Positions 1 through 46,332 of a DNA stretch of 46,332 bases are shown piece after piece. A program made the position numbers and the translations under genes. Under the pieces are notes generated by a model, which saw only the letters and a list, made by a program, of their open reading frames with translations, was not told where the DNA came from and did not search any database. How positions within the stretch are numbered: the first letter of the stretch is position 1; each line of letters opens with the position of its first letter. The DNA is taken from the IMG/VR virus record IMGVR_UViG_3300025886_003129, positions 1 to 46,332 of that record; one strand, written 5' to 3'. This stretch comes from a virus.

Positions 1-2
1 CC

Positions 3-242
3 TGCGAGGAATACAGTTCAAACAAAGAACTTCACTGCCATGAAATATGCGAAGGTTTTAATCCGCAGGACCCAGCGTGCTATCTGCCGCAGGACCCAAC
101 GCAGGACCCAACGCAGGACCCAACGCTGGATCATTCGAATAAAGAAGAATCTTTAGTGCAAGAACAGGACGAAGCGGCCGTTTTCATTCCTCCTCTTCCT
201 CCGGGATACGAAGATTTTCTTAAAAATCAAGAAGACAGCTAA
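3..242 (+). CDS. C-terminal part of an unidentified protein with QDPT repeats (5' end outside window)
   Basis: An open frame enters from the left edge and stops at TAA 240-242, giving about 79 residues. Visible features are three Cys near the beginning, three tandem Gln-Asp-Pro-Thr repeats with a fourth degenerate copy, an acidic stretch, and a proline-rich tail ending in Asp-Ser. The composition is low-complexity and acidic, and no enzymatic motif is seen. The next gene begins 27 nt later and carries its own promoter-like element. Position at the end of a + strand block suggests a virion or accessory protein, but this is a guess. Confidence 0.6.
   Translation, partial: CEEYSSNKELHCHEICEGFNPQDPACYLPQDPTQDPTQDPTLDHSNKEESLVQEQDEAAVFIPPLPPGYEDFLKNQEDS
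66..125 (+). repeat. 12-bp tandem repeat encoding QDPT
   Basis: CAGGACCCAACG occurs exactly three times in tandem at 90-101, 102-113 and 114-125, with a near copy (CAGGACCCAGCG) at 66-77. The unit length is a multiple of three, so copy number can change without breaking the reading frame. Confidence 0.85.
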
Positions 243-255
243 GTCTGACATTCTC

Positions 256-266
256 GTGTAATTTAT
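256..266 (+). promoter_or_regulatory. GTGTA-type promoter element
   Basis: GTGTAATTTAT followed by 3 nt and the ATG at 270. It belongs to the recurrent GTGTAnnnnAn class seen before many genes of this phage. Confidence 0.55.
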
Positions 267-269
267 TAC

Positions 270-584
270 ATGATTTTGATTATCGAATCTTGCTTAAGCG
301 AACCCCCTAGCGAAATAACATGTTTTCGCGATATTACATTATTTAGTAAATTATTTATTTTTGAAGATGTATTACTTGAATGTAAACCAGGAACTCGTGC
401 AATATATTGGAATTGGTTAAAATCCCATGGCGCACATGATTTTATATCTCAACTTGTTCTTGATAGCGAAAAGCAAAGCGGCTATACAATAAAAACGACC
501 CGTGGTGCAAATTACAAAACGGATCGTATAAATTATGATAACTTTAAGGATATTATTTATACCCTTAGAAGTCTAAAAGCTTAA
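270..584 (+). CDS. hypothetical protein, 104 aa
   Basis: A small soluble protein with no motif I recognise. The start is supported by a GTGTA-type promoter element 3 nt upstream, which implies a leaderless message. Its stop overlaps by 4 nt the end of the convergent gene at 581-895. It contains two Cys and a Trp-rich centre (IYWNWL). Function unknown. Confidence 0.55.
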   Translation: MILIIESCLSEPPSEITCFRDITLFSKLFIFEDVLLECKPGTRAIYWNWLKSHGAHDFISQLVLDSEKQSGYTIKTTRGANYKTDRINYDNFKDIIYTLRSLKA

Positions 585-895
585 TTCTGAAGCTGATCAG
601 CTTGAGCTTGAGCTTGAGCTTCTGCTAGAGAGGCATCTCCTTCTTCAATTGTTTTTTTAATTTCTTCGTCACTCATATCTTCGACTTGCTTTTTTGCTTG
701 TTGAATAACTTGTTGTTGAACTAAATTAATTATTTGACCAAGTGGAACGAGTGAGAATGCTTCTGATAAATTTACATTGCCAAGCATTTTGTTTGCCAAA
801 TGAGTTATTGCAATATTTTGCTCTGAAGTATATTGCCCTTCTTCGGCGGCGTTATCTATTTTTTCTTGTTCGGGTTCTTGTGTTGCTGTTGTCAT
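581..895 (-). CDS. hypothetical acidic protein, 104 aa
   Basis: The protein is Glu/Gln/Ala-rich. A short disordered N-terminus is followed by a predicted helical region of about 70 residues and an Ala-Gln repeat (AQAQAQADQ) near the C-terminus. There is no signal peptide or enzymatic motif. A TATAAT hexamer at 903-908 (read on the - strand) lies 7 nt before the ATG, suggesting a leaderless transcript, although no good -35 box is visible. Could be a small virion or chaperone-like protein; unproven. Confidence 0.6.
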   Translation of the reverse strand: MTTATQEPEQEKIDNAAEEGQYTSEQNIAITHLANKMLGNVNLSEAFSLVPLGQIINLVQQQVIQQAKKQVEDMSDEEIKKTIEEGDASLAEAQAQAQADQLQN

Positions 896-933
896 ATATT
901 ATATTATAAGTTATTGTTAAAAATTAAAGTTTA

Positions 934-1161
934 TTATTGAAGATTAAAGAACTTTTGCGGCGAATTATATATTTGTTTATTAACTGGTTCACTTATATCT
1001 TGAAGCGCAGCGTCCAATACTATGTTTTTAAATATTAATTGTTGTTGTAATTTTATTATTTCTTGATTTTGTTTTTCTATTATTGTTCTTTGATCCCATG
1101 CGAACCATCCCACGTAAAACAGTAAAAGCAATACACTTGTTATTCCCAATTGATTGTTCAT
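934..1161 (-). CDS. small membrane-anchored coiled-coil protein, 75 aa
   Basis: One N-terminal membrane segment (about residues 7-24) is followed by a Glu/Gln/Lys-rich amphipathic helix (about 26-50) and a polar tail. The topology (short N-in anchor with periplasmic helix) resembles an inner-membrane spanin subunit, but no lipoprotein partner overlaps it, so spanin is only one possibility. It lies 38 nt upstream of the acidic 104-residue gene on the same strand. Confidence 0.5.
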   Translation of the reverse strand: MNNQLGITSVLLLLFYVGWFAWDQRTIIEKQNQEIIKLQQQLIFKNIVLDAALQDISEPVNKQIYNSPQKFFNLQ

Positions 1162-1296
1162 GTAATATAGTAATGTAATATATGATATATTCTATGTTTG
1201 AAATTATTTTTTAATAGAATGTAATTAAATTAATATGTATTATACAATAATAAAATGCAGAGAGTTTCTGCAGGAACCTTTTATTTATTAGAAATA

Positions 1297-1307
1297 GTGT
1301 ATATATA
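1297..1307 (+). promoter_or_regulatory. GTGTA-type promoter element
   Basis: GTGTATATATA ends 5 nt before the ATG at 1313. Matches the recurrent phage element; leaderless start predicted. Confidence 0.6.
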
Positions 1308-1312
1308 CTGAT

Positions 1313-1855
1313 ATGGCAAACAAGCAAATTAAAGACTTAGATTTAATCGGAAGCAATATTGACGCAGCTTCAGATTTCTTGATCATACAAAAGGCGGATG
1401 GCTCAACATATAAAGTAACCGTCGATCAACTTATAAACTCCAGCACAACCGTTTCTTATGGATCTTCAACCGGCGCACCAACTGTTATCTCAGAAAGATG
1501 GACCCCCTCCTCTACCTTCAGCAAAACAATCACTGTAACCAATATGTTCGACACTACTTCTGCGGGAGTATTAAATCTGGAAGTATCACGGCGTGAGACA
1601 TTTAACACCGACCAATCCCGCGACTTTGTCATAACCAAAATCGCTGGATTGAATGTGATTTCCTTTGGTGGGCAATCAATAACCGTAGGGGGGTCAGAGA
1701 TACAAATACAGTCAGGAATGACGGTCTCGGCATACAAGATGAGAAGAAATTTACTTATGTATGTATCTTGCACGAAAAACTCTTTAATCATCAGAACTCA
1801 GCTTGGCATCCAAAAATGCGGGCTGACTGGGCAAGTCTCAATCGTACCAAGTTAG
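1313..1855 (+). CDS. putative virion structural (tail/neck fibre-like) protein, 180 aa
   Basis: The N-terminus has the pattern IKDLDLI ... ASDFLIIQKADGSTYKV typical of the first, virion-attached segment of many phage fibre or whisker-like proteins. This is followed by a beta-rich Ser/Thr/Val region. The 180-residue length is short for a complete fibre, so it may be a small decoration or adaptor. Its own GTGTA-type element sits directly upstream. It precedes the secreted M64 peptidase gene by 47 nt. Confidence 0.55.
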   Translation: MANKQIKDLDLIGSNIDAASDFLIIQKADGSTYKVTVDQLINSSTTVSYGSSTGAPTVISERWTPSSTFSKTITVTNMFDTTSAGVLNLEVSRRETFNTDQSRDFVITKIAGLNVISFGGQSITVGGSEIQIQSGMTVSAYKMRRNLLMYVSCTKNSLIIRTQLGIQKCGLTGQVSIVPS

Positions 1856-1902
1856 AAAAATATAATCTTGACTTGTCTCATAATATATGAGATAATTCAT
1901 AG

Positions 1903-3405
1903 ATGAGATATTATTTACTACTTACATTTTTTTATTTTAATTTATTTGCAACTTCTTACGAAACGATTCATAATAGTGGATCATCTGATAATAGACTAGA
2001 TTTAGTATTTATTGGTGATAGATATTTCGCTGATGAGATGGTTGATTATGAAAAAGATGTTGAAACCATATGGTCGGGGATGCAAAGCAACTACGCCTTC
2101 TGGAATAGGTATAAAAATTTTGTTAATGTTCATAGAATAGACCTTGTTAGCACTTTAAATAATCCAGACGATATAAAAGACGTTAACAATTCTGCATTTG
2201 GGCTTGATTTTAATCTTGGATATTGGGATGGCTGGAATGATTGGTTGAAATGCTTATCGATCACAGATGAGCTCAACATAGGAAATGAATGCACTACCAT
2301 TTTAACAAATAGGGTTTTTGGGCTCGGTACAGCGCTCGACAGAAGCTCTACAAGCTTAATCTATGCTGCACCATGGACGAGTATAGTGTCGCATGAAATA
2401 GGGCATGTCCTGGGCATGGCGGGAGATGAATACCAAACTACTATACAAGAATATATGTATGACTATGCGTTCAACATGGCAAGATCATCAGAAGAGGCAA
2501 AGCAGAGATGGGGTCATTGGATTGGGTACAAAGATTCCTTTCGTGGATATGAAATTAATGAGCCATATCAAAAAGAAGGAGCAAATTATTTTAAACCAAC
2601 ATCTTATGACGGATTAATGAACAACTCAAATACTGGAGATTTTCACGCGGTAAACAGAGAGCAAATTATTCTACAGCTTTATAAATATGTTTCTCCAATA
2701 GACAGCTATACAGAAACAAACTCTAGCGTAAACAATACTCATACTTTAGAAATTAATGTTGTAGATCCTAGTGTGGTTGATATTGCGTGGATTATTGATA
2801 GCAAGATCGTGTCAAGCGAATCAACCCTACAAATTAGCCAATTAAATTTATCTCAGGACACATTAATTTATGGGTATGCATGGGATAACTCCTTGAATAT
2901 AGATTACCAAAAAGATGATCGTGGAGGATGGATCAGAAACGATGAACATAATCGAACTTTCAGGATATTATCTTGGCAATTTAAAACCGATAACTCGATC
3001 AAAGAAATTCATTCTCAGTCAAGCAATAAAGATTATCTTTCCTTGGTTCTTGAAGCAACAACCGCAGTCCAGTATTTTGATCAAGAATTATTGTCTAAAT
3101 CTACTGGCCCTGACGTCAGCGACGAAACAAATTCTGAAAATACCCAATCAGCTATCGAGGTGGCCACAGAAGAAGTTTCTCAGGAAGTTACCTCGCTTGG
3201 ATGGCAGAGTACTTGGCTTGGAGATTATTTACCATTCTCAAATGGGTGGATTTACCACGCAAAAATCTACTGGATGTATATCCAGCCAGATAGTCAAGAT
3301 GGCGTGTGGGGTTATATCATAAACTATGGATGGATGTGGTCAAACCCTAGAATATATCCTTATTTTTACGCAAACAGCACTAAAGAGTGGATATATATTA
3401 ATTAA
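1903..3405 (+). CDS. secreted M64-family (IgA-peptidase-like) zinc metallopeptidase
   Basis: The first 17 or so residues are a hydrophobic signal peptide. RLDLVFIGDRYF (31-42) matches the conserved beginning of the M64 peptidase domain. The zinc site is HEIGHVLGMAGDEY: His164, Glu165, His168, then Asp175-Glu-Tyr, as in HExxH...DEY M64 enzymes. After a variable middle region, residues about 432-500 form a Trp/Tyr/Gly-rich module (GWIYH, WGYIINYGWMW, YPYFY, WIYIN) that resembles a C-terminal module common in secreted proteins of Verrucomicrobia and relatives. It may be a virion-associated or secreted protease acting on the host surface. The enzyme class is well supported; the role in the phage is inference. 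Confidence 0.85.
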   Translation: MRYYLLLTFFYFNLFATSYETIHNSGSSDNRLDLVFIGDRYFADEMVDYEKDVETIWSGMQSNYAFWNRYKNFVNVHRIDLVSTLNNPDDIKDVNNSAFGLDFNLGYWDGWNDWLKCLSITDELNIGNECTTILTNRVFGLGTALDRSSTSLIYAAPWTSIVSHEIGHVLGMAGDEYQTTIQEYMYDYAFNMARSSEEAKQRWGHWIGYKDSFRGYEINEPYQKEGANYFKPTSYDGLMNNSNTGDFHAVNREQIILQLYKYVSPIDSYTETNSSVNNTHTLEINVVDPSVVDIAWIIDSKIVSSESTLQISQLNLSQDTLIYGYAWDNSLNIDYQKDDRGGWIRNDEHNRTFRILSWQFKTDNSIKEIHSQSSNKDYLSLVLEATTAVQYFDQELLSKSTGPDVSDETNSENTQSAIEVATEEVSQEVTSLGWQSTWLGDYLPFSNGWIYHAKIYWMYIQPDSQDGVWGYIINYGWMWSNPRIYPYFYANSTKEWIYIN

Positions 3406-3595
3406 TATTTTTTTTACTTTTTATTCTTTTAATTTCATCTGGTAATATTTTAATTACCTTGTCTGTTTTATTATCCATCATTAATTCGGCTGGAGTTGAT
3501 CCATTTAGCTTTGCATTTTCTGATTTAAGCCAGCATGTTGATTGATAGGAGTTTAAGCTTTTACTAAGAAGTTGTAGTATTGATTTCTGTGACAT
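3398..3595 (-). CDS. small protein resembling the MbcA/ParS/Xre (DUF2384) antitoxin C-terminal domain, 65 aa
   Basis: The pattern WLKSENAKLNGSTPAELM followed by VIKILPDEI resembles the DUF2384 toxin-binding domain (WL..pn..L.G.tP.elL....V...L). The N-terminal DNA-binding part of full antitoxins is missing and no RES-type toxin gene is adjacent. It overlaps the end of the M64 gene by 8 nt on the opposite strand and has a GTGTA-type element 4 nt before its ATG. It could neutralise a host toxin, or be an unrelated small phage protein. Confidence 0.5.
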   Translation of the reverse strand: MSQKSILQLLSKSLNSYQSTCWLKSENAKLNGSTPAELMMDNKTDKVIKILPDEIKRIKSKKNIN

Positions 3596-3599
3596 TAAC

Positions 3600-3610
3600 T
3601 TATATTACAC
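3600..3610 (-). promoter_or_regulatory. GTGTA-type promoter element
   Basis: On the - strand GTGTAATATAA is followed by 4 nt and the ATG at 3595. Confidence 0.55.
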
Positions 3611-3638
3611 TGAAATAAGCATTTTTAAAATTTAACGG

Positions 3639-3649
3639 GTGTATATATA
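3639..3649 (+). promoter_or_regulatory. GTGTA-type promoter element
   Basis: GTGTATATATA ends 3 nt before the ATG at 3653. It would drive the overlapping cluster 3653-4937. Confidence 0.6.
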
Positions 3650-3652
3650 GGC

Positions 3653-4087
3653 ATGGGACCGATATTGAATACAATAATTGGGGCTGGAATAAAGCTTGCG
3701 TGCAACCTAATAAATTCTTGGTTGGAGCAGAAAAGACAAGATCAGTTGGCACTGGCAGCAAGGGACGATAAAATGCTACAAGCATTGATTGACGGTCAGG
3801 ATAAAAACTCGAGCGATCCTTTTGTGAAGGTAACAAGGAGAATTTTGTTTATGAGTATCACTTTTACAATGTGTTTTTTGATGATATATTACGCAATGAA
3901 TCCTCACATAGTATATAATGTTATTGTTCCGAAGGGTGATGGGGCGAAGTGGGGCTTTTTTGGTTGGGTGCTTGGGGGAAAAGATTGGGAGATGGTTCAA
4001 ATGACAGGAGGGTTAATGCTCGCCTCGTTTATGGATCTATGCTTTATGGTTGTCGGTTTTTACGCTATACCAAGTAAAAGAAGATGA
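3653..4087 (+). CDS. holin-like membrane protein, 144 aa
   Basis: An amphipathic N-terminal region and a charged linker precede two clear membrane segments (about residues 62-82 and 118-138), with a basic C-terminus ending PSKRR. The layout resembles the phage/gene-transfer-agent family of three-helix holins. The gene overlaps the next one by 4 nt (ATGA), and the next one encodes a lipoprotein with a C-terminal membrane segment, a lysis-cassette arrangement. Holin function is inferred from topology and neighbours. Confidence 0.55.
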   Translation: MGPILNTIIGAGIKLACNLINSWLEQKRQDQLALAARDDKMLQALIDGQDKNSSDPFVKVTRRILFMSITFTMCFLMIYYAMNPHIVYNVIVPKGDGAKWGFFGWVLGGKDWEMVQMTGGLMLASFMDLCFMVVGFYAIPSKRR

Positions 4088-4350
4088 GGTGGCTGTTTTT
4101 TCTCGTGTTTTTGCTGTGCTCTTGTAGCGTTAATAAGGTTTATAAGCCAAACCCTACGCCTAAACCCGTCATTTCTTCTGAATTTAACAATATAGACAAG
4201 AATAACGATTCGATGATTTCTGTAGTCGAATACCTGGATCTAAAATCTGCACCTTACGATTATGAAGGGCCAGCTATGTGGTTTTCTGTTATTTTGTTTT
4301 TTGTATTTCTGTTTTCTTCAGTTTTAGCGTATATTATTAATAAGAAATGA
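4084..4350 (+). CDS. lipoprotein with EF-hand-like loop and C-terminal membrane helix (unimolecular spanin-like), 88 aa
   Basis: The N-terminal signal ends in a lipobox-like LLCSC (Cys at about 13 or 15). The middle contains DKNNDSMISVVE, which has the spacing of a calcium EF-hand loop (D1, N3, D5, S9, E12). Residues about 62-84 form a C-terminal membrane helix. An outer-membrane lipid anchor plus an inner-membrane C-terminal helix is the architecture of u-spanins such as phage T1 gp11, though this protein is shorter. The gene is ATGA-coupled to the holin-like gene upstream and overlaps the next gene by 4 nt. Confidence 0.55.
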   Translation: MRWLFFLVFLLCSCSVNKVYKPNPTPKPVISSEFNNIDKNNDSMISVVEYLDLKSAPYDYEGPAMWFSVILFFVFLFSSVLAYIINKK

Positions 4351-4937
4351 ATACTGGACTAGATGTAATTAGCGTGCTTACTGGACTCGTCTCTGCTGCA
4401 ACTGCGGTATTGGGAGTCTGGATAAAGTTTAAACTTGACGAAAAAAAACATAAACAATTAAATTATGACCCCGCCTCTCACAGTAATATAATTACCGCCC
4501 TGCAATATGTTGCTGACGAGACTTCTGCTGATCGGGCTTATATACTAGAGTTCCATAATGGAGAGCAATATTTCTCTGGCAGGGGTCAGCAAAAACTTAG
4601 CTGCACATATGAGATCGTGGGAGATGGAATAAGCATTGAATGCCAAAACCTGCAGAACTTAAGAATTTCCAATTTACATGGATTAGTAGAGCAAATAGCT
4701 CAAGAAAAAACATTCGAGTGCGCTGATGTCGAAAGCTACAAGGGCGATTTTTCTTTTAGATCTTTCCTTATAAGCAAAGGGGTTAAAAGCATGTTTGCTC
4801 GACCAATCAAAACACTGAATGGTAAGATTATTGGCGTGATTTGTGTTGAATATGTAAAAGAGAATAGAAAATGGAGCGAAGACTCCGAAGATTTCATAAG
4901 GAAGCAATCAAGGGTTATTAGCGGCTATTTGATATAA
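4347..4937 (+). CDS. membrane-anchored GAF-domain protein, 196 aa
   Basis: Residues about 4-28 form one membrane helix, followed by a GAF-like domain (about 45-195). The GAF segment includes DRAYILEFHNGEQYFSG, then a DGIS/ECQNL stretch, and FARPIKTLNGKIIGVICVEY near the end, the usual last strands of a GAF fold. No output domain (kinase, cyclase, HTH) is attached. It is translationally coupled to the lipoprotein gene by a 4-nt ATGA overlap. The ligand and role are unknown. Confidence 0.65.
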   Translation: MNTGLDVISVLTGLVSAATAVLGVWIKFKLDEKKHKQLNYDPASHSNIITALQYVADETSADRAYILEFHNGEQYFSGRGQQKLSCTYEIVGDGISIECQNLQNLRISNLHGLVEQIAQEKTFECADVESYKGDFSFRSFLISKGVKSMFARPIKTLNGKIIGVICVEYVKENRKWSEDSEDFIRKQSRVISGYLI

Positions 4938-4964
4938 TTTTTTTTAAAGCTATAATATATTATT

Positions 4965-5345
4965 ATGGCTTTTTCTTATTGTCCCCATTGTGGTTTTAAA
5001 AATATGTACTCCCTCAAGGCTCCGAATTTTTGCGGTGGCTGCGGTGAAGGTTTAAATATATTGTCTGCAGCAAAACAAACGTCGCCTACAACAACCAGCG
5101 CTAAGCAGGGCGTAAAAAAGTTGTTGCCTAAACGAAGCAGGCCCGCTCCCTCTCAGGATGATGATCCTGATGGACTGGATATATATGAGGTTCCGAATAT
5201 ATCGAAACTGTCTTATTCAATAGAAAGAGATAGTAATAAATTTAACTTAAAGGACATTATTCCTGTGGAGCAATTTCAAGACTTCAAGGAAGAAAAACCC
5301 AAAGCCAAGAACAAAAAAACTCGTGGCCGACCAAGAAAAAACTAA
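4965..5345 (+). CDS. zinc-ribbon protein with AT-hook-like tail, 126 aa
   Basis: The N-terminus carries two CxxC knuckles (YCPHCGFKN and FCGGCGEGL), forming a zinc ribbon. The C-terminus is very basic and ends in TRGRPRK, the core of an AT-hook that binds minor grooves of AT-rich DNA. TATAAT at 4951-4956 lies 8 nt before the ATG. The 3' end overlaps the sigma-factor gene by 23 nt, so the two are probably co-translated, and a role as a transcription accessory factor is plausible but unproven. Confidence 0.6.
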   Translation: MAFSYCPHCGFKNMYSLKAPNFCGGCGEGLNILSAAKQTSPTTTSAKQGVKKLLPKRSRPAPSQDDDPDGLDIYEVPNISKLSYSIERDSNKFNLKDIIPVEQFQDFKEEKPKAKNKKTRGRPRKN

Positions 5346-6066
5346 CTTTACTTACGAGGACAAATCTTTGGAAATTGATTTGGAAATAAAAAAGAGAAGA
5401 GGCAAGTGGTTTCTTGATTCATTGGCCTGGTTTGATTTTGAGGATGTTGAGCAAATCATTAGGGCGCATATTCATAAAAAATGGCACCAATGGGACCAAA
5501 GAAGGTCTCTAAAGCCCTGGATGAATAAAATAATAACTAACCAAATGAAGAATATTTTGCGCAATAATTACAGTAATTTTGTTCGGCCCTGTTTGAATTG
5601 CCCGTTTAACCAGTCTTGCGCAACCAAAGATGGAGGCGAGTCTTCGTTGTGCGGGTTCACCAAAAGCGGTTCGCAAGACTCTTCCTGCCCATTATATGCC
5701 AAATGGGAGAGAACAAAGAAGTCTGCCTACGGAATCAAAATGGCACTAACCCTCGAAAACCATTCTAATGAAGTTCAAGCTATGGAGGATAATAATTATA
5801 GCATTATCGATGCTCAGAAAAAACTCAACTATTTCATGAAGAAAGAGCTGTCTGAGAAGCAGTATTTAGTTTACGAATTATTATTTATAGATAATATGGA
5901 TGAAGAAGAGGTAGCTGGAAAAATGGGCTACAAGACTTCCGAGAAGGGGCGTAAGGCTGGCTACAAACAAATTAAAAATTTAAAGAAGATATTCAAGCAA
6001 AAAGCTCAAGAAATTTTAGAAAAAGAAGATGTAATTCCCGATACAAAAGTTATAGCATGGATTTAA
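5323..6066 (+). CDS. phage-encoded sigma factor with Cys-cluster insertion, 247 aa
   Basis: Residues about 30-85 look like sigma region 2 (FDFEDVEQIIRAHI, then SLKPWMNKIITNQMKNILRN). Residues about 170-232 look like region 4 with a helix-turn-helix (LSEKQYLVYELLF, EEEVAGKMGY, GYKQIKNLKKIF). Between them are five Cys (90, 93, 99, 110, 122) that could hold zinc or a cluster, unusual for sigma factors. The start is GTG at 5323, inside the upstream zinc-ribbon gene. It lies just upstream of terminase, as expected for a regulator of late genes, and is the best candidate for recognising the GTGTA-type elements (inference). Confidence 0.7.
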   Translation: MADQEKTNFTYEDKSLEIDLEIKKRRGKWFLDSLAWFDFEDVEQIIRAHIHKKWHQWDQRRSLKPWMNKIITNQMKNILRNNYSNFVRPCLNCPFNQSCATKDGGESSLCGFTKSGSQDSSCPLYAKWERTKKSAYGIKMALTLENHSNEVQAMEDNNYSIIDAQKKLNYFMKKELSEKQYLVYELLFIDNMDEEEVAGKMGYKTSEKGRKAGYKQIKNLKKIFKQKAQEILEKEDVIPDTKVIAWI

Positions 6067-7109
6067 CAGAAGAACAAGAAAGAATTGTCTCAGAGAACGG
6101 TTCAACAATAAGCGACTTAACTGAGTTAACTAAATTAGCTTTTCCTGGAGAAGAAAATATAGACGGAAGAAGTAAGCAGGGGAGAGCCGTTAGGGCATTT
6201 ATGGTCCAGCAGGGAATTAATTACGACACAAAACATATATACCCGAAAGACAATATACAATTATCAGATTCTCAGCGAGAGTTTATTTCTAACTCTTCTC
6301 AGGACGGTATGAACGCATTACAAATCGCTACTGTATTATTTCCAGAAATACGGATTACCCGAAACTCAAAAGAGTACTCTTCTGTTTTGGAGTATATTGA
6401 AAGCCAGGATTCGCTAGATTTACACCCTTCCGAAAACGCTGTAAATAGAAAATATTCTGCCCCAAAAGCCGTAAGCAAAATAATCAAAAAAATCAACGAC
6501 TACTGTCAGAAAAATATTGAAGAGGCAAAGTTAAATATAGGGCAAAAAAAAGCTATCGAATCATTAGGGGCTTTTTTATCTTCTCCTCGATTTACTCAAG
6601 TTATAAATAATTATGACAGCATGGAGGATCGAGATTTATTCGAGGCAGAATTCGTAAGAGCTACCTGGGATAAACCTGATTTGAGTAATGATGAAATTAA
6701 TTTATATATTAATGTTTGCATGGATTATATTCATTTAAAAAACATCCAAGGAGCTATGAGCAAGTTGAATAGAATGTTCAATGACGCAGAAGACCAGCAA
6801 GATCTAACCGTCAGGCTGGCAGAGCTTTTGAAGACAAAGAGCGAAGAGTATAACCAGTGCGAAAAAAGGATGGAGTCTTTAATTCAAAAATTACAAGGGG
6901 ATAGGTCAAAAAGAGTGTCATCCCAGCAAAAGCAAAATTCTAGCATACTAGCTTTGGTTCAACTATTCCAAGAAGAGGAAGAACGTAAGGTGATGATAAA
7001 AATAGCAAACATGCAAAGAAAAGCCGCCAAGGAAGAGGCTGACAATCTTGAATCTATGCCCGACTGGAAGGCTAGGGTTCTTGGGGTATCTAAAGACGAT
7101 GTCGTATGA
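6057..7109 (+). CDS. hypothetical protein with duplicated HTH-like N-terminus, 350 aa
   Basis: Two similar segments at residues 3-53 and 69-115 (LTEEQERIVS...GSTISDLTELTKLAFPG and LSDSQREFIS...GMNALQIATVLFP) look like a duplicated DNA-binding helix-turn-helix unit. The rest is helical and rich in Glu/Lys, with a coiled-coil-prone stretch at about 235-340. It overlaps the sigma gene by 10 nt and the nuclease gene by 4 nt and lies two genes before the terminase large subunit. A small-terminase-like packaging role is possible but I cannot establish homology. Confidence 0.6.
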   Translation: MDLTEEQERIVSENGSTISDLTELTKLAFPGEENIDGRSKQGRAVRAFMVQQGINYDTKHIYPKDNIQLSDSQREFISNSSQDGMNALQIATVLFPEIRITRNSKEYSSVLEYIESQDSLDLHPSENAVNRKYSAPKAVSKIIKKINDYCQKNIEEAKLNIGQKKAIESLGAFLSSPRFTQVINNYDSMEDRDLFEAEFVRATWDKPDLSNDEINLYINVCMDYIHLKNIQGAMSKLNRMFNDAEDQQDLTVRLAELLKTKSEEYNQCEKRMESLIQKLQGDRSKRVSSQQKQNSSILALVQLFQEEEERKVMIKIANMQRKAAKEEADNLESMPDWKARVLGVSKDDVV

Positions 7110-8041
7110 GCGCACCAAAAGGCGAATTTATTTGTAAGGTTTGCTCGCAACCCTTCTCCTCGGAGAAGAGTATGCATGCTCATTTAAAATCTCATAAAAT
7201 AATACTTGCAGAATATTATACAAAATATTATCCTCGTTATAATTTATTTACTAAAGAACCCTTGCCATTTAAGAATAAGGATGATTATTTTAACAGAGAC
7301 TTTTCTACATATGAACAATTGATAAGTTGGTGCGAGAAAACAGAACCATCAGAGGTAAAAGAATATATAATTAATTTATTAAAAAAAAGAGTCGCCGCTA
7401 AAGGTTTAAAGTTTGCCCCTTCACATGTTGAATTAATGATTAATCACATGCCCACTATAGATGTTTTTCAAAAACACTATGGGTCTTATACTGCTGCTTG
7501 CGACGCTATAGGAATAAAGCCTATGTTTGGCGAAAGATTGCCGGAATCATTCAAGCAGAAAATAGACCCGAAAATGAAAATATTTGTAGACACTAGAGAG
7601 CAGCAGCCTCTAACTTTCCCCAACTCGGAACCTATGAAGCTAGAATTTGGAGATTACGCTGTGGGCGGGGCGGATTATGATTATACCTATGTGGACCGAA
7701 AGGGAGAGCAGGATTTTAAATCCACACTCAGCAAAAACAACTTAGATCGCTTTGAGTATGAACTTCAGAGAACAAAAGATTTTGATAGTTATTTATTCGT
7801 AGCTGTAGAAAGCGACTTAGCGCAAATAGAATCCAACAATAGGCGCGGGGCACACAAATCTAATTTAAAATACATTTATCATAACATGAGAGTGCTAAAT
7901 CATCAATTCTCGGGAAACTGTCAGTTTATATTTACCGGCAGTAGAGAAAAATCAGAAGAGTTTATACCTAAATTATTGAAGCTTGGAAAGAAACTGTGGA
8001 ACGTTGACCTTCAATATTATATAGACAAAGGGTTAATATAA
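7106..8041 (+). CDS. ERCC4-type nuclease with N-terminal C2H2 zinc finger, 311 aa
   Basis: Residues 10-30 form a C2H2 finger (CKVC ... HAHLKSH). Residues about 150-270 carry the ERCC4/XPF nuclease core: IFVDTREQQP, then LEFGDYAVGG and VDRKGEQDFKSTLS, the D...GDY...RK order of this PD-(D/E)XK-like family. A central region (about 90-145) links the two. The gene overlaps its neighbours by 4 and 1 nt, directly ahead of terminase, so it probably cuts branched DNA during packaging or recombination. Confidence 0.75.
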   Translation: MSAPKGEFICKVCSQPFSSEKSMHAHLKSHKIILAEYYTKYYPRYNLFTKEPLPFKNKDDYFNRDFSTYEQLISWCEKTEPSEVKEYIINLLKKRVAAKGLKFAPSHVELMINHMPTIDVFQKHYGSYTAACDAIGIKPMFGERLPESFKQKIDPKMKIFVDTREQQPLTFPNSEPMKLEFGDYAVGGADYDYTYVDRKGEQDFKSTLSKNNLDRFEYELQRTKDFDSYLFVAVESDLAQIESNNRRGAHKSNLKYIYHNMRVLNHQFSGNCQFIFTGSREKSEEFIPKLLKLGKKLWNVDLQYYIDKGLI

Positions 8042-9912
8042 TGAGCTGGGAGGTAGGCAACCAAGAATCAAGAAGTCCCGACAGAGACTTTAACGAAAAG
8101 CTTTTAGAGATGAAGGGGTATCTTGAAGAAAGAGAAGCTAAAATACTACTCTATAAATTCTTAAGAGAAAATATAACCTTTACTACGGATTTAATTTCAG
8201 GAGTGAAGCTGTTTCCTTTTCAACATATGGCCATAAAAGCCATGTTTGAAACCGATTATTTCATGGGAGTGTGGAGTCGGGGAATGAGTAAGTCTTTTAC
8301 TACTGCTATATACGCATATCTAGAAGCAATAATGAACCAGGGCGTAGAAATCGGCATACTTTCAAAGTCTTTTCGTCAGGCCAAAATGATATTTAAAAAA
8401 ATAGAAGATATCGCTTCAAAGCCTGAGGCAATGTATCTTTCTCAATGTATAACTCATAAATCAAAAAGTAATGACGAGTGGCTTCTTGAGATTGGCAGCT
8501 CAAGAATTCGAGCCCTGCCCTTGGGGGACGGAGAAAAGCTTCGGGGCTTTCGTTTTCACAGGATAATTATTGACGAATTTGCATTAATGCCCGAGCGAAT
8601 TTATAATGAAGTTATAATACCGTTTTTGAGTGTTGTAGAAAACCCAACTCAAAGAGAAGATATTTATAATGTAGAAACTGAATTAATCAGACAAGGAAAG
8701 CTTCAGGAGAGCGATCGGCATATTTGGCCAAATAATAAACTTATAGCTCTTTCTTCTGCTAGTTATAAATTTGAATATATGTATAAAGCCTATGAGCAGT
8801 TTGAAAATTTAATTCAGATTGGGGGAAACAAGCAGTCGGACGCTCACAGAACCATCATGCAGTTCAGCTATGACTGTGCTCCCCGGCAGCTATACGATCA
8901 AAATTTAATTAGTCAAGCAAAGTCAACCATGAGTCAGAGTCAGTTCGATAGGGAGTTTGGAGCGATATTTACTGATGATAGTTCTGGATATTTTAAGACC
9001 TCTAAAATGGCAGCATGCACATTAAAGGACGGAGAAAACCCATGCACGGAAATAGTTGGCAGTCCTGGAGATAAATATATTCTCGCTTTTGATCCTAGCT
9101 GGGCGGAAAGTGAAAGCAGCGATGATTTTGCCATGATGGTTATAAAACTAAACGAAGAAAAAAAGATTGGAGTCGTAGTTCATAGCTACGCTTTGGCTGG
9201 TGCAAATTTAAGACAACATATAAATTATTTTTATTATTTATTAAATCACTTTAATATTGTATCTATTGTAGGAGATTATAATGGAGGAGTTCAGTTTATT
9301 AATGCTGCAAATGAAAGCAGCTTGTTTAAGAAGAATAAACTAAATATACAATGCTTAAATACAAACTTTGATGACATAGAAAATTATCAACAAAAATTAA
9401 TAGAAGGTAAGCGCGAATATAATTTAGAAAATAAAACTATTTGTTACTTAAGAAAGCCTACTAGCCAGTGGATCCGTCGAGCAAATGAACTTCTGCAGTC
9501 GAACTTTGATCACAGAAGAATACTGTTTGGTTCTCGAGCTATTGATGATTCGTACAACGAGCAAAGAAGAAAAAAAATACCGATAGATAAAATCGAATTT
9601 TTAAAAACCTCTCAATCACAAGAGAGGCAAACTAATTCCGCGAAAATGATAGACTTTGTTGAGCACCAATTTGACATGATGAATTTGGTGAAAACGCAAT
9701 GCTCTTTGGTTCAGATAACAACATCCTCCGCAGGCACTCAAAGTTTTGACTTGCCTTCGAGCTTGAGGCGCCAAACTGGGCCAGAGAAAGCGAGGAAAGA
9801 TAGTTATTCCGCATTGGTTCTTGGAAATTGGATGGTTAAACTTTATTATGATATGATGGATTCAAAAATAGAGACAGTCTCTGCGACCTTTACTCCCATG
9901 TTTATAAAGTGA
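8041..9912 (+). CDS. terminase large subunit (packaging ATPase/nuclease)
   Basis: The ATPase has a Walker A-like SRGMSKS (79-85), the form seen in T4-type large terminases, and Walker B IIIDEF (175-180). The C-terminal RNase-H-like nuclease shows its acidic residues in ILAFDPSWAE, SIVGDYNGGVQF and AKMIDFVEHQFD. At 623 residues the length is normal for the family. It drives ATP-dependent DNA translocation into the prohead and cuts concatemers. It starts one base before the stop of the ERCC4 nuclease gene and is followed by the protease/scaffold gene. Confidence 0.95.
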   Translation: MSWEVGNQESRSPDRDFNEKLLEMKGYLEEREAKILLYKFLRENITFTTDLISGVKLFPFQHMAIKAMFETDYFMGVWSRGMSKSFTTAIYAYLEAIMNQGVEIGILSKSFRQAKMIFKKIEDIASKPEAMYLSQCITHKSKSNDEWLLEIGSSRIRALPLGDGEKLRGFRFHRIIIDEFALMPERIYNEVIIPFLSVVENPTQREDIYNVETELIRQGKLQESDRHIWPNNKLIALSSASYKFEYMYKAYEQFENLIQIGGNKQSDAHRTIMQFSYDCAPRQLYDQNLISQAKSTMSQSQFDREFGAIFTDDSSGYFKTSKMAACTLKDGENPCTEIVGSPGDKYILAFDPSWAESESSDDFAMMVIKLNEEKKIGVVVHSYALAGANLRQHINYFYYLLNHFNIVSIVGDYNGGVQFINAANESSLFKKNKLNIQCLNTNFDDIENYQQKLIEGKREYNLENKTICYLRKPTSQWIRRANELLQSNFDHRRILFGSRAIDDSYNEQRRKKIPIDKIEFLKTSQSQERQTNSAKMIDFVEHQFDMMNLVKTQCSLVQITTSSAGTQSFDLPSSLRRQTGPEKARKDSYSALVLGNWMVKLYYDMMDSKIETVSATFTPMFIK

Positions 9913-9923
9913 GTGTATTAAAC
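9913..9923 (+). promoter_or_regulatory. GTGTA-type promoter element
   Basis: GTGTATTAAAC, followed by 4 nt and the ATG at 9928; it begins right after the terminase stop and would start the head-gene transcript. Confidence 0.5.
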
Positions 9924-9927
9924 TGAA

Positions 9928-11544
9928 ATGTCTTTACCTTATAAGTATACAACAAAGTTCGATAATGTTATTTGCGCATCCAGTCAAATGCAAGAATCGC
10001 AAATTAGCAAAGCTTCTATAGAGTCTCTTCGCCCATTGATTCCTTCTGATATAAATTTAGATAAGAATATAGATTTGCTTGCTGTGGCGTTTAATGCTGC
10101 GGTAGTAAATAAATTCAATAAAAACGGGGACGGTATAGATAGTGAAACAGCTGTAGCTGTTAAAGATTATTTTGTACATAAACCGACAAACATTGAACAC
10201 GACAGGGATAGAATTGTTGGGCATATAGTTTCTGCTGGGTTTTCTGAGTATAGTCAATACTCCGAATTAATCAGCGAAGAGGCGGCTTTAATTAAGGATG
10301 AGCCTTTTAATATAGCGCTCGCTGCAGTTGTATACAAAACCGCAAGCAAAGAGTTTGCTGAGTTGGTCGTTAATTCCACGGATCAAGAAAGCGATTTCTT
10401 TCAGACTGTATCCGCAAGCTGGGAGGTTGGCTTTAATGAGTATGTTGTTAGTGTCGGTGGAGATGACTTACTGGACTCTAGTATTATATCCGACCCGGAA
10501 GAAATAAAAGCTTACGCTCCGTATCTAAAGTCTTCGGGAGGAAAAGGGCAATTACAAGACGGGCGGAAAGTTAACCGATTAATTGTTGGAGATATATATC
10601 CGCTTGGAATAGGTTTTACATCGAATCCAGCTGCAGACGTAAAAGGGCTTGTCGCCGAGAGCGGGCAGGTTCAAGCTGATAAGCCTAGCCGCAACCAACC
10701 GATCGACAAAATAATTATTAAAAGCAAAAAAACTTCCCAATCGAAAAAACAAGATGTACTAAACAAAGAACAACATAAAAATTTAATTATGGATACAAAA
10801 CAAATTATCAACGAATTCCGAGCAGCTTTAGACGAAAAGCTTGGCAAGCAAGATTTCTCAGAAGAAACTGTCGCTAGCATTTCTAAGGTTTTTAGTGACG
10901 CAATAAAAGAAAAAAGCGAACAGTATATTGCGGATCTAGAAAAAGCCAAGGCTGAAAAAGAAGAAGCTTCTCAAGCTCAAGCTTCTCTTCAAGAAAAAAT
11001 GCTTGAAGTGGAAGAGCAATTAAAATCAACGAAAGATAAACTTATTGCTTTAGAGCAAGAAAATTCCTCGCGAGAAGCTGAGGTTAGATTTAATTCTAGA
11101 ATGGAAGCTCTTAGCGAAGTGTACGATCTTGATGATGAAGATCTTAAGATTTTAGCTTCAGAACTCGCTCAAGTTGATGAATCAGAAGAAGGATTTGCTT
11201 CTTATCAAGAAAAACTTTCCAAGGTTTGGAAGCATAAAAATAAAGATTTTATCGCTGCAGAGCAAAAAGCTTTCGAGGAAAGAGTGGCTCAAGAAGTCTC
11301 TAAGAGACTCGAAACTCTTGAAGCTTCCCAAACTGAAGGCTCTTCAGAAGAAACCGCACAAGTTGCAGAAGCTTCTGAAACAGAAGAACAAGACTCTTCT
11401 GACGAAGTCGAAGATGCTTTAGAAAACGTACAGGTCGAAGATGCAGCTGTTGTTAATAACAACGAATCTTCTTCCGAAGCCCCCTCCTCCCTTCGCGATC
11501 GTTTCGCCAAGACTTTTAAGGAGTCGGTTAAAATTTCATACTAA
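9928..11544 (+). CDS. prohead protease and scaffold fusion protein, 538 aa
   Basis: Residues 1-270 resemble phage head-maturation proteases: NFN-type strands LLAVAFNAAVVNKFNKNGD, then PTNIEHDRDRIVGHIVSAGF (conserved NIEHD...VGHI), and GDIYPLGIGFTSNP. Residues 288-538 are an acidic, highly charged coiled coil beginning MDTKQIINEFRAALDEKLG, similar to T4-type prohead core/scaffold proteins. The gene lies between terminase and the capsid genes, as expected. The two parts may be separated by self-cleavage or by a second start site. Catalytic residues are not certain from inspection. Confidence 0.75.
   Translation: MSLPYKYTTKFDNVICASSQMQESQISKASIESLRPLIPSDINLDKNIDLLAVAFNAAVVNKFNKNGDGIDSETAVAVKDYFVHKPTNIEHDRDRIVGHIVSAGFSEYSQYSELISEEAALIKDEPFNIALAAVVYKTASKEFAELVVNSTDQESDFFQTVSASWEVGFNEYVVSVGGDDLLDSSIISDPEEIKAYAPYLKSSGGKGQLQDGRKVNRLIVGDIYPLGIGFTSNPAADVKGLVAESGQVQADKPSRNQPIDKIIIKSKKTSQSKKQDVLNKEQHKNLIMDTKQIINEFRAALDEKLGKQDFSEETVASISKVFSDAIKEKSEQYIADLEKAKAEKEEASQAQASLQEKMLEVEEQLKSTKDKLIALEQENSSREAEVRFNSRMEALSEVYDLDDEDLKILASELAQVDESEEGFASYQEKLSKVWKHKNKDFIAAEQKAFEERVAQEVSKRLETLEASQTEGSSEETAQVAEASETEEQDSSDEVEDALENVQVEDAAVVNNNESSSEAPSSLRDRFAKTFKESVKISY
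10789..11544 (+). CDS. possible separate scaffold protein from an in-frame internal start
   Basis: ATG at 10789 is in frame with the protease/scaffold gene and falls exactly where scaffold-like sequence begins (MDTKQIINEF). Nested scaffold genes inside protease genes are known in other phages (lambda Nu3). No strong Shine-Dalgarno precedes it, only an AT-rich stretch, so this is a suggestion only. Confidence 0.3.
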   Translation: MDTKQIINEFRAALDEKLGKQDFSEETVASISKVFSDAIKEKSEQYIADLEKAKAEKEEASQAQASLQEKMLEVEEQLKSTKDKLIALEQENSSREAEVRFNSRMEALSEVYDLDDEDLKILASELAQVDESEEGFASYQEKLSKVWKHKNKDFIAAEQKAFEERVAQEVSKRLETLEASQTEGSSEETAQVAEASETEEQDSSDEVEDALENVQVEDAAVVNNNESSSEAPSSLRDRFAKTFKESVKISY

Positions 11545-11563
11545 TATATAGAAGAAAAAAATT

Positions 11564-12187
11564 ATGGCAAAAAGAATACTACCATACCGAGACTACAGTG
11601 AACACGATGTTGTTAACTTATTCGCTCTTGACGTAACTGGAAAAACTCTTTCGAGTTTCGTTTCCAACGGCACAGGCGATTTTGATGCAGGCGTTGTTGT
11701 TTCTGTAAGTGCGGGAGCTCTACCTGGTGAGGTTTCCGAATTGCGCGCAACTACCCCAGATAATCTTCGTGATTATTTAGGTGCAAGTTTTAGTGGCGCT
11801 CATATTGGATTCAACGGATACCCCGCTAATACAGGTATGACCGTAGCTCCAGCTGATGGCTCCGGACGTGCGCTTGGAATCACTTTACGTGAAACCTTGG
11901 CGTTCGACGAAAACGGAGAAAAGATGATATCATACAAACAAAAACTAGACGAAGCTCAAGGCGTTCTTCCAGGTCAAACAGTTCCTGTTTTGACTAAAGG
12001 GTTAATTCTTTTGAGCGGCTCTGCTTTTGCAAGTGCCCCAGCTTTAGGAGACGACCTTGAGGTTTCTTCCACAGCAGGAAAGCTTCAAACAGCAACTACT
12101 GGTACTGTTGTTGGAAGTGTCCTCGCTATCGGAGAAGAAAGCGATGACTCAAGCAGCAAAAAATATCTCTGCAAGATAAGCTTCTAA
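11564..12187 (+). CDS. putative capsid decoration / head protein, 207 aa
   Basis: Small, Gly/Ser/Ala/Thr-rich beta protein between the scaffold and major capsid genes, the usual position of a decoration or head-stabilising protein. The stretch TKGLILLSGSAFASAPALGDDLEVSSTAGKL has the look of capsid-decoration folds, though I cannot name the family. It starts 19 nt after the scaffold stop and ends 17 nt before the capsid gene. Confidence 0.6.
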   Translation: MAKRILPYRDYSEHDVVNLFALDVTGKTLSSFVSNGTGDFDAGVVVSVSAGALPGEVSELRATTPDNLRDYLGASFSGAHIGFNGYPANTGMTVAPADGSGRALGITLRETLAFDENGEKMISYKQKLDEAQGVLPGQTVPVLTKGLILLSGSAFASAPALGDDLEVSSTAGKLQTATTGTVVGSVLAIGEESDDSSSKKYLCKISF

Positions 12188-12204
12188 CACAAGGAAATTT
12201 AAAA

Positions 12205-13350
12205 ATGAAAATTACTTTAGAAAGAACCCCCGAGCAAGTCGAGCTTGTAAAAGCTATGGCTTCGAAAAATAGAGACGTTTCTTACGAGGCTCAAACTGCA
12301 TTAGCCGAATTTATCGGTCCAGTTTTGGCAGAGGTCGTAAACAGCGCTCCTACCGTAAGCAACATGTTCTCTTCTCTTCAGTTTAATTCTGACGAAAGCC
12401 CAAGTATTCCATTGGACCTTTATCACGATATCACTGACGAAGATTATATTCAAGTTTGGAGTCAATCAGTTCCTGGCGGACTTCCTACAAACCAAGTCGC
12501 TCCTTCGCAAAGCGAGCTTAAGTTCACAACTTATACTCTCGATAGCGCTTTGAGTTTCGATAAGCGATACGCTTCTCGTTCAAGACTTGATGTTGTAAGC
12601 AAAACATTCACACGCATGGCTCAAGAAATCCTCCTTAAACAAGAGAAGACTTCTGCAACCATGATCATGACTGCACTTGCAAACGCTTCAACTAACAGCG
12701 AGCAGCACGTAATTCGTTCCGCTCAAGCTGGAAGATTCCTTCTTTCGGACTTAAACAAGCTTTTTACTAAAGCCAAGAGAATTAACACTTCTTGGAACGG
12801 TGGAACGCCTGCTGAGCGCCGTGGTCGCGGAATTACAGATTTACTCGTATCCCCTGAAATCGTAGAAGAAATTCGCGGTTTAGCTTATAACCCAATTAAT
12901 ACAATTGGTGGAGCCGGTGGAGCCCCAACTGCTGGAGACGGTATCGCTGGTACAGACACTATGCGCGACGCTGTTTTTAATAGCGCTGGAATCCCCGAGT
13001 TTTACGGAGTATCCATTCAAGAGTATAATGAAATGGGCGTAGGCCAAAAATGGAATACTGTTTTTGGTACAGCTGCTGGAGCAACAACATTTGCTGACAA
13101 CTATTCGGTTCAAGCAAACGGCGGTGCTGCTCGAGCAATTCAAGGTACTGAGCAAGCTATTGTTGGTGTTGACTTGTCACGCGAATCAATGATCCGTGCA
13201 GTAGCTACCGATTCCGAGTCAGGAGAAGAGTTTTCTCTTATCGCTGATGACCAATTCGTAACACGTCAATCTAAGATTGGTTATTACGGCTCTCTTGAAG
13301 AGGGTCGCATGATCATCGACGATCGAGTATTACTTGGTCTTATCGTTTAA
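12205..13350 (+). CDS. major capsid protein, 381 aa
   Basis: Size, location after scaffold and decoration genes, and sequence character (long helical segment, DLYHDITDEDYIQVW, SALSFDKRYASRSRLDVVSKTFTRM, Gly-rich loop around 225-250, C-terminal RMIIDDRVLLGLIV) fit a HK97-fold capsid protein of T4-like or related phages. A Shine-Dalgarno AAGGAAA is 7 nt before the ATG. A strong terminator follows 29 nt after the stop, which is common after highly expressed capsid genes. Identity is inferred mainly from context. Confidence 0.75.
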   Translation: MKITLERTPEQVELVKAMASKNRDVSYEAQTALAEFIGPVLAEVVNSAPTVSNMFSSLQFNSDESPSIPLDLYHDITDEDYIQVWSQSVPGGLPTNQVAPSQSELKFTTYTLDSALSFDKRYASRSRLDVVSKTFTRMAQEILLKQEKTSATMIMTALANASTNSEQHVIRSAQAGRFLLSDLNKLFTKAKRINTSWNGGTPAERRGRGITDLLVSPEIVEEIRGLAYNPINTIGGAGGAPTAGDGIAGTDTMRDAVFNSAGIPEFYGVSIQEYNEMGVGQKWNTVFGTAAGATTFADNYSVQANGGAARAIQGTEQAIVGVDLSRESMIRAVATDSESGEEFSLIADDQFVTRQSKIGYYGSLEEGRMIIDDRVLLGLIV

Positions 13351-13379
13351 TTTCAATAAAATTAACGTTTTACAAAAGT

Positions 13380-13409
13380 CCACCTCAGGCAACTGGGGTG
13401 GATTTTTTA
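13380..13409 (+). terminator. rho-independent terminator after capsid gene
   Basis: CCACCTCAG / CTGGGGTGG form a 9-bp stem (one G-T pair) closed by a GCAA tetraloop at 13380-13401, followed by a T6 run. Confidence 0.9.
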
Positions 13410-13429
13410 TTTAAAATCATTATTATATA

Positions 13430-13440
13430 GTGTATTAAAA
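13430..13440 (+). promoter_or_regulatory. GTGTA-type promoter element
   Basis: GTGTATTAAAA directly downstream of the capsid terminator, 23 nt before the ATG at 13464. This copy leaves room for a Shine-Dalgarno (AAGGAAAAAGG), unlike most others. Confidence 0.5.
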
Positions 13441-13463
13441 TACAAAGGAAAAAGGTACAAATT

Positions 13464-13871
13464 ATGGCAAACAAAAAAACAACAAAAAAATCGAGTAAAG
13501 CTAGTGCAGGAAAGCGCGTGAAGCTTGAAGAGCTAAATCAAACAACAGGCAAGAGCTACGAAGAACAGGTTTCTAGAGCTAAGGAATTGGAAGATATATT
13601 GGGGGTAAAGAAAATAAGCCCTTTTAAGACAAACGACAAAAGGATATTCAAGGAAATGCTTGAAGATATGAATCTAACCGATCTGCAAGCTTTCGCCGTA
13701 AAGGCTGGGGTGTTTCCGTCTGGAAACAAAACTGTTCTCAAAAATAAAATCAAAAGAGCTTTTGAATCAAGCCTGGTTGGACAAGGAAGTATTCAAGTAA
13801 TGGGGCAACCTATTAATCTGGACCCCAACAACCCAAAGCACAAAGAAGTTCTTGATTATTTAGGAGGTTAA
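13464..13871 (+). CDS. SAP-like domain protein, 135 aa
   Basis: A very basic N-terminal tail (Lys/Thr-rich, residues 1-20) is followed by helices. Residues about 72-96 (LTDLQAFAVKAGVFPSGNKTVLKNKI) match the SAP motif, a short two-helix nucleic-acid-binding unit. The gene starts a new transcript after the capsid terminator. Its stop is one base before the next ATG. It may bind DNA at the head or portal. Confidence 0.6.
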   Translation: MANKKTTKKSSKASAGKRVKLEELNQTTGKSYEEQVSRAKELEDILGVKKISPFKTNDKRIFKEMLEDMNLTDLQAFAVKAGVFPSGNKTVLKNKIKRAFESSLVGQGSIQVMGQPINLDPNNPKHKEVLDYLGG

Positions 13872-13872
13872 C

Positions 13873-14364
13873 ATGGCTCACCCACCTATTAATCCGCAAA
13901 CAAACATCGGAAAGCTTGCTTTAAATCTTTACGATCAAGATTTAGGCTTCCATGATCACGGGGAACAAAGAGATGCGGATATAGGGTTAATATCTGGTTG
14001 GCTAGAAGGTCACCTAGGAGAACTTAACACCGTAATATTTACTTCGTTCAGCGGAGACAATCCAGACGGACTAATGCTAGAAGAGCAAACCATACTAAGA
14101 GAGATGTACTTGTCTGACTATAATCGAAAAGCAGAAAGAAACGCTCTTAGGAAAATAGATGGAGATGGGAAAACTGCGGGATGGATAATGATACAAGAAG
14201 GGGATTCTGTAATTAAAAAACCTAACACTCCAACACCTAAATATTACCATGATGCGTATTTAGCTTCTGAAGAGAGGTTAAAGAACTTAATATACGCTTA
14301 CAATCTATACGGAGCTAAGCCAAAACAAGTTGCAGGAAAAGATTCGCCAATAGAACAGGAATAA
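13873..14364 (+). CDS. hypothetical head/neck-region protein, 163 aa
   Basis: A canonical Shine-Dalgarno (TAGGAGGT) lies just before the ATG, showing that the host uses a normal anti-SD. The protein has a His/Asp-rich segment (LGFHDHGEQRDADIGL) and a Tyr-rich C-terminal helix. Its place after capsid genes suggests a head-completion or neck role. No family recognised. Confidence 0.6.
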   Translation: MAHPPINPQTNIGKLALNLYDQDLGFHDHGEQRDADIGLISGWLEGHLGELNTVIFTSFSGDNPDGLMLEEQTILREMYLSDYNRKAERNALRKIDGDGKTAGWIMIQEGDSVIKKPNTPTPKYYHDAYLASEERLKNLIYAYNLYGAKPKQVAGKDSPIEQE

Positions 14365-14378
14365 ATTTATAAAATATT

Positions 14379-14888
14379 ATGAAAGAAAATATGAACGAAA
14401 CCAGAGCAGACTCAAGCTATAAAAAAGTAAAATCAGAACTTTTTCATATTTGGAAAAAAGCAAGATTACTTTATGACATGATTACTGAAGAAAGAGAAAT
14501 TCACGATTCAGTAAAGAAAAACATCACTTCTGCATACGAAGCTATTGACGAATCTATAAGATATATTGAGTATGAAGATATCTTCCCAAGCAAGCAAGAG
14601 CAAGTTCAGGAAGATAATGAAAATAATTTCTTAACAAACCAAGACAAAAGATACCCTGTGCCAGTCAACTCAGAAAGCGGCGACCAGTTTGTCACGAGAT
14701 GCATTCTTGACGCCAATATGAAAAAAAGGTACCCAGTTCAGTCCGATAGATTTCAGGCATGCATGCGAGTTTTTAATTCATCTAGGCAACAGCCTGATTC
14801 AAGCCAAAATCCTGGGGAGAAATTCGAAGATCCGATGGGGCCAAAACCTCCTGAAGTTAACGATCCAGCTAAGCCTCTTCTTCCTTGA
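14379..14888 (+). CDS. hypothetical protein, 169 aa
   Basis: An N-terminal helical region is followed by a conserved-looking block (DQFVTRCILDANMKKRYPV ... RFQACMRVFN) with two Cys, a pattern I recall from small phage head-associated proteins, and a Pro/Asp-rich disordered tail. The ATG codes for M-K-E-N-M, and a second ATG four codons later is an alternative start. The 3' end overlaps the convergent clp-like gene by 20 nt. Confidence 0.55.
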   Translation: MKENMNETRADSSYKKVKSELFHIWKKARLLYDMITEEREIHDSVKKNITSAYEAIDESIRYIEYEDIFPSKQEQVQEDNENNFLTNQDKRYPVPVNSESGDQFVTRCILDANMKKRYPVQSDRFQACMRVFNSSRQQPDSSQNPGEKFEDPMGPKPPEVNDPAKPLLP

Positions 14889-17334
14889 TTTTATAAACAA
14901 CCTCGCCCTTGATAAGGGAGAACTTTATTGAGTGGTTCTCGGTGAGATCTTTGTTCAGGAGGAGGTTTGAGAGTTGGTTCTCTATGTTTTTTTGAATCAA
15001 TCTTTGTATGGGCCTTGCGCCCATTTTCTCTTTTTCTGCTTGCTCGGATATGTATTTATTTAAAGAAGGAGTTGTAGATATTTTTATATTTTTATTTTTA
15101 AGCTTTTCTTGTATCTTATTCACTTCTAGTTTTGTTATCTTTATTAAGTCTTCTATACTAAAATTATCAAACATAATTATCTCATTTAGTCGATTTAAGA
15201 ACTCCGGCTTGAAGAATACTTTTAGCTCTTCCTTGAGCTTGTCTTTTGCGTGTGATGGAGAGTGTCCAAAGCCTATTGATGGTTTTGTGATTTTTTCGCT
15301 ACCCACATTGCCTGTTAGGATTATTATACAATTATTAAAATTAACCCTGCGACCCGAGTTGTCTGTTACGAACCCCTCTTCAAGAATTTGCAATAATATG
15401 TTTAGAACGTCTGGATGAGCTTTCTCAATTTCATCGAACAGTACAACGCTATAGGGGTTCCTTCTGACCTTTTCTGTCAACTCTCCGCCTTCCTCATACC
15501 CTACGTAGCCGGGAGAAGCGCCAATTAACCTGCTCGCGGAAATTTTCTCTGAGAATTCGCTCATATCTAATTGAATAAGCTTATCCTCTCCTCCGTATAC
15601 GAATTTCGCAATACATTTTGCAGTATGAGTTTTTCCTGTTCCGCTTGCCCCAACCAGCAAGAAGCTGCCTACTGGCTTTTTAGAATCTTGAAGTCCGGAT
15701 TTTGACCTTAGAATTGATTCCGAAATTTCTTTTATAGACTCTTTTTGGCCAATGATTTTTTTATTTAAATCTCTAGCCAAAGAAAGAAGCTTTGTGGATT
15801 CTTTTGTTGACATTTGGCTTACAGGCACACCCGTTCTGGCTGAAATCACTTCAAATATATCACTTTTAGATACTTGTATTTTAGCTTTTATGGTTTTTTT
15901 GGCCCATTTCTCTATCACTCTATCATACTCTTCTAGTAAAAATAACTGCTCATCTTCAACCGTGTTTCTTGATGCTCCAATCATTTCCATATTAGCCTCT
16001 TTCATGCTAAGATCTTCTAGTTGTTTCTCTATCTCTTTTGCCGCGTCAGGCCTTTGAATGTTCTTTATTTTAACTTTCGATCCAGCCTGATCCATGACAT
16101 CTATAGCTTTGTCTGGAAATTGTTTATCAATCATGTACCTGGAGGTCAGTTCAATAATTAAGTCAAGAGTTTCTTCGGGATAATTTATGCTGTGAAATTG
16201 TTCATACTTGTTTTTTATTCCTAAAATAATTTGTTTAGTTTCTTCTGGGCTTGGCTCTCTAACCTTTACAGATTGAAACCTTCTGTCGAGCGCTCCATCC
16301 TTGAGTATAGTCTTCTTGTACTCATCTTGAGTTGTGGCGCCGATACACTTTAGCTCTCCCCTTGCTAATAAGGGTTTAAGCATATTTGCAGCGTCCATTG
16401 AGCCTTCTGCGGCTCCAGCCCCAACAAGAGTATGTATTTCGTCGATAAACAGAATTATGTTTTTGTTTTTTTTAGCTTCATCTATTATGTTTTTTAATCT
16501 CTCTTCGAATTGACCCCTATATTTAGTGCCAGCTATTAAGGATCCTAGATCTAAGGAATATATAATTTTTGCTAGCAGAAAATCAGGAGCTTCAGCTTTA
16601 ACTATTCTTTGCGCTAGGCCTTCAACTATAGCGGTCTTCCCGACGCCAGGCTCGCCAAGCAAGACGGGGTTGTTCTTTGTTCTTCGACATAAAATTTCAC
16701 ATACGTTAGCAATTTCCTCTTCTTTACCTATGATGTTGTCAAATTTTCCTTTGGCGGCTAGGGCGTTAAGGTTTAAGGCGTGTTTTTCTAGGTTTTGCAA
16801 ACTAGTATCTTTTACCTTTGGTTTTGGAGGGTAATAGTGGCTTTCTTTTTTATGCGCCGGGTTTTCTTTGGAGAGGTGCAGGTATTCCCTTACTTCTGAT
16901 ATAATATCCTCCTCTGACGCGTTGAAAGATTTAAAAAAGCTTGGTATGGACGAGCCTTCAAATTTTAACAACGCTAACAACATATGCTCTAGACCTACAT
17001 ATTCGTGATCTAGTTTTTCGCTTATTGATGCTGAAACCTTTAATATTAAATGGAATTCTTCATCAAAAGATGGACTCGTTTCTGATTCAGGGTAAAACTC
17101 TAGGCCATTTAAGTCTTGGGAGAGCGTATGTTCTATTTCGTCTTTTAGCGCAAGCTGATCAATGTTTAATAAATACAATATCTCACTCAGTATCCCTGCG
17201 TTTAATCTTACCATTCCGTAAAACAAATGGTCTATACATACAAATTCACTGTTATATTTTTTTGCAACCTTTTTGGCTTCATTTATCGCTTGCTGCGCAC
17301 GTGGCGTAAAGTTGGGTTTTGGCGTCATCTTCAT
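14869..17334 (-). CDS. clpC-like: ClpC/ClpA-type AAA+ unfoldase, up to 821 aa
   Basis: Two Clp-N repeats (about 1-155) precede two AAA+ modules with Walker A GEPGVGKT (227-234) and GASGTGKT (562-569) and Walker B LFIDEI and VLFDEI. It has a ClpC-like short linker and no ClpB-type long middle domain. The loop IGFG (687-690) lies where ClpA/ClpC/ClpX carry the IGF/L ClpP-binding loop, so it probably docks onto host ClpP. No clpP is seen here. Two starts are possible: 17334, or the ATG two codons downstream at 17328, which would place a GTGTAAAAC element 6 nt before the start. Confidence 0.9.
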   Translation of the reverse strand: MKMTPKPNFTPRAQQAINEAKKVAKKYNSEFVCIDHLFYGMVRLNAGILSEILYLLNIDQLALKDEIEHTLSQDLNGLEFYPESETSPSFDEEFHLILKVSASISEKLDHEYVGLEHMLLALLKFEGSSIPSFFKSFNASEEDIISEVREYLHLSKENPAHKKESHYYPPKPKVKDTSLQNLEKHALNLNALAAKGKFDNIIGKEEEIANVCEILCRRTKNNPVLLGEPGVGKTAIVEGLAQRIVKAEAPDFLLAKIIYSLDLGSLIAGTKYRGQFEERLKNIIDEAKKNKNIILFIDEIHTLVGAGAAEGSMDAANMLKPLLARGELKCIGATTQDEYKKTILKDGALDRRFQSVKVREPSPEETKQIILGIKNKYEQFHSINYPEETLDLIIELTSRYMIDKQFPDKAIDVMDQAGSKVKIKNIQRPDAAKEIEKQLEDLSMKEANMEMIGASRNTVEDEQLFLLEEYDRVIEKWAKKTIKAKIQVSKSDIFEVISARTGVPVSQMSTKESTKLLSLARDLNKKIIGQKESIKEISESILRSKSGLQDSKKPVGSFLLVGASGTGKTHTAKCIAKFVYGGEDKLIQLDMSEFSEKISASRLIGASPGYVGYEEGGELTEKVRRNPYSVVLFDEIEKAHPDVLNILLQILEEGFVTDNSGRRVNFNNCIIILTGNVGSEKITKPSIGFGHSPSHAKDKLKEELKVFFKPEFLNRLNEIIMFDNFSIEDLIKITKLEVNKIQEKLKNKNIKISTTPSLNKYISEQAEKEKMGARPIQRLIQKNIENQLSNLLLNKDLTENHSIKFSLIKGEVVYKIKEEEA

Positions 17335-17343
17335 GTTTTACAC
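17335..17343 (-). promoter_or_regulatory. possible GTGTA-type element before clp-like gene
   Basis: On the - strand GTGTAAAAC abuts the first ATG and lies 6 nt before the second one (17328). It fits the spacing rule only if the second ATG is used. Confidence 0.3.
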
Positions 17344-17348
17344 TCTAT

Positions 17349-19907
17349 TTACTTAACTTCAGACATTTTCATATATATCTTTTCGTCCATAATTTTGATT
17401 GAGTCAAGAAATATTATATCTTCAGCCTTCCTTCCGTAAGCTATTACAATGTTCTTTTTTGTCGGCGCTTTTTGGTTTTTCTCGAAATACCTGTCGTAGA
17501 AATTACCTCTTCTTGAATTTAATAGCATTGCATCCCATTTTCCATTTTCGTCAGACATTGATAGCTTTATATATTTGTTTCCATTCCTTGAGGTAGCTTT
17601 TAAGCAATCAATAACAACACCTATAAATTTACCCCCTTCATCTTTATCCATAAGCTCAAGATCTCTTGAGTCTTTTAAATCTTTATAGAGATCGTTAAAG
17701 CAGCTTTTTAATTTTGAGCTATGACTGTACCCCAATAATTCATTTTCGAAATACCAATTCGCAAACCTTTCGTAAGATTTATTTTTATCATAAATAGATT
17801 TGTAAAGATCATATTTCTTTTTAAATGTCTTAAATCTAGACTCTTTCATTAAGGGTTTTCCGTCGTCCCCAACCATTTCCTGGTTTTTGGCGTCAGCTAT
17901 ACAGTTTAATAACTTATAGTCATATTTTTCTCCAATAAGTATAAAGTTCCTCTTTTCTCTATCTGTTAAAAGGTTAAATGCTTGAGCTTCCAGAGCCATT
18001 AAAGATCTATTTGAGCCCTTGCTTTGAAGCGCTCCGGCCTGACACAAGGCTGACAATATCCCTATATTTAGCCCTGCTTGTTTTGCCGCTAAGAAAATAT
18101 CGTATTTTGTTGGGGTATTGCTGGATCTAAAATCCCTGAGAGACTGTAGGGATTTTTCGCTAACGCCTTTTATGCTATTGAGCCCAAATCTTATATCTTT
18201 ACCTTCTGTCGAGAAGTCCATTTTGGATTTTGCTAAATCAGGGGAAAGAAGTTTGATTCCAAAATTAGACAGCTCTCTTGATATAGAGGCTATTTCTTCT
18301 TGTGGGGCCGGTTCATACTTGGTCATCTTTAGTAGCGACATAAAAAACTCTTGTGGGTAATTAAATTTAAGATAAGCGGTCCACGCGGCTAATGTTGCGT
18401 ATGCCAGCGAGTGAGATTTATTAAAAGAATAGTTTGCGCTATCTTCCGCTACTCTCCATAAAACTTCTCCAACTTCTGTTGGCAGTTCGTTTTCTATTAT
18501 TTTTTGCTGAATTTTCGCTTTCCACGCTGGCATTTGATCGATTTTCTTTTTGCCAACTATCCTTCTCAACTGCTCAGACTCATCCAAGGTAAACCCAACT
18601 TTAACGGCCATCTGCATTAATTGTTCCTGATAAAGAGGTATTCCCCCTGTATAATCCAAAACATCCCTAAAGAATTCGTGAATTACCTGAGGCTCCTCTG
18701 TTTCGGAATATTTAACATAATCACCCAGAAAGTCTAAAGCTCCCGGTCTTCCAATCGCAACCACGGCACTTAACTGCTCAAGGCTCTTTGGCTTGATTTT
18801 TTTACAGACCTTAAAATTTGTATCCGATTCGAGCTGAAACAACCCATGAGGGCTTTTTAAAGACTGCAGGGGTTTAAAAATTTTAGGATCATTGAGGTCC
18901 ATTTTTGATATGTCTTCGCCAATAGTTTTACATACATCATAAATAACGCTCAAGGTTCTTAGGCCCAAAATATCAAATTTAACCATTAGTTCTGAGACCC
19001 AGTTCATATCATAGCCGGTTACTAGGTTTCCGTCGTTTGTTTTTTGAACAGGGCAAATGTCAGTTATAGTGCTATGCGAAATAGCTATTCCACTAGGATG
19101 AACTCCTGTGTTTTTGTTTAAACCTTCAAGCTTCAAGGCGATTTCAAAAGTTTCGGAGTTTTCAGAAGCCCAATCTGCAAATTTTTCGCTTTCTTGTATC
19201 GCTGAAAGTAGCGGCAATACTACGCCAAACTTTTTAGGTATTGTTGTGCTAATAAGATTAACATCTTGTTCGCTAAGTTCTCCTACTATTTTGCCGCATT
19301 CCTTAACGCACAACTTACCGCTTAAAGTATTAAGGGTTAATATTTTAGCTGTTCGAGAGGGATGTTTTCTTTCGATATATTCTATGACTTCAACTCTTCT
19401 TTCATAAGCTATGTCGTTGTCAACGTCTGCAAGAAGGCTTCCGTCTAGAAATGTTATTCCTTCTTGAATCGTTTTCTTTGCTCGGCTTTTAGAGACAAAT
19501 CTTTCAAAAAACAAATTGTACTTAACGGGGTCTACGTCTGTAACGCCAATTAAATAAAGAACAAGTGAGCCTGCTGCAGACCCTCTGCCTGGGCCAGTAG
19601 GTATATCTTTTTCGTGACAAAAGTTAATTATATCCCAATTTAATAAAATATAATCAATAAAACCCAGTTCTTCTAATATTTTTAATTCTGATTTTGCGCG
19701 ATCAAAATAATCTTTTTTATTTTTGTATTTATCTATTCCCTTATCGTATACTCCTTTGTGACATAGCTTACGAAGGAAGTCGTAATTAGATATAGCGCTA
19801 TCCGCTTCCAGCATATCATAATATTTTTGTTCAATTTCAATCTCAGGCAGTCTTACGCCTGGAGGGCAGCACTCCTTGTAATCTGTAAATTGATCCGTAA
19901 AGCTCAT
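17349..19907 (-). CDS. dnaE-like: DNA polymerase III alpha, polymerase part (DnaE without PHP domain)
   Basis: Conserved DnaE elements are visible in order: PTGPGRGSAAGSLVLYLIGVTDVDP, FERFVSK, the catalytic pair in ADVDND, NTGVHPSGIAIS, KFDILGLRTL with the third Asp, GRPGALDF, YQEQLMQMA, KSHSLAYATLAAW, and a C-terminal OB-fold-like region. The N-terminal PHP domain is absent and is encoded separately at 21040-21807. The start is taken as the ATG at 19907, because it forms an ATGA overlap with the upstream exonuclease stop and follows GGAGAT; an ATG five codons upstream (19922) is possible. About 852 aa. Confidence 0.9.
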   Translation of the reverse strand: MSFTDQFTDYKECCPPGVRLPEIEIEQKYYDMLEADSAISNYDFLRKLCHKGVYDKGIDKYKNKKDYFDRAKSELKILEELGFIDYILLNWDIINFCHEKDIPTGPGRGSAAGSLVLYLIGVTDVDPVKYNLFFERFVSKSRAKKTIQEGITFLDGSLLADVDNDIAYERRVEVIEYIERKHPSRTAKILTLNTLSGKLCVKECGKIVGELSEQDVNLISTTIPKKFGVVLPLLSAIQESEKFADWASENSETFEIALKLEGLNKNTGVHPSGIAISHSTITDICPVQKTNDGNLVTGYDMNWVSELMVKFDILGLRTLSVIYDVCKTIGEDISKMDLNDPKIFKPLQSLKSPHGLFQLESDTNFKVCKKIKPKSLEQLSAVVAIGRPGALDFLGDYVKYSETEEPQVIHEFFRDVLDYTGGIPLYQEQLMQMAVKVGFTLDESEQLRRIVGKKKIDQMPAWKAKIQQKIIENELPTEVGEVLWRVAEDSANYSFNKSHSLAYATLAAWTAYLKFNYPQEFFMSLLKMTKYEPAPQEEIASISRELSNFGIKLLSPDLAKSKMDFSTEGKDIRFGLNSIKGVSEKSLQSLRDFRSSNTPTKYDIFLAAKQAGLNIGILSALCQAGALQSKGSNRSLMALEAQAFNLLTDREKRNFILIGEKYDYKLLNCIADAKNQEMVGDDGKPLMKESRFKTFKKKYDLYKSIYDKNKSYERFANWYFENELLGYSHSSKLKSCFNDLYKDLKDSRDLELMDKDEGGKFIGVVIDCLKATSRNGNKYIKLSMSDENGKWDAMLLNSRRGNFYDRYFEKNQKAPTKKNIVIAYGRKAEDIIFLDSIKIMDEKIYMKMSEVK

Positions 19908-20551
19908 ACTTCTATCTCCCATATCATTTTCTTAAAAACTTCATAATTAACTCTAATATCATATAATGCGTCATGTAATTTGGTTGCGTCGAAAGGGACA
20001 TCAAAGTCCTTGCAGCACTGTTTAAGGTTGCAGGAAAGCCCTCTTTCTATTAAATGGTTCAATCTGTACTGCCAGGATAGGAAGTCGTCTTCATTATTTA
20101 ATTTAATTTGTTTTTTCAAGGCTTTTGCTAAAGATAGAGTATCTACTAAGTTGTTCATGTATGAAAAGTCTGATTTTGCTTTCGGGTTGATTAGTTTTCT
20201 GTGAAGGTTGTGCATGTATACGTCAAAGCCTAATAAGTTATGCCCCACTTTAATGTAAGAATCATCATATAGGTATTTTTCAAAATTGTCAAGAGCTAAT
20301 TGTGGGTCCACGGCGTTCTTTTTATATTTTGCCTGGGTAAAGCCTGTAATTTTTGCAGCCTCCGGAGATACCCTAAGGTCGTCCCACTTGAGCCAGTAGT
20401 CTTTTTCCTCTATAACTTTATTGTTTTCTATCACAAGAAAGGCTAGCTGCCATGGCTTGTTGTGTCCAGAAATTAAGTTTAAATTACAGGTTTCGTAATC
20501 AAAAAGTAAATATTTTTGTTTGTTTTTAAATCTCAGTAGCTGTTCCTTCAT
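19904..20551 (-). CDS. DnaQ-like 3'-5' exonuclease (proofreading), 215 aa
   Basis: DEDDh exonuclease motifs are visible: LLFDYETCN (motif I), KVGHNLLGFDVYMHNL (motif II region) and LHDALYDIRVNYEVFKKM (motif III, His-x4-Asp). It is coupled to the polymerase gene by an ATGA overlap and overlaps the SET gene start-to-stop by 26 nt. It probably supplies proofreading for the adjacent polymerase. Confidence 0.85.
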   Translation of the reverse strand: MKEQLLRFKNKQKYLLFDYETCNLNLISGHNKPWQLAFLVIENNKVIEEKDYWLKWDDLRVSPEAAKITGFTQAKYKKNAVDPQLALDNFEKYLYDDSYIKVGHNLLGFDVYMHNLHRKLINPKAKSDFSYMNNLVDTLSLAKALKKQIKLNNEDDFLSWQYRLNHLIERGLSCNLKQCCKDFDVPFDATKLHDALYDIRVNYEVFKKMIWEIEV

Positions 20552-21050
20552 TATCTTTCCAGTATTGGTCTCCGTAGTTTATTAATAATTCTTCTCCTTT
20601 TTTTATTTCTTTATTTGCTGTATATTCAAATATCATATTTTCTATGTCAACTTCATAGTCTATGTTGTTGTTTTTTGCGTGGTTGTATATCATTCCATTT
20701 CCTAGTACCGTTGCTGAATTAAAAAGCTTATTAATATCTTCGTAGCCCAAGTCTTTTAGGAAGTTTTTTAAATGCTCTGTGATTTCTTCGTCTTCAAACA
20801 TTGAAAGAAGTTGAACTTTAAAGGAAATTTTTTCGTTTTCTTCTTTGGATAAATTTTTATCAAAAAATATATTAAACGCGAACCTCGCCAACTCTTTATC
20901 TTGCATTTCTTTCATGCATCCAGATACTATAAAATGACACTGCTCTACTAACTCTCCTTTGTTGATGTTTTCTGCGGCAAAAACGCCTCTGCCTTTGATT
21001 TTTGATTTGTCAACATATATCTTATTGGGTTGTATTAGTTTATACTGCAT
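20526..21050 (-). CDS. SET-domain protein (putative lysine methyltransferase), 174 aa
   Basis: The SET fold is recognisable: KGRGVFAAENINKGELVE at the N-terminus, GNGMIYNHAKNNNIDYEV with the NH motif, and KEIKKGEELLINYGDQYW at the end. The start is chosen at ATG 21050 because AAGGAG lies 7 nt upstream; a longer frame from 21089 lacks this. It overlaps the PHP gene by 11 nt. SET proteins methylate lysines, usually on histones or ribosomal proteins; the target here is unknown. It sits between the two halves of a split DNA polymerase. Confidence 0.85.
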   Translation of the reverse strand: MQYKLIQPNKIYVDKSKIKGRGVFAAENINKGELVEQCHFIVSGCMKEMQDKELARFAFNIFFDKNLSKEENEKISFKVQLLSMFEDEEITEHLKNFLKDLGYEDINKLFNSATVLGNGMIYNHAKNNNIDYEVDIENMIFEYTANKEIKKGEELLINYGDQYWKDNEGTATEI

Positions 21051-21807
21051 TTTTTTGCTCCTTCCAGCTTTCAAAGCAAAACTCATCACTTCCGAAATGA
21101 TCTAAGTTCGGCTTCGATAGGGTTTTATTTCCAAAGGTTCTTCCTGTAATGCATTTGTATGTTTGAAGCGCAGATACATCCTTCTTCTTTCTGTAGTAAA
21201 TGCTTTTAACCATTTCTGTTTTGCATTTACTTTCTTCTGCGAATTTAATAACTCTAGATCTTAATAGTAGGTCAAAGGGTAGGCTGTTATTTTCTATAAA
21301 ATATACCGGCTTTGTGAAAGAAAAGTTGGGTGTGCAATTTGCAAATTTTATATTATTATTAAATATAAACGAATCGTAGAAGGGGATTGCCAGTATTAAT
21401 TTTTTATTATCCCAGTGTTTTTTCAATATCTTTTCGTCCACCGAATTAAACGCCTCCGAGAAAGCTTCGCTATATATCGAGTTTAGCAACCCGCATCCTT
21501 CAGAGTTCTTTGCAAAAATAACTATTTTATGTCTGGATTTTACAGACTCTTCTTTTGGGTTTAATTTTGAATCCTCGCACATATCTATTCGCAGCCCGAA
21601 AACCAATTTTATATCCATTGATTCGGATACTTTTTTCGCTTGAAGAAATCCTGTTAGAGAGTCTTCTACTAATACAACCTCTTTTAGGTTGTTGTCTTGA
21701 GCTATAGAAAAAATACTATCTGTTTTGCTGTCATCTAGTGACGATGGATTGTTTAGAGTTAGTATGCTTTTCCCTATTGAAAAATGGCTTTTGAATAATG
21801 GTATCAT
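21040..21807 (-). CDS. PHP-domain part of split DNA polymerase III alpha, 255 aa
   Basis: The N-terminus (PLFKSHFSIGKSIL) and following alternating strands and helices (FSIAQDNNLKEVVLVEDSLTGF, IKLVFGLRI) follow the PHP layout of DnaE. The C-terminal part (ALQTYKCITGRTFGNKTL ... FGSDEFCFESWKEQ) matches the DnaE stretch that joins PHP to palm. The usual HxH metal pair is degraded (one His), so it may be catalytically dead. A strong sigma70-type promoter begins the transcript. The polymerase gene follows two genes later. Confidence 0.7.
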   Translation of the reverse strand: MIPLFKSHFSIGKSILTLNNPSSLDDSKTDSIFSIAQDNNLKEVVLVEDSLTGFLQAKKVSESMDIKLVFGLRIDMCEDSKLNPKEESVKSRHKIVIFAKNSEGCGLLNSIYSEAFSEAFNSVDEKILKKHWDNKKLILAIPFYDSFIFNNNIKFANCTPNFSFTKPVYFIENNSLPFDLLLRSRVIKFAEESKCKTEMVKSIYYRKKKDVSALQTYKCITGRTFGNKTLSKPNLDHFGSDEFCFESWKEQKNAV

Positions 21808-21814
21808 GTGAAGT

Positions 21815-21843
21815 ATTTTACCAGAATTTCATTAAGTTGTCAA
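21815..21843 (-). promoter_or_regulatory. sigma70-type promoter of the polymerase operon
   Basis: On the - strand: TTGACA (21843-21838), 17-nt spacer, TAAAAT (21820-21815), then 7 nt to the ATG at 21807. The predicted transcription start is at or next to the A of the start codon. Confidence 0.85.
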
Positions 21844-21860
21844 CACTAAACTTATAAACA

Positions 21861-21883
21861 AAAAAACCGCTATTAGCGGTTTT
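21861..21883 (-). terminator. bidirectional-looking terminator after the DUF1501 cassette boundary
   Basis: AAAACCGC (21863-21870) and GCGGTTTT (21876-21883) form an 8-bp stem with loop TATTA. On the - strand it is followed by a T-run, so it ends messages from 21902-25346. Confidence 0.8.
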
Positions 21884-21901
21884 AGTGGGTTGTTTTAATT
21901 A

Positions 21902-23200
21902 TTAATTAAGTATATCAAACAAGGGCTTTCCGTCGTGGGCCACTTTAAATGGCCTGCCGGAGGGAGATGTTTGTATTTTATTTAAGGGTAGCCCCATGGC
22001 ATATGCTATAGTTGCATTTAACGATGCCGGGTCAATAAATTTACCCTCGGCTGGGTTTCTGCCTAGCTCATCCATTTTTCCGTAGACTGTCCCCCCTTTA
22101 ATTCCCCCACCAGCAAGAAAAGCTGTAAATCCATAGGGCCAATGATCTCTTCCGTCGCGCTCATTTATCTTAGGCGTCCTGCCAAATTCTGAGGTTAAAA
22201 CAACCATGGTTTCTTTAAGCAGTCCACGCATTTCAAGATCAATTAAAAGAGCGCTTAGAGCTTTATCAATATCTGCGCAATTGTCCGCAACAGATTCAAA
22301 GTTGTTATCGTGGGTGTCCCACCCTCCTCGACTAACTTCTACATAACGAACTTGATTTTCTATTAAACGACGAGCAAGCAAGCATCCCTGCCCGAAGTTA
22401 GTTTTTCCATAAAGTTCGTGCATTGACTCTGGCTCAAGAGTTATATCAAAAGCTTTTAAGTCCTCGCTTCGCATGAGTTTGACCGCGTCTTTATAAAGAT
22501 CAGAGTAAGCTCGAACCTGCTTCTGGTCATATTGATTAAGGTAAGAGGAATTCATTTTTTGAGCCATAGATAAACGACCCCCAAATCGATTTTGATCAAT
22601 ATAGTCTGCAAGCTTACTGTTTGCTAGGCCACTGCTTGGGTTGCCTATTGGGAGGGGTCCAAATTTAGACTCAAGAAATCCAGCTCCTGCTGGATTAGAT
22701 CCGATTTGCACATTGGATGGGATAGTGCTATTGATTGCTCCCGAAAGTTTTGATACCCAGCTTCCGAATGTAGGGTGGGCAATGGTACCTCGCTTTAAAT
22801 AGCTTGTATGCATCAAGTAACTCGCTTGTTCGTGGGCTCCTTGACTTGTTGACATTGTTCGAATAATTGCAGCATTATGCATATGTTTTGCGGTTAACGG
22901 AAGATTCTCAGAAAGAATAACCCCATCAGCAGAAGTCGGAATAGATTTTGTTGGGCCTTGTATCTCTGGCACATCTGGGTTTGTTCCAAATGTATCGAGA
23001 TGAGACATCGCTCCACTCATATTTAAGTAAATAACATAACGGGCGGTAGCGGGCCTAGGGCCAGTAGTAAAAGCTTCAGCGCTGTTATGGATATAAGAAC
23101 CAGCCATTGGTAGGAGCCCAACTCCGAGACACGCCTTTGCCGCGCTTGCAATAAACTCTCTTCTTTTTAATTCGTCTAATTTTTCGATATTTGTTTTCAT
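21902..23200 (-). CDS. DUF1501 protein with Tat-type signal, about 432 aa
   Basis: KRREFIASAAKACLGVG near the N-terminus is a twin-arginine export signal. DUF1501 hallmarks are present and intact: NMSGAMSHLDTFG, RGGWDTHDNNF, LTSEFGRTPKINERDGRDHWP and LAGGGIKGGTVYG, which carry the metal-binding residues of this alkaline-phosphatase/sulfatase-like family. The family is abundant in Planctomycetes and Verrucomicrobia and usually sits beside DUF1549/DUF1553 genes, as here. The start ATG at 23200 is one base after the upstream stop; a TTG at 23212 is less likely. Substrate unknown. Confidence 0.9.
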   Translation of the reverse strand: MKTNIEKLDELKRREFIASAAKACLGVGLLPMAGSYIHNSAEAFTTGPRPATARYVIYLNMSGAMSHLDTFGTNPDVPEIQGPTKSIPTSADGVILSENLPLTAKHMHNAAIIRTMSTSQGAHEQASYLMHTSYLKRGTIAHPTFGSWVSKLSGAINSTIPSNVQIGSNPAGAGFLESKFGPLPIGNPSSGLANSKLADYIDQNRFGGRLSMAQKMNSSYLNQYDQKQVRAYSDLYKDAVKLMRSEDLKAFDITLEPESMHELYGKTNFGQGCLLARRLIENQVRYVEVSRGGWDTHDNNFESVADNCADIDKALSALLIDLEMRGLLKETMVVLTSEFGRTPKINERDGRDHWPYGFTAFLAGGGIKGGTVYGKMDELGRNPAEGKFIDPASLNATIAYAMGLPLNKIQTSPSGRPFKVAHDGKPLFDILN

Positions 23201-23201
23201 T

Positions 23202-25346
23202 TTATTTAACAAACATAAATTCGTGACTATTTATTAGAGCCCAAACTATGTCCTTATGGTAATCCTTGGTGTTTAGTTTTTTAATTGTTTCTTTAAAATC
23301 TTTTAGTTCTTTAGAATTAGGTTTTCTTTGTAAAATGGCAAGAAATGATAAATTAATCCTTTCCTCCATGCTTGAAGCTTCGAGGATTTCACTGAGGGTG
23401 GCGGACTTTTTATTATTAATAATATTCTTTTCGACATAGCCATTGATTAAAGCCAGTACTTGATTGACTGCCGCTTCCTTATGAGATACTTGGATTTGGT
23501 CACGAGGAGACCCTCCGAACTGTAAAATCATATGCCCTCTGGGCGCAGGATCCCCAACCTCAGAAGCTCTTAGGGAGTTTATATCGCGAGTTAAAAAGCC
23601 TTTTCGTTTAGGGCTCGTCTCGCTGTTTGACTCTTGTTTTTTCATTGGTGTCATAGAGATAGCTTCTTGCTGTTTAAGTTTGGGCGCGATTTCTTGAAAT
23701 ATTTCTTCAGCCGTCATCTCTTTGTATCTAAGGTATTCCTCAAAACCTTCTTCAGGAGCTCGAGAATTAATTCTATTGTCTAAATCGTAAAAATTTAGAG
23801 TCACTAATGAATCCCAAATTTGCTCAGCGCTCATTCTTTGCATTACGGGGCCTTGATAGAAGTAAGGTTTATTTCCTTGAGTTTTAGATATTACCCACTT
23901 TACCTCTGGAGGTAGCGAGTCATCTTTTGAGTCTCTAGGGGTTATATCCCCTATTGGAACCTCTCTTTGGAAAGCTTTTGTATTATAAATAATTCTTAAA
24001 AATTCTTTTGTGTCAAAGTCTAAGGCGACCATCAACTTTTCTAAATGAAGCATCATTTCTGGATGAACCGGTAGCGTGTCATCATATATATTATCCACAG
24101 GCTCTATTAAACCATATCCAAAAGCAGATTTCCACAGCCGATTCGCTATTACAGTTGAAAACCTAGGGTTAGTAGCAGACGCTAACCAACTAGCATAAGA
24201 AGCGCGGGAACCTTTTTGTTTGAGGTTTTCATCTAATTCTACGGCTAAGCCAAAAATAGTTTTAGCTTTTAATTTTTGCCCAGGTTTTGCGTTGTCGTAT
24301 TGGTAATCCTTGGGTAGGGAAATCGACCCTTTACCTAAGTCGTCTAGACCTGGGGACAGTAAGTTTTGCACTGGAAGGAAAGCTCTTCGAATTTTATTTC
24401 TGTCTTCTGGGTTTTCTTTCTGTAAGGCTCTTATGAGTTTTGAAAGTTTATTAAGCTCTTCATCTTTTCTTTTCATTCTTTCTGCTCCATTGGTAAATGC
24501 AGCCATTTCGTAGAACTGTTTTTGTGTCCAGCGGTCGAAGGGGTGATCGTGGCATTGAGCGCACTCCAAGCTTGTGCCGAGAAACACACGAACCGTATTC
24601 GACATGTTGTCTAACCCCATGCCTTGGTCGCGGTAAAAATAGCCAACAGCCCCGTTATTTATTTCCCACATAGGGCCTGTAGAAGAAAGCATTTCCTTAA
24701 CCCAAATATCGTAAGGCTTATTCGAGGAAATGGAATCTTTTATGTATTTTATAAACGGATACCCATCTGAACCTTGATTTCCTACTCGAGTTTTCGCTCG
24801 GAGTATATCGGCCCAATAGATATACCAATTTTTATTGTACCCTTCCGAGTTTAAAAGTTTATCAATTAGTTGAGTTCTGGATTTTTTATCCCTGTTTCCA
24901 AGAAAATCCTGAGCTTCTTTTAAGGTGGGTATCCTTCCAATAATCTTCAGGTAGGCTCTTCGAAGAAAAGTCTCGTTAGAGATTTCTTTATTAGGCCTTT
25001 CTCCATAAGACCTGAGTTTCGATTCGATAATTTTATCTATAAATTCTGAATTAATTTTTAAATCTTTATCTGAAAGAGGTTTTTTGAATGTGGGTAGAGA
25101 TTCATGATTGGGTGGAAAATTGTTTTTTACGAAAGCTTGATCATCTTCTGTGAATATATCTAGTTTTATTCTGAACAATTGTTTGTCATTTGATCTTTCT
25201 AATAAGACATCTCCATTGTCGAAGTATTTTACTATTGATCCATTTATTTTTTGCTTATTCTTTGAGTAAAAATCTCTATTAATTGAAGAGAAGGATGATA
25301 TTGATGACAGTATTGATAAAAGTGTAATAATTATTAACTTATTCAT
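23202..25346 (-). CDS. DUF1549/DUF1553 (PSD1-type) exported protein with CxxCH site, 714 aa
   Basis: A signal peptide (1-20) is followed by a short SHD1-like strand-rich region (GSIVKYFDNGDVLLE...DIFTEDDQAFV). DUF1549 comes next, with ECAQCHDHPFDRWTQKQFY (CxxCH at 262-266, a possible c-type heme site). The C-terminal DUF1553 has YASWLASATNPRFS, NRLWKSAFGYGLIEPVDNI and MILQFGGSPRD. These are diagnostic of Planctomycetes/Verrucomicrobia surface or periplasmic proteins of poorly known function. It is paired with the DUF1501 gene one base downstream and has its own late-type promoter. Confidence 0.9.
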   Translation of the reverse strand: MNKLIIITLLSILSSISSFSSINRDFYSKNKQKINGSIVKYFDNGDVLLERSNDKQLFRIKLDIFTEDDQAFVKNNFPPNHESLPTFKKPLSDKDLKINSEFIDKIIESKLRSYGERPNKEISNETFLRRAYLKIIGRIPTLKEAQDFLGNRDKKSRTQLIDKLLNSEGYNKNWYIYWADILRAKTRVGNQGSDGYPFIKYIKDSISSNKPYDIWVKEMLSSTGPMWEINNGAVGYFYRDQGMGLDNMSNTVRVFLGTSLECAQCHDHPFDRWTQKQFYEMAAFTNGAERMKRKDEELNKLSKLIRALQKENPEDRNKIRRAFLPVQNLLSPGLDDLGKGSISLPKDYQYDNAKPGQKLKAKTIFGLAVELDENLKQKGSRASYASWLASATNPRFSTVIANRLWKSAFGYGLIEPVDNIYDDTLPVHPEMMLHLEKLMVALDFDTKEFLRIIYNTKAFQREVPIGDITPRDSKDDSLPPEVKWVISKTQGNKPYFYQGPVMQRMSAEQIWDSLVTLNFYDLDNRINSRAPEEGFEEYLRYKEMTAEEIFQEIAPKLKQQEAISMTPMKKQESNSETSPKRKGFLTRDINSLRASEVGDPAPRGHMILQFGGSPRDQIQVSHKEAAVNQVLALINGYVEKNIINNKKSATLSEILEASSMEERINLSFLAILQRKPNSKELKDFKETIKKLNTKDYHKDIVWALINSHEFMFVK

Positions 25347-25349
25347 AAT

Positions 25350-25360
25350 ACTATTTACAC
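25350..25360 (-). promoter_or_regulatory. GTGTA-type promoter element of the DUF1549/DUF1501 cassette
   Basis: On the - strand GTGTAAATAGT is followed by 3 nt and the ATG at 25346. With the terminator at 21861-21883 it makes the pair a self-contained unit. Confidence 0.6.
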
Positions 25361-25378
25361 CAAATTAAAACTTTTACA

Positions 25379-26392
25379 TTAGAAGTCGTCCTCAAGGGAT
25401 CCGCTTTGTTGATATTCCCTTACTCTTCTCTCAAAGAAGTTTCCCATTGCCTGAACATCGACCACTTCTCCCAACCAGGGGAATGGGTTTTTGTCGCTTG
25501 GAAATCTATAGTCTAGCCCTATAGCCTCTAGCCTGCGATTGCCAATATAGTGCATATAATCCACAAACATATCCGCATTTAAACCTAGAATTCCAGTAGG
25601 AAGCACGTCGTGAGCATAAGCTATCTCGAGCTCCACAGCTTTTTTCATGTGTTCGACAAATTCATCCTGCATTTCCTTGGTCCAAACTTCAGGCTCTTGC
25701 TCTATAATTGTATTAATTAAGTAAGTTCCAAATGCAATGTGAGAGCTCTCGTCCCTGAGGGTGTATTTAATTTGATCGGAGATGCCTTGAAGTTTATTTT
25801 GCCTTCCTAGAGCAAGAAGCATTGCGAAGCCGCTAAAAAAGAATGTTCCTTCGCACACTATCCAATACGTTAAGAAGTTTCTTAATATTTCTTGCTTTCC
25901 CTTTGTTGAGTTTGCGTCAAAATCTTGAGCACTAATATCATTGGTTATTTGCATCAAGAAATCATCCTTGGCTTTTATGCTGGGAATCGTTTCGTAAGCG
26001 TTGAACACTTCCTCTATATCTAGGTCAAGGCTATCACAAATATAAACTACCGTGAGGTTGTGAAGGCTTTCTTCGAACGCTTGACGAAGGATGTACTGAC
26101 GGCACTCAGCGTCCGTAACATAGCGAAAGGCAGATAACAAAAGATTATTACCGACCAGAGACTCAGATCCAGCAAAAAACCCAAGGCAGCGTTTAACAAG
26201 TAATTTTTCATCTTCTGTAATTTCATTATTCTTCCATTGTTTAATGTCGTTTTGCATTGAGATTTCTGTTGGCATCCAATTGTTTGCGCAGCTTTTTAGA
26301 AATAAGTCCCATGCGTATTTATGCTTGTGGGGCAATATTCTGTTTACGCCTGCTACATCTTCAGTTAATAGTTTTCCAGTTTTATCTTCCAT
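25379..26392 (-). CDS. nrdB: ribonucleotide reductase beta subunit, class Ic type
   Basis: The six metal ligands are present at the family spacing: Glu77, Glu108, His111, Glu181, Glu215, His218. This is the spacing of the Chlamydia trachomatis Mn/Fe enzyme (E89, E120, H123, E193, E227, H230). The radical-tyrosine position (His111+4) is Val115, not Tyr, and the first ligand is Glu, not Asp; both are class Ic hallmarks. The C-terminal tail is acidic. Works with the alpha subunit at 26444-28861 to make deoxyribonucleotides. Own promoter upstream; leaderless start predicted. Confidence 0.93.
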   Translation of the reverse strand: MEDKTGKLLTEDVAGVNRILPHKHKYAWDLFLKSCANNWMPTEISMQNDIKQWKNNEITEDEKLLVKRCLGFFAGSESLVGNNLLLSAFRYVTDAECRQYILRQAFEESLHNLTVVYICDSLDLDIEEVFNAYETIPSIKAKDDFLMQITNDISAQDFDANSTKGKQEILRNFLTYWIVCEGTFFFSGFAMLLALGRQNKLQGISDQIKYTLRDESSHIAFGTYLINTIIEQEPEVWTKEMQDEFVEHMKKAVELEIAYAHDVLPTGILGLNADMFVDYMHYIGNRRLEAIGLDYRFPSDKNPFPWLGEVVDVQAMGNFFERRVREYQQSGSLEDDF

Positions 26393-26398
26393 AATTAT

Positions 26399-26427
26399 AA
26401 TATATCATACATTGATAACGAAGTCAA
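26399..26427 (-). promoter_or_regulatory. sigma70-type promoter of nrdB
   Basis: On the - strand: TTGACT (26427-26422), 17-nt spacer, TATATT (26404-26399), 6 nt to the ATG at 26392. Confidence 0.8.
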
Positions 26428-26443
26428 CCCAAAAATGGATCAA

Positions 26444-28861
26444 TTATTGACAACTCTCGCAAGACCCCCCGTTTTTCACAGCTTCAATGCTGCAAGCCGA
26501 GGCTTCTTCTCCTTTGTCTGATTCTGATGTTGATTTTTCAACTTTAGATGCAGCCCTATTTCTTAGGTAGTATGTTGTTTTTAATCCAGCTTCCCAGCAA
26601 GACATATATACATCATTTAAATATTTCAAGGATGTTTCTTTATTGTACAAATTAAAGCTTATGGCCTGATCGATCCATTTTTGCCTGACTGCATTGCAGT
26701 CTATCAGCTTGAACATATCTCTATCAAATGCCGTTTTATATTTTAACTTTATCCATGAAGGGATGTCTCCATTTAATACAGAAAGATCTCCGTCGGCATC
26801 TTTAATTAGTTTTGCGGTATTAGAATTCCATAACCCTTCTTTTTTCATATCATTTATAAAATGCTGATTAGTGATGTAAAAGTTTCCGCTTTTATTTTCA
26901 TAAACAAATAATACAGAGAAATTTGGCTCAACGCTTTGTTCAACTCCGTTTATATAGCCGATTGTTGCCGTAGGGGCAATAGCCATCACATTTGAATTTC
27001 TCATGCCGTGCTCGCTGATGTGGTTCCTGACCTCGCTCCAATCCAGAGAGGATTCGAGGTTTGGTTTCTTGCCCTTGTATTTCATTAAATCTGCATAAGA
27101 ATCGATTGGCAGTTTATTCTGGCTCCACAGTGACCCTTTGTAAGTTTTGTAGGAACCTTTTTCTTTAGCGAGTTGGGAGCTGGCAAAAATAGAGTGGTAA
27201 GAATAGAATTCAAACAATTCGTCATTGAATTTAACAGCTTCATCGCTATCAATGTTTATATTCATTCTATGCAGTACATCGTGCAAGGCCATCATTCCCA
27301 GCCCAATAGGCCTGTTTTTCAAGTTGGAATTGCTCGCTTCTTTTGTTGGGTAGAAGTTTAAGTCTATCACGTTGTCTAAAGCTCTAATCGCAGTGTGAAT
27401 TGTATTCTTTAGCTTGTCATAGTCAATCGTATCATCTTCTTTCATATGATTAAGGATATTGATTGATCCAAGATTGCAGACCGCTGTTTCTCCTATTTCT
27501 GTCTTTTCGCCTTTGTCGTACTTCGAGGCCTTTGTGTGGAGCGTTATTTCTGTACAGAGGTTGCTACTGTGAACGACTCCTTCGTGTTGATTTGTGTAGC
27601 GTATATTACAGGGGTCTTTAAATGTGTTCCATGGGTGAGAGGTTTCAAATAAGACTTTAAGCATTTTTTTCCAAAGTTCTTTTGCAGTAGTTATTCTATA
27701 ATTTTTTATTAAACCTTCTTCTGCTTGATTACATAGCTGGTTGTACTTTTTGTCAAATTCAGCTCCGAAGCAGTCGTGCAAATCGGCCTCGGACGGATCA
27801 AAAAAGTACCAAACATCTTCGTTTTTTACTCTTCTCATAAATTCATCAGGAATCCAAGACGCAGTGTTCATGTCGTGGCAGCGCAGCCGATCGTCTCCAG
27901 TGTTCCTTCTTAAGTTAAGGAAATCCTCGTAATCTAAGTGCCAAGGTTCAAGATAGGCGCACCCTGCTCCAGGCCTTTTTCCTCCTTGATTTACCGCAAC
28001 GAGAAGGTCGTTGTAGATTTTAAGCCAAGGTATTAGACCTCCAGATATTCCGTTTGTACCTTTAATGTGAGAACCTGAAGACCTGAACGGAGTTACATCA
28101 AACCCCAAACCGCCTGCAAACTTAGATTTTCTAGCTTCTTGCCACGCTCCATCAAAAATGCCGTCGATACTGTCGTCAAAAGTGTTGAGATAGCAAGAGC
28201 TTAATTGAGAATGAGTAGTCCCGCTATTAAAAAGAGTCGGGGTAGAAGAAGTATACAAAAACTGACTAAACATGTCATATATTTTGATCGCACTTTCTTC
28301 TTTGTTTTCTTCGTTTAGAGATAACCCCATGGCAACCCTCATCCAGAAACATTGAGGAGCCTCCATGATTTTATCGTCGTGCCTAATGAAATACCTATCG
28401 GTTAGAATTTGAATACCTAAGTATTTAAAAGACTCGTCCCTCCTTATTCTTAAAGCTTCGGATAATTTTGCGAGATCGAATTCAAGCATTTTTGGGTTGA
28501 GCTTTTCTAGTTTTACTAGCTTTTTTATATTTTGTATAAAGCTTTTTCTGTATTGAAGTTTAAAAGTGTCCGAATCAACTCCCTCTTTGAAAACTTCTTT
28601 ATATACAGTGTTTAGCAATAATCTCGCAGCAACAAAGCTGTAATTTGGTTCTTTTTCTATTTTCTCTCTAGCAGAAAGAATTAGAGCTGTATCTATTTGA
28701 CTCGTTGTTATTTTGTCGAACAATTGCAATTGAGCATCAAGAAGAACTTCACTGACGGAAGTGTCCTCGATTTCTTTACATGCTCTTTCTACATTTGCGT
28801 TAATTTTTTCTACCAAAAAAGGCTGAAGTCTACCGTTTCGTTTTTTTACGTTTATGTTCAT
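26444..28861 (-). CDS. nrdA: ribonucleotide reductase alpha subunit, class I
   Basis: An N-terminal ATP-cone (VKKRNGRLQPFLVEKINANVE) precedes the catalytic ten-stranded barrel, with SSCYLNTFDDS, NLCTEI (thiyl-radical Cys), CNLGSINI and MAIAPTATIGYINGVEQSVEP. It ends in NGGSCESCQ, the redox-active CxxC tail that receives electrons from thioredoxin or glutaredoxin. Length (805 aa) is normal. Complete and apparently functional. It lies 52 nt upstream of nrdB and has its own promoter. Confidence 0.95.
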   Translation of the reverse strand: MNINVKKRNGRLQPFLVEKINANVERACKEIEDTSVSEVLLDAQLQLFDKITTSQIDTALILSAREKIEKEPNYSFVAARLLLNTVYKEVFKEGVDSDTFKLQYRKSFIQNIKKLVKLEKLNPKMLEFDLAKLSEALRIRRDESFKYLGIQILTDRYFIRHDDKIMEAPQCFWMRVAMGLSLNEENKEESAIKIYDMFSQFLYTSSTPTLFNSGTTHSQLSSCYLNTFDDSIDGIFDGAWQEARKSKFAGGLGFDVTPFRSSGSHIKGTNGISGGLIPWLKIYNDLLVAVNQGGKRPGAGCAYLEPWHLDYEDFLNLRRNTGDDRLRCHDMNTASWIPDEFMRRVKNEDVWYFFDPSEADLHDCFGAEFDKKYNQLCNQAEEGLIKNYRITTAKELWKKMLKVLFETSHPWNTFKDPCNIRYTNQHEGVVHSSNLCTEITLHTKASKYDKGEKTEIGETAVCNLGSINILNHMKEDDTIDYDKLKNTIHTAIRALDNVIDLNFYPTKEASNSNLKNRPIGLGMMALHDVLHRMNINIDSDEAVKFNDELFEFYSYHSIFASSQLAKEKGSYKTYKGSLWSQNKLPIDSYADLMKYKGKKPNLESSLDWSEVRNHISEHGMRNSNVMAIAPTATIGYINGVEQSVEPNFSVLFVYENKSGNFYITNQHFINDMKKEGLWNSNTAKLIKDADGDLSVLNGDIPSWIKLKYKTAFDRDMFKLIDCNAVRQKWIDQAISFNLYNKETSLKYLNDVYMSCWEAGLKTTYYLRNRAASKVEKSTSESDKGEEASACSIEAVKNGGSCESCQ

Positions 28862-28874
28862 ATTTTATTTTATA

Positions 28875-28903
28875 ATGATACCATTTAAATGGGCATATGT
28901 CAA
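28875..28903 (-). promoter_or_regulatory. sigma70-type promoter of nrdA
   Basis: On the - strand: TTGACA (28903-28898), 17-nt spacer, TATCAT (28880-28875), then 13 nt to the ATG at 28861, a short leader. Confidence 0.8.
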
Positions 28904-28983
28904 TTTAAAACTAGCCTGTGTAAATAACTTTTTAGCAACGATGGAACATTAAATACACAATAAAATCAGAGTAAGTTGTCAGG

Positions 28984-29011
28984 ACACAAAAAAGCCGCCC
29001 GAGGGCGGCTT
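28984..29011 (-). terminator. rho-independent terminator
   Basis: AAGCCGCC / GGCGGCTT form an 8-bp GC-rich stem with a CGAG loop (28992-29011). On the - strand T6 follows. It ends the transcript of 29036-29938. Confidence 0.9.
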
Positions 29012-29035
29012 GATTGTTTTGGGGTAGATTATTTA

Positions 29036-29275
29036 CTAGCCTTTATCAGAGCTTGGCCTCAATAGAGCAACCAATAGCAACAAGGTGATGATTCCCGCTA
29101 AGGAGGCACCTTGCCCGACAAATCCAGTTACGACATCTTGAAGATTGCCGATTACGTTAATAGGAGCTCCTTCGCCAAAGACGACTTGAGCTACGACCAA
29201 GAGGCCGATTATTGACAGAAGAACGCTTGTGACGCCTCCTGCATATGATTTAATCGTATCGATTGTATTTTTCAT
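29036..29275 (-). CDS. small two-helix membrane protein, 79 aa
   Basis: Two hydrophobic helices (about residues 15-35 and 54-73) are separated by a Gly/Asn-rich loop, and the tail is short and basic. The layout resembles pilin-like (TrbC/VirB2-type) proteins or small holins; I cannot choose. It follows the outer-membrane barrel gene by 9 nt and is cotranscribed with it, ending at a strong terminator. Confidence 0.6.
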   Translation of the reverse strand: MKNTIDTIKSYAGGVTSVLLSIIGLLVVAQVVFGEGAPINVIGNLQDVVTGFVGQGASLAGIITLLLLVALLRPSSDKG

Positions 29276-29284
29276 AAGTTGATA

Positions 29285-29938
29285 TTAGAATTGTGTTGAA
29301 ACTCCTAAGGCGAAAATATATTCAGCTTTAATTAGGTCCGAGTCAACCCTTTTGGCCCCAAAGGAGATTTCAGATTTTTCTCCAATAGATCTTGAGGTGT
29401 TTGCGCCTAACGAATAATAGGTCTCGCTGTTCGAGGTTGTTATCTCAGAGCTTGCGATAGAACCTAGAATAGCCAATGAAGCGAAGTCCAGATCGAAGTT
29501 GTGAGACAAGGATAGCTCTGAGGTGTATAGAGATTTGTCCAAGTTCCTAAAGAAGGAAACGCTTGGAGATAGTAAAGTTTCGATACTCACTCGAACGTTC
29601 GCCTCCATTAAGGCTTCTCCTGAAACATTCTCTACGTGACCAATGCCTACATAGGCATTCAGCAGATCGCCAAACAAGTTTCTCGATAAGCCTGCGTCGA
29701 GAATATAAGTGTCTACCCCCGAGTCTACCGATTGATTTGTGAATGCATTGGCAGAATAATCCAGGCCAAAAACTTTTCCATTCACTCCTAGATCTGCCTG
29801 AATAGACTCTTGGGCCATTAGGGATCCTCGGAAGAAATAATCGGAAGCGTATTTTGTGCCCAGAGAGTAAGTTTCTGCTGATGCTGCGTTAATAAAGAGC
29901 CCTAAAAGGGCGGTAATGATTAATTTTGTTTTCTTCAT
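29285..29938 (-). CDS. exported outer-membrane beta-barrel-like protein, 217 aa
   Basis: MKKTKLIITALLGLFINAASA is a clean signal peptide, so the start is placed at ATG 29938; a longer frame would run into the promoter. The mature part alternates polar and hydrophobic residues as in beta-barrels, begins SLGTKYASDYFFRGS (like the SdYvfRG start of the TIGR02001-type family), and ends with a C-terminal aromatic Phe, typical of outer-membrane proteins. A phage-made barrel could alter the host surface, for instance to block superinfection (inference). Confidence 0.7.
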   Translation of the reverse strand: MKKTKLIITALLGLFINAASAETYSLGTKYASDYFFRGSLMAQESIQADLGVNGKVFGLDYSANAFTNQSVDSGVDTYILDAGLSRNLFGDLLNAYVGIGHVENVSGEALMEANVRVSIETLLSPSVSFFRNLDKSLYTSELSLSHNFDLDFASLAILGSIASSEITTSNSETYYSLGANTSRSIGEKSEISFGAKRVDSDLIKAEYIFALGVSTQF

Positions 29939-29954
29939 AATATTAAAGAGGCCT

Positions 29955-29983
29955 ATAATAATACATTTTTGTATAAATGTCAA
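29955..29983 (-). promoter_or_regulatory. sigma70-type promoter of the outer-membrane protein gene
   Basis: On the - strand: TTGACA (29983-29978), 17-nt spacer, TATTAT (29960-29955), 16 nt to the ATG at 29938. Confidence 0.8.
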
Positions 29984-30375
29984 GTTATTTTTATTCTTGA
30001 GCTTGTTTTATTTTTAATATTAGGGATTTTTATATTCAATAATCCATTATTCATTGTTGCGGATATATTTTTTGCATCCATATCGTTTTGTAGTTTATAT
30101 TTATTTTCGAACGAATCGAAGGATATTTGTTGTTGTGAGTATTTGGTATCATCTTTTATTTTATTCTCGTATGATACATGTAGTATATTTTCTTTTGTTT
30201 GTATATCGATATCTTTTTTGTTTAATCCTATTGCTTCGATTTGTATAGTTGTGAAGCCTTCTTCTTTTATAATGTTAGATTTTCTTTGAGGTTTTAAATC
30301 TTCATAGTATAACTCGTCTAATATAGTATCTAAGAAAGAATGTAAAGAATTATTGTTTTTGATATAGTATGACAT
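29980..30375 (-). CDS. Hsp20/alpha-crystallin small heat-shock protein, 131 aa
   Basis: The alpha-crystallin domain is visible: TTIQIEAIGLNKKDIDIQTKENILHVSYE, and the C-terminal ATMNNGLLNIKIPN (the A.l.nGvL.i..Pk motif). The length is normal for short phage Hsp20 proteins. The ATG follows AAGGAG by 6 nt, with a leader of tens of bases, unlike the leaderless genes nearby. It holds unfolded proteins during infection (family knowledge). Confidence 0.85.
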   Translation of the reverse strand: MSYYIKNNNSLHSFLDTILDELYYEDLKPQRKSNIIKEEGFTTIQIEAIGLNKKDIDIQTKENILHVSYENKIKDDTKYSQQQISFDSFENKYKLQNDMDAKNISATMNNGLLNIKIPNIKNKTSSRIKIT

Positions 30376-30424
30376 GTTGTCTCCTTGTTTTAATTGTTGT
30401 TTGTGTGTAATGTGTAAATTTGTC

Positions 30425-30446
30425 TCAATAACGACTGCATTATTGA
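30425..30446. promoter_or_regulatory. inverted repeat (possible operator)
   Basis: TCAATAA - 8 nt - TTATTGA. The right arm overlaps the -35 of the + strand array promoter, and the repeat also lies upstream of the - strand hsp20 gene, so a bound repressor could affect either. Confidence 0.5.
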
Positions 30447-30472
30447 ATTTACAATATTATATTTGCTATAAT
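30443..30472 (+). promoter_or_regulatory. sigma70-type promoter reading into the repeat array
   Basis: TTGAAT (30443-30448), 18-nt spacer, TATAAT (30467-30472) with an extended -10 TG. The predicted start near 30479 is about 10 nt before the first array unit, so a + strand RNA would span the array. Confidence 0.7.
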
Positions 30473-30478
30473 CGTGCC

Positions 30479-30511
30479 AAAAAAAAGACTGTTCGTTTTA
30501 ACGAGCGAACA
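30479..30511 (-). terminator. terminator-like hairpin plus T8 at the array end (- strand)
   Basis: On the - strand the last array hairpin (TGTTCG/CGAACA, 30511-30490) is followed by GTC and eight T residues (30486-30479). The 6-bp stem is short but the T-tract is good, so a transcript coming from the effector gene through the array could end here. Confidence 0.5.
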
Positions 30512-31009
30512 ACCTCGGAGTATAACTGTATTTCCCTAAGCGGAGCTTACTCATGCTCACTTTTTATCGACTAGAGGAATCGATTAAATTGCTGTTCGTT
30601 TTAACGAGCGAACAACCTCGGAGTATAAGACGATTTCCCTAAGCGTAGCTTACTCATGCTCACTTTTCATCGACTAGAGGAATCGATTAAATTGCTGTTC
30701 GTTTTAACGAGCGAACAACCTCGGAGTATATGCATATGTCCCTAAGCGAAGCTTACTCATGCTCACTTTTCATCGACTAGAGGAATCGATTAAATTGCTG
30801 TTCGTTTTAACGAGCGAACAACCTCGGAGTATATTTTTATTTCCCTAAGCGTAGCCTGCTCATGCTCACTTTTCATCGACTAGAGGAATCGATTAAATTG
30901 CTGTTCGTTTTAACGAGCGAACAACCTCGGAGTATAGAGAGAGTTTCCCTAAGCGTAGCTTACTCATGCTCACTTTTCATCGACTAGAGGAATCGGGAAA
31001 ATTAAACTG
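30489..31009. repeat. array of five 103-bp tandem units with a 6-7 nt hypervariable segment
   Basis: Units start at 30489, 30592, 30695, 30798 and 30901, each exactly 103 bp; the fifth diverges after about 30994. On the + strand each has: hairpin 1 (TGTTCG/CGAACA, 10-nt loop); CCTCGGAGTATA; a variable segment; TTTCCC; hairpin 2 (TAAGC/GCTTA, 3-nt loop whose middle base varies G,T,A,T,T); a linker; hairpin 3 (ATCGA/TCGAT, 9-nt loop). The variable segments in order are ACTGTA, AGACGA, TGCATA, TTTTTA and GAGAGAG. Outside these, only a handful of bases differ between copies. The unit length is not a multiple of three, so it does not encode a repeated protein. Probably a set of structured RNAs linked to the adjacent TnpB/Cas12-like gene. 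This also fills the 600-base gap between hsp20 and that gene. Confidence 0.9.
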
Positions 31010-32428
31010 CGTTTTCAGAACCTTATTGTATATTGAATCTAATTTTCTTTTGATTGGTTTTTTTCTTTCATCATCATCGGGGACATACAAGCTCCAAAAT
31101 TTGCTTTTGTGGGGAATTGGTATTTGAAAACTTTTAGAGGTTGAGGATATGCATACTTCTTTCATTAATACGGATCCGAATTTTGCGATATTTTCCGCCC
31201 CTAATTCATCGCAATTTTTATGAAAATGACCGCAAGATTTACAAGTGTACGAATTTATTAATTTTCTATCTTGCTTGTGCAGAGATCCGCATTTAGGGCA
31301 CATTTGAGAGCTGAAGCTGGGAGGGCAAATAGCGAAAGCTATATTGTTTTTTTTGCATAAACTTACAAAAGCATCTCTAATATATTCTTGTCCAAAACTA
31401 TTTTGATTGCCAAATCCGATATCATCAATCGAGAAACTGACTTTGCTGTCGTATTTTTTTATATAATATAGAAATGCGGGTTTTACTATTTTTTCCTTGA
31501 TTGAAAGCTTTAGCCTTCTTTCTGCTCTCTTTTTTCTTTGGTGTAGTTTTCTTCTTTGCTTTGAGTTGTATTTACTTTTGTTCTTTAGTAAATCTTGGTT
31601 GAGGGTTTTCGCCTGAATTTCAAGACCCTTAATTTCTTCACCTTTTGTAATTGCCCTTTGTGTTTTATTGAATATGGGCTCGCTGAAGGTAATCCATTGT
31701 AAGTCGTTTTTGTTTATGTCAATACCTATAACTTTTTTAAAAAAAGAAGACTCTTGTTCTTCAACTAATTGAATAACTAAAAAATTATCATCTTGTTTGT
31801 ATAAACCATTAAATGAGATGTTTCCGCCTTTTCCCGAGCCCGTTTTGTAATCAATTGAATCTTGATTGTCATAAACATCTTCTTTGAATGTTAGATATAT
31901 AAATTTACGCTTCTGTAGGGTGGAGAGTTTTATTTTGTTGTCCTCTATCCATATTCCGCCGTTTTTAAAATTTAAAGCTTTGTTTGTTTTTAGGAATATG
32001 GGGCGTTTTGTTTTTTTGCTGTTTCTGTTTTGGAAGCCTTTGTAATTTTCTACCACTTTCCATAATACATCATCGAGTCGAGATAAATTCAATTCTTTTT
32101 TCTCTATGTGAGGGGTGTGTTTTAAGAATATCTCTTGAACTTCTGGGTGGCACTTTAACTGCCTTAAGCTTAGCTCGGTTTCTCTCCAGCTCTTGCACTG
32201 TTTTCCTTGAAAACTTAGCCCTGCCCAGTCGTCCCACGCTTTATTTTTAAACTTTATGTATTTGTCATTAATTTCCGCTATCTCTTTTTTGCATATTTTT
32301 TCATATATCCATATAGATAGATCCTTTTGAATTGATGATATTGTATCGTGTTCGATTTTAAATTCAGGTGTTAATTTGACACCATTTAATCTGCAAGCTC
32401 TAGGAGAAAATATTTTAACTTTTTTCAT
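30977..32428 (-). CDS. TnpB/Cas12-superfamily RuvC protein, 483 aa
   Basis: RuvC-I: VIGIDINK with Asp237. RuvC-II region: VSFSIDDIGFG, where the usual catalytic Glu is Asp335. A zinc ribbon with Cys377, 380, 396 and 399 (MCPKCGSL ... YTCKSCGH) comes before RuvC-III (NCDELGAENIA, Asp407). The basic helix RRKLHQRKKRAERRLKL (292-308) precedes RuvC-II, as in TnpB. The N-terminal 230 residues would be the WED/REC part. It is longer than usual TnpB (about 400 aa) and in the range of miniature Cas12. The last dozen or so codons lie in the fifth repeat unit. No TnpA gene or IS605 left end is visible. Very strong promoter with palindrome; leaderless start predicted. Confidence 0.9.
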   Translation of the reverse strand: MKKVKIFSPRACRLNGVKLTPEFKIEHDTISSIQKDLSIWIYEKICKKEIAEINDKYIKFKNKAWDDWAGLSFQGKQCKSWRETELSLRQLKCHPEVQEIFLKHTPHIEKKELNLSRLDDVLWKVVENYKGFQNRNSKKTKRPIFLKTNKALNFKNGGIWIEDNKIKLSTLQKRKFIYLTFKEDVYDNQDSIDYKTGSGKGGNISFNGLYKQDDNFLVIQLVEEQESSFFKKVIGIDINKNDLQWITFSEPIFNKTQRAITKGEEIKGLEIQAKTLNQDLLKNKSKYNSKQRRKLHQRKKRAERRLKLSIKEKIVKPAFLYYIKKYDSKVSFSIDDIGFGNQNSFGQEYIRDAFVSLCKKNNIAFAICPPSFSSQMCPKCGSLHKQDRKLINSYTCKSCGHFHKNCDELGAENIAKFGSVLMKEVCISSTSKSFQIPIPHKSKFWSLYVPDDDERKKPIKRKLDSIYNKVLKTQFNFPDSSSR

Positions 32429-32429
32429 G

Positions 32430-32444
32430 GACTATATTATAGTC
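32430..32444. promoter_or_regulatory. palindromic operator-like site over the effector -10 box
   Basis: GACTATATTATAGTC is a perfect 7+1+7 palindrome that covers the -10 hexamer of the TnpB/Cas12-like gene and ends one base before its start codon. A dimeric repressor here would shut the gene off. Confidence 0.55.
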
Positions 32445-32464
32445 TATATATAAAAAATAGTCAA
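32436..32464 (-). promoter_or_regulatory. sigma70-type promoter of the TnpB/Cas12-like gene
   Basis: On the - strand: TTGACT (32464-32459), 17-nt spacer, perfect TATAAT (32441-32436), 7 nt to the ATG at 32428. Confidence 0.9.
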
Positions 32465-32471
32465 GATCAAA

Positions 32472-32507
32472 ATCAAAAAAAGCCCCGCTATGAACTAGCG
32501 GGGCTTT
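32472..32507 (-). terminator. rho-independent terminator after the 353-aa gene
   Basis: AAGCCCCGCTA / TAGCGGGGCTT, an 11-bp stem with loop TGAAC (32480-32506), followed on the - strand by T7. It insulates the effector gene from upstream transcription. Confidence 0.93.
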
Positions 32508-32529
32508 AGGTTTTAAGTTGTTGGGGTTT

Positions 32530-33591
32530 TTAAGCTTTAGGCTTCTCGTGAGTATATCCCATTTTCTTCATTTTTAAATGGTCTTCCATGGTTTTAGCTT
32601 TATAAGCTTTTCCTGTTTTTGGGTCATACATCATATGAGGCTTAAATTCATCTTCCGCTGCGTAATCTTTTTTCATTTTTTTAGATTGAGCTTTTTTCCA
32701 TGCCTCTTTATTTGGGCGATCCTTATCTCCAGGTTTTGCGGCTTTATATTTTTTGCCCATTCTTTTTTTCTTTTTTCTGATATTGTCCCAAAGTCCATTT
32801 TTAGCTTCGATAACTTCTTCCACCTCTTCTTCGGCTTCGTTTTCTATCTCTTCGCCCTTGGTCATTTTGGTAACACTTTTTTTGGACCACATTTTACAAC
32901 TCCAATAGCGAGCTTTTGTTTTGGGTCCAGGGTTTTCGCAATTATGCCTAGCTCTAAAACTTTTTCTACGAGCGGGATCATCCCGTTTGATTTCCATATT
33001 TGGGTCGCCGAAATTAACTTTTACAACATTGCCTTTTTCATTTTTTACGTAAACCGAAAATTTCTTTGGCCCTTTGGATGTTCTGAATGGCTTGTTTAAT
33101 TTTTTACCTTTATTTTTTTCTGAAGCCCAGCTTTCTTCATCGACATACTCTTCAAACCCAAGTTCGTCGGTTTCAATGAATATAGTGCTCCACATTTCAT
33201 TTGTGAAGCTTGGGTCTTCTTGAAGTTGATAATTTTTGATGTCGAGTTTAGCTTCAATTAAATCTTCCTCGTTAAACAATTTGGATTCTTCGCGGATCCC
33301 GTCGTCAACAATTATTCCCGCTTCAGCGATATCTTGATCTGCTTTGCGGTAGCTATCCTTAACTCTTGATCCTTGGATCATTTTTAAGAACATATTTGCC
33401 CTGGCGATGGCCCATTGGCCTCGAGATTTACCGGGGCGACCAAAATCGCTAAACATTTCCGATCCGCGACGATATACTTTTTGTAATTGAGAAAGAGTTA
33501 CTTTTTGAGCATGTTTTAAATTGTGAGCAACGACTTTTTGCTTTAAGGCGTTTAGCACTCTATCCGAAAAGTTATTGTTTTGATTGTTCAT
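32530..33591 (-). CDS. conserved phage protein with FSVYVKN...RARHNCENPGPKTKARYW motif, 353 aa
   Basis: The central block (about 185-240: KFSVYVKNEKGNVVKVNFGDPN, then RRKSFRARHNC and KARYWSCKMW) is a highly conserved module of large marine phages, often next to head genes; I do not know its function. An acidic Glu-rich stretch (about 250-265) separates it from a Lys-rich C-terminal region with a KTGKAYKAKT repeat-like tail. The late-type GTGTA element before the start suggests a structural or head-related role. Monocistronic, ending in a strong terminator. Confidence 0.65.
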   Translation of the reverse strand: MNNQNNNFSDRVLNALKQKVVAHNLKHAQKVTLSQLQKVYRRGSEMFSDFGRPGKSRGQWAIARANMFLKMIQGSRVKDSYRKADQDIAEAGIIVDDGIREESKLFNEEDLIEAKLDIKNYQLQEDPSFTNEMWSTIFIETDELGFEEYVDEESWASEKNKGKKLNKPFRTSKGPKKFSVYVKNEKGNVVKVNFGDPNMEIKRDDPARRKSFRARHNCENPGPKTKARYWSCKMWSKKSVTKMTKGEEIENEAEEEVEEVIEAKNGLWDNIRKKKKRMGKKYKAAKPGDKDRPNKEAWKKAQSKKMKKDYAAEDEFKPHMMYDPKTGKAYKAKTMEDHLKMKKMGYTHEKPKA

Positions 33592-33595
33592 AGAT

Positions 33596-33606
33596 ATTAA
33601 TTACAC
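33596..33606 (-). promoter_or_regulatory. GTGTA-type promoter element
   Basis: On the - strand GTGTAATTAAT is followed by 4 nt and the ATG at 33591. Confidence 0.55.
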
Positions 33607-33612
33607 AAATTT

Positions 33613-34557
33613 TTATTTGTTTTCTAGGTACCAGGCGTATGTTTTTTTTAGCCCTTGTTCTAAGTTGGTTTTTGCAGAGAATCCAATATTGCGCAATTGG
33701 GTGTTGTTCATTTTTTTTCGATAAGTTCCGTCCGGCTTTTCGGCGTCGAATACAACCTCTCCTTGGTAGCCTACAACTTTTTTTATTAAGTGGGCCAATT
33801 TAAGAATGGATACTTCATCTTCAGACCCACAATTCATGTGAGAAATCCCTTTACTATATATGTCTCTCGCGTTGACATTCTCAAGGCAATGAGCTATCGC
33901 TCGAGCCAAATCATCAACATATAGGAATTCTCGAAGCGGTTTTCCGCTACCCCAAACTTCTACATTTCTGGAAGCGCTTTCTTTTGCTTCGTGCACTTTT
34001 CTTATGAGGGCAGGTAGAACATGCGAGCTTTTTAAGTCGAAATTATCTCGCGGCCCGTACATATTGCATGGCATAATCGAATAAAAATTATTTTTGTATT
34101 GTTCGTAGTAACTTTGGCACAATTTAATTGCAGCTATTTTTGCTATAGCATACGGCTCATTTGTTTTTTCTAATACACCTGTTAAAAGACTTTCTTCTAC
34201 AATGGGTATTTTTGCGTCTCTAGGGTATATACATGAACTGCCAAGATTGATCAGTTTTTGAACATTGTATTTGCTTGAGGCATGTATCAGGTTACTTGCT
34301 ATTTGTAGATTTTGATATATGAAGTCTGCGCGAAGTGTATTGTTTGCGAGTATGCCGCCAACTTTTGCGGCGCAAGCGATTACTACATCTGGGCGTCTTT
34401 TTGCAAAAAAACTATCAACTTGAGCTTGATTGGTTAAATCTAGTTCGCCGCGAGTTCGTGTGATTACATTTTCGTAACCATTGCTTTGTAAATGATTGAG
34501 AACTGCAGATCCAACCATTCCACGGTGACCCGTTAGAAAGATTGATTTGCGCTTCAT
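33613..34557 (-). CDS. fcl: GDP-L-fucose synthase
   Basis: The short-chain dehydrogenase fold starts IFLTGHRGMVGSAV (NADP-binding GxxGxxG). AAKVGGILANN, LGSSCIYPRDA and EPYAIAKIAA (Tyr-x3-Lys) are diagnostic of fucose synthases, as is MPCNMYGPRDNF. The start at 34557 forms an ATGA overlap with the dehydratase gene. It converts GDP-4-keto-6-deoxymannose to GDP-L-fucose. About 314 aa, normal length. Confidence 0.93.
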   Translation of the reverse strand: MKRKSIFLTGHRGMVGSAVLNHLQSNGYENVITRTRGELDLTNQAQVDSFFAKRRPDVVIACAAKVGGILANNTLRADFIYQNLQIASNLIHASSKYNVQKLINLGSSCIYPRDAKIPIVEESLLTGVLEKTNEPYAIAKIAAIKLCQSYYEQYKNNFYSIMPCNMYGPRDNFDLKSSHVLPALIRKVHEAKESASRNVEVWGSGKPLREFLYVDDLARAIAHCLENVNARDIYSKGISHMNCGSEDEVSILKLAHLIKKVVGYQGEVVFDAEKPDGTYRKKMNNTQLRNIGFSAKTNLEQGLKKTYAWYLENK

Positions 34558-35585
34558 TGAGTCAATAGAACATAATCGCTTTGATACATTTTCTTTACCA
34601 ATCCACGAAAATCTGTTTTGCGCTCCCAACCCATTTCGCTTTCAGCAAGAGATGGGTCGCCGCACAATTCGTGCACTTCTGCGGGTCGATAAAATTTTGG
34701 ATCAACCTCAAAAATTAATGCACCATCTTTAGTATAATATTTTTCATCAGCTTCTGCGCCTCGCGATTCAAATTCGATACCTGCGCATTTTAGAGCTTCT
34801 TCAAGAAATTCACGCACTGCGTGCATCTCACCACTACCCAATACATAATTTTTTGGAGCCTTTTGATTGAGCATTAACCAAACACCTTCCATAAAGTCTT
34901 CTGCGTCACTCCAGTCGCGTTGAGCTTCAATGTTTCCAAGTTTCAAGATAGGAATTGTTTTATTTGATTCTAGGGCAATTTTTATTCTTGCTACTGCGTG
35001 AGAAATTTTACGAGTCACAAAATCAAGGCCGCGACGACTTCCTTCGTGATTAAACAGCCAGCCTTGAACAGCGTAGAGGTTGTAAGACTCTCTGTAGACG
35101 CGAACAATGTGCCTAGCTGCACATTTTGCAGCGCCATAAGGGCTTTGCGGGCGCAACGGATGCTCTTCGTTCTGAGGGCTTGTTATAACGTCCCCGAACT
35201 CTTCGCTTGATCCGGCGTTGTAAAATCTACATTGCGGAGCGAAACGGCGAATAGATTCCAGAATGTGAAGCACGGCATTGGCATCTGTGTCCCATGTTTG
35301 AATTGGATAATTCCAGCTGCCCGCAACAAACGATTGCGCCGCAAAATTGATAAAGTAGTCCGGCTGAATATCAAGTATCACGTCGCGCATACTGTGTGCA
35401 TCGTTTAAATCCATGTCGATCAAATGGAATCGCGGCTCATTTTCTAGATGCAAAATATTCTCATGATTTTTGACACTCAGCCTTCTTACCGAGCCATATA
35501 TTTCATGACCCGTATTCTTTAATAAATAATCTACCATATGACTTCCGTCTTGGCCCGTTACTCCTGTTACTATTATTTTTTTCAT
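34554..35585 (-). CDS. gmd: GDP-mannose 4,6-dehydratase
   Basis: The Rossmann motif TGVTGQDGSHMVDYLL, the NFAAQSFVAGSWNYP block, GSSEEFGD and the active-site SPYGAAKCAA (Tyr-x3-Lys) identify it. It makes GDP-4-keto-6-deoxymannose, the substrate of the next gene's product. ATGA overlaps join it to the Nudix gene upstream and the fucose-synthase gene downstream. Confidence 0.93.
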   Translation of the reverse strand: MKKIIVTGVTGQDGSHMVDYLLKNTGHEIYGSVRRLSVKNHENILHLENEPRFHLIDMDLNDAHSMRDVILDIQPDYFINFAAQSFVAGSWNYPIQTWDTDANAVLHILESIRRFAPQCRFYNAGSSEEFGDVITSPQNEEHPLRPQSPYGAAKCAARHIVRVYRESYNLYAVQGWLFNHEGSRRGLDFVTRKISHAVARIKIALESNKTIPILKLGNIEAQRDWSDAEDFMEGVWLMLNQKAPKNYVLGSGEMHAVREFLEEALKCAGIEFESRGAEADEKYYTKDGALIFEVDPKFYRPAEVHELCGDPSLAESEMGWERKTDFRGLVKKMYQSDYVLLTQ

Positions 35586-35992
35586 TTTAACATTAAGATT
35601 GTGTTTTTTGTTTCTTTTGTCATTGGGGTTGGTAGGCAGTTTTCTTCTAGCCTAAAAAAACCCCACTCTTCGTGCTCCATTGAGTCTACGGCATCGCTGC
35701 TTGGGAAAATTAAAGATTTTATATTCGTAAAATATGCGTAAAAAGTGCCCCCGTTTTCCATTGGGAAAGAATTTAGATATTTTGTTTCGTTTGAAATGCT
35801 TATTCCAGTTTCTTCTTTAAATTCTCTAACACAAGCGTCTAGAGGCAACTCTCCTTTTTCTATCGCCCCGCAAGGAAGCGACCAATATCCAGGGAAGTTG
35901 GCGCAAATTTTAGCTCTTTTACCTAGTAGGACCAAGTTATTTAGTTTTACTAGCAGTCCTGCTGCGTCATACTTATCCTTCGAGAAAGTCAT
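35582..35992 (-). CDS. Nudix hydrolase, 136 aa
   Basis: The Nudix box is complete: GAIEKGELPLDACVREFKEETGI (G-x5-E-x7-REFKEETGI). The short N-terminus is typical of small Nudix enzymes. Because it is coupled to gmd and fcl, a nucleotide-sugar substrate is possible, but nucleotide clean-up is equally likely. It overlaps the upstream nuclease gene by 20 nt. Confidence 0.85.
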   Translation of the reverse strand: MTFSKDKYDAAGLLVKLNNLVLLGKRAKICANFPGYWSLPCGAIEKGELPLDACVREFKEETGISISNETKYLNSFPMENGGTFYAYFTNIKSLIFPSSDAVDSMEHEEWGFFRLEENCLPTPMTKETKNTILMLK

Positions 35993-37058
35993 CTAGTTTC
36001 ACCTTGTTTTGCCAATGCGGGCATCCCTTATAATTCATTTTAACAACCTTTTCTCCGAGGCTTTCGTCTGGATCAAGAGAGTCTCTCTTTTCAATAAACG
36101 ATGTTTTTAAAACTTTTCCGTCTTTGTCTTGTATTGCGTAGTATTCCATAGGCTTTCTGTACGGACAGATAAAAGCTTTTATTGGCTCTCCGTTCTGATC
36201 TAGTATCGGCTCTCCCCTTGATATTTTGTAGCCGTCTTTTCCGCAGGCGAGTGGACCGCCAAACGTTCCATCTCTTGGGTAATCTTGTGTTGCCGCAAAA
36301 TTAGACTTTGCGCAATCTTCGTCAAATCCGTCTATATATTTCTGAAACTCGGTAAGCTGATACTCAAAACCCTCCAACTCTTCTTCGGTGATTTTGTCCA
36401 TCCTTACATAACCTTTGCCTCGTTCCCCGAGTACGTCTTTTTCTAAGTCGAATCTTAAGAATATAAATTCACTTTGAGGCTCTGTTTCAGGCATTAAATG
36501 TTTCACGGCTAAAGAGTATATTAAGTTTTGTAAATTGTCGGTGATCTCTTTGCCTTTGAATACTTGTTTGCTGCTTTTGAAGTCTCTAATTATTACGGAA
36601 TTATCTTTGTATTTAAATAGTTTATCTATATATCCTCTGACTGCATAGCGAATGCCTTTTTCGGGCTTGTCTATCTCTAAGTCAAAAAACCTTTCTGATT
36701 CTGCCTCTTCAGGCTCTTCCTCTGTATCCCCGAAGAAATCACAACGAAGTCCCGCAACGATCATTTCGTCGATCAAGTCCAGGTTCTCTTGATCGTTCAC
36801 CTTTAATTCTTCTGCTTCCTCTTTAACTTGAGCGGCGACAACCTTGGTGTTCCATATTGTTCCTTCTTTTATTATTTTATTAAATTCAGTTTTATACTTG
36901 TCTCCTAGAAGTTCGAATATGTTGTGACATATCGTTCCTCTGCTCGAGCCATCGTTTCCTGCCTGGGGAAGTTTCAGTTTATAATTGCACCAATAAGTCC
37001 AAGAGCATGTTTGCGCGGTTTTTATTCTACTCGCTGATAATTTTGTTAATTCACTCAT
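35973..37058 (-). CDS. PD-(D/E)XK nuclease (RecB/Cas4-like), 361 aa
   Basis: Motifs: ASRIKTAQTCSWTYWCNYKL (N-terminal Cys and YW helix), GTICHNIFE (GxxxH), YAVRGYIDKL (Asp), and VIIRDFKSSK (DxK core). Cys in LACGKDG and FICPYRKP near the C-terminus, with N-terminal Cys, could bind an iron-sulfur cluster as in Cas4/AddB. It overlaps the primase by 8 nt within the helicase-primase operon. It probably acts in DNA recombination or replication rather than CRISPR adaptation, since no Cas1/Cas2 is present. Confidence 0.8.
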   Translation of the reverse strand: MSELTKLSASRIKTAQTCSWTYWCNYKLKLPQAGNDGSSRGTICHNIFELLGDKYKTEFNKIIKEGTIWNTKVVAAQVKEEAEELKVNDQENLDLIDEMIVAGLRCDFFGDTEEEPEEAESERFFDLEIDKPEKGIRYAVRGYIDKLFKYKDNSVIIRDFKSSKQVFKGKEITDNLQNLIYSLAVKHLMPETEPQSEFIFLRFDLEKDVLGERGKGYVRMDKITEEELEGFEYQLTEFQKYIDGFDEDCAKSNFAATQDYPRDGTFGGPLACGKDGYKISRGEPILDQNGEPIKAFICPYRKPMEYYAIQDKDGKVLKTSFIEKRDSLDPDESLGEKVVKMNYKGCPHWQNKVKLDDFLEG

Positions 37059-38088
37059 TGGTTATTATTTTTTTATTTTTTAATAAAGATTTTGGTAAAG
37101 TTTTGTGCATTTTGCTTATCTCTTTGACTATGAATGATCTTTGCTTTTTTGCGTCAGAGGATAATAGCTTTTTATTCCAAGAATTAAAATCATTTGTAGA
37201 CATTTCTCCAAAGTCTTTTGCAGTAGGCAAGCAAATTAAAATTTTATCAGGCTCAAAATAATTTAATAATTTAAGATAGTTTTTTATGCAGGCTTCTAGT
37301 CCTCTGTTTTTTGTAGATGCGGAGTCGTTATTTAGGGAGAGTATTATTCTAGAAACTCCTAGCGAGACTAAAGAGCATATCAATTTGTTTGAAACATCCA
37401 GTCCAAAAGTAACCAGAACATTGAAGTGCCCGTTCTCGTTCAATTGAAGTAGATCTCCGATACTTTCAACTAAAACAACTTCTCCTTTGTCTTGTATGTC
37501 TTTTAAGGCCTTGGGGTTGTTGTATAATGGATACACCCATGATTTCTTCTTTCCCACATGTTTCCATTTGGGGCGACCTTCTATAGATGTCATGTCCCTA
37601 CCCGAGAATCCATATATCTGAGAGAGCTCGTTGTAAATAGGAAATATGAATCTTTTATTCAATTTCCCCGCAGTTGCGAACCCCCCTTTTAGGTTTGCTA
37701 AAACTTCATCGCTGATGCCCCTATCATTGTAGAATTTATAATGCGGTAGCAGTTTTTTCAAGCAGTCTTCTGGGTATATTTCTTCCATTTCTATTTTTTC
37801 TATTGATTCTATTTTATTATAATGTGAACCCACGTCCTCTTCTTCGAGATATTTTTTGATTGCATTTTTGTCGTTGGTTCCAAGCGTTATCTCTACAAGT
37901 CTTTTGAGGGGAGAGAAATTACTCCCCTGCACATGGTCTTTCCAGACTCCACTATTTTTGTATATCTGAATGGCTGTGGAGTTGTCTCCGTTTCTGAATA
38001 TCGCATTGGTCTGCCAGTAGGAGCCTCTGTCATTAAGCTTGTAGCCTAGATTAATTAAGCAGTCTTTTATTTTATCTGTAGATATCAT
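37051..38088 (-). CDS. DNA primase with Toprim domain, 345 aa
   Basis: The catalytic Toprim fold shows EVVLVESIGDLLQL (Glu) and SRIILSLNNDSASTKNRGLEAC. FIFPIYNELSQIYGFSGRDM matches the DnaG core. The N-terminus keeps the outline of the CHC2 zinc module (YWQTNAIFRNGDNSTAIQIY...GVWKDHVQG) but its Cys/His ligands are absent, so zinc is probably not bound. It is coupled by ATGA to the helicase gene, the usual primosome pairing. Confidence 0.85.
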   Translation of the reverse strand: MISTDKIKDCLINLGYKLNDRGSYWQTNAIFRNGDNSTAIQIYKNSGVWKDHVQGSNFSPLKRLVEITLGTNDKNAIKKYLEEEDVGSHYNKIESIEKIEMEEIYPEDCLKKLLPHYKFYNDRGISDEVLANLKGGFATAGKLNKRFIFPIYNELSQIYGFSGRDMTSIEGRPKWKHVGKKKSWVYPLYNNPKALKDIQDKGEVVLVESIGDLLQLNENGHFNVLVTFGLDVSNKLICSLVSLGVSRIILSLNNDSASTKNRGLEACIKNYLKLLNYFEPDKILICLPTAKDFGEMSTNDFNSWNKKLLSSDAKKQRSFIVKEISKMHKTLPKSLLKNKKIITNE

Positions 38089-39599
38089 ATATTCGGAAGC
38101 TCTTCTAGGAAGTCTTCGACCGCGCCGACCCCTTGGGAGTTTACGTTGTCAACCAGATCCTGCAAGTCGCCTTTTTCTTCAATACCAAAGTTTTCCATGT
38201 GAAGGTTTATATAGTTGTTCTTTTTTGTTCCATCTGGCATTTCCACGGGTTGAAGTGCCCTGTGGACATCTTTGCCTAGCCAGCGGTATTTTAAGGATAT
38301 TAATTTGTGTGTTCCAAAATCTTCTGGCTCAGATTGAATTTCGTCCATGGTCTTTTTTCTAAGCAAAAATAAATGAGAGCAGAACTGCGTTATCTGGTCA
38401 GATAGAGAAACAACGCTCTCGTCGTCAACTATATTGTCTGAGTTTCTGTTGTTTGTTATTCCTAGCCTGTTGCTCTGGACGCTGGTCAGCATTGATACTG
38501 TAGGGCCTTCGCTGAAGCAAAGCTCTTTCTGTATTAATTGTTTAAACTTGTCAACCATTCTTCCTACAGTTTCCCAAGAGCTTAAGCCGTTTTGTTTTTC
38601 GTAAGATGTTTTGATATAGTCAAAGCTAAAAATCATTTTGTTTCCTCTTCCCACCTCGGAGAAATAAAACCTTCTTATGATATTAATCATGCTCTCTATC
38701 GAGTGTCCCGCCACATTATAATAGAAAAATTTAAAATCTTTAACTTTCTTCCATGTGTCTCTAACTTTATCGATCACTTCTTGCCCGGCTTGCCTCCACC
38801 TGCCTGTTTCTAGCAAATGCATGGGAACTCCAGATAGGGCGGAGCACTGTCTTACTATAAGCTCCTCTTTGCTCATTTCGCCATTATCAAAATGAAGGAT
38901 CGGCACATTATTGTTGATCGCAGAGACTTTTGTGCAAAAATCCATACAGAATTGCGTTTTGCCTACGCCAGCCCTAGCAACAACAACCGTGATGTTTCCA
39001 GGTCTGAGTAAAGATCCATAGCATTCGTTTACTCTTTTATGGGGGCCCATCAGTCCAAACTCGTCGATAGGGTTATTCCCTCTGTCTTCTATCCAGTCCT
39101 CCATATCATCAAAAAGATTTTCAGGATTGCTTGAGCCTATCTCGTAAAGATTTATTTTTTCGTTATATATTTTATCTGCTTCGGAAACTATTTGGTCATA
39201 TGTCGAGCTCGCAGAAATGCTTTTCATGCTTTTTGCGACATCTATAGATGCATCGTGAATCTCTCTTCTGACTGTAATTTTCTTTAACTCTTTGGCTGTT
39301 TTGACGACACCCTCTTTGGATATCTGGCGCATTGACAAAGCTTTAATATAGTCCCCAATATTTATATTATCCTCAAAAGACATGCCTAGGGATTTAACCC
39401 TCTGCGACAATAAAACTTCATCTAAAACTTCAGAAGCCTCTAGGGACTGACGAAGCACACAAAATATTGTTTTATTAACCGCTGTGTTTTGGGAGAAGAA
39501 ATCCTCCTGGGTTATGAAGGCTGCGATTAGGGGATAGGACTCTGGGTACTTAATTAGCCCGGCGAGCAAATGTTGTTCTAGTTCATATGAATATACCAT
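38085..39599 (-). CDS. dnaB-like: replicative DNA helicase, DnaB family, 504 aa
   Basis: An N-terminal DnaB-type helical domain starts YELEQHLLAGLIKYPESY. The RecA-fold ATPase has Walker A VARAGVGKT, the stretch PILHFDNGEMSKEELIVRQ, and IFSFDYIKTSYE (Walker B/H2). Its leaderless promoter begins an operon of helicase, primase, nuclease, Nudix, gmd and fcl. Length is normal for the family. Confidence 0.93.
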   Translation of the reverse strand: MVYSYELEQHLLAGLIKYPESYPLIAAFITQEDFFSQNTAVNKTIFCVLRQSLEASEVLDEVLLSQRVKSLGMSFEDNINIGDYIKALSMRQISKEGVVKTAKELKKITVRREIHDASIDVAKSMKSISASSTYDQIVSEADKIYNEKINLYEIGSSNPENLFDDMEDWIEDRGNNPIDEFGLMGPHKRVNECYGSLLRPGNITVVVARAGVGKTQFCMDFCTKVSAINNNVPILHFDNGEMSKEELIVRQCSALSGVPMHLLETGRWRQAGQEVIDKVRDTWKKVKDFKFFYYNVAGHSIESMINIIRRFYFSEVGRGNKMIFSFDYIKTSYEKQNGLSSWETVGRMVDKFKQLIQKELCFSEGPTVSMLTSVQSNRLGITNNRNSDNIVDDESVVSLSDQITQFCSHLFLLRKKTMDEIQSEPEDFGTHKLISLKYRWLGKDVHRALQPVEMPDGTKKNNYINLHMENFGIEEKGDLQDLVDNVNSQGVGAVEDFLEELPNI

Positions 39600-39605
39600 A
39601 ATAGA

Positions 39606-39634
39606 ATGGTATCACACATGAATTAAAATGTCAA
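39606..39634 (-). promoter_or_regulatory. sigma70-type promoter of the helicase operon
   Basis: On the - strand: TTGACA (39634-39629), 17-nt spacer, TACCAT (39611-39606), 6 nt to the ATG at 39599. Confidence 0.8.
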
Positions 39635-39909
39635 GAGCTTTCTTCGTCTCCGAGATCTGTAGAATCTAGATGCAGGTCTTGCGTTGCTACTTGCTCTAGG
39701 TATTGCTCTAGGGCCTTCCTTAGGCCCATTTCTACTATAGGAGAGGAGGCTTTTGTTATTATAGAGGGGGTTCCCATCTGGTTTACGTGGGTTAATATAA
39801 AGCCGCTATCTCCGCCTGTGGAACCCGTAAACTCAAAAATTTGAGAAAGAATACTCTCAGGGAAATTGAATTCACTTAAATTTTCTGGATCAATATTTTC
39901 GTCGCTCAT
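39631..39909 (-). CDS. hypothetical acidic protein, 92 aa
   Basis: Small, strongly acidic protein without recognised motif; helix-prone C-terminal half (ALEQYLEQVATQDL). Its start follows a GTGTA-type element by 3 nt. Its stop overlaps the -35 region of the helicase promoter. Confidence 0.6.
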   Translation of the reverse strand: MSDENIDPENLSEFNFPESILSQIFEFTGSTGGDSGFILTHVNQMGTPSIITKASSPIVEMGLRKALEQYLEQVATQDLHLDSTDLGDEESS

Positions 39910-39912
39910 ACA

Positions 39913-39923
39913 TTATATTACAC
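39913..39923 (-). promoter_or_regulatory. GTGTA-type promoter element
   Basis: On the - strand GTGTAATATAA is followed by 3 nt and the ATG at 39909. Confidence 0.6.
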
Positions 39924-39926
39924 AAA

Positions 39927-40337
39927 CTATAGATCTACTCCAAATTTAATAAATAATTCTTCATTAACTGTATCGCTTTCGTATATCTCTATCAGTTTAA
40001 TATCATTGATTTTGCAAAACTCTAGTTTATCTGCGTCTCTTTTTAATTGATTTATGTAATTAATTTTGTTTTTTCCGTGAAAAAAGGGCACATACTGAGT
40101 GTGCTGTCTACCTTGGACCTCTATTGCTATTTTTTTATTAGCATTGTAAAAATCAAGAGATAATCTGGTTCCTACAACTGGAAATTCTTCGAAGACGATA
40201 TGCTTGTGCCAGTATTTTTTTAAGAATGTTTTTGTTGCTTTTTGAAGCTTGCTCCTGCTGTGCCCATCCCAGTCTACTAGATATTTTTTAGATTTAGATA
40301 CGGTTCTTTCTGAGCCAACAAGAGTTTTAAACCGCAT
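39927..40337 (-). CDS. small PD-(D/E)XK/VSR-like endonuclease, 136 aa
   Basis: The core LSLDFYNANKKIAIEVQGRQHTQYV (Asp ... Glu-Val-Gln) followed by QLKRDADKLEFCKINDIKLIEI is the pattern of small phage endonucleases of the restriction-like fold, related to VSR and DUF559 proteins. It overlaps the recombinase gene by 11 nt, so it may serve in recombination-dependent replication. Confidence 0.7.
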   Translation of the reverse strand: MRFKTLVGSERTVSKSKKYLVDWDGHSRSKLQKATKTFLKKYWHKHIVFEEFPVVGTRLSLDFYNANKKIAIEVQGRQHTQYVPFFHGKNKINYINQLKRDADKLEFCKINDIKLIEIYESDTVNEELFIKFGVDL

Positions 40338-41439
40338 CGGTCAAGCTCTTAAAGTCTTTGTATAGAAAATCGCTAAGAGCTTGGTTTTCTTCTAGGAAAC
40401 TTATAATCCTCTGGTCCCCTTGAAACTTTTCCGGAATCTCTATTTTTTTAGAGCCCAGCTCTTTAATTAGATCTTCGGATACCGATATCCAGGCTCCGCT
40501 TTTGCTAATTAATTTAAATAAATATAGCATGTCAAGAATTTCTCTCGCCCTCCATACCGAGCTTCCTTTTTTTTGCCCGTATTTAATTGGATACCTTACG
40601 ACAGATCCAGTTTTCTCATTGACACTTTTTCTGAATTTTATTTTACAATAGTGGCCTATGGGCTCCCCTTTGGCTTCTAGCGTGGTGGCGCTAGGGTTTT
40701 TAAATATCATATCAGAAGTATACCTCTCTTGAAATTCAAGAATAAAGTTTGCGTAGTGCTTGACTGCGTTCCCGCCAGCTTCTTTTGTTTTTGGACCGCC
40801 TCTTGCAGCATAAGGGTTTGTCGCGACCTCTACCCTGACTTGGCTCGTCAGTATCATCGTGTGTCCCATTTTAGATATTGGTAGTACCATTTTTTTTAAA
40901 AAAACTGAAGTTATGAGAGCTCCCCCCGCAACCTGCTCCGATTCGGCGAATGGCTTATTTATGTCCCCAACCCTGCACAAGGCATCAACACTATCAATAA
41001 TAAACATGTATTTCTTTCCTTCTTCGTTTTGGAAAACAAGCTCCCTTACCAATTCAAAAACTTTTTCAAAAATGTTACAATCAAAGATAAAAAATTTATC
41101 AGGAGAAAGGTCAACTCCTGCCCGCTCTAGCATTTCGGGGCTCAACCTACCTTCGCTTTTGATGTATATGATCATGCCTTCTTTTTTAAAATGATTTTGA
41201 AAGTTTTTGGCAAAAGATAGCGCGCAGCTAGTTTTGCCGCCTTCGTTTATCCCTGTGAACCTATGCGCTCCAGACGGCAGGCCTCCCCCTAGAGCCATGT
41301 CTAAATTTAAGCTTCCGCTTGATATTTTATAATCTTCCGATTCATAAAAGTTATAATGATATTTCTGGTTATCTTTATCATTTAAGAATTTAGAAATTTG
41401 ATCTGTAGTTTGCGGTTGTTCTTTTTTTGTTTTACTCAT
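40327..41439 (-). CDS. UvsX/RecA-type recombinase, 370 aa
   Basis: Walker A GINEGGKT; Walker B FIIDSVDAL; the L1/L2 region MILTSQVRVEVATNPYAARGGPKTKEAGGNAVKHY fits phage RecA/UvsX proteins. The catalytic Glu region reads YIKSEGRL. It forms filaments on single-stranded DNA for strand exchange. Overlaps the upstream small gene by 8 nt and the endonuclease gene by 11 nt. Confidence 0.9.
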   Translation of the reverse strand: MSKTKKEQPQTTDQISKFLNDKDNQKYHYNFYESEDYKISSGSLNLDMALGGGLPSGAHRFTGINEGGKTSCALSFAKNFQNHFKKEGMIIYIKSEGRLSPEMLERAGVDLSPDKFFIFDCNIFEKVFELVRELVFQNEEGKKYMFIIDSVDALCRVGDINKPFAESEQVAGGALITSVFLKKMVLPISKMGHTMILTSQVRVEVATNPYAARGGPKTKEAGGNAVKHYANFILEFQERYTSDMIFKNPSATTLEAKGEPIGHYCKIKFRKSVNEKTGSVVRYPIKYGQKKGSSVWRAREILDMLYLFKLISKSGAWISVSEDLIKELGSKKIEIPEKFQGDQRIISFLEENQALSDFLYKDFKSLTDAV

Positions 41440-41764
41440 CTATAAATTGTCTTATTGTTTTTGTTTTTTTTAGGATCGCTCTGTCTTCCCCTTCTTTTTC
41501 GCCAAGCTTGATGGTTATTTTTTCAGGGATCTTATAGGAAAATTCCCTATACTTCTTTTTAATAATAAGTAAACCTTTGGGAGATTTCAATACTGCCAAG
41601 GAGGGCACCTTTCTTATTCTAACTTTTTCCCAGAAATCAAGGTCTTGAAAGGTGGACATTAGATCATTGAGCAGCTTCATTTCTCTGGCCCAGAAAATTC
41701 TTTTTTGATTTTTGGGCTCGACGACTAGCTTTTTAATTAAGTCCCTTTTGTTTATTTTTTTCAC
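41432..41764 (-). CDS. hypothetical basic protein, 110 aa, GTG start
   Basis: Lys-rich protein with no recognised motif. The GTG start is supported by a consensus promoter ending 6 nt upstream, so the mRNA would begin at the GTG. It overlaps the recombinase gene by 8 nt; a recombination-accessory role (UvsY-like, for example) would suit the place but there is no sequence evidence. Confidence 0.6.
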   Translation of the reverse strand: MKKINKRDLIKKLVVEPKNQKRIFWAREMKLLNDLMSTFQDLDFWEKVRIRKVPSLAVLKSPKGLLIIKKKYREFSYKIPEKITIKLGEKEGEDRAILKKTKTIRQFIDE

Positions 41765-41770
41765 TCAGTC

Positions 41771-41799
41771 AGTATAAGTGATTGAGCGTTTTTTGTCAA
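41771..41799 (-). promoter_or_regulatory. sigma70-type promoter of the recombinase operon
   Basis: On the - strand: TTGACA (41799-41794), 17-nt spacer, TATACT (41776-41771), 6 nt to the GTG at 41764. Confidence 0.85.
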
Positions 41800-43826
41800 G
41801 GGGTAAATTTATATTCAGGTTTACTTTTTTTATATTCTCTATTGTCTAATCTATTGTCGAGGTATTTTTTAATGTTAGATTCGAAGACCTTTAGTAGGAG
41901 TGGGCCTTTTCTTTCTGGGCAGATCTCGTCAATCTCGCAACCTATGGATTGACAGTTTAGTATTTCAGCTTTATTAAAGTCGCCGACCTTGGTGAAGGTG
42001 TGGGATCCGCCCAACTCGGAGGTTACTTCAACGGAGAAGTTTCCATTACCTAGGTTGTTTTTTATTATCAGAGAATTGTCTTGAGCCCCTGACGCCTCAG
42101 ATAACAACTTGTCTCTTTGGGTTTTTAGTTGTTCGATTTGTTCTGAGAGGCCTATGCATTTGGAATGTTCTAGCTTTACGGTTTGATTTTCGCTTTTAAG
42201 TAGATCTATTTCAGATATTAATTTACTTGTGTTTGCCGACCGCTCTTTAAGCTTTAAGTTTTCTTCCTCAAGGGTCAGCGTTTTATTCTTGAGGTTCGCC
42301 ATGTGAGTCAAGCTTTCTTCTAGCTTTTCTTTTAGCTTTGTTATTTTATCTTTATTTTCTCCGTGCTTTGTAAAGACGCTTTTTATTTCTCTACAGTCTT
42401 CGTCGAACTTTTCGAGCTTGCACAGAATGTTGCTTTTTTCGTTTTTTAATTTATTTAATATAGCAGATTCCTGTTCTTTCTTTTTTATTAGATTGTCAAT
42501 TTCTTCTTTTATTGGAGAATGTTTTTCCATGTCGATTATACTTTTCTCTGTTTCTAGTTTGATTAGCCTTATTGCGTCTTTGTTTTCAGAGATTTCTTTT
42601 TGGTACTGTTTTATTTGCTCTTCGTGGAGATCTATAATTTTGGAGTTTTCGTCAATATCTTTTTGTCTCTCTGTGAGCTCTAGCTCTTTTGAGGTTATTT
42701 CTCTTTCCTTGAATTCTAGCTCAGATGTTTTTTTGATGTAAGATTCTTCGTCTATAATTATATTTGGAAATCTTTTTGATAAGCTAATGTGCGCAGCCAA
42801 CACTAGCAATATAGCTAGGGGATCAAATACAAAGATGAGAATCAATATAACTATCCTTACTGCTTTGCTAATATCAAAGGAAGATCCAGTTAGGTCTGAA
42901 ATAAATTCCGCAACATATTTAATTGGCCCAACCTCGGCTTCCAGCTGCCGCGTTCCGTCGCTGTAGTTAAATTTTTCTTGCTCCAGGGCGTCAATATCGT
43001 CTAAGGCTTTGGATATATTAGTGTTAAGAAGCTCAACTTTGGATTCTGAGTCTCCTGGATTTTCAAACCCTAGGGATTGATATTCTTGTATCCTCTTTCT
43101 TATATTGGATATTATTTCAGAAGTTTCTGCTCTTTGTTTCGATATATTATCTTCTGCTATTTTTATTTTTTTAGCTATATTTTCTCTTTCACTTTTTTGA
43201 TCTAATATCTTAGCTTCAATATCTTTCTTTTTACTGGAGAATAATCCGCCAGATTTGTTTTTTAAATCATTTAATTCTTTGTCTAGTGTGGAGGTTTTAT
43301 TATTGAGGGACTTTAATATTTCATTGTCGATGCTTATGTCTCTGTCTAGTTGGTTTGTTAGTTGTGATATTTTTTCCTGTTCGAGCTTTATATTTTCCGA
43401 GGTTTTTCCTCCAAGGTTTTCTGATTTCTCTTCTTTTTTAGCTATCAACTCTTTCTGTCTCTGGATGTATTCTCTCTGTCTTTCTATTTTGTTTTCCACT
43501 TGAGCAACTAAAGCTTTAGACTTTTCTGCAACTTGCTCATGCTCTATGTGGGACTTGGATAGAAATCCAAAAATCCCCATGCTTGTTATTCCCATCAAAA
43601 CAAGAATTGCAGAAAAAAGATAAAACTTTATCATTCTTGGTGCCGACTTCCAGTTTTTGTGAAGCCAAATTGACGCTATAATTTTACCTATTTCTAGAAC
43701 GGATCCCATGGCTATCACTGCGTACATGGATCCTGGAAAGATGGTTGCTAGGCCGATAATACTGAAGTATGCTGCTATGATAGAAATGCTTAGCGCGGAA
43801 ATTAATGTTGTTATTGCAAAAATCAT
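41796..43826 (-). CDS. large membrane coiled-coil protein, 676 aa
   Basis: Three N-terminal membrane segments (about residues 5-25, 29-51 and 68-92) are followed by a coiled coil (about 100-300), a fourth hydrophobic segment (about 322-346), a second long coiled coil (about 360-580) and a C-terminal domain with several Cys. The first 70 residues closely resemble a conserved protein of unknown function in large marine phages. The architecture suggests an inner-membrane scaffold. Stop lies over the -35 of the recombinase promoter. Confidence 0.75.
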   Translation of the reverse strand: MIFAITTLISALSISIIAAYFSIIGLATIFPGSMYAVIAMGSVLEIGKIIASIWLHKNWKSAPRMIKFYLFSAILVLMGITSMGIFGFLSKSHIEHEQVAEKSKALVAQVENKIERQREYIQRQKELIAKKEEKSENLGGKTSENIKLEQEKISQLTNQLDRDISIDNEILKSLNNKTSTLDKELNDLKNKSGGLFSSKKKDIEAKILDQKSERENIAKKIKIAEDNISKQRAETSEIISNIRKRIQEYQSLGFENPGDSESKVELLNTNISKALDDIDALEQEKFNYSDGTRQLEAEVGPIKYVAEFISDLTGSSFDISKAVRIVILILIFVFDPLAILLVLAAHISLSKRFPNIIIDEESYIKKTSELEFKEREITSKELELTERQKDIDENSKIIDLHEEQIKQYQKEISENKDAIRLIKLETEKSIIDMEKHSPIKEEIDNLIKKKEQESAILNKLKNEKSNILCKLEKFDEDCREIKSVFTKHGENKDKITKLKEKLEESLTHMANLKNKTLTLEEENLKLKERSANTSKLISEIDLLKSENQTVKLEHSKCIGLSEQIEQLKTQRDKLLSEASGAQDNSLIIKNNLGNGNFSVEVTSELGGSHTFTKVGDFNKAEILNCQSIGCEIDEICPERKGPLLLKVFESNIKKYLDNRLDNREYKKSKPEYKFTP

Positions 43827-43856
43827 GATATTTATAATTTATTTTTAAAATGTTTA

Positions 43857-43867
43857 TATTTATACAC
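43857..43867 (-). promoter_or_regulatory. GTGTA-type promoter element
   Basis: On the - strand GTGTATAAATA, 30 nt before the ATG at 43826; a longer leader than in the other cases. It overlaps the gap before the 58-residue gene's stop. Confidence 0.45.
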
Positions 43868-43870
43868 CAA

Positions 43871-44047
43871 TCAATCTTTAGCTTCTGACATTATTACCGT
43901 TATTGTTTGGCCATTGTCTAGCTCTATTATGGCGAAAATAGCTCCGTCGTTAGCCCCTCCAACTTCTTCGTACTCCTTGGTTATAGTGCCCTCGACCTCT
44001 CCCTGCGCTGTGCTAACCAAGCATCTTTTCTGTTTTTTGTTTGACAT
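43871..44047 (-). CDS. small hypothetical protein, 58 aa
   Basis: An open frame from ATG 44047 to TGA 43871 encodes a 58-residue protein (begins MSNKKQKRCLVSTAQ, ends MSEAKD). The C-terminal part looks like a short beta-strand pair (AIFAIIELDNGQTITVIM). A perfect GTGTATATATA element 3 nt before the ATG supports it as real. Function unknown. Confidence 0.65.
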   Translation of the reverse strand: MSNKKQKRCLVSTAQGEVEGTITKEYEEVGGANDGAIFAIIELDNGQTITVIMSEAKD

Positions 44048-44050
44048 TCT

Positions 44051-44061
44051 TATATATACAC
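44051..44061 (-). promoter_or_regulatory. GTGTA-type promoter element
   Basis: On the - strand GTGTATATATA is followed by 3 nt (AGA) and the ATG at 44047. Confidence 0.6.
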
Positions 44062-44126
44062 AATCAGCTATAACCTTAAAGTTGAAAGTTAACTTTCAAC
44101 TTTGGGTAGACTTTACTTTAACTTTT

Positions 44127-44137
44127 GTGTACCATAA
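44127..44137 (+). promoter_or_regulatory. GTGTA-type promoter element of the portal gene
   Basis: GTGTACCATAA, 3 nt (GGG), ATG at 44141. Confidence 0.55.
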
Positions 44138-44140
44138 GGG

Positions 44141-46138
44141 ATGAGTAAAAGAAAATATAATAAAAAGTCTAATTATTGGAATAAGTTCGAAAAGCAAGAG
44201 CCCTCCTCTATTAGCGATTATATTAAAGCTCAAGAAAGCCTTGACCCCATTGCTCCTATGTCTGCGGGAGAGCCGTTTTACTCAGAGTCAAAAGCCAACT
44301 ATTCAAGATCGCCAAGCAAAAACGAAGATACCGTATCTCGGAGAAACTATATACATAGCAACAATAAAAAGGACAGGTTTGCCAATATATCTGGAGGGTT
44401 ATTACCTTACACTTATGGCTCGGACGGAGTAAGCGTAAGAGAATCTATCGAATTGTGCCAAAAGGCCTACGCTAATGTATCTGTATTTAGAAACGCTATA
44501 GACGTTATGTCTGAGTTTGCTAATGCAGAGGTATACCTTGAAGGAGGGACTCAAAAATCAAGAGATTTTATAACTAAATGGTTTGACAAAATCAACCTAT
44601 GGAATCTAAAGGATCAATATTTTAGAGAATATTATCGAAGCGGTAATATATTTTTATACAGAGTTGATGGCTCTTTTTCTAAGGACGATTTCGATAAATT
44701 AAGTAAAGTTTACGGGTCAACCATATCGCTGCAACCCGGCAAGCTGCCGGTTAGGTATGTTATGCTTAACCCTTTTGACGTTACAGCGAATAAAGCAAGC
44801 TCTTTTGAGTCGGGGGCGTACGAAAAAGTACTTTCAGAGTACGATATAGAAAGGTTAAAGAATCCAAAGACCGACTATGATCAAGAAGTATTTGATTCTC
44901 TAGACAAAAGCGTTAAGGATAAAATTGTTAACGGAAGCTATAACTCAGACGGAATAAATATAAAGCTTGACCCATCTAAATTAATATACTCATTTTATAA
45001 AAAGCAGGATTACGAACCTTTTGCTATTCCGTTTGGTTATCCAGTGCTAGACGATATTAACTTTAAATTAGAACTAAAAAAAATAGATCAAGCTATCTGT
45101 AGAACTATTGAGAATGTTATACTTCTCATAACAATGGGCGCGGAGCCCGATAAGGGAGGCATTAACCCGAGAAACATGGAGGCCATGCAAAACTTATTCA
45201 AAAACGAAAGCGTGGGTCGAGTTTTAGTTAGCGACTACACCACTAAAGCTCAATTTATAATTCCAGATATAGGCAAGGTTGTTGGCCCCAGCAAATACGA
45301 AGTTATTAACGCCGATATAAAAGAAGGGCTTCAGAACGTTATAGTAGGGGATGAGAGGTATAGCAATACGCAGGTCAAAACAACAATCTTTATGGAAAGG
45401 CTAAAGGAATCTAGGAACGCTTTTTTGTATGATTTTCTTCAGCCTCAAATAAAAATGGTTTGCCAGAATTTAGGTTTTAGAAAATACCCTGTCGTTAAAT
45501 TTCAAGAGACAGACGTTAAAGATGAGGTCCAATTACAAAGGGTCGCAACAAGACTTATGGAGCTGGGGGTTATCACTCCACAGCAAGGAATGGAGGTTCT
45601 AAACAAGGGAATATACCCCAATTCGGAGGATTTAGATTCCGCTCAAAAAGAATTTATCAAACAAAGAAAAGATGGGATGTTTAACCCTATCGTTGGCGGA
45701 ACCCCAATGATAAATCCCCCTGATCCCCCCGAAGGAAACGTTCAGAAGCCAAAAGCTAAGTCTGAAGTTGGAAGGCCTGTCGGGACTTCTGAGATACCGC
45801 AAGAGTCCAAGGCAAAGGATTTATACAGCAGAGAAGCTCTTCAGAGCGTTATATACCAAACCGAAGCTTTGAAGAAAACCGCTCAATCAGAGATGAAAAA
45901 CAAATCATCAAAGAAGAGGTTAAGTAAGTCGGAAAAAAACATGCTTGACGAATTGTGCGCTTCCGTTATTATCTCTGAAGACTCGTCCAATTGGGACGAA
46001 AAGTTAAAACAGTGCATTGCCTCTTCTGCTAATATAGCAAAATTGGGCACTCAAATAGGAGTTCAAGATATAGCTTCCGAGCATCAGCTCGATTTATATT
46101 CTGCAGCATTACTCTTTCACAGCAAAAGGGGGCAATAA
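44141..46138 (+). CDS. portal vertex protein, 665 aa
   Basis: The N-terminal 70 residues are polar and disordered, followed by the portal pattern: GVSVRESIELCQKAYANVSVFRNAIDVMSEFANAEVYLEGG, KDQYFREYYRSGNIFLYRVDG, and a long central helix region FLYDFLQPQIKMVCQNLGF. The C-terminal 130 residues are Lys/Pro-rich then helical. It forms the DNA entry ring of the head and docks terminase. It is 32 kb from the terminase gene in this window, an unusual separation. The gene ahead on the other strand diverges from it. Confidence 0.85.
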   Translation: MSKRKYNKKSNYWNKFEKQEPSSISDYIKAQESLDPIAPMSAGEPFYSESKANYSRSPSKNEDTVSRRNYIHSNNKKDRFANISGGLLPYTYGSDGVSVRESIELCQKAYANVSVFRNAIDVMSEFANAEVYLEGGTQKSRDFITKWFDKINLWNLKDQYFREYYRSGNIFLYRVDGSFSKDDFDKLSKVYGSTISLQPGKLPVRYVMLNPFDVTANKASSFESGAYEKVLSEYDIERLKNPKTDYDQEVFDSLDKSVKDKIVNGSYNSDGINIKLDPSKLIYSFYKKQDYEPFAIPFGYPVLDDINFKLELKKIDQAICRTIENVILLITMGAEPDKGGINPRNMEAMQNLFKNESVGRVLVSDYTTKAQFIIPDIGKVVGPSKYEVINADIKEGLQNVIVGDERYSNTQVKTTIFMERLKESRNAFLYDFLQPQIKMVCQNLGFRKYPVVKFQETDVKDEVQLQRVATRLMELGVITPQQGMEVLNKGIYPNSEDLDSAQKEFIKQRKDGMFNPIVGGTPMINPPDPPEGNVQKPKAKSEVGRPVGTSEIPQESKAKDLYSREALQSVIYQTEALKKTAQSEMKNKSSKKRLSKSEKNMLDELCASVIISEDSSNWDEKLKQCIASSANIAKLGTQIGVQDIASEHQLDLYSAALLFHSKRGQ

Positions 46139-46141
46139 GAC

Positions 46142-46332
46142 ATGGGCGCGTTCGAGACCTTCGTAAATGCTAACCTGGGTATAAGAAAACCTTTAATCTC
46201 TGATATTGGGCCCCCTTCGGGAAGCTCGAAGGCTGCAGGGATTATAGGTTCTGAATATATAGATACTGATAGTAATTTTTTGTATGAAAAAACTGGAGAG
46301 AATAATTTAAGCGACTGGGTATTCACAAGAAA
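46142..46332 (+). CDS. N-terminal part of a putative virion protein (3' end outside window)
   Basis: ATG at 46142, 3 nt after the portal stop. The 63 visible residues run open to the edge. The segment SKAAGIIGSEYIDTDSNFLYEKTGENNLSDWVFT is typical of fibre or baseplate-associated proteins that begin with a repeated sheet. No further assignment possible. Confidence 0.6.
   Translation, partial: MGAFETFVNANLGIRKPLISDIGPPSGSSKAAGIIGSEYIDTDSNFLYEKTGENNLSDWVFTR

Follow-up and report, generated by a model that had tools for sequence, protein, structure and literature searches.

What keeps the PHP domain in every bacterial C-family replicase, including those in which it no longer has a working metal site? 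In E. coli, PHP has lost its metal site, yet it is of major structural importance to Pol III, which becomes less stable and less active when PHP is mutated (PMC3666897), and it is bound by the epsilon subunit (PMC3919608). A phage locus in which PHP is a separate protein offers a natural way into this question: PHP can be added or omitted, which makes its role in stability, synthesis and proofreading directly testable. One account (PMC3666897) describes C-family polymerases as each consisting of one polypeptide, in agreement with the statement in the preliminary description of this DNA that DnaE is normally one chain. In the window (the whole stretch of DNA analysed, 46,332 nucleotides, IMG/VR record IMGVR_UViG_3300025886_003129), that description had also proposed a DnaE cut into a PHP gene and a polymerase gene, in an overlapping operon with a DnaQ-like exonuclease. 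The ORFs, the profile matches and the conservation of the locus across phages all bear this out, and chance is excluded because the locus is conserved in far more than 100 other contigs.

Organisation of the locus

All four ORFs were found on the minus strand where they had been placed, overlapping head to tail in the transcription order PHP, SET, EXO, POL. The PHP gene (21040–21807) encodes a 255 aa protein that corresponds to the N-terminal PHP domain of DnaE. It is followed by the genes for a 174 aa SET-domain protein (20526–21050), a 215 aa DEDDh 3'-5' exonuclease of the DnaQ/PolC-exo type (EXO, 19904–20551) and an 852 aa polymerase (POL, 17349–19907). A ClpA/ClpC-like AAA+ protein is encoded directly downstream of POL (14869–17334, minus strand), and its gene adjoins POL in most relatives. 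The longest POL ORF begins at 19922, but we prefer the ATG at 19907 because it overlaps the EXO stop codon as ATGA. Among 90 distinct contigs, the EXO stop lies in ATGA or GTGA in 42 and in TAATG in 15. SET is unlikely to begin at the listed GTG (21089); a GGAG lies just upstream of the ATG at 21050, which is most likely the start.

In front of PHP lies a -35 box (TTGACA, 21838–21843, minus strand) and, after a 17-nt spacer, a -10 box (TAAAAT, 21815–21820, minus strand) that ends 7 nt before the PHP ATG. A promoter ending 5–9 nt before this ATG was found in 121 of 154 distinct contigs, against 0.0017 expected per contig from shuffling. This predicts a PHP mRNA with almost no leader, beginning at or beside the start codon. 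Many further genes on these contigs show the same spacing between promoter and start, which suggests that leaderless mRNAs may be widespread across the phage lineage. In the window, sigma-70-like promoters whose -10 box ends 6–9 nt before the start codon were also seen upstream of 39599, 32428 and 26392 (minus strand). Further upstream of PHP, a terminator-like hairpin read from the sequence (AACCGC/GCGGTT and a T run, 21859–21881, minus strand) ends a unit that encodes a DUF1501 protein (21902–23212); a DUF1549/DUF1553 protein is encoded at 23202–25346. Such proteins are typical of Planctomycetota and Verrucomicrobiota, and the two genes are a possible hint to the host.

Identity of the PHP, polymerase and exonuclease proteins

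The PHP protein matched the Pfam PHP family at 2e-4, just short of the family cut-off, and TIGR00594 at 2e-8; profile–profile comparison against DnaE PHP domains gave 99.4% (E 4e-20). Its AlphaFold model (pLDDT 90) had significant PDB matches exclusively to DnaE and PolC. The PHP identity proposed earlier for this 255 aa protein is thus confirmed structurally, the model matching DnaE PHP domains with a best E of 1.4e-11 and a TM of up to 0.75.

An active PHP nuclease has a metal site of nine residues, HHDHEH[C/H]DH (PMC12926913). By profile alignment, the corresponding positions in this phage are L4, K6, K13, D49, R73, K94, F143, S202 and Y204, where the seventh (approximately F143) is uncertain owing to a gap in the alignment, and none of the nine residues is kept. 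Across 156 distinct PHPs, seven of the nine ligand columns contain no His, Asp, Glu or Cys at all; the Y204 column contains about 1% of these residues, the D49 column has Asp where His is expected, and the K13 column is K or R. With its ligands gone, the protein is predicted to be catalytically dead. On the face of the lost metal site sit the conserved residues, of which S10, G12, S14, L16, P142–S146 (PFYDS), N151 and Y205 show no variation across the 156 distinct PHPs. In one contig (L115, 9989–11344), the PHP gene encodes about 200 extra C-terminal residues and overlaps EXO.

POL matched PF07733 at 2e-61, with matches to the fingers and HhH as well, and its model (pLDDT 86) found DnaE polymerases as structural matches. 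It comprises palm, thumb, fingers and HhH, followed C-terminally by an OB fold. The tau-binding C-terminal domain was not recognised in POL, whose best DnaE profile match stops at position 1036 of 1146. Asp166, Asp168 and Asp317 align with the catalytic Asp positions of Taq DnaE and are invariant in 38 sequences; the polymerase active site therefore appears intact. PHP and POL cover consecutive stretches of the same DnaE profiles, which places the break in the linker between PHP and palm. In NF004226 (1146 positions), PHP matches 23–250 and POL 278–1036, so that only 27 positions are absent between them, and in PHROG 405 (DnaE) the matches span 61–294 and 334–1078.

EXO matched RNase_T at 2.5e-13, and its nearest profile is the PolC exonuclease. 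Its DEDDh residues (D18, E20, D110, H193 and D198) are invariant in 37 of 37 sequences, pointing to an intact exonuclease active site. The protein ends with the exonuclease domain. In E. coli, epsilon binds PHP through a C-terminal tail; EXO has no such tail, and its docking must therefore differ. No conserved clamp-like motif was found in EXO other than in the first exonuclease strand. Thirteen contigs, all from one subclade, have a small ORF of unknown family between EXO and POL (for example L102, 11713–12063), which is a candidate for an extra subunit.

Distribution of the operon

To determine how widespread this arrangement is, we scanned viral contigs with three POL queries, two PHP queries and one SET query, and genomes with PHP. 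All three genes were present in 281 loci, 163 of them distinct as judged by an EXO 120-mer. In every one, the order is PHP-EXO-POL on one strand, and in none are PHP and polymerase fused into one polypeptide. The gene order seen in the window is thus shared by other phages. PHP and EXO are at most 60 nt apart in 87 of the 163 distinct loci, and EXO and POL in 98. The second PHP scan alone returned at least 575 stretches that encode a PHP relative.

Loci with a gene missing were cut by the contig end or very short, with three exceptions. Two of these (L302 and L303) are unrelated single-chain DnaE polymerases with 28–29% identity. The third (L254) is a 54 kb fragment that has POL without PHP and without EXO, and it is the only broken operon found; its POL adjoins structural-type genes (1–6660). 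As loci fetched with PHP cannot show its absence, the argument on the absence of PHP rests on the POL-based scans.

Each of 20 records of 97–211 kb, which are possibly incomplete, had a single POL and a single PHP. Polymerases of families A and B were not found in these records, leaving POL as the sole A-, B- or C-family polymerase detected. Nor was a phage beta clamp (PF02768) found in them; the clamp is therefore host-derived or too divergent. The seven contigs matched in the genome scan come from metagenome bins that belong to unrelated phyla and are most likely mis-binned phage. Besides the viral POL, the bins contain full-length bacterial DnaE, which is consistent with viral contigs in the bins.

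Among named phages, the best matches listed for POL did not exceed about 34% identity, PHP had two weak matches and the terminase showed about 26% identity. The operon is thus a replication unit of a large and widespread group of uncultured tailed phages that has no close relative in the named-phage collection searched.

Variable genes at the PHP/EXO junction

The preliminary description placed both a SET gene and an exonuclease gene between PHP and POL. Both are present in the window, but only the exonuclease belongs to the constant unit, as SET occurs at the junction in 19 of 116 distinct contigs. The SET protein matched PF00856 at 5.6e-14, keeps the motifs GRGVFA, YNH and GEELLINYG and has the viral SET methyltransferase of PBCV-1 as its best PDB match (2.4e-12). 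It is probably a lysine methyltransferase. Across the same 116 contigs, the gap between PHP and EXO exceeds 300 nt in 50, and besides SET the junction was found to hold an IMPDH/GMP-reductase-like gene (15), a cupin (7), an uncharacterised ORF (5) or a JmjC/cupin-8 gene (2); in other distinct contigs it has no insert. As SET is only one of several alternative genes at this position, we read it as dispensable cargo at a permissive site, with PHP-EXO-POL as the constant unit. A role of SET as a replicase subunit was rejected because of its patchy occurrence.

Comparison with known C-family polymerases

The phage proteins keep the logical order of bacterial DnaE (PHP, palm-thumb-fingers, HhH, OB) and, as with the DnaQ epsilon subunit, the DEDDh exonuclease acts in trans. 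Unlike in bacteria, the phage PHP is a separate product, the gene for the exonuclease is found between those for PHP and the polymerase, and a tau-binding domain is not recognisable. PolC of Firmicutes likewise has its exonuclease encoded between PHP and polymerase, and the best profile and PDB matches of EXO are PolC exonucleases. However, PolC is a single polypeptide whose exonuclease is inserted within PHP and whose OB is N-terminal, whereas the phage POL is of the DnaE type with a C-terminal OB.

The nearest published case is that of the group 2.2 jumbo phages, which also encode a C-family polymerase in two genes. The break in their minimal Pol III alpha falls within the catalytic region, and the remaining Pol III domains are absent; the two parts lie at distant loci, and a family B polymerase is also present (PMC7824862). 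In contrast, PHP is present in the phages described here, the cut lies outside the catalytic core and no family B polymerase was found. In Pbunavirus, Wifcevirus and Tabernariusvirus, an exonuclease gene overlaps or abuts dnaE, but PHP and polymerase form one chain. There is therefore nothing unusual in an exonuclease gene immediately upstream of a phage DnaE; the unusual feature is the detached PHP. The two DnaE genes of Rossellomorea phage phiT1 (gp20/gp18) are cut inside the polymerase, so that PHP stays with the palm, and the two genes of cyanobacterial split-intein DnaE give products joined by inteins, which are lacking at the PHP/POL junction here. Split DnaE polymerases are thus already known; in the open-access literature on DnaE and PHP in phages, we found no description of PHP as a free subunit alongside EXO and POL.

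Proposed role of the free PHP protein and alternative explanations

We consider it probable that the operon encodes a three-subunit C-family replicase core that resulted from one ancient fission, with a catalytically dead PHP docking in trans on both POL and EXO. The fission would have cut the linker on the protein surface that connects PHP to the palm, and the operon would now make three replicase proteins: PHP, EXO and POL. PHP would be a metal-free structural subunit that folds alone and sits on POL in the way that the covalently attached domain sits in DnaE; it would stabilise POL and help to position EXO, which would supply all proofreading. We infer from the above that PHP, EXO and POL bind one another and that PHP is needed for activity.

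PHP might instead have become an independent protein that has acquired a new ligand or a new catalytic function, leaving POL to work without it. Its strictest conservation does lie in the ancestral active-site loops (S10, G12, S14, PFYDS and Y205), basic residues (K6, K13/R, R73 and K94) occupy old ligand positions, and the L254 fragment has POL without PHP. We regard this explanation as unlikely, as the linkage and order with EXO and POL are otherwise constant, PHP resembles the PHP of DnaE and PolC and not any free PHP enzyme in the PDB, and the conserved face could equally be a docking or exonuclease-positioning surface. Those same basic positions, together with the invariant S10, G12, S14, PFYDS and Y205, are candidates for a new pocket, and it is possible, though rather improbable, that the dead metal site now binds DNA, a nucleotide or the exonuclease and that PHP is an exchangeable subunit that would switch the replicase between synthesis and proofreading.

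That EXO and POL are partly produced as a fusion by -1 frameshifting would fit the position of POL in the -1 frame, overlapping the end of EXO; this is very improbable given that a standard slippery heptamer occurs in just 10 of 97 adjacent EXO-POL pairs and that the ATGA overlap accounts for the geometry. It is still harder to credit that a split intein rejoins PHP and POL post-translationally, as happens with cyanobacterial DnaE. The lineage does contain split inteins, as in L286, but no intein domain is found at the PHP end or the POL start, and PHP ends 5 residues past its last DnaE-homologous residue. A recent disruption of a normal dnaE by SET or another mobile gene, or a misassembly, has next to no probability: the PHP/EXO junction does accept cargo genes, but the comparison refutes it, since the 163 distinct contigs have PHP proteins as little as about 40% identical, and many show 4-nt overlaps and no insert. 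In L286, POL is cut again at the fingers motif SANYSFN/SHS (5995–7773 and 7801–8997), with split-intein halves on both parts, and L114 (12747–15686) carries a contiguous mini-intein at the same POL site.

Evolution of the split polymerase

To place the split polymerases among other DnaE sequences, a tree was made of 18 split POLs and 19 other DnaE from phages and metagenome bins. The split POLs formed one clade (100/100) on a long branch, and one fission is the simplest account of this. In the named-phage collection, 13 of 14 DnaE loci examined are a single chain with a long N-terminal part before the palm; the exception is Rossellomorea phage phiT1, which is cut elsewhere. PHP and POL gave no signal of specific coevolution, as their distance-matrix correlation (0.918) is no higher than the ClpC-POL background (0.921), which indicates shared inheritance. 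Two sequences from a Lokiarchaeota bin (L235 and L239) are N-terminal DnaE parts of 625 and 626 aa that end near the cut site of phiT1 DnaE.
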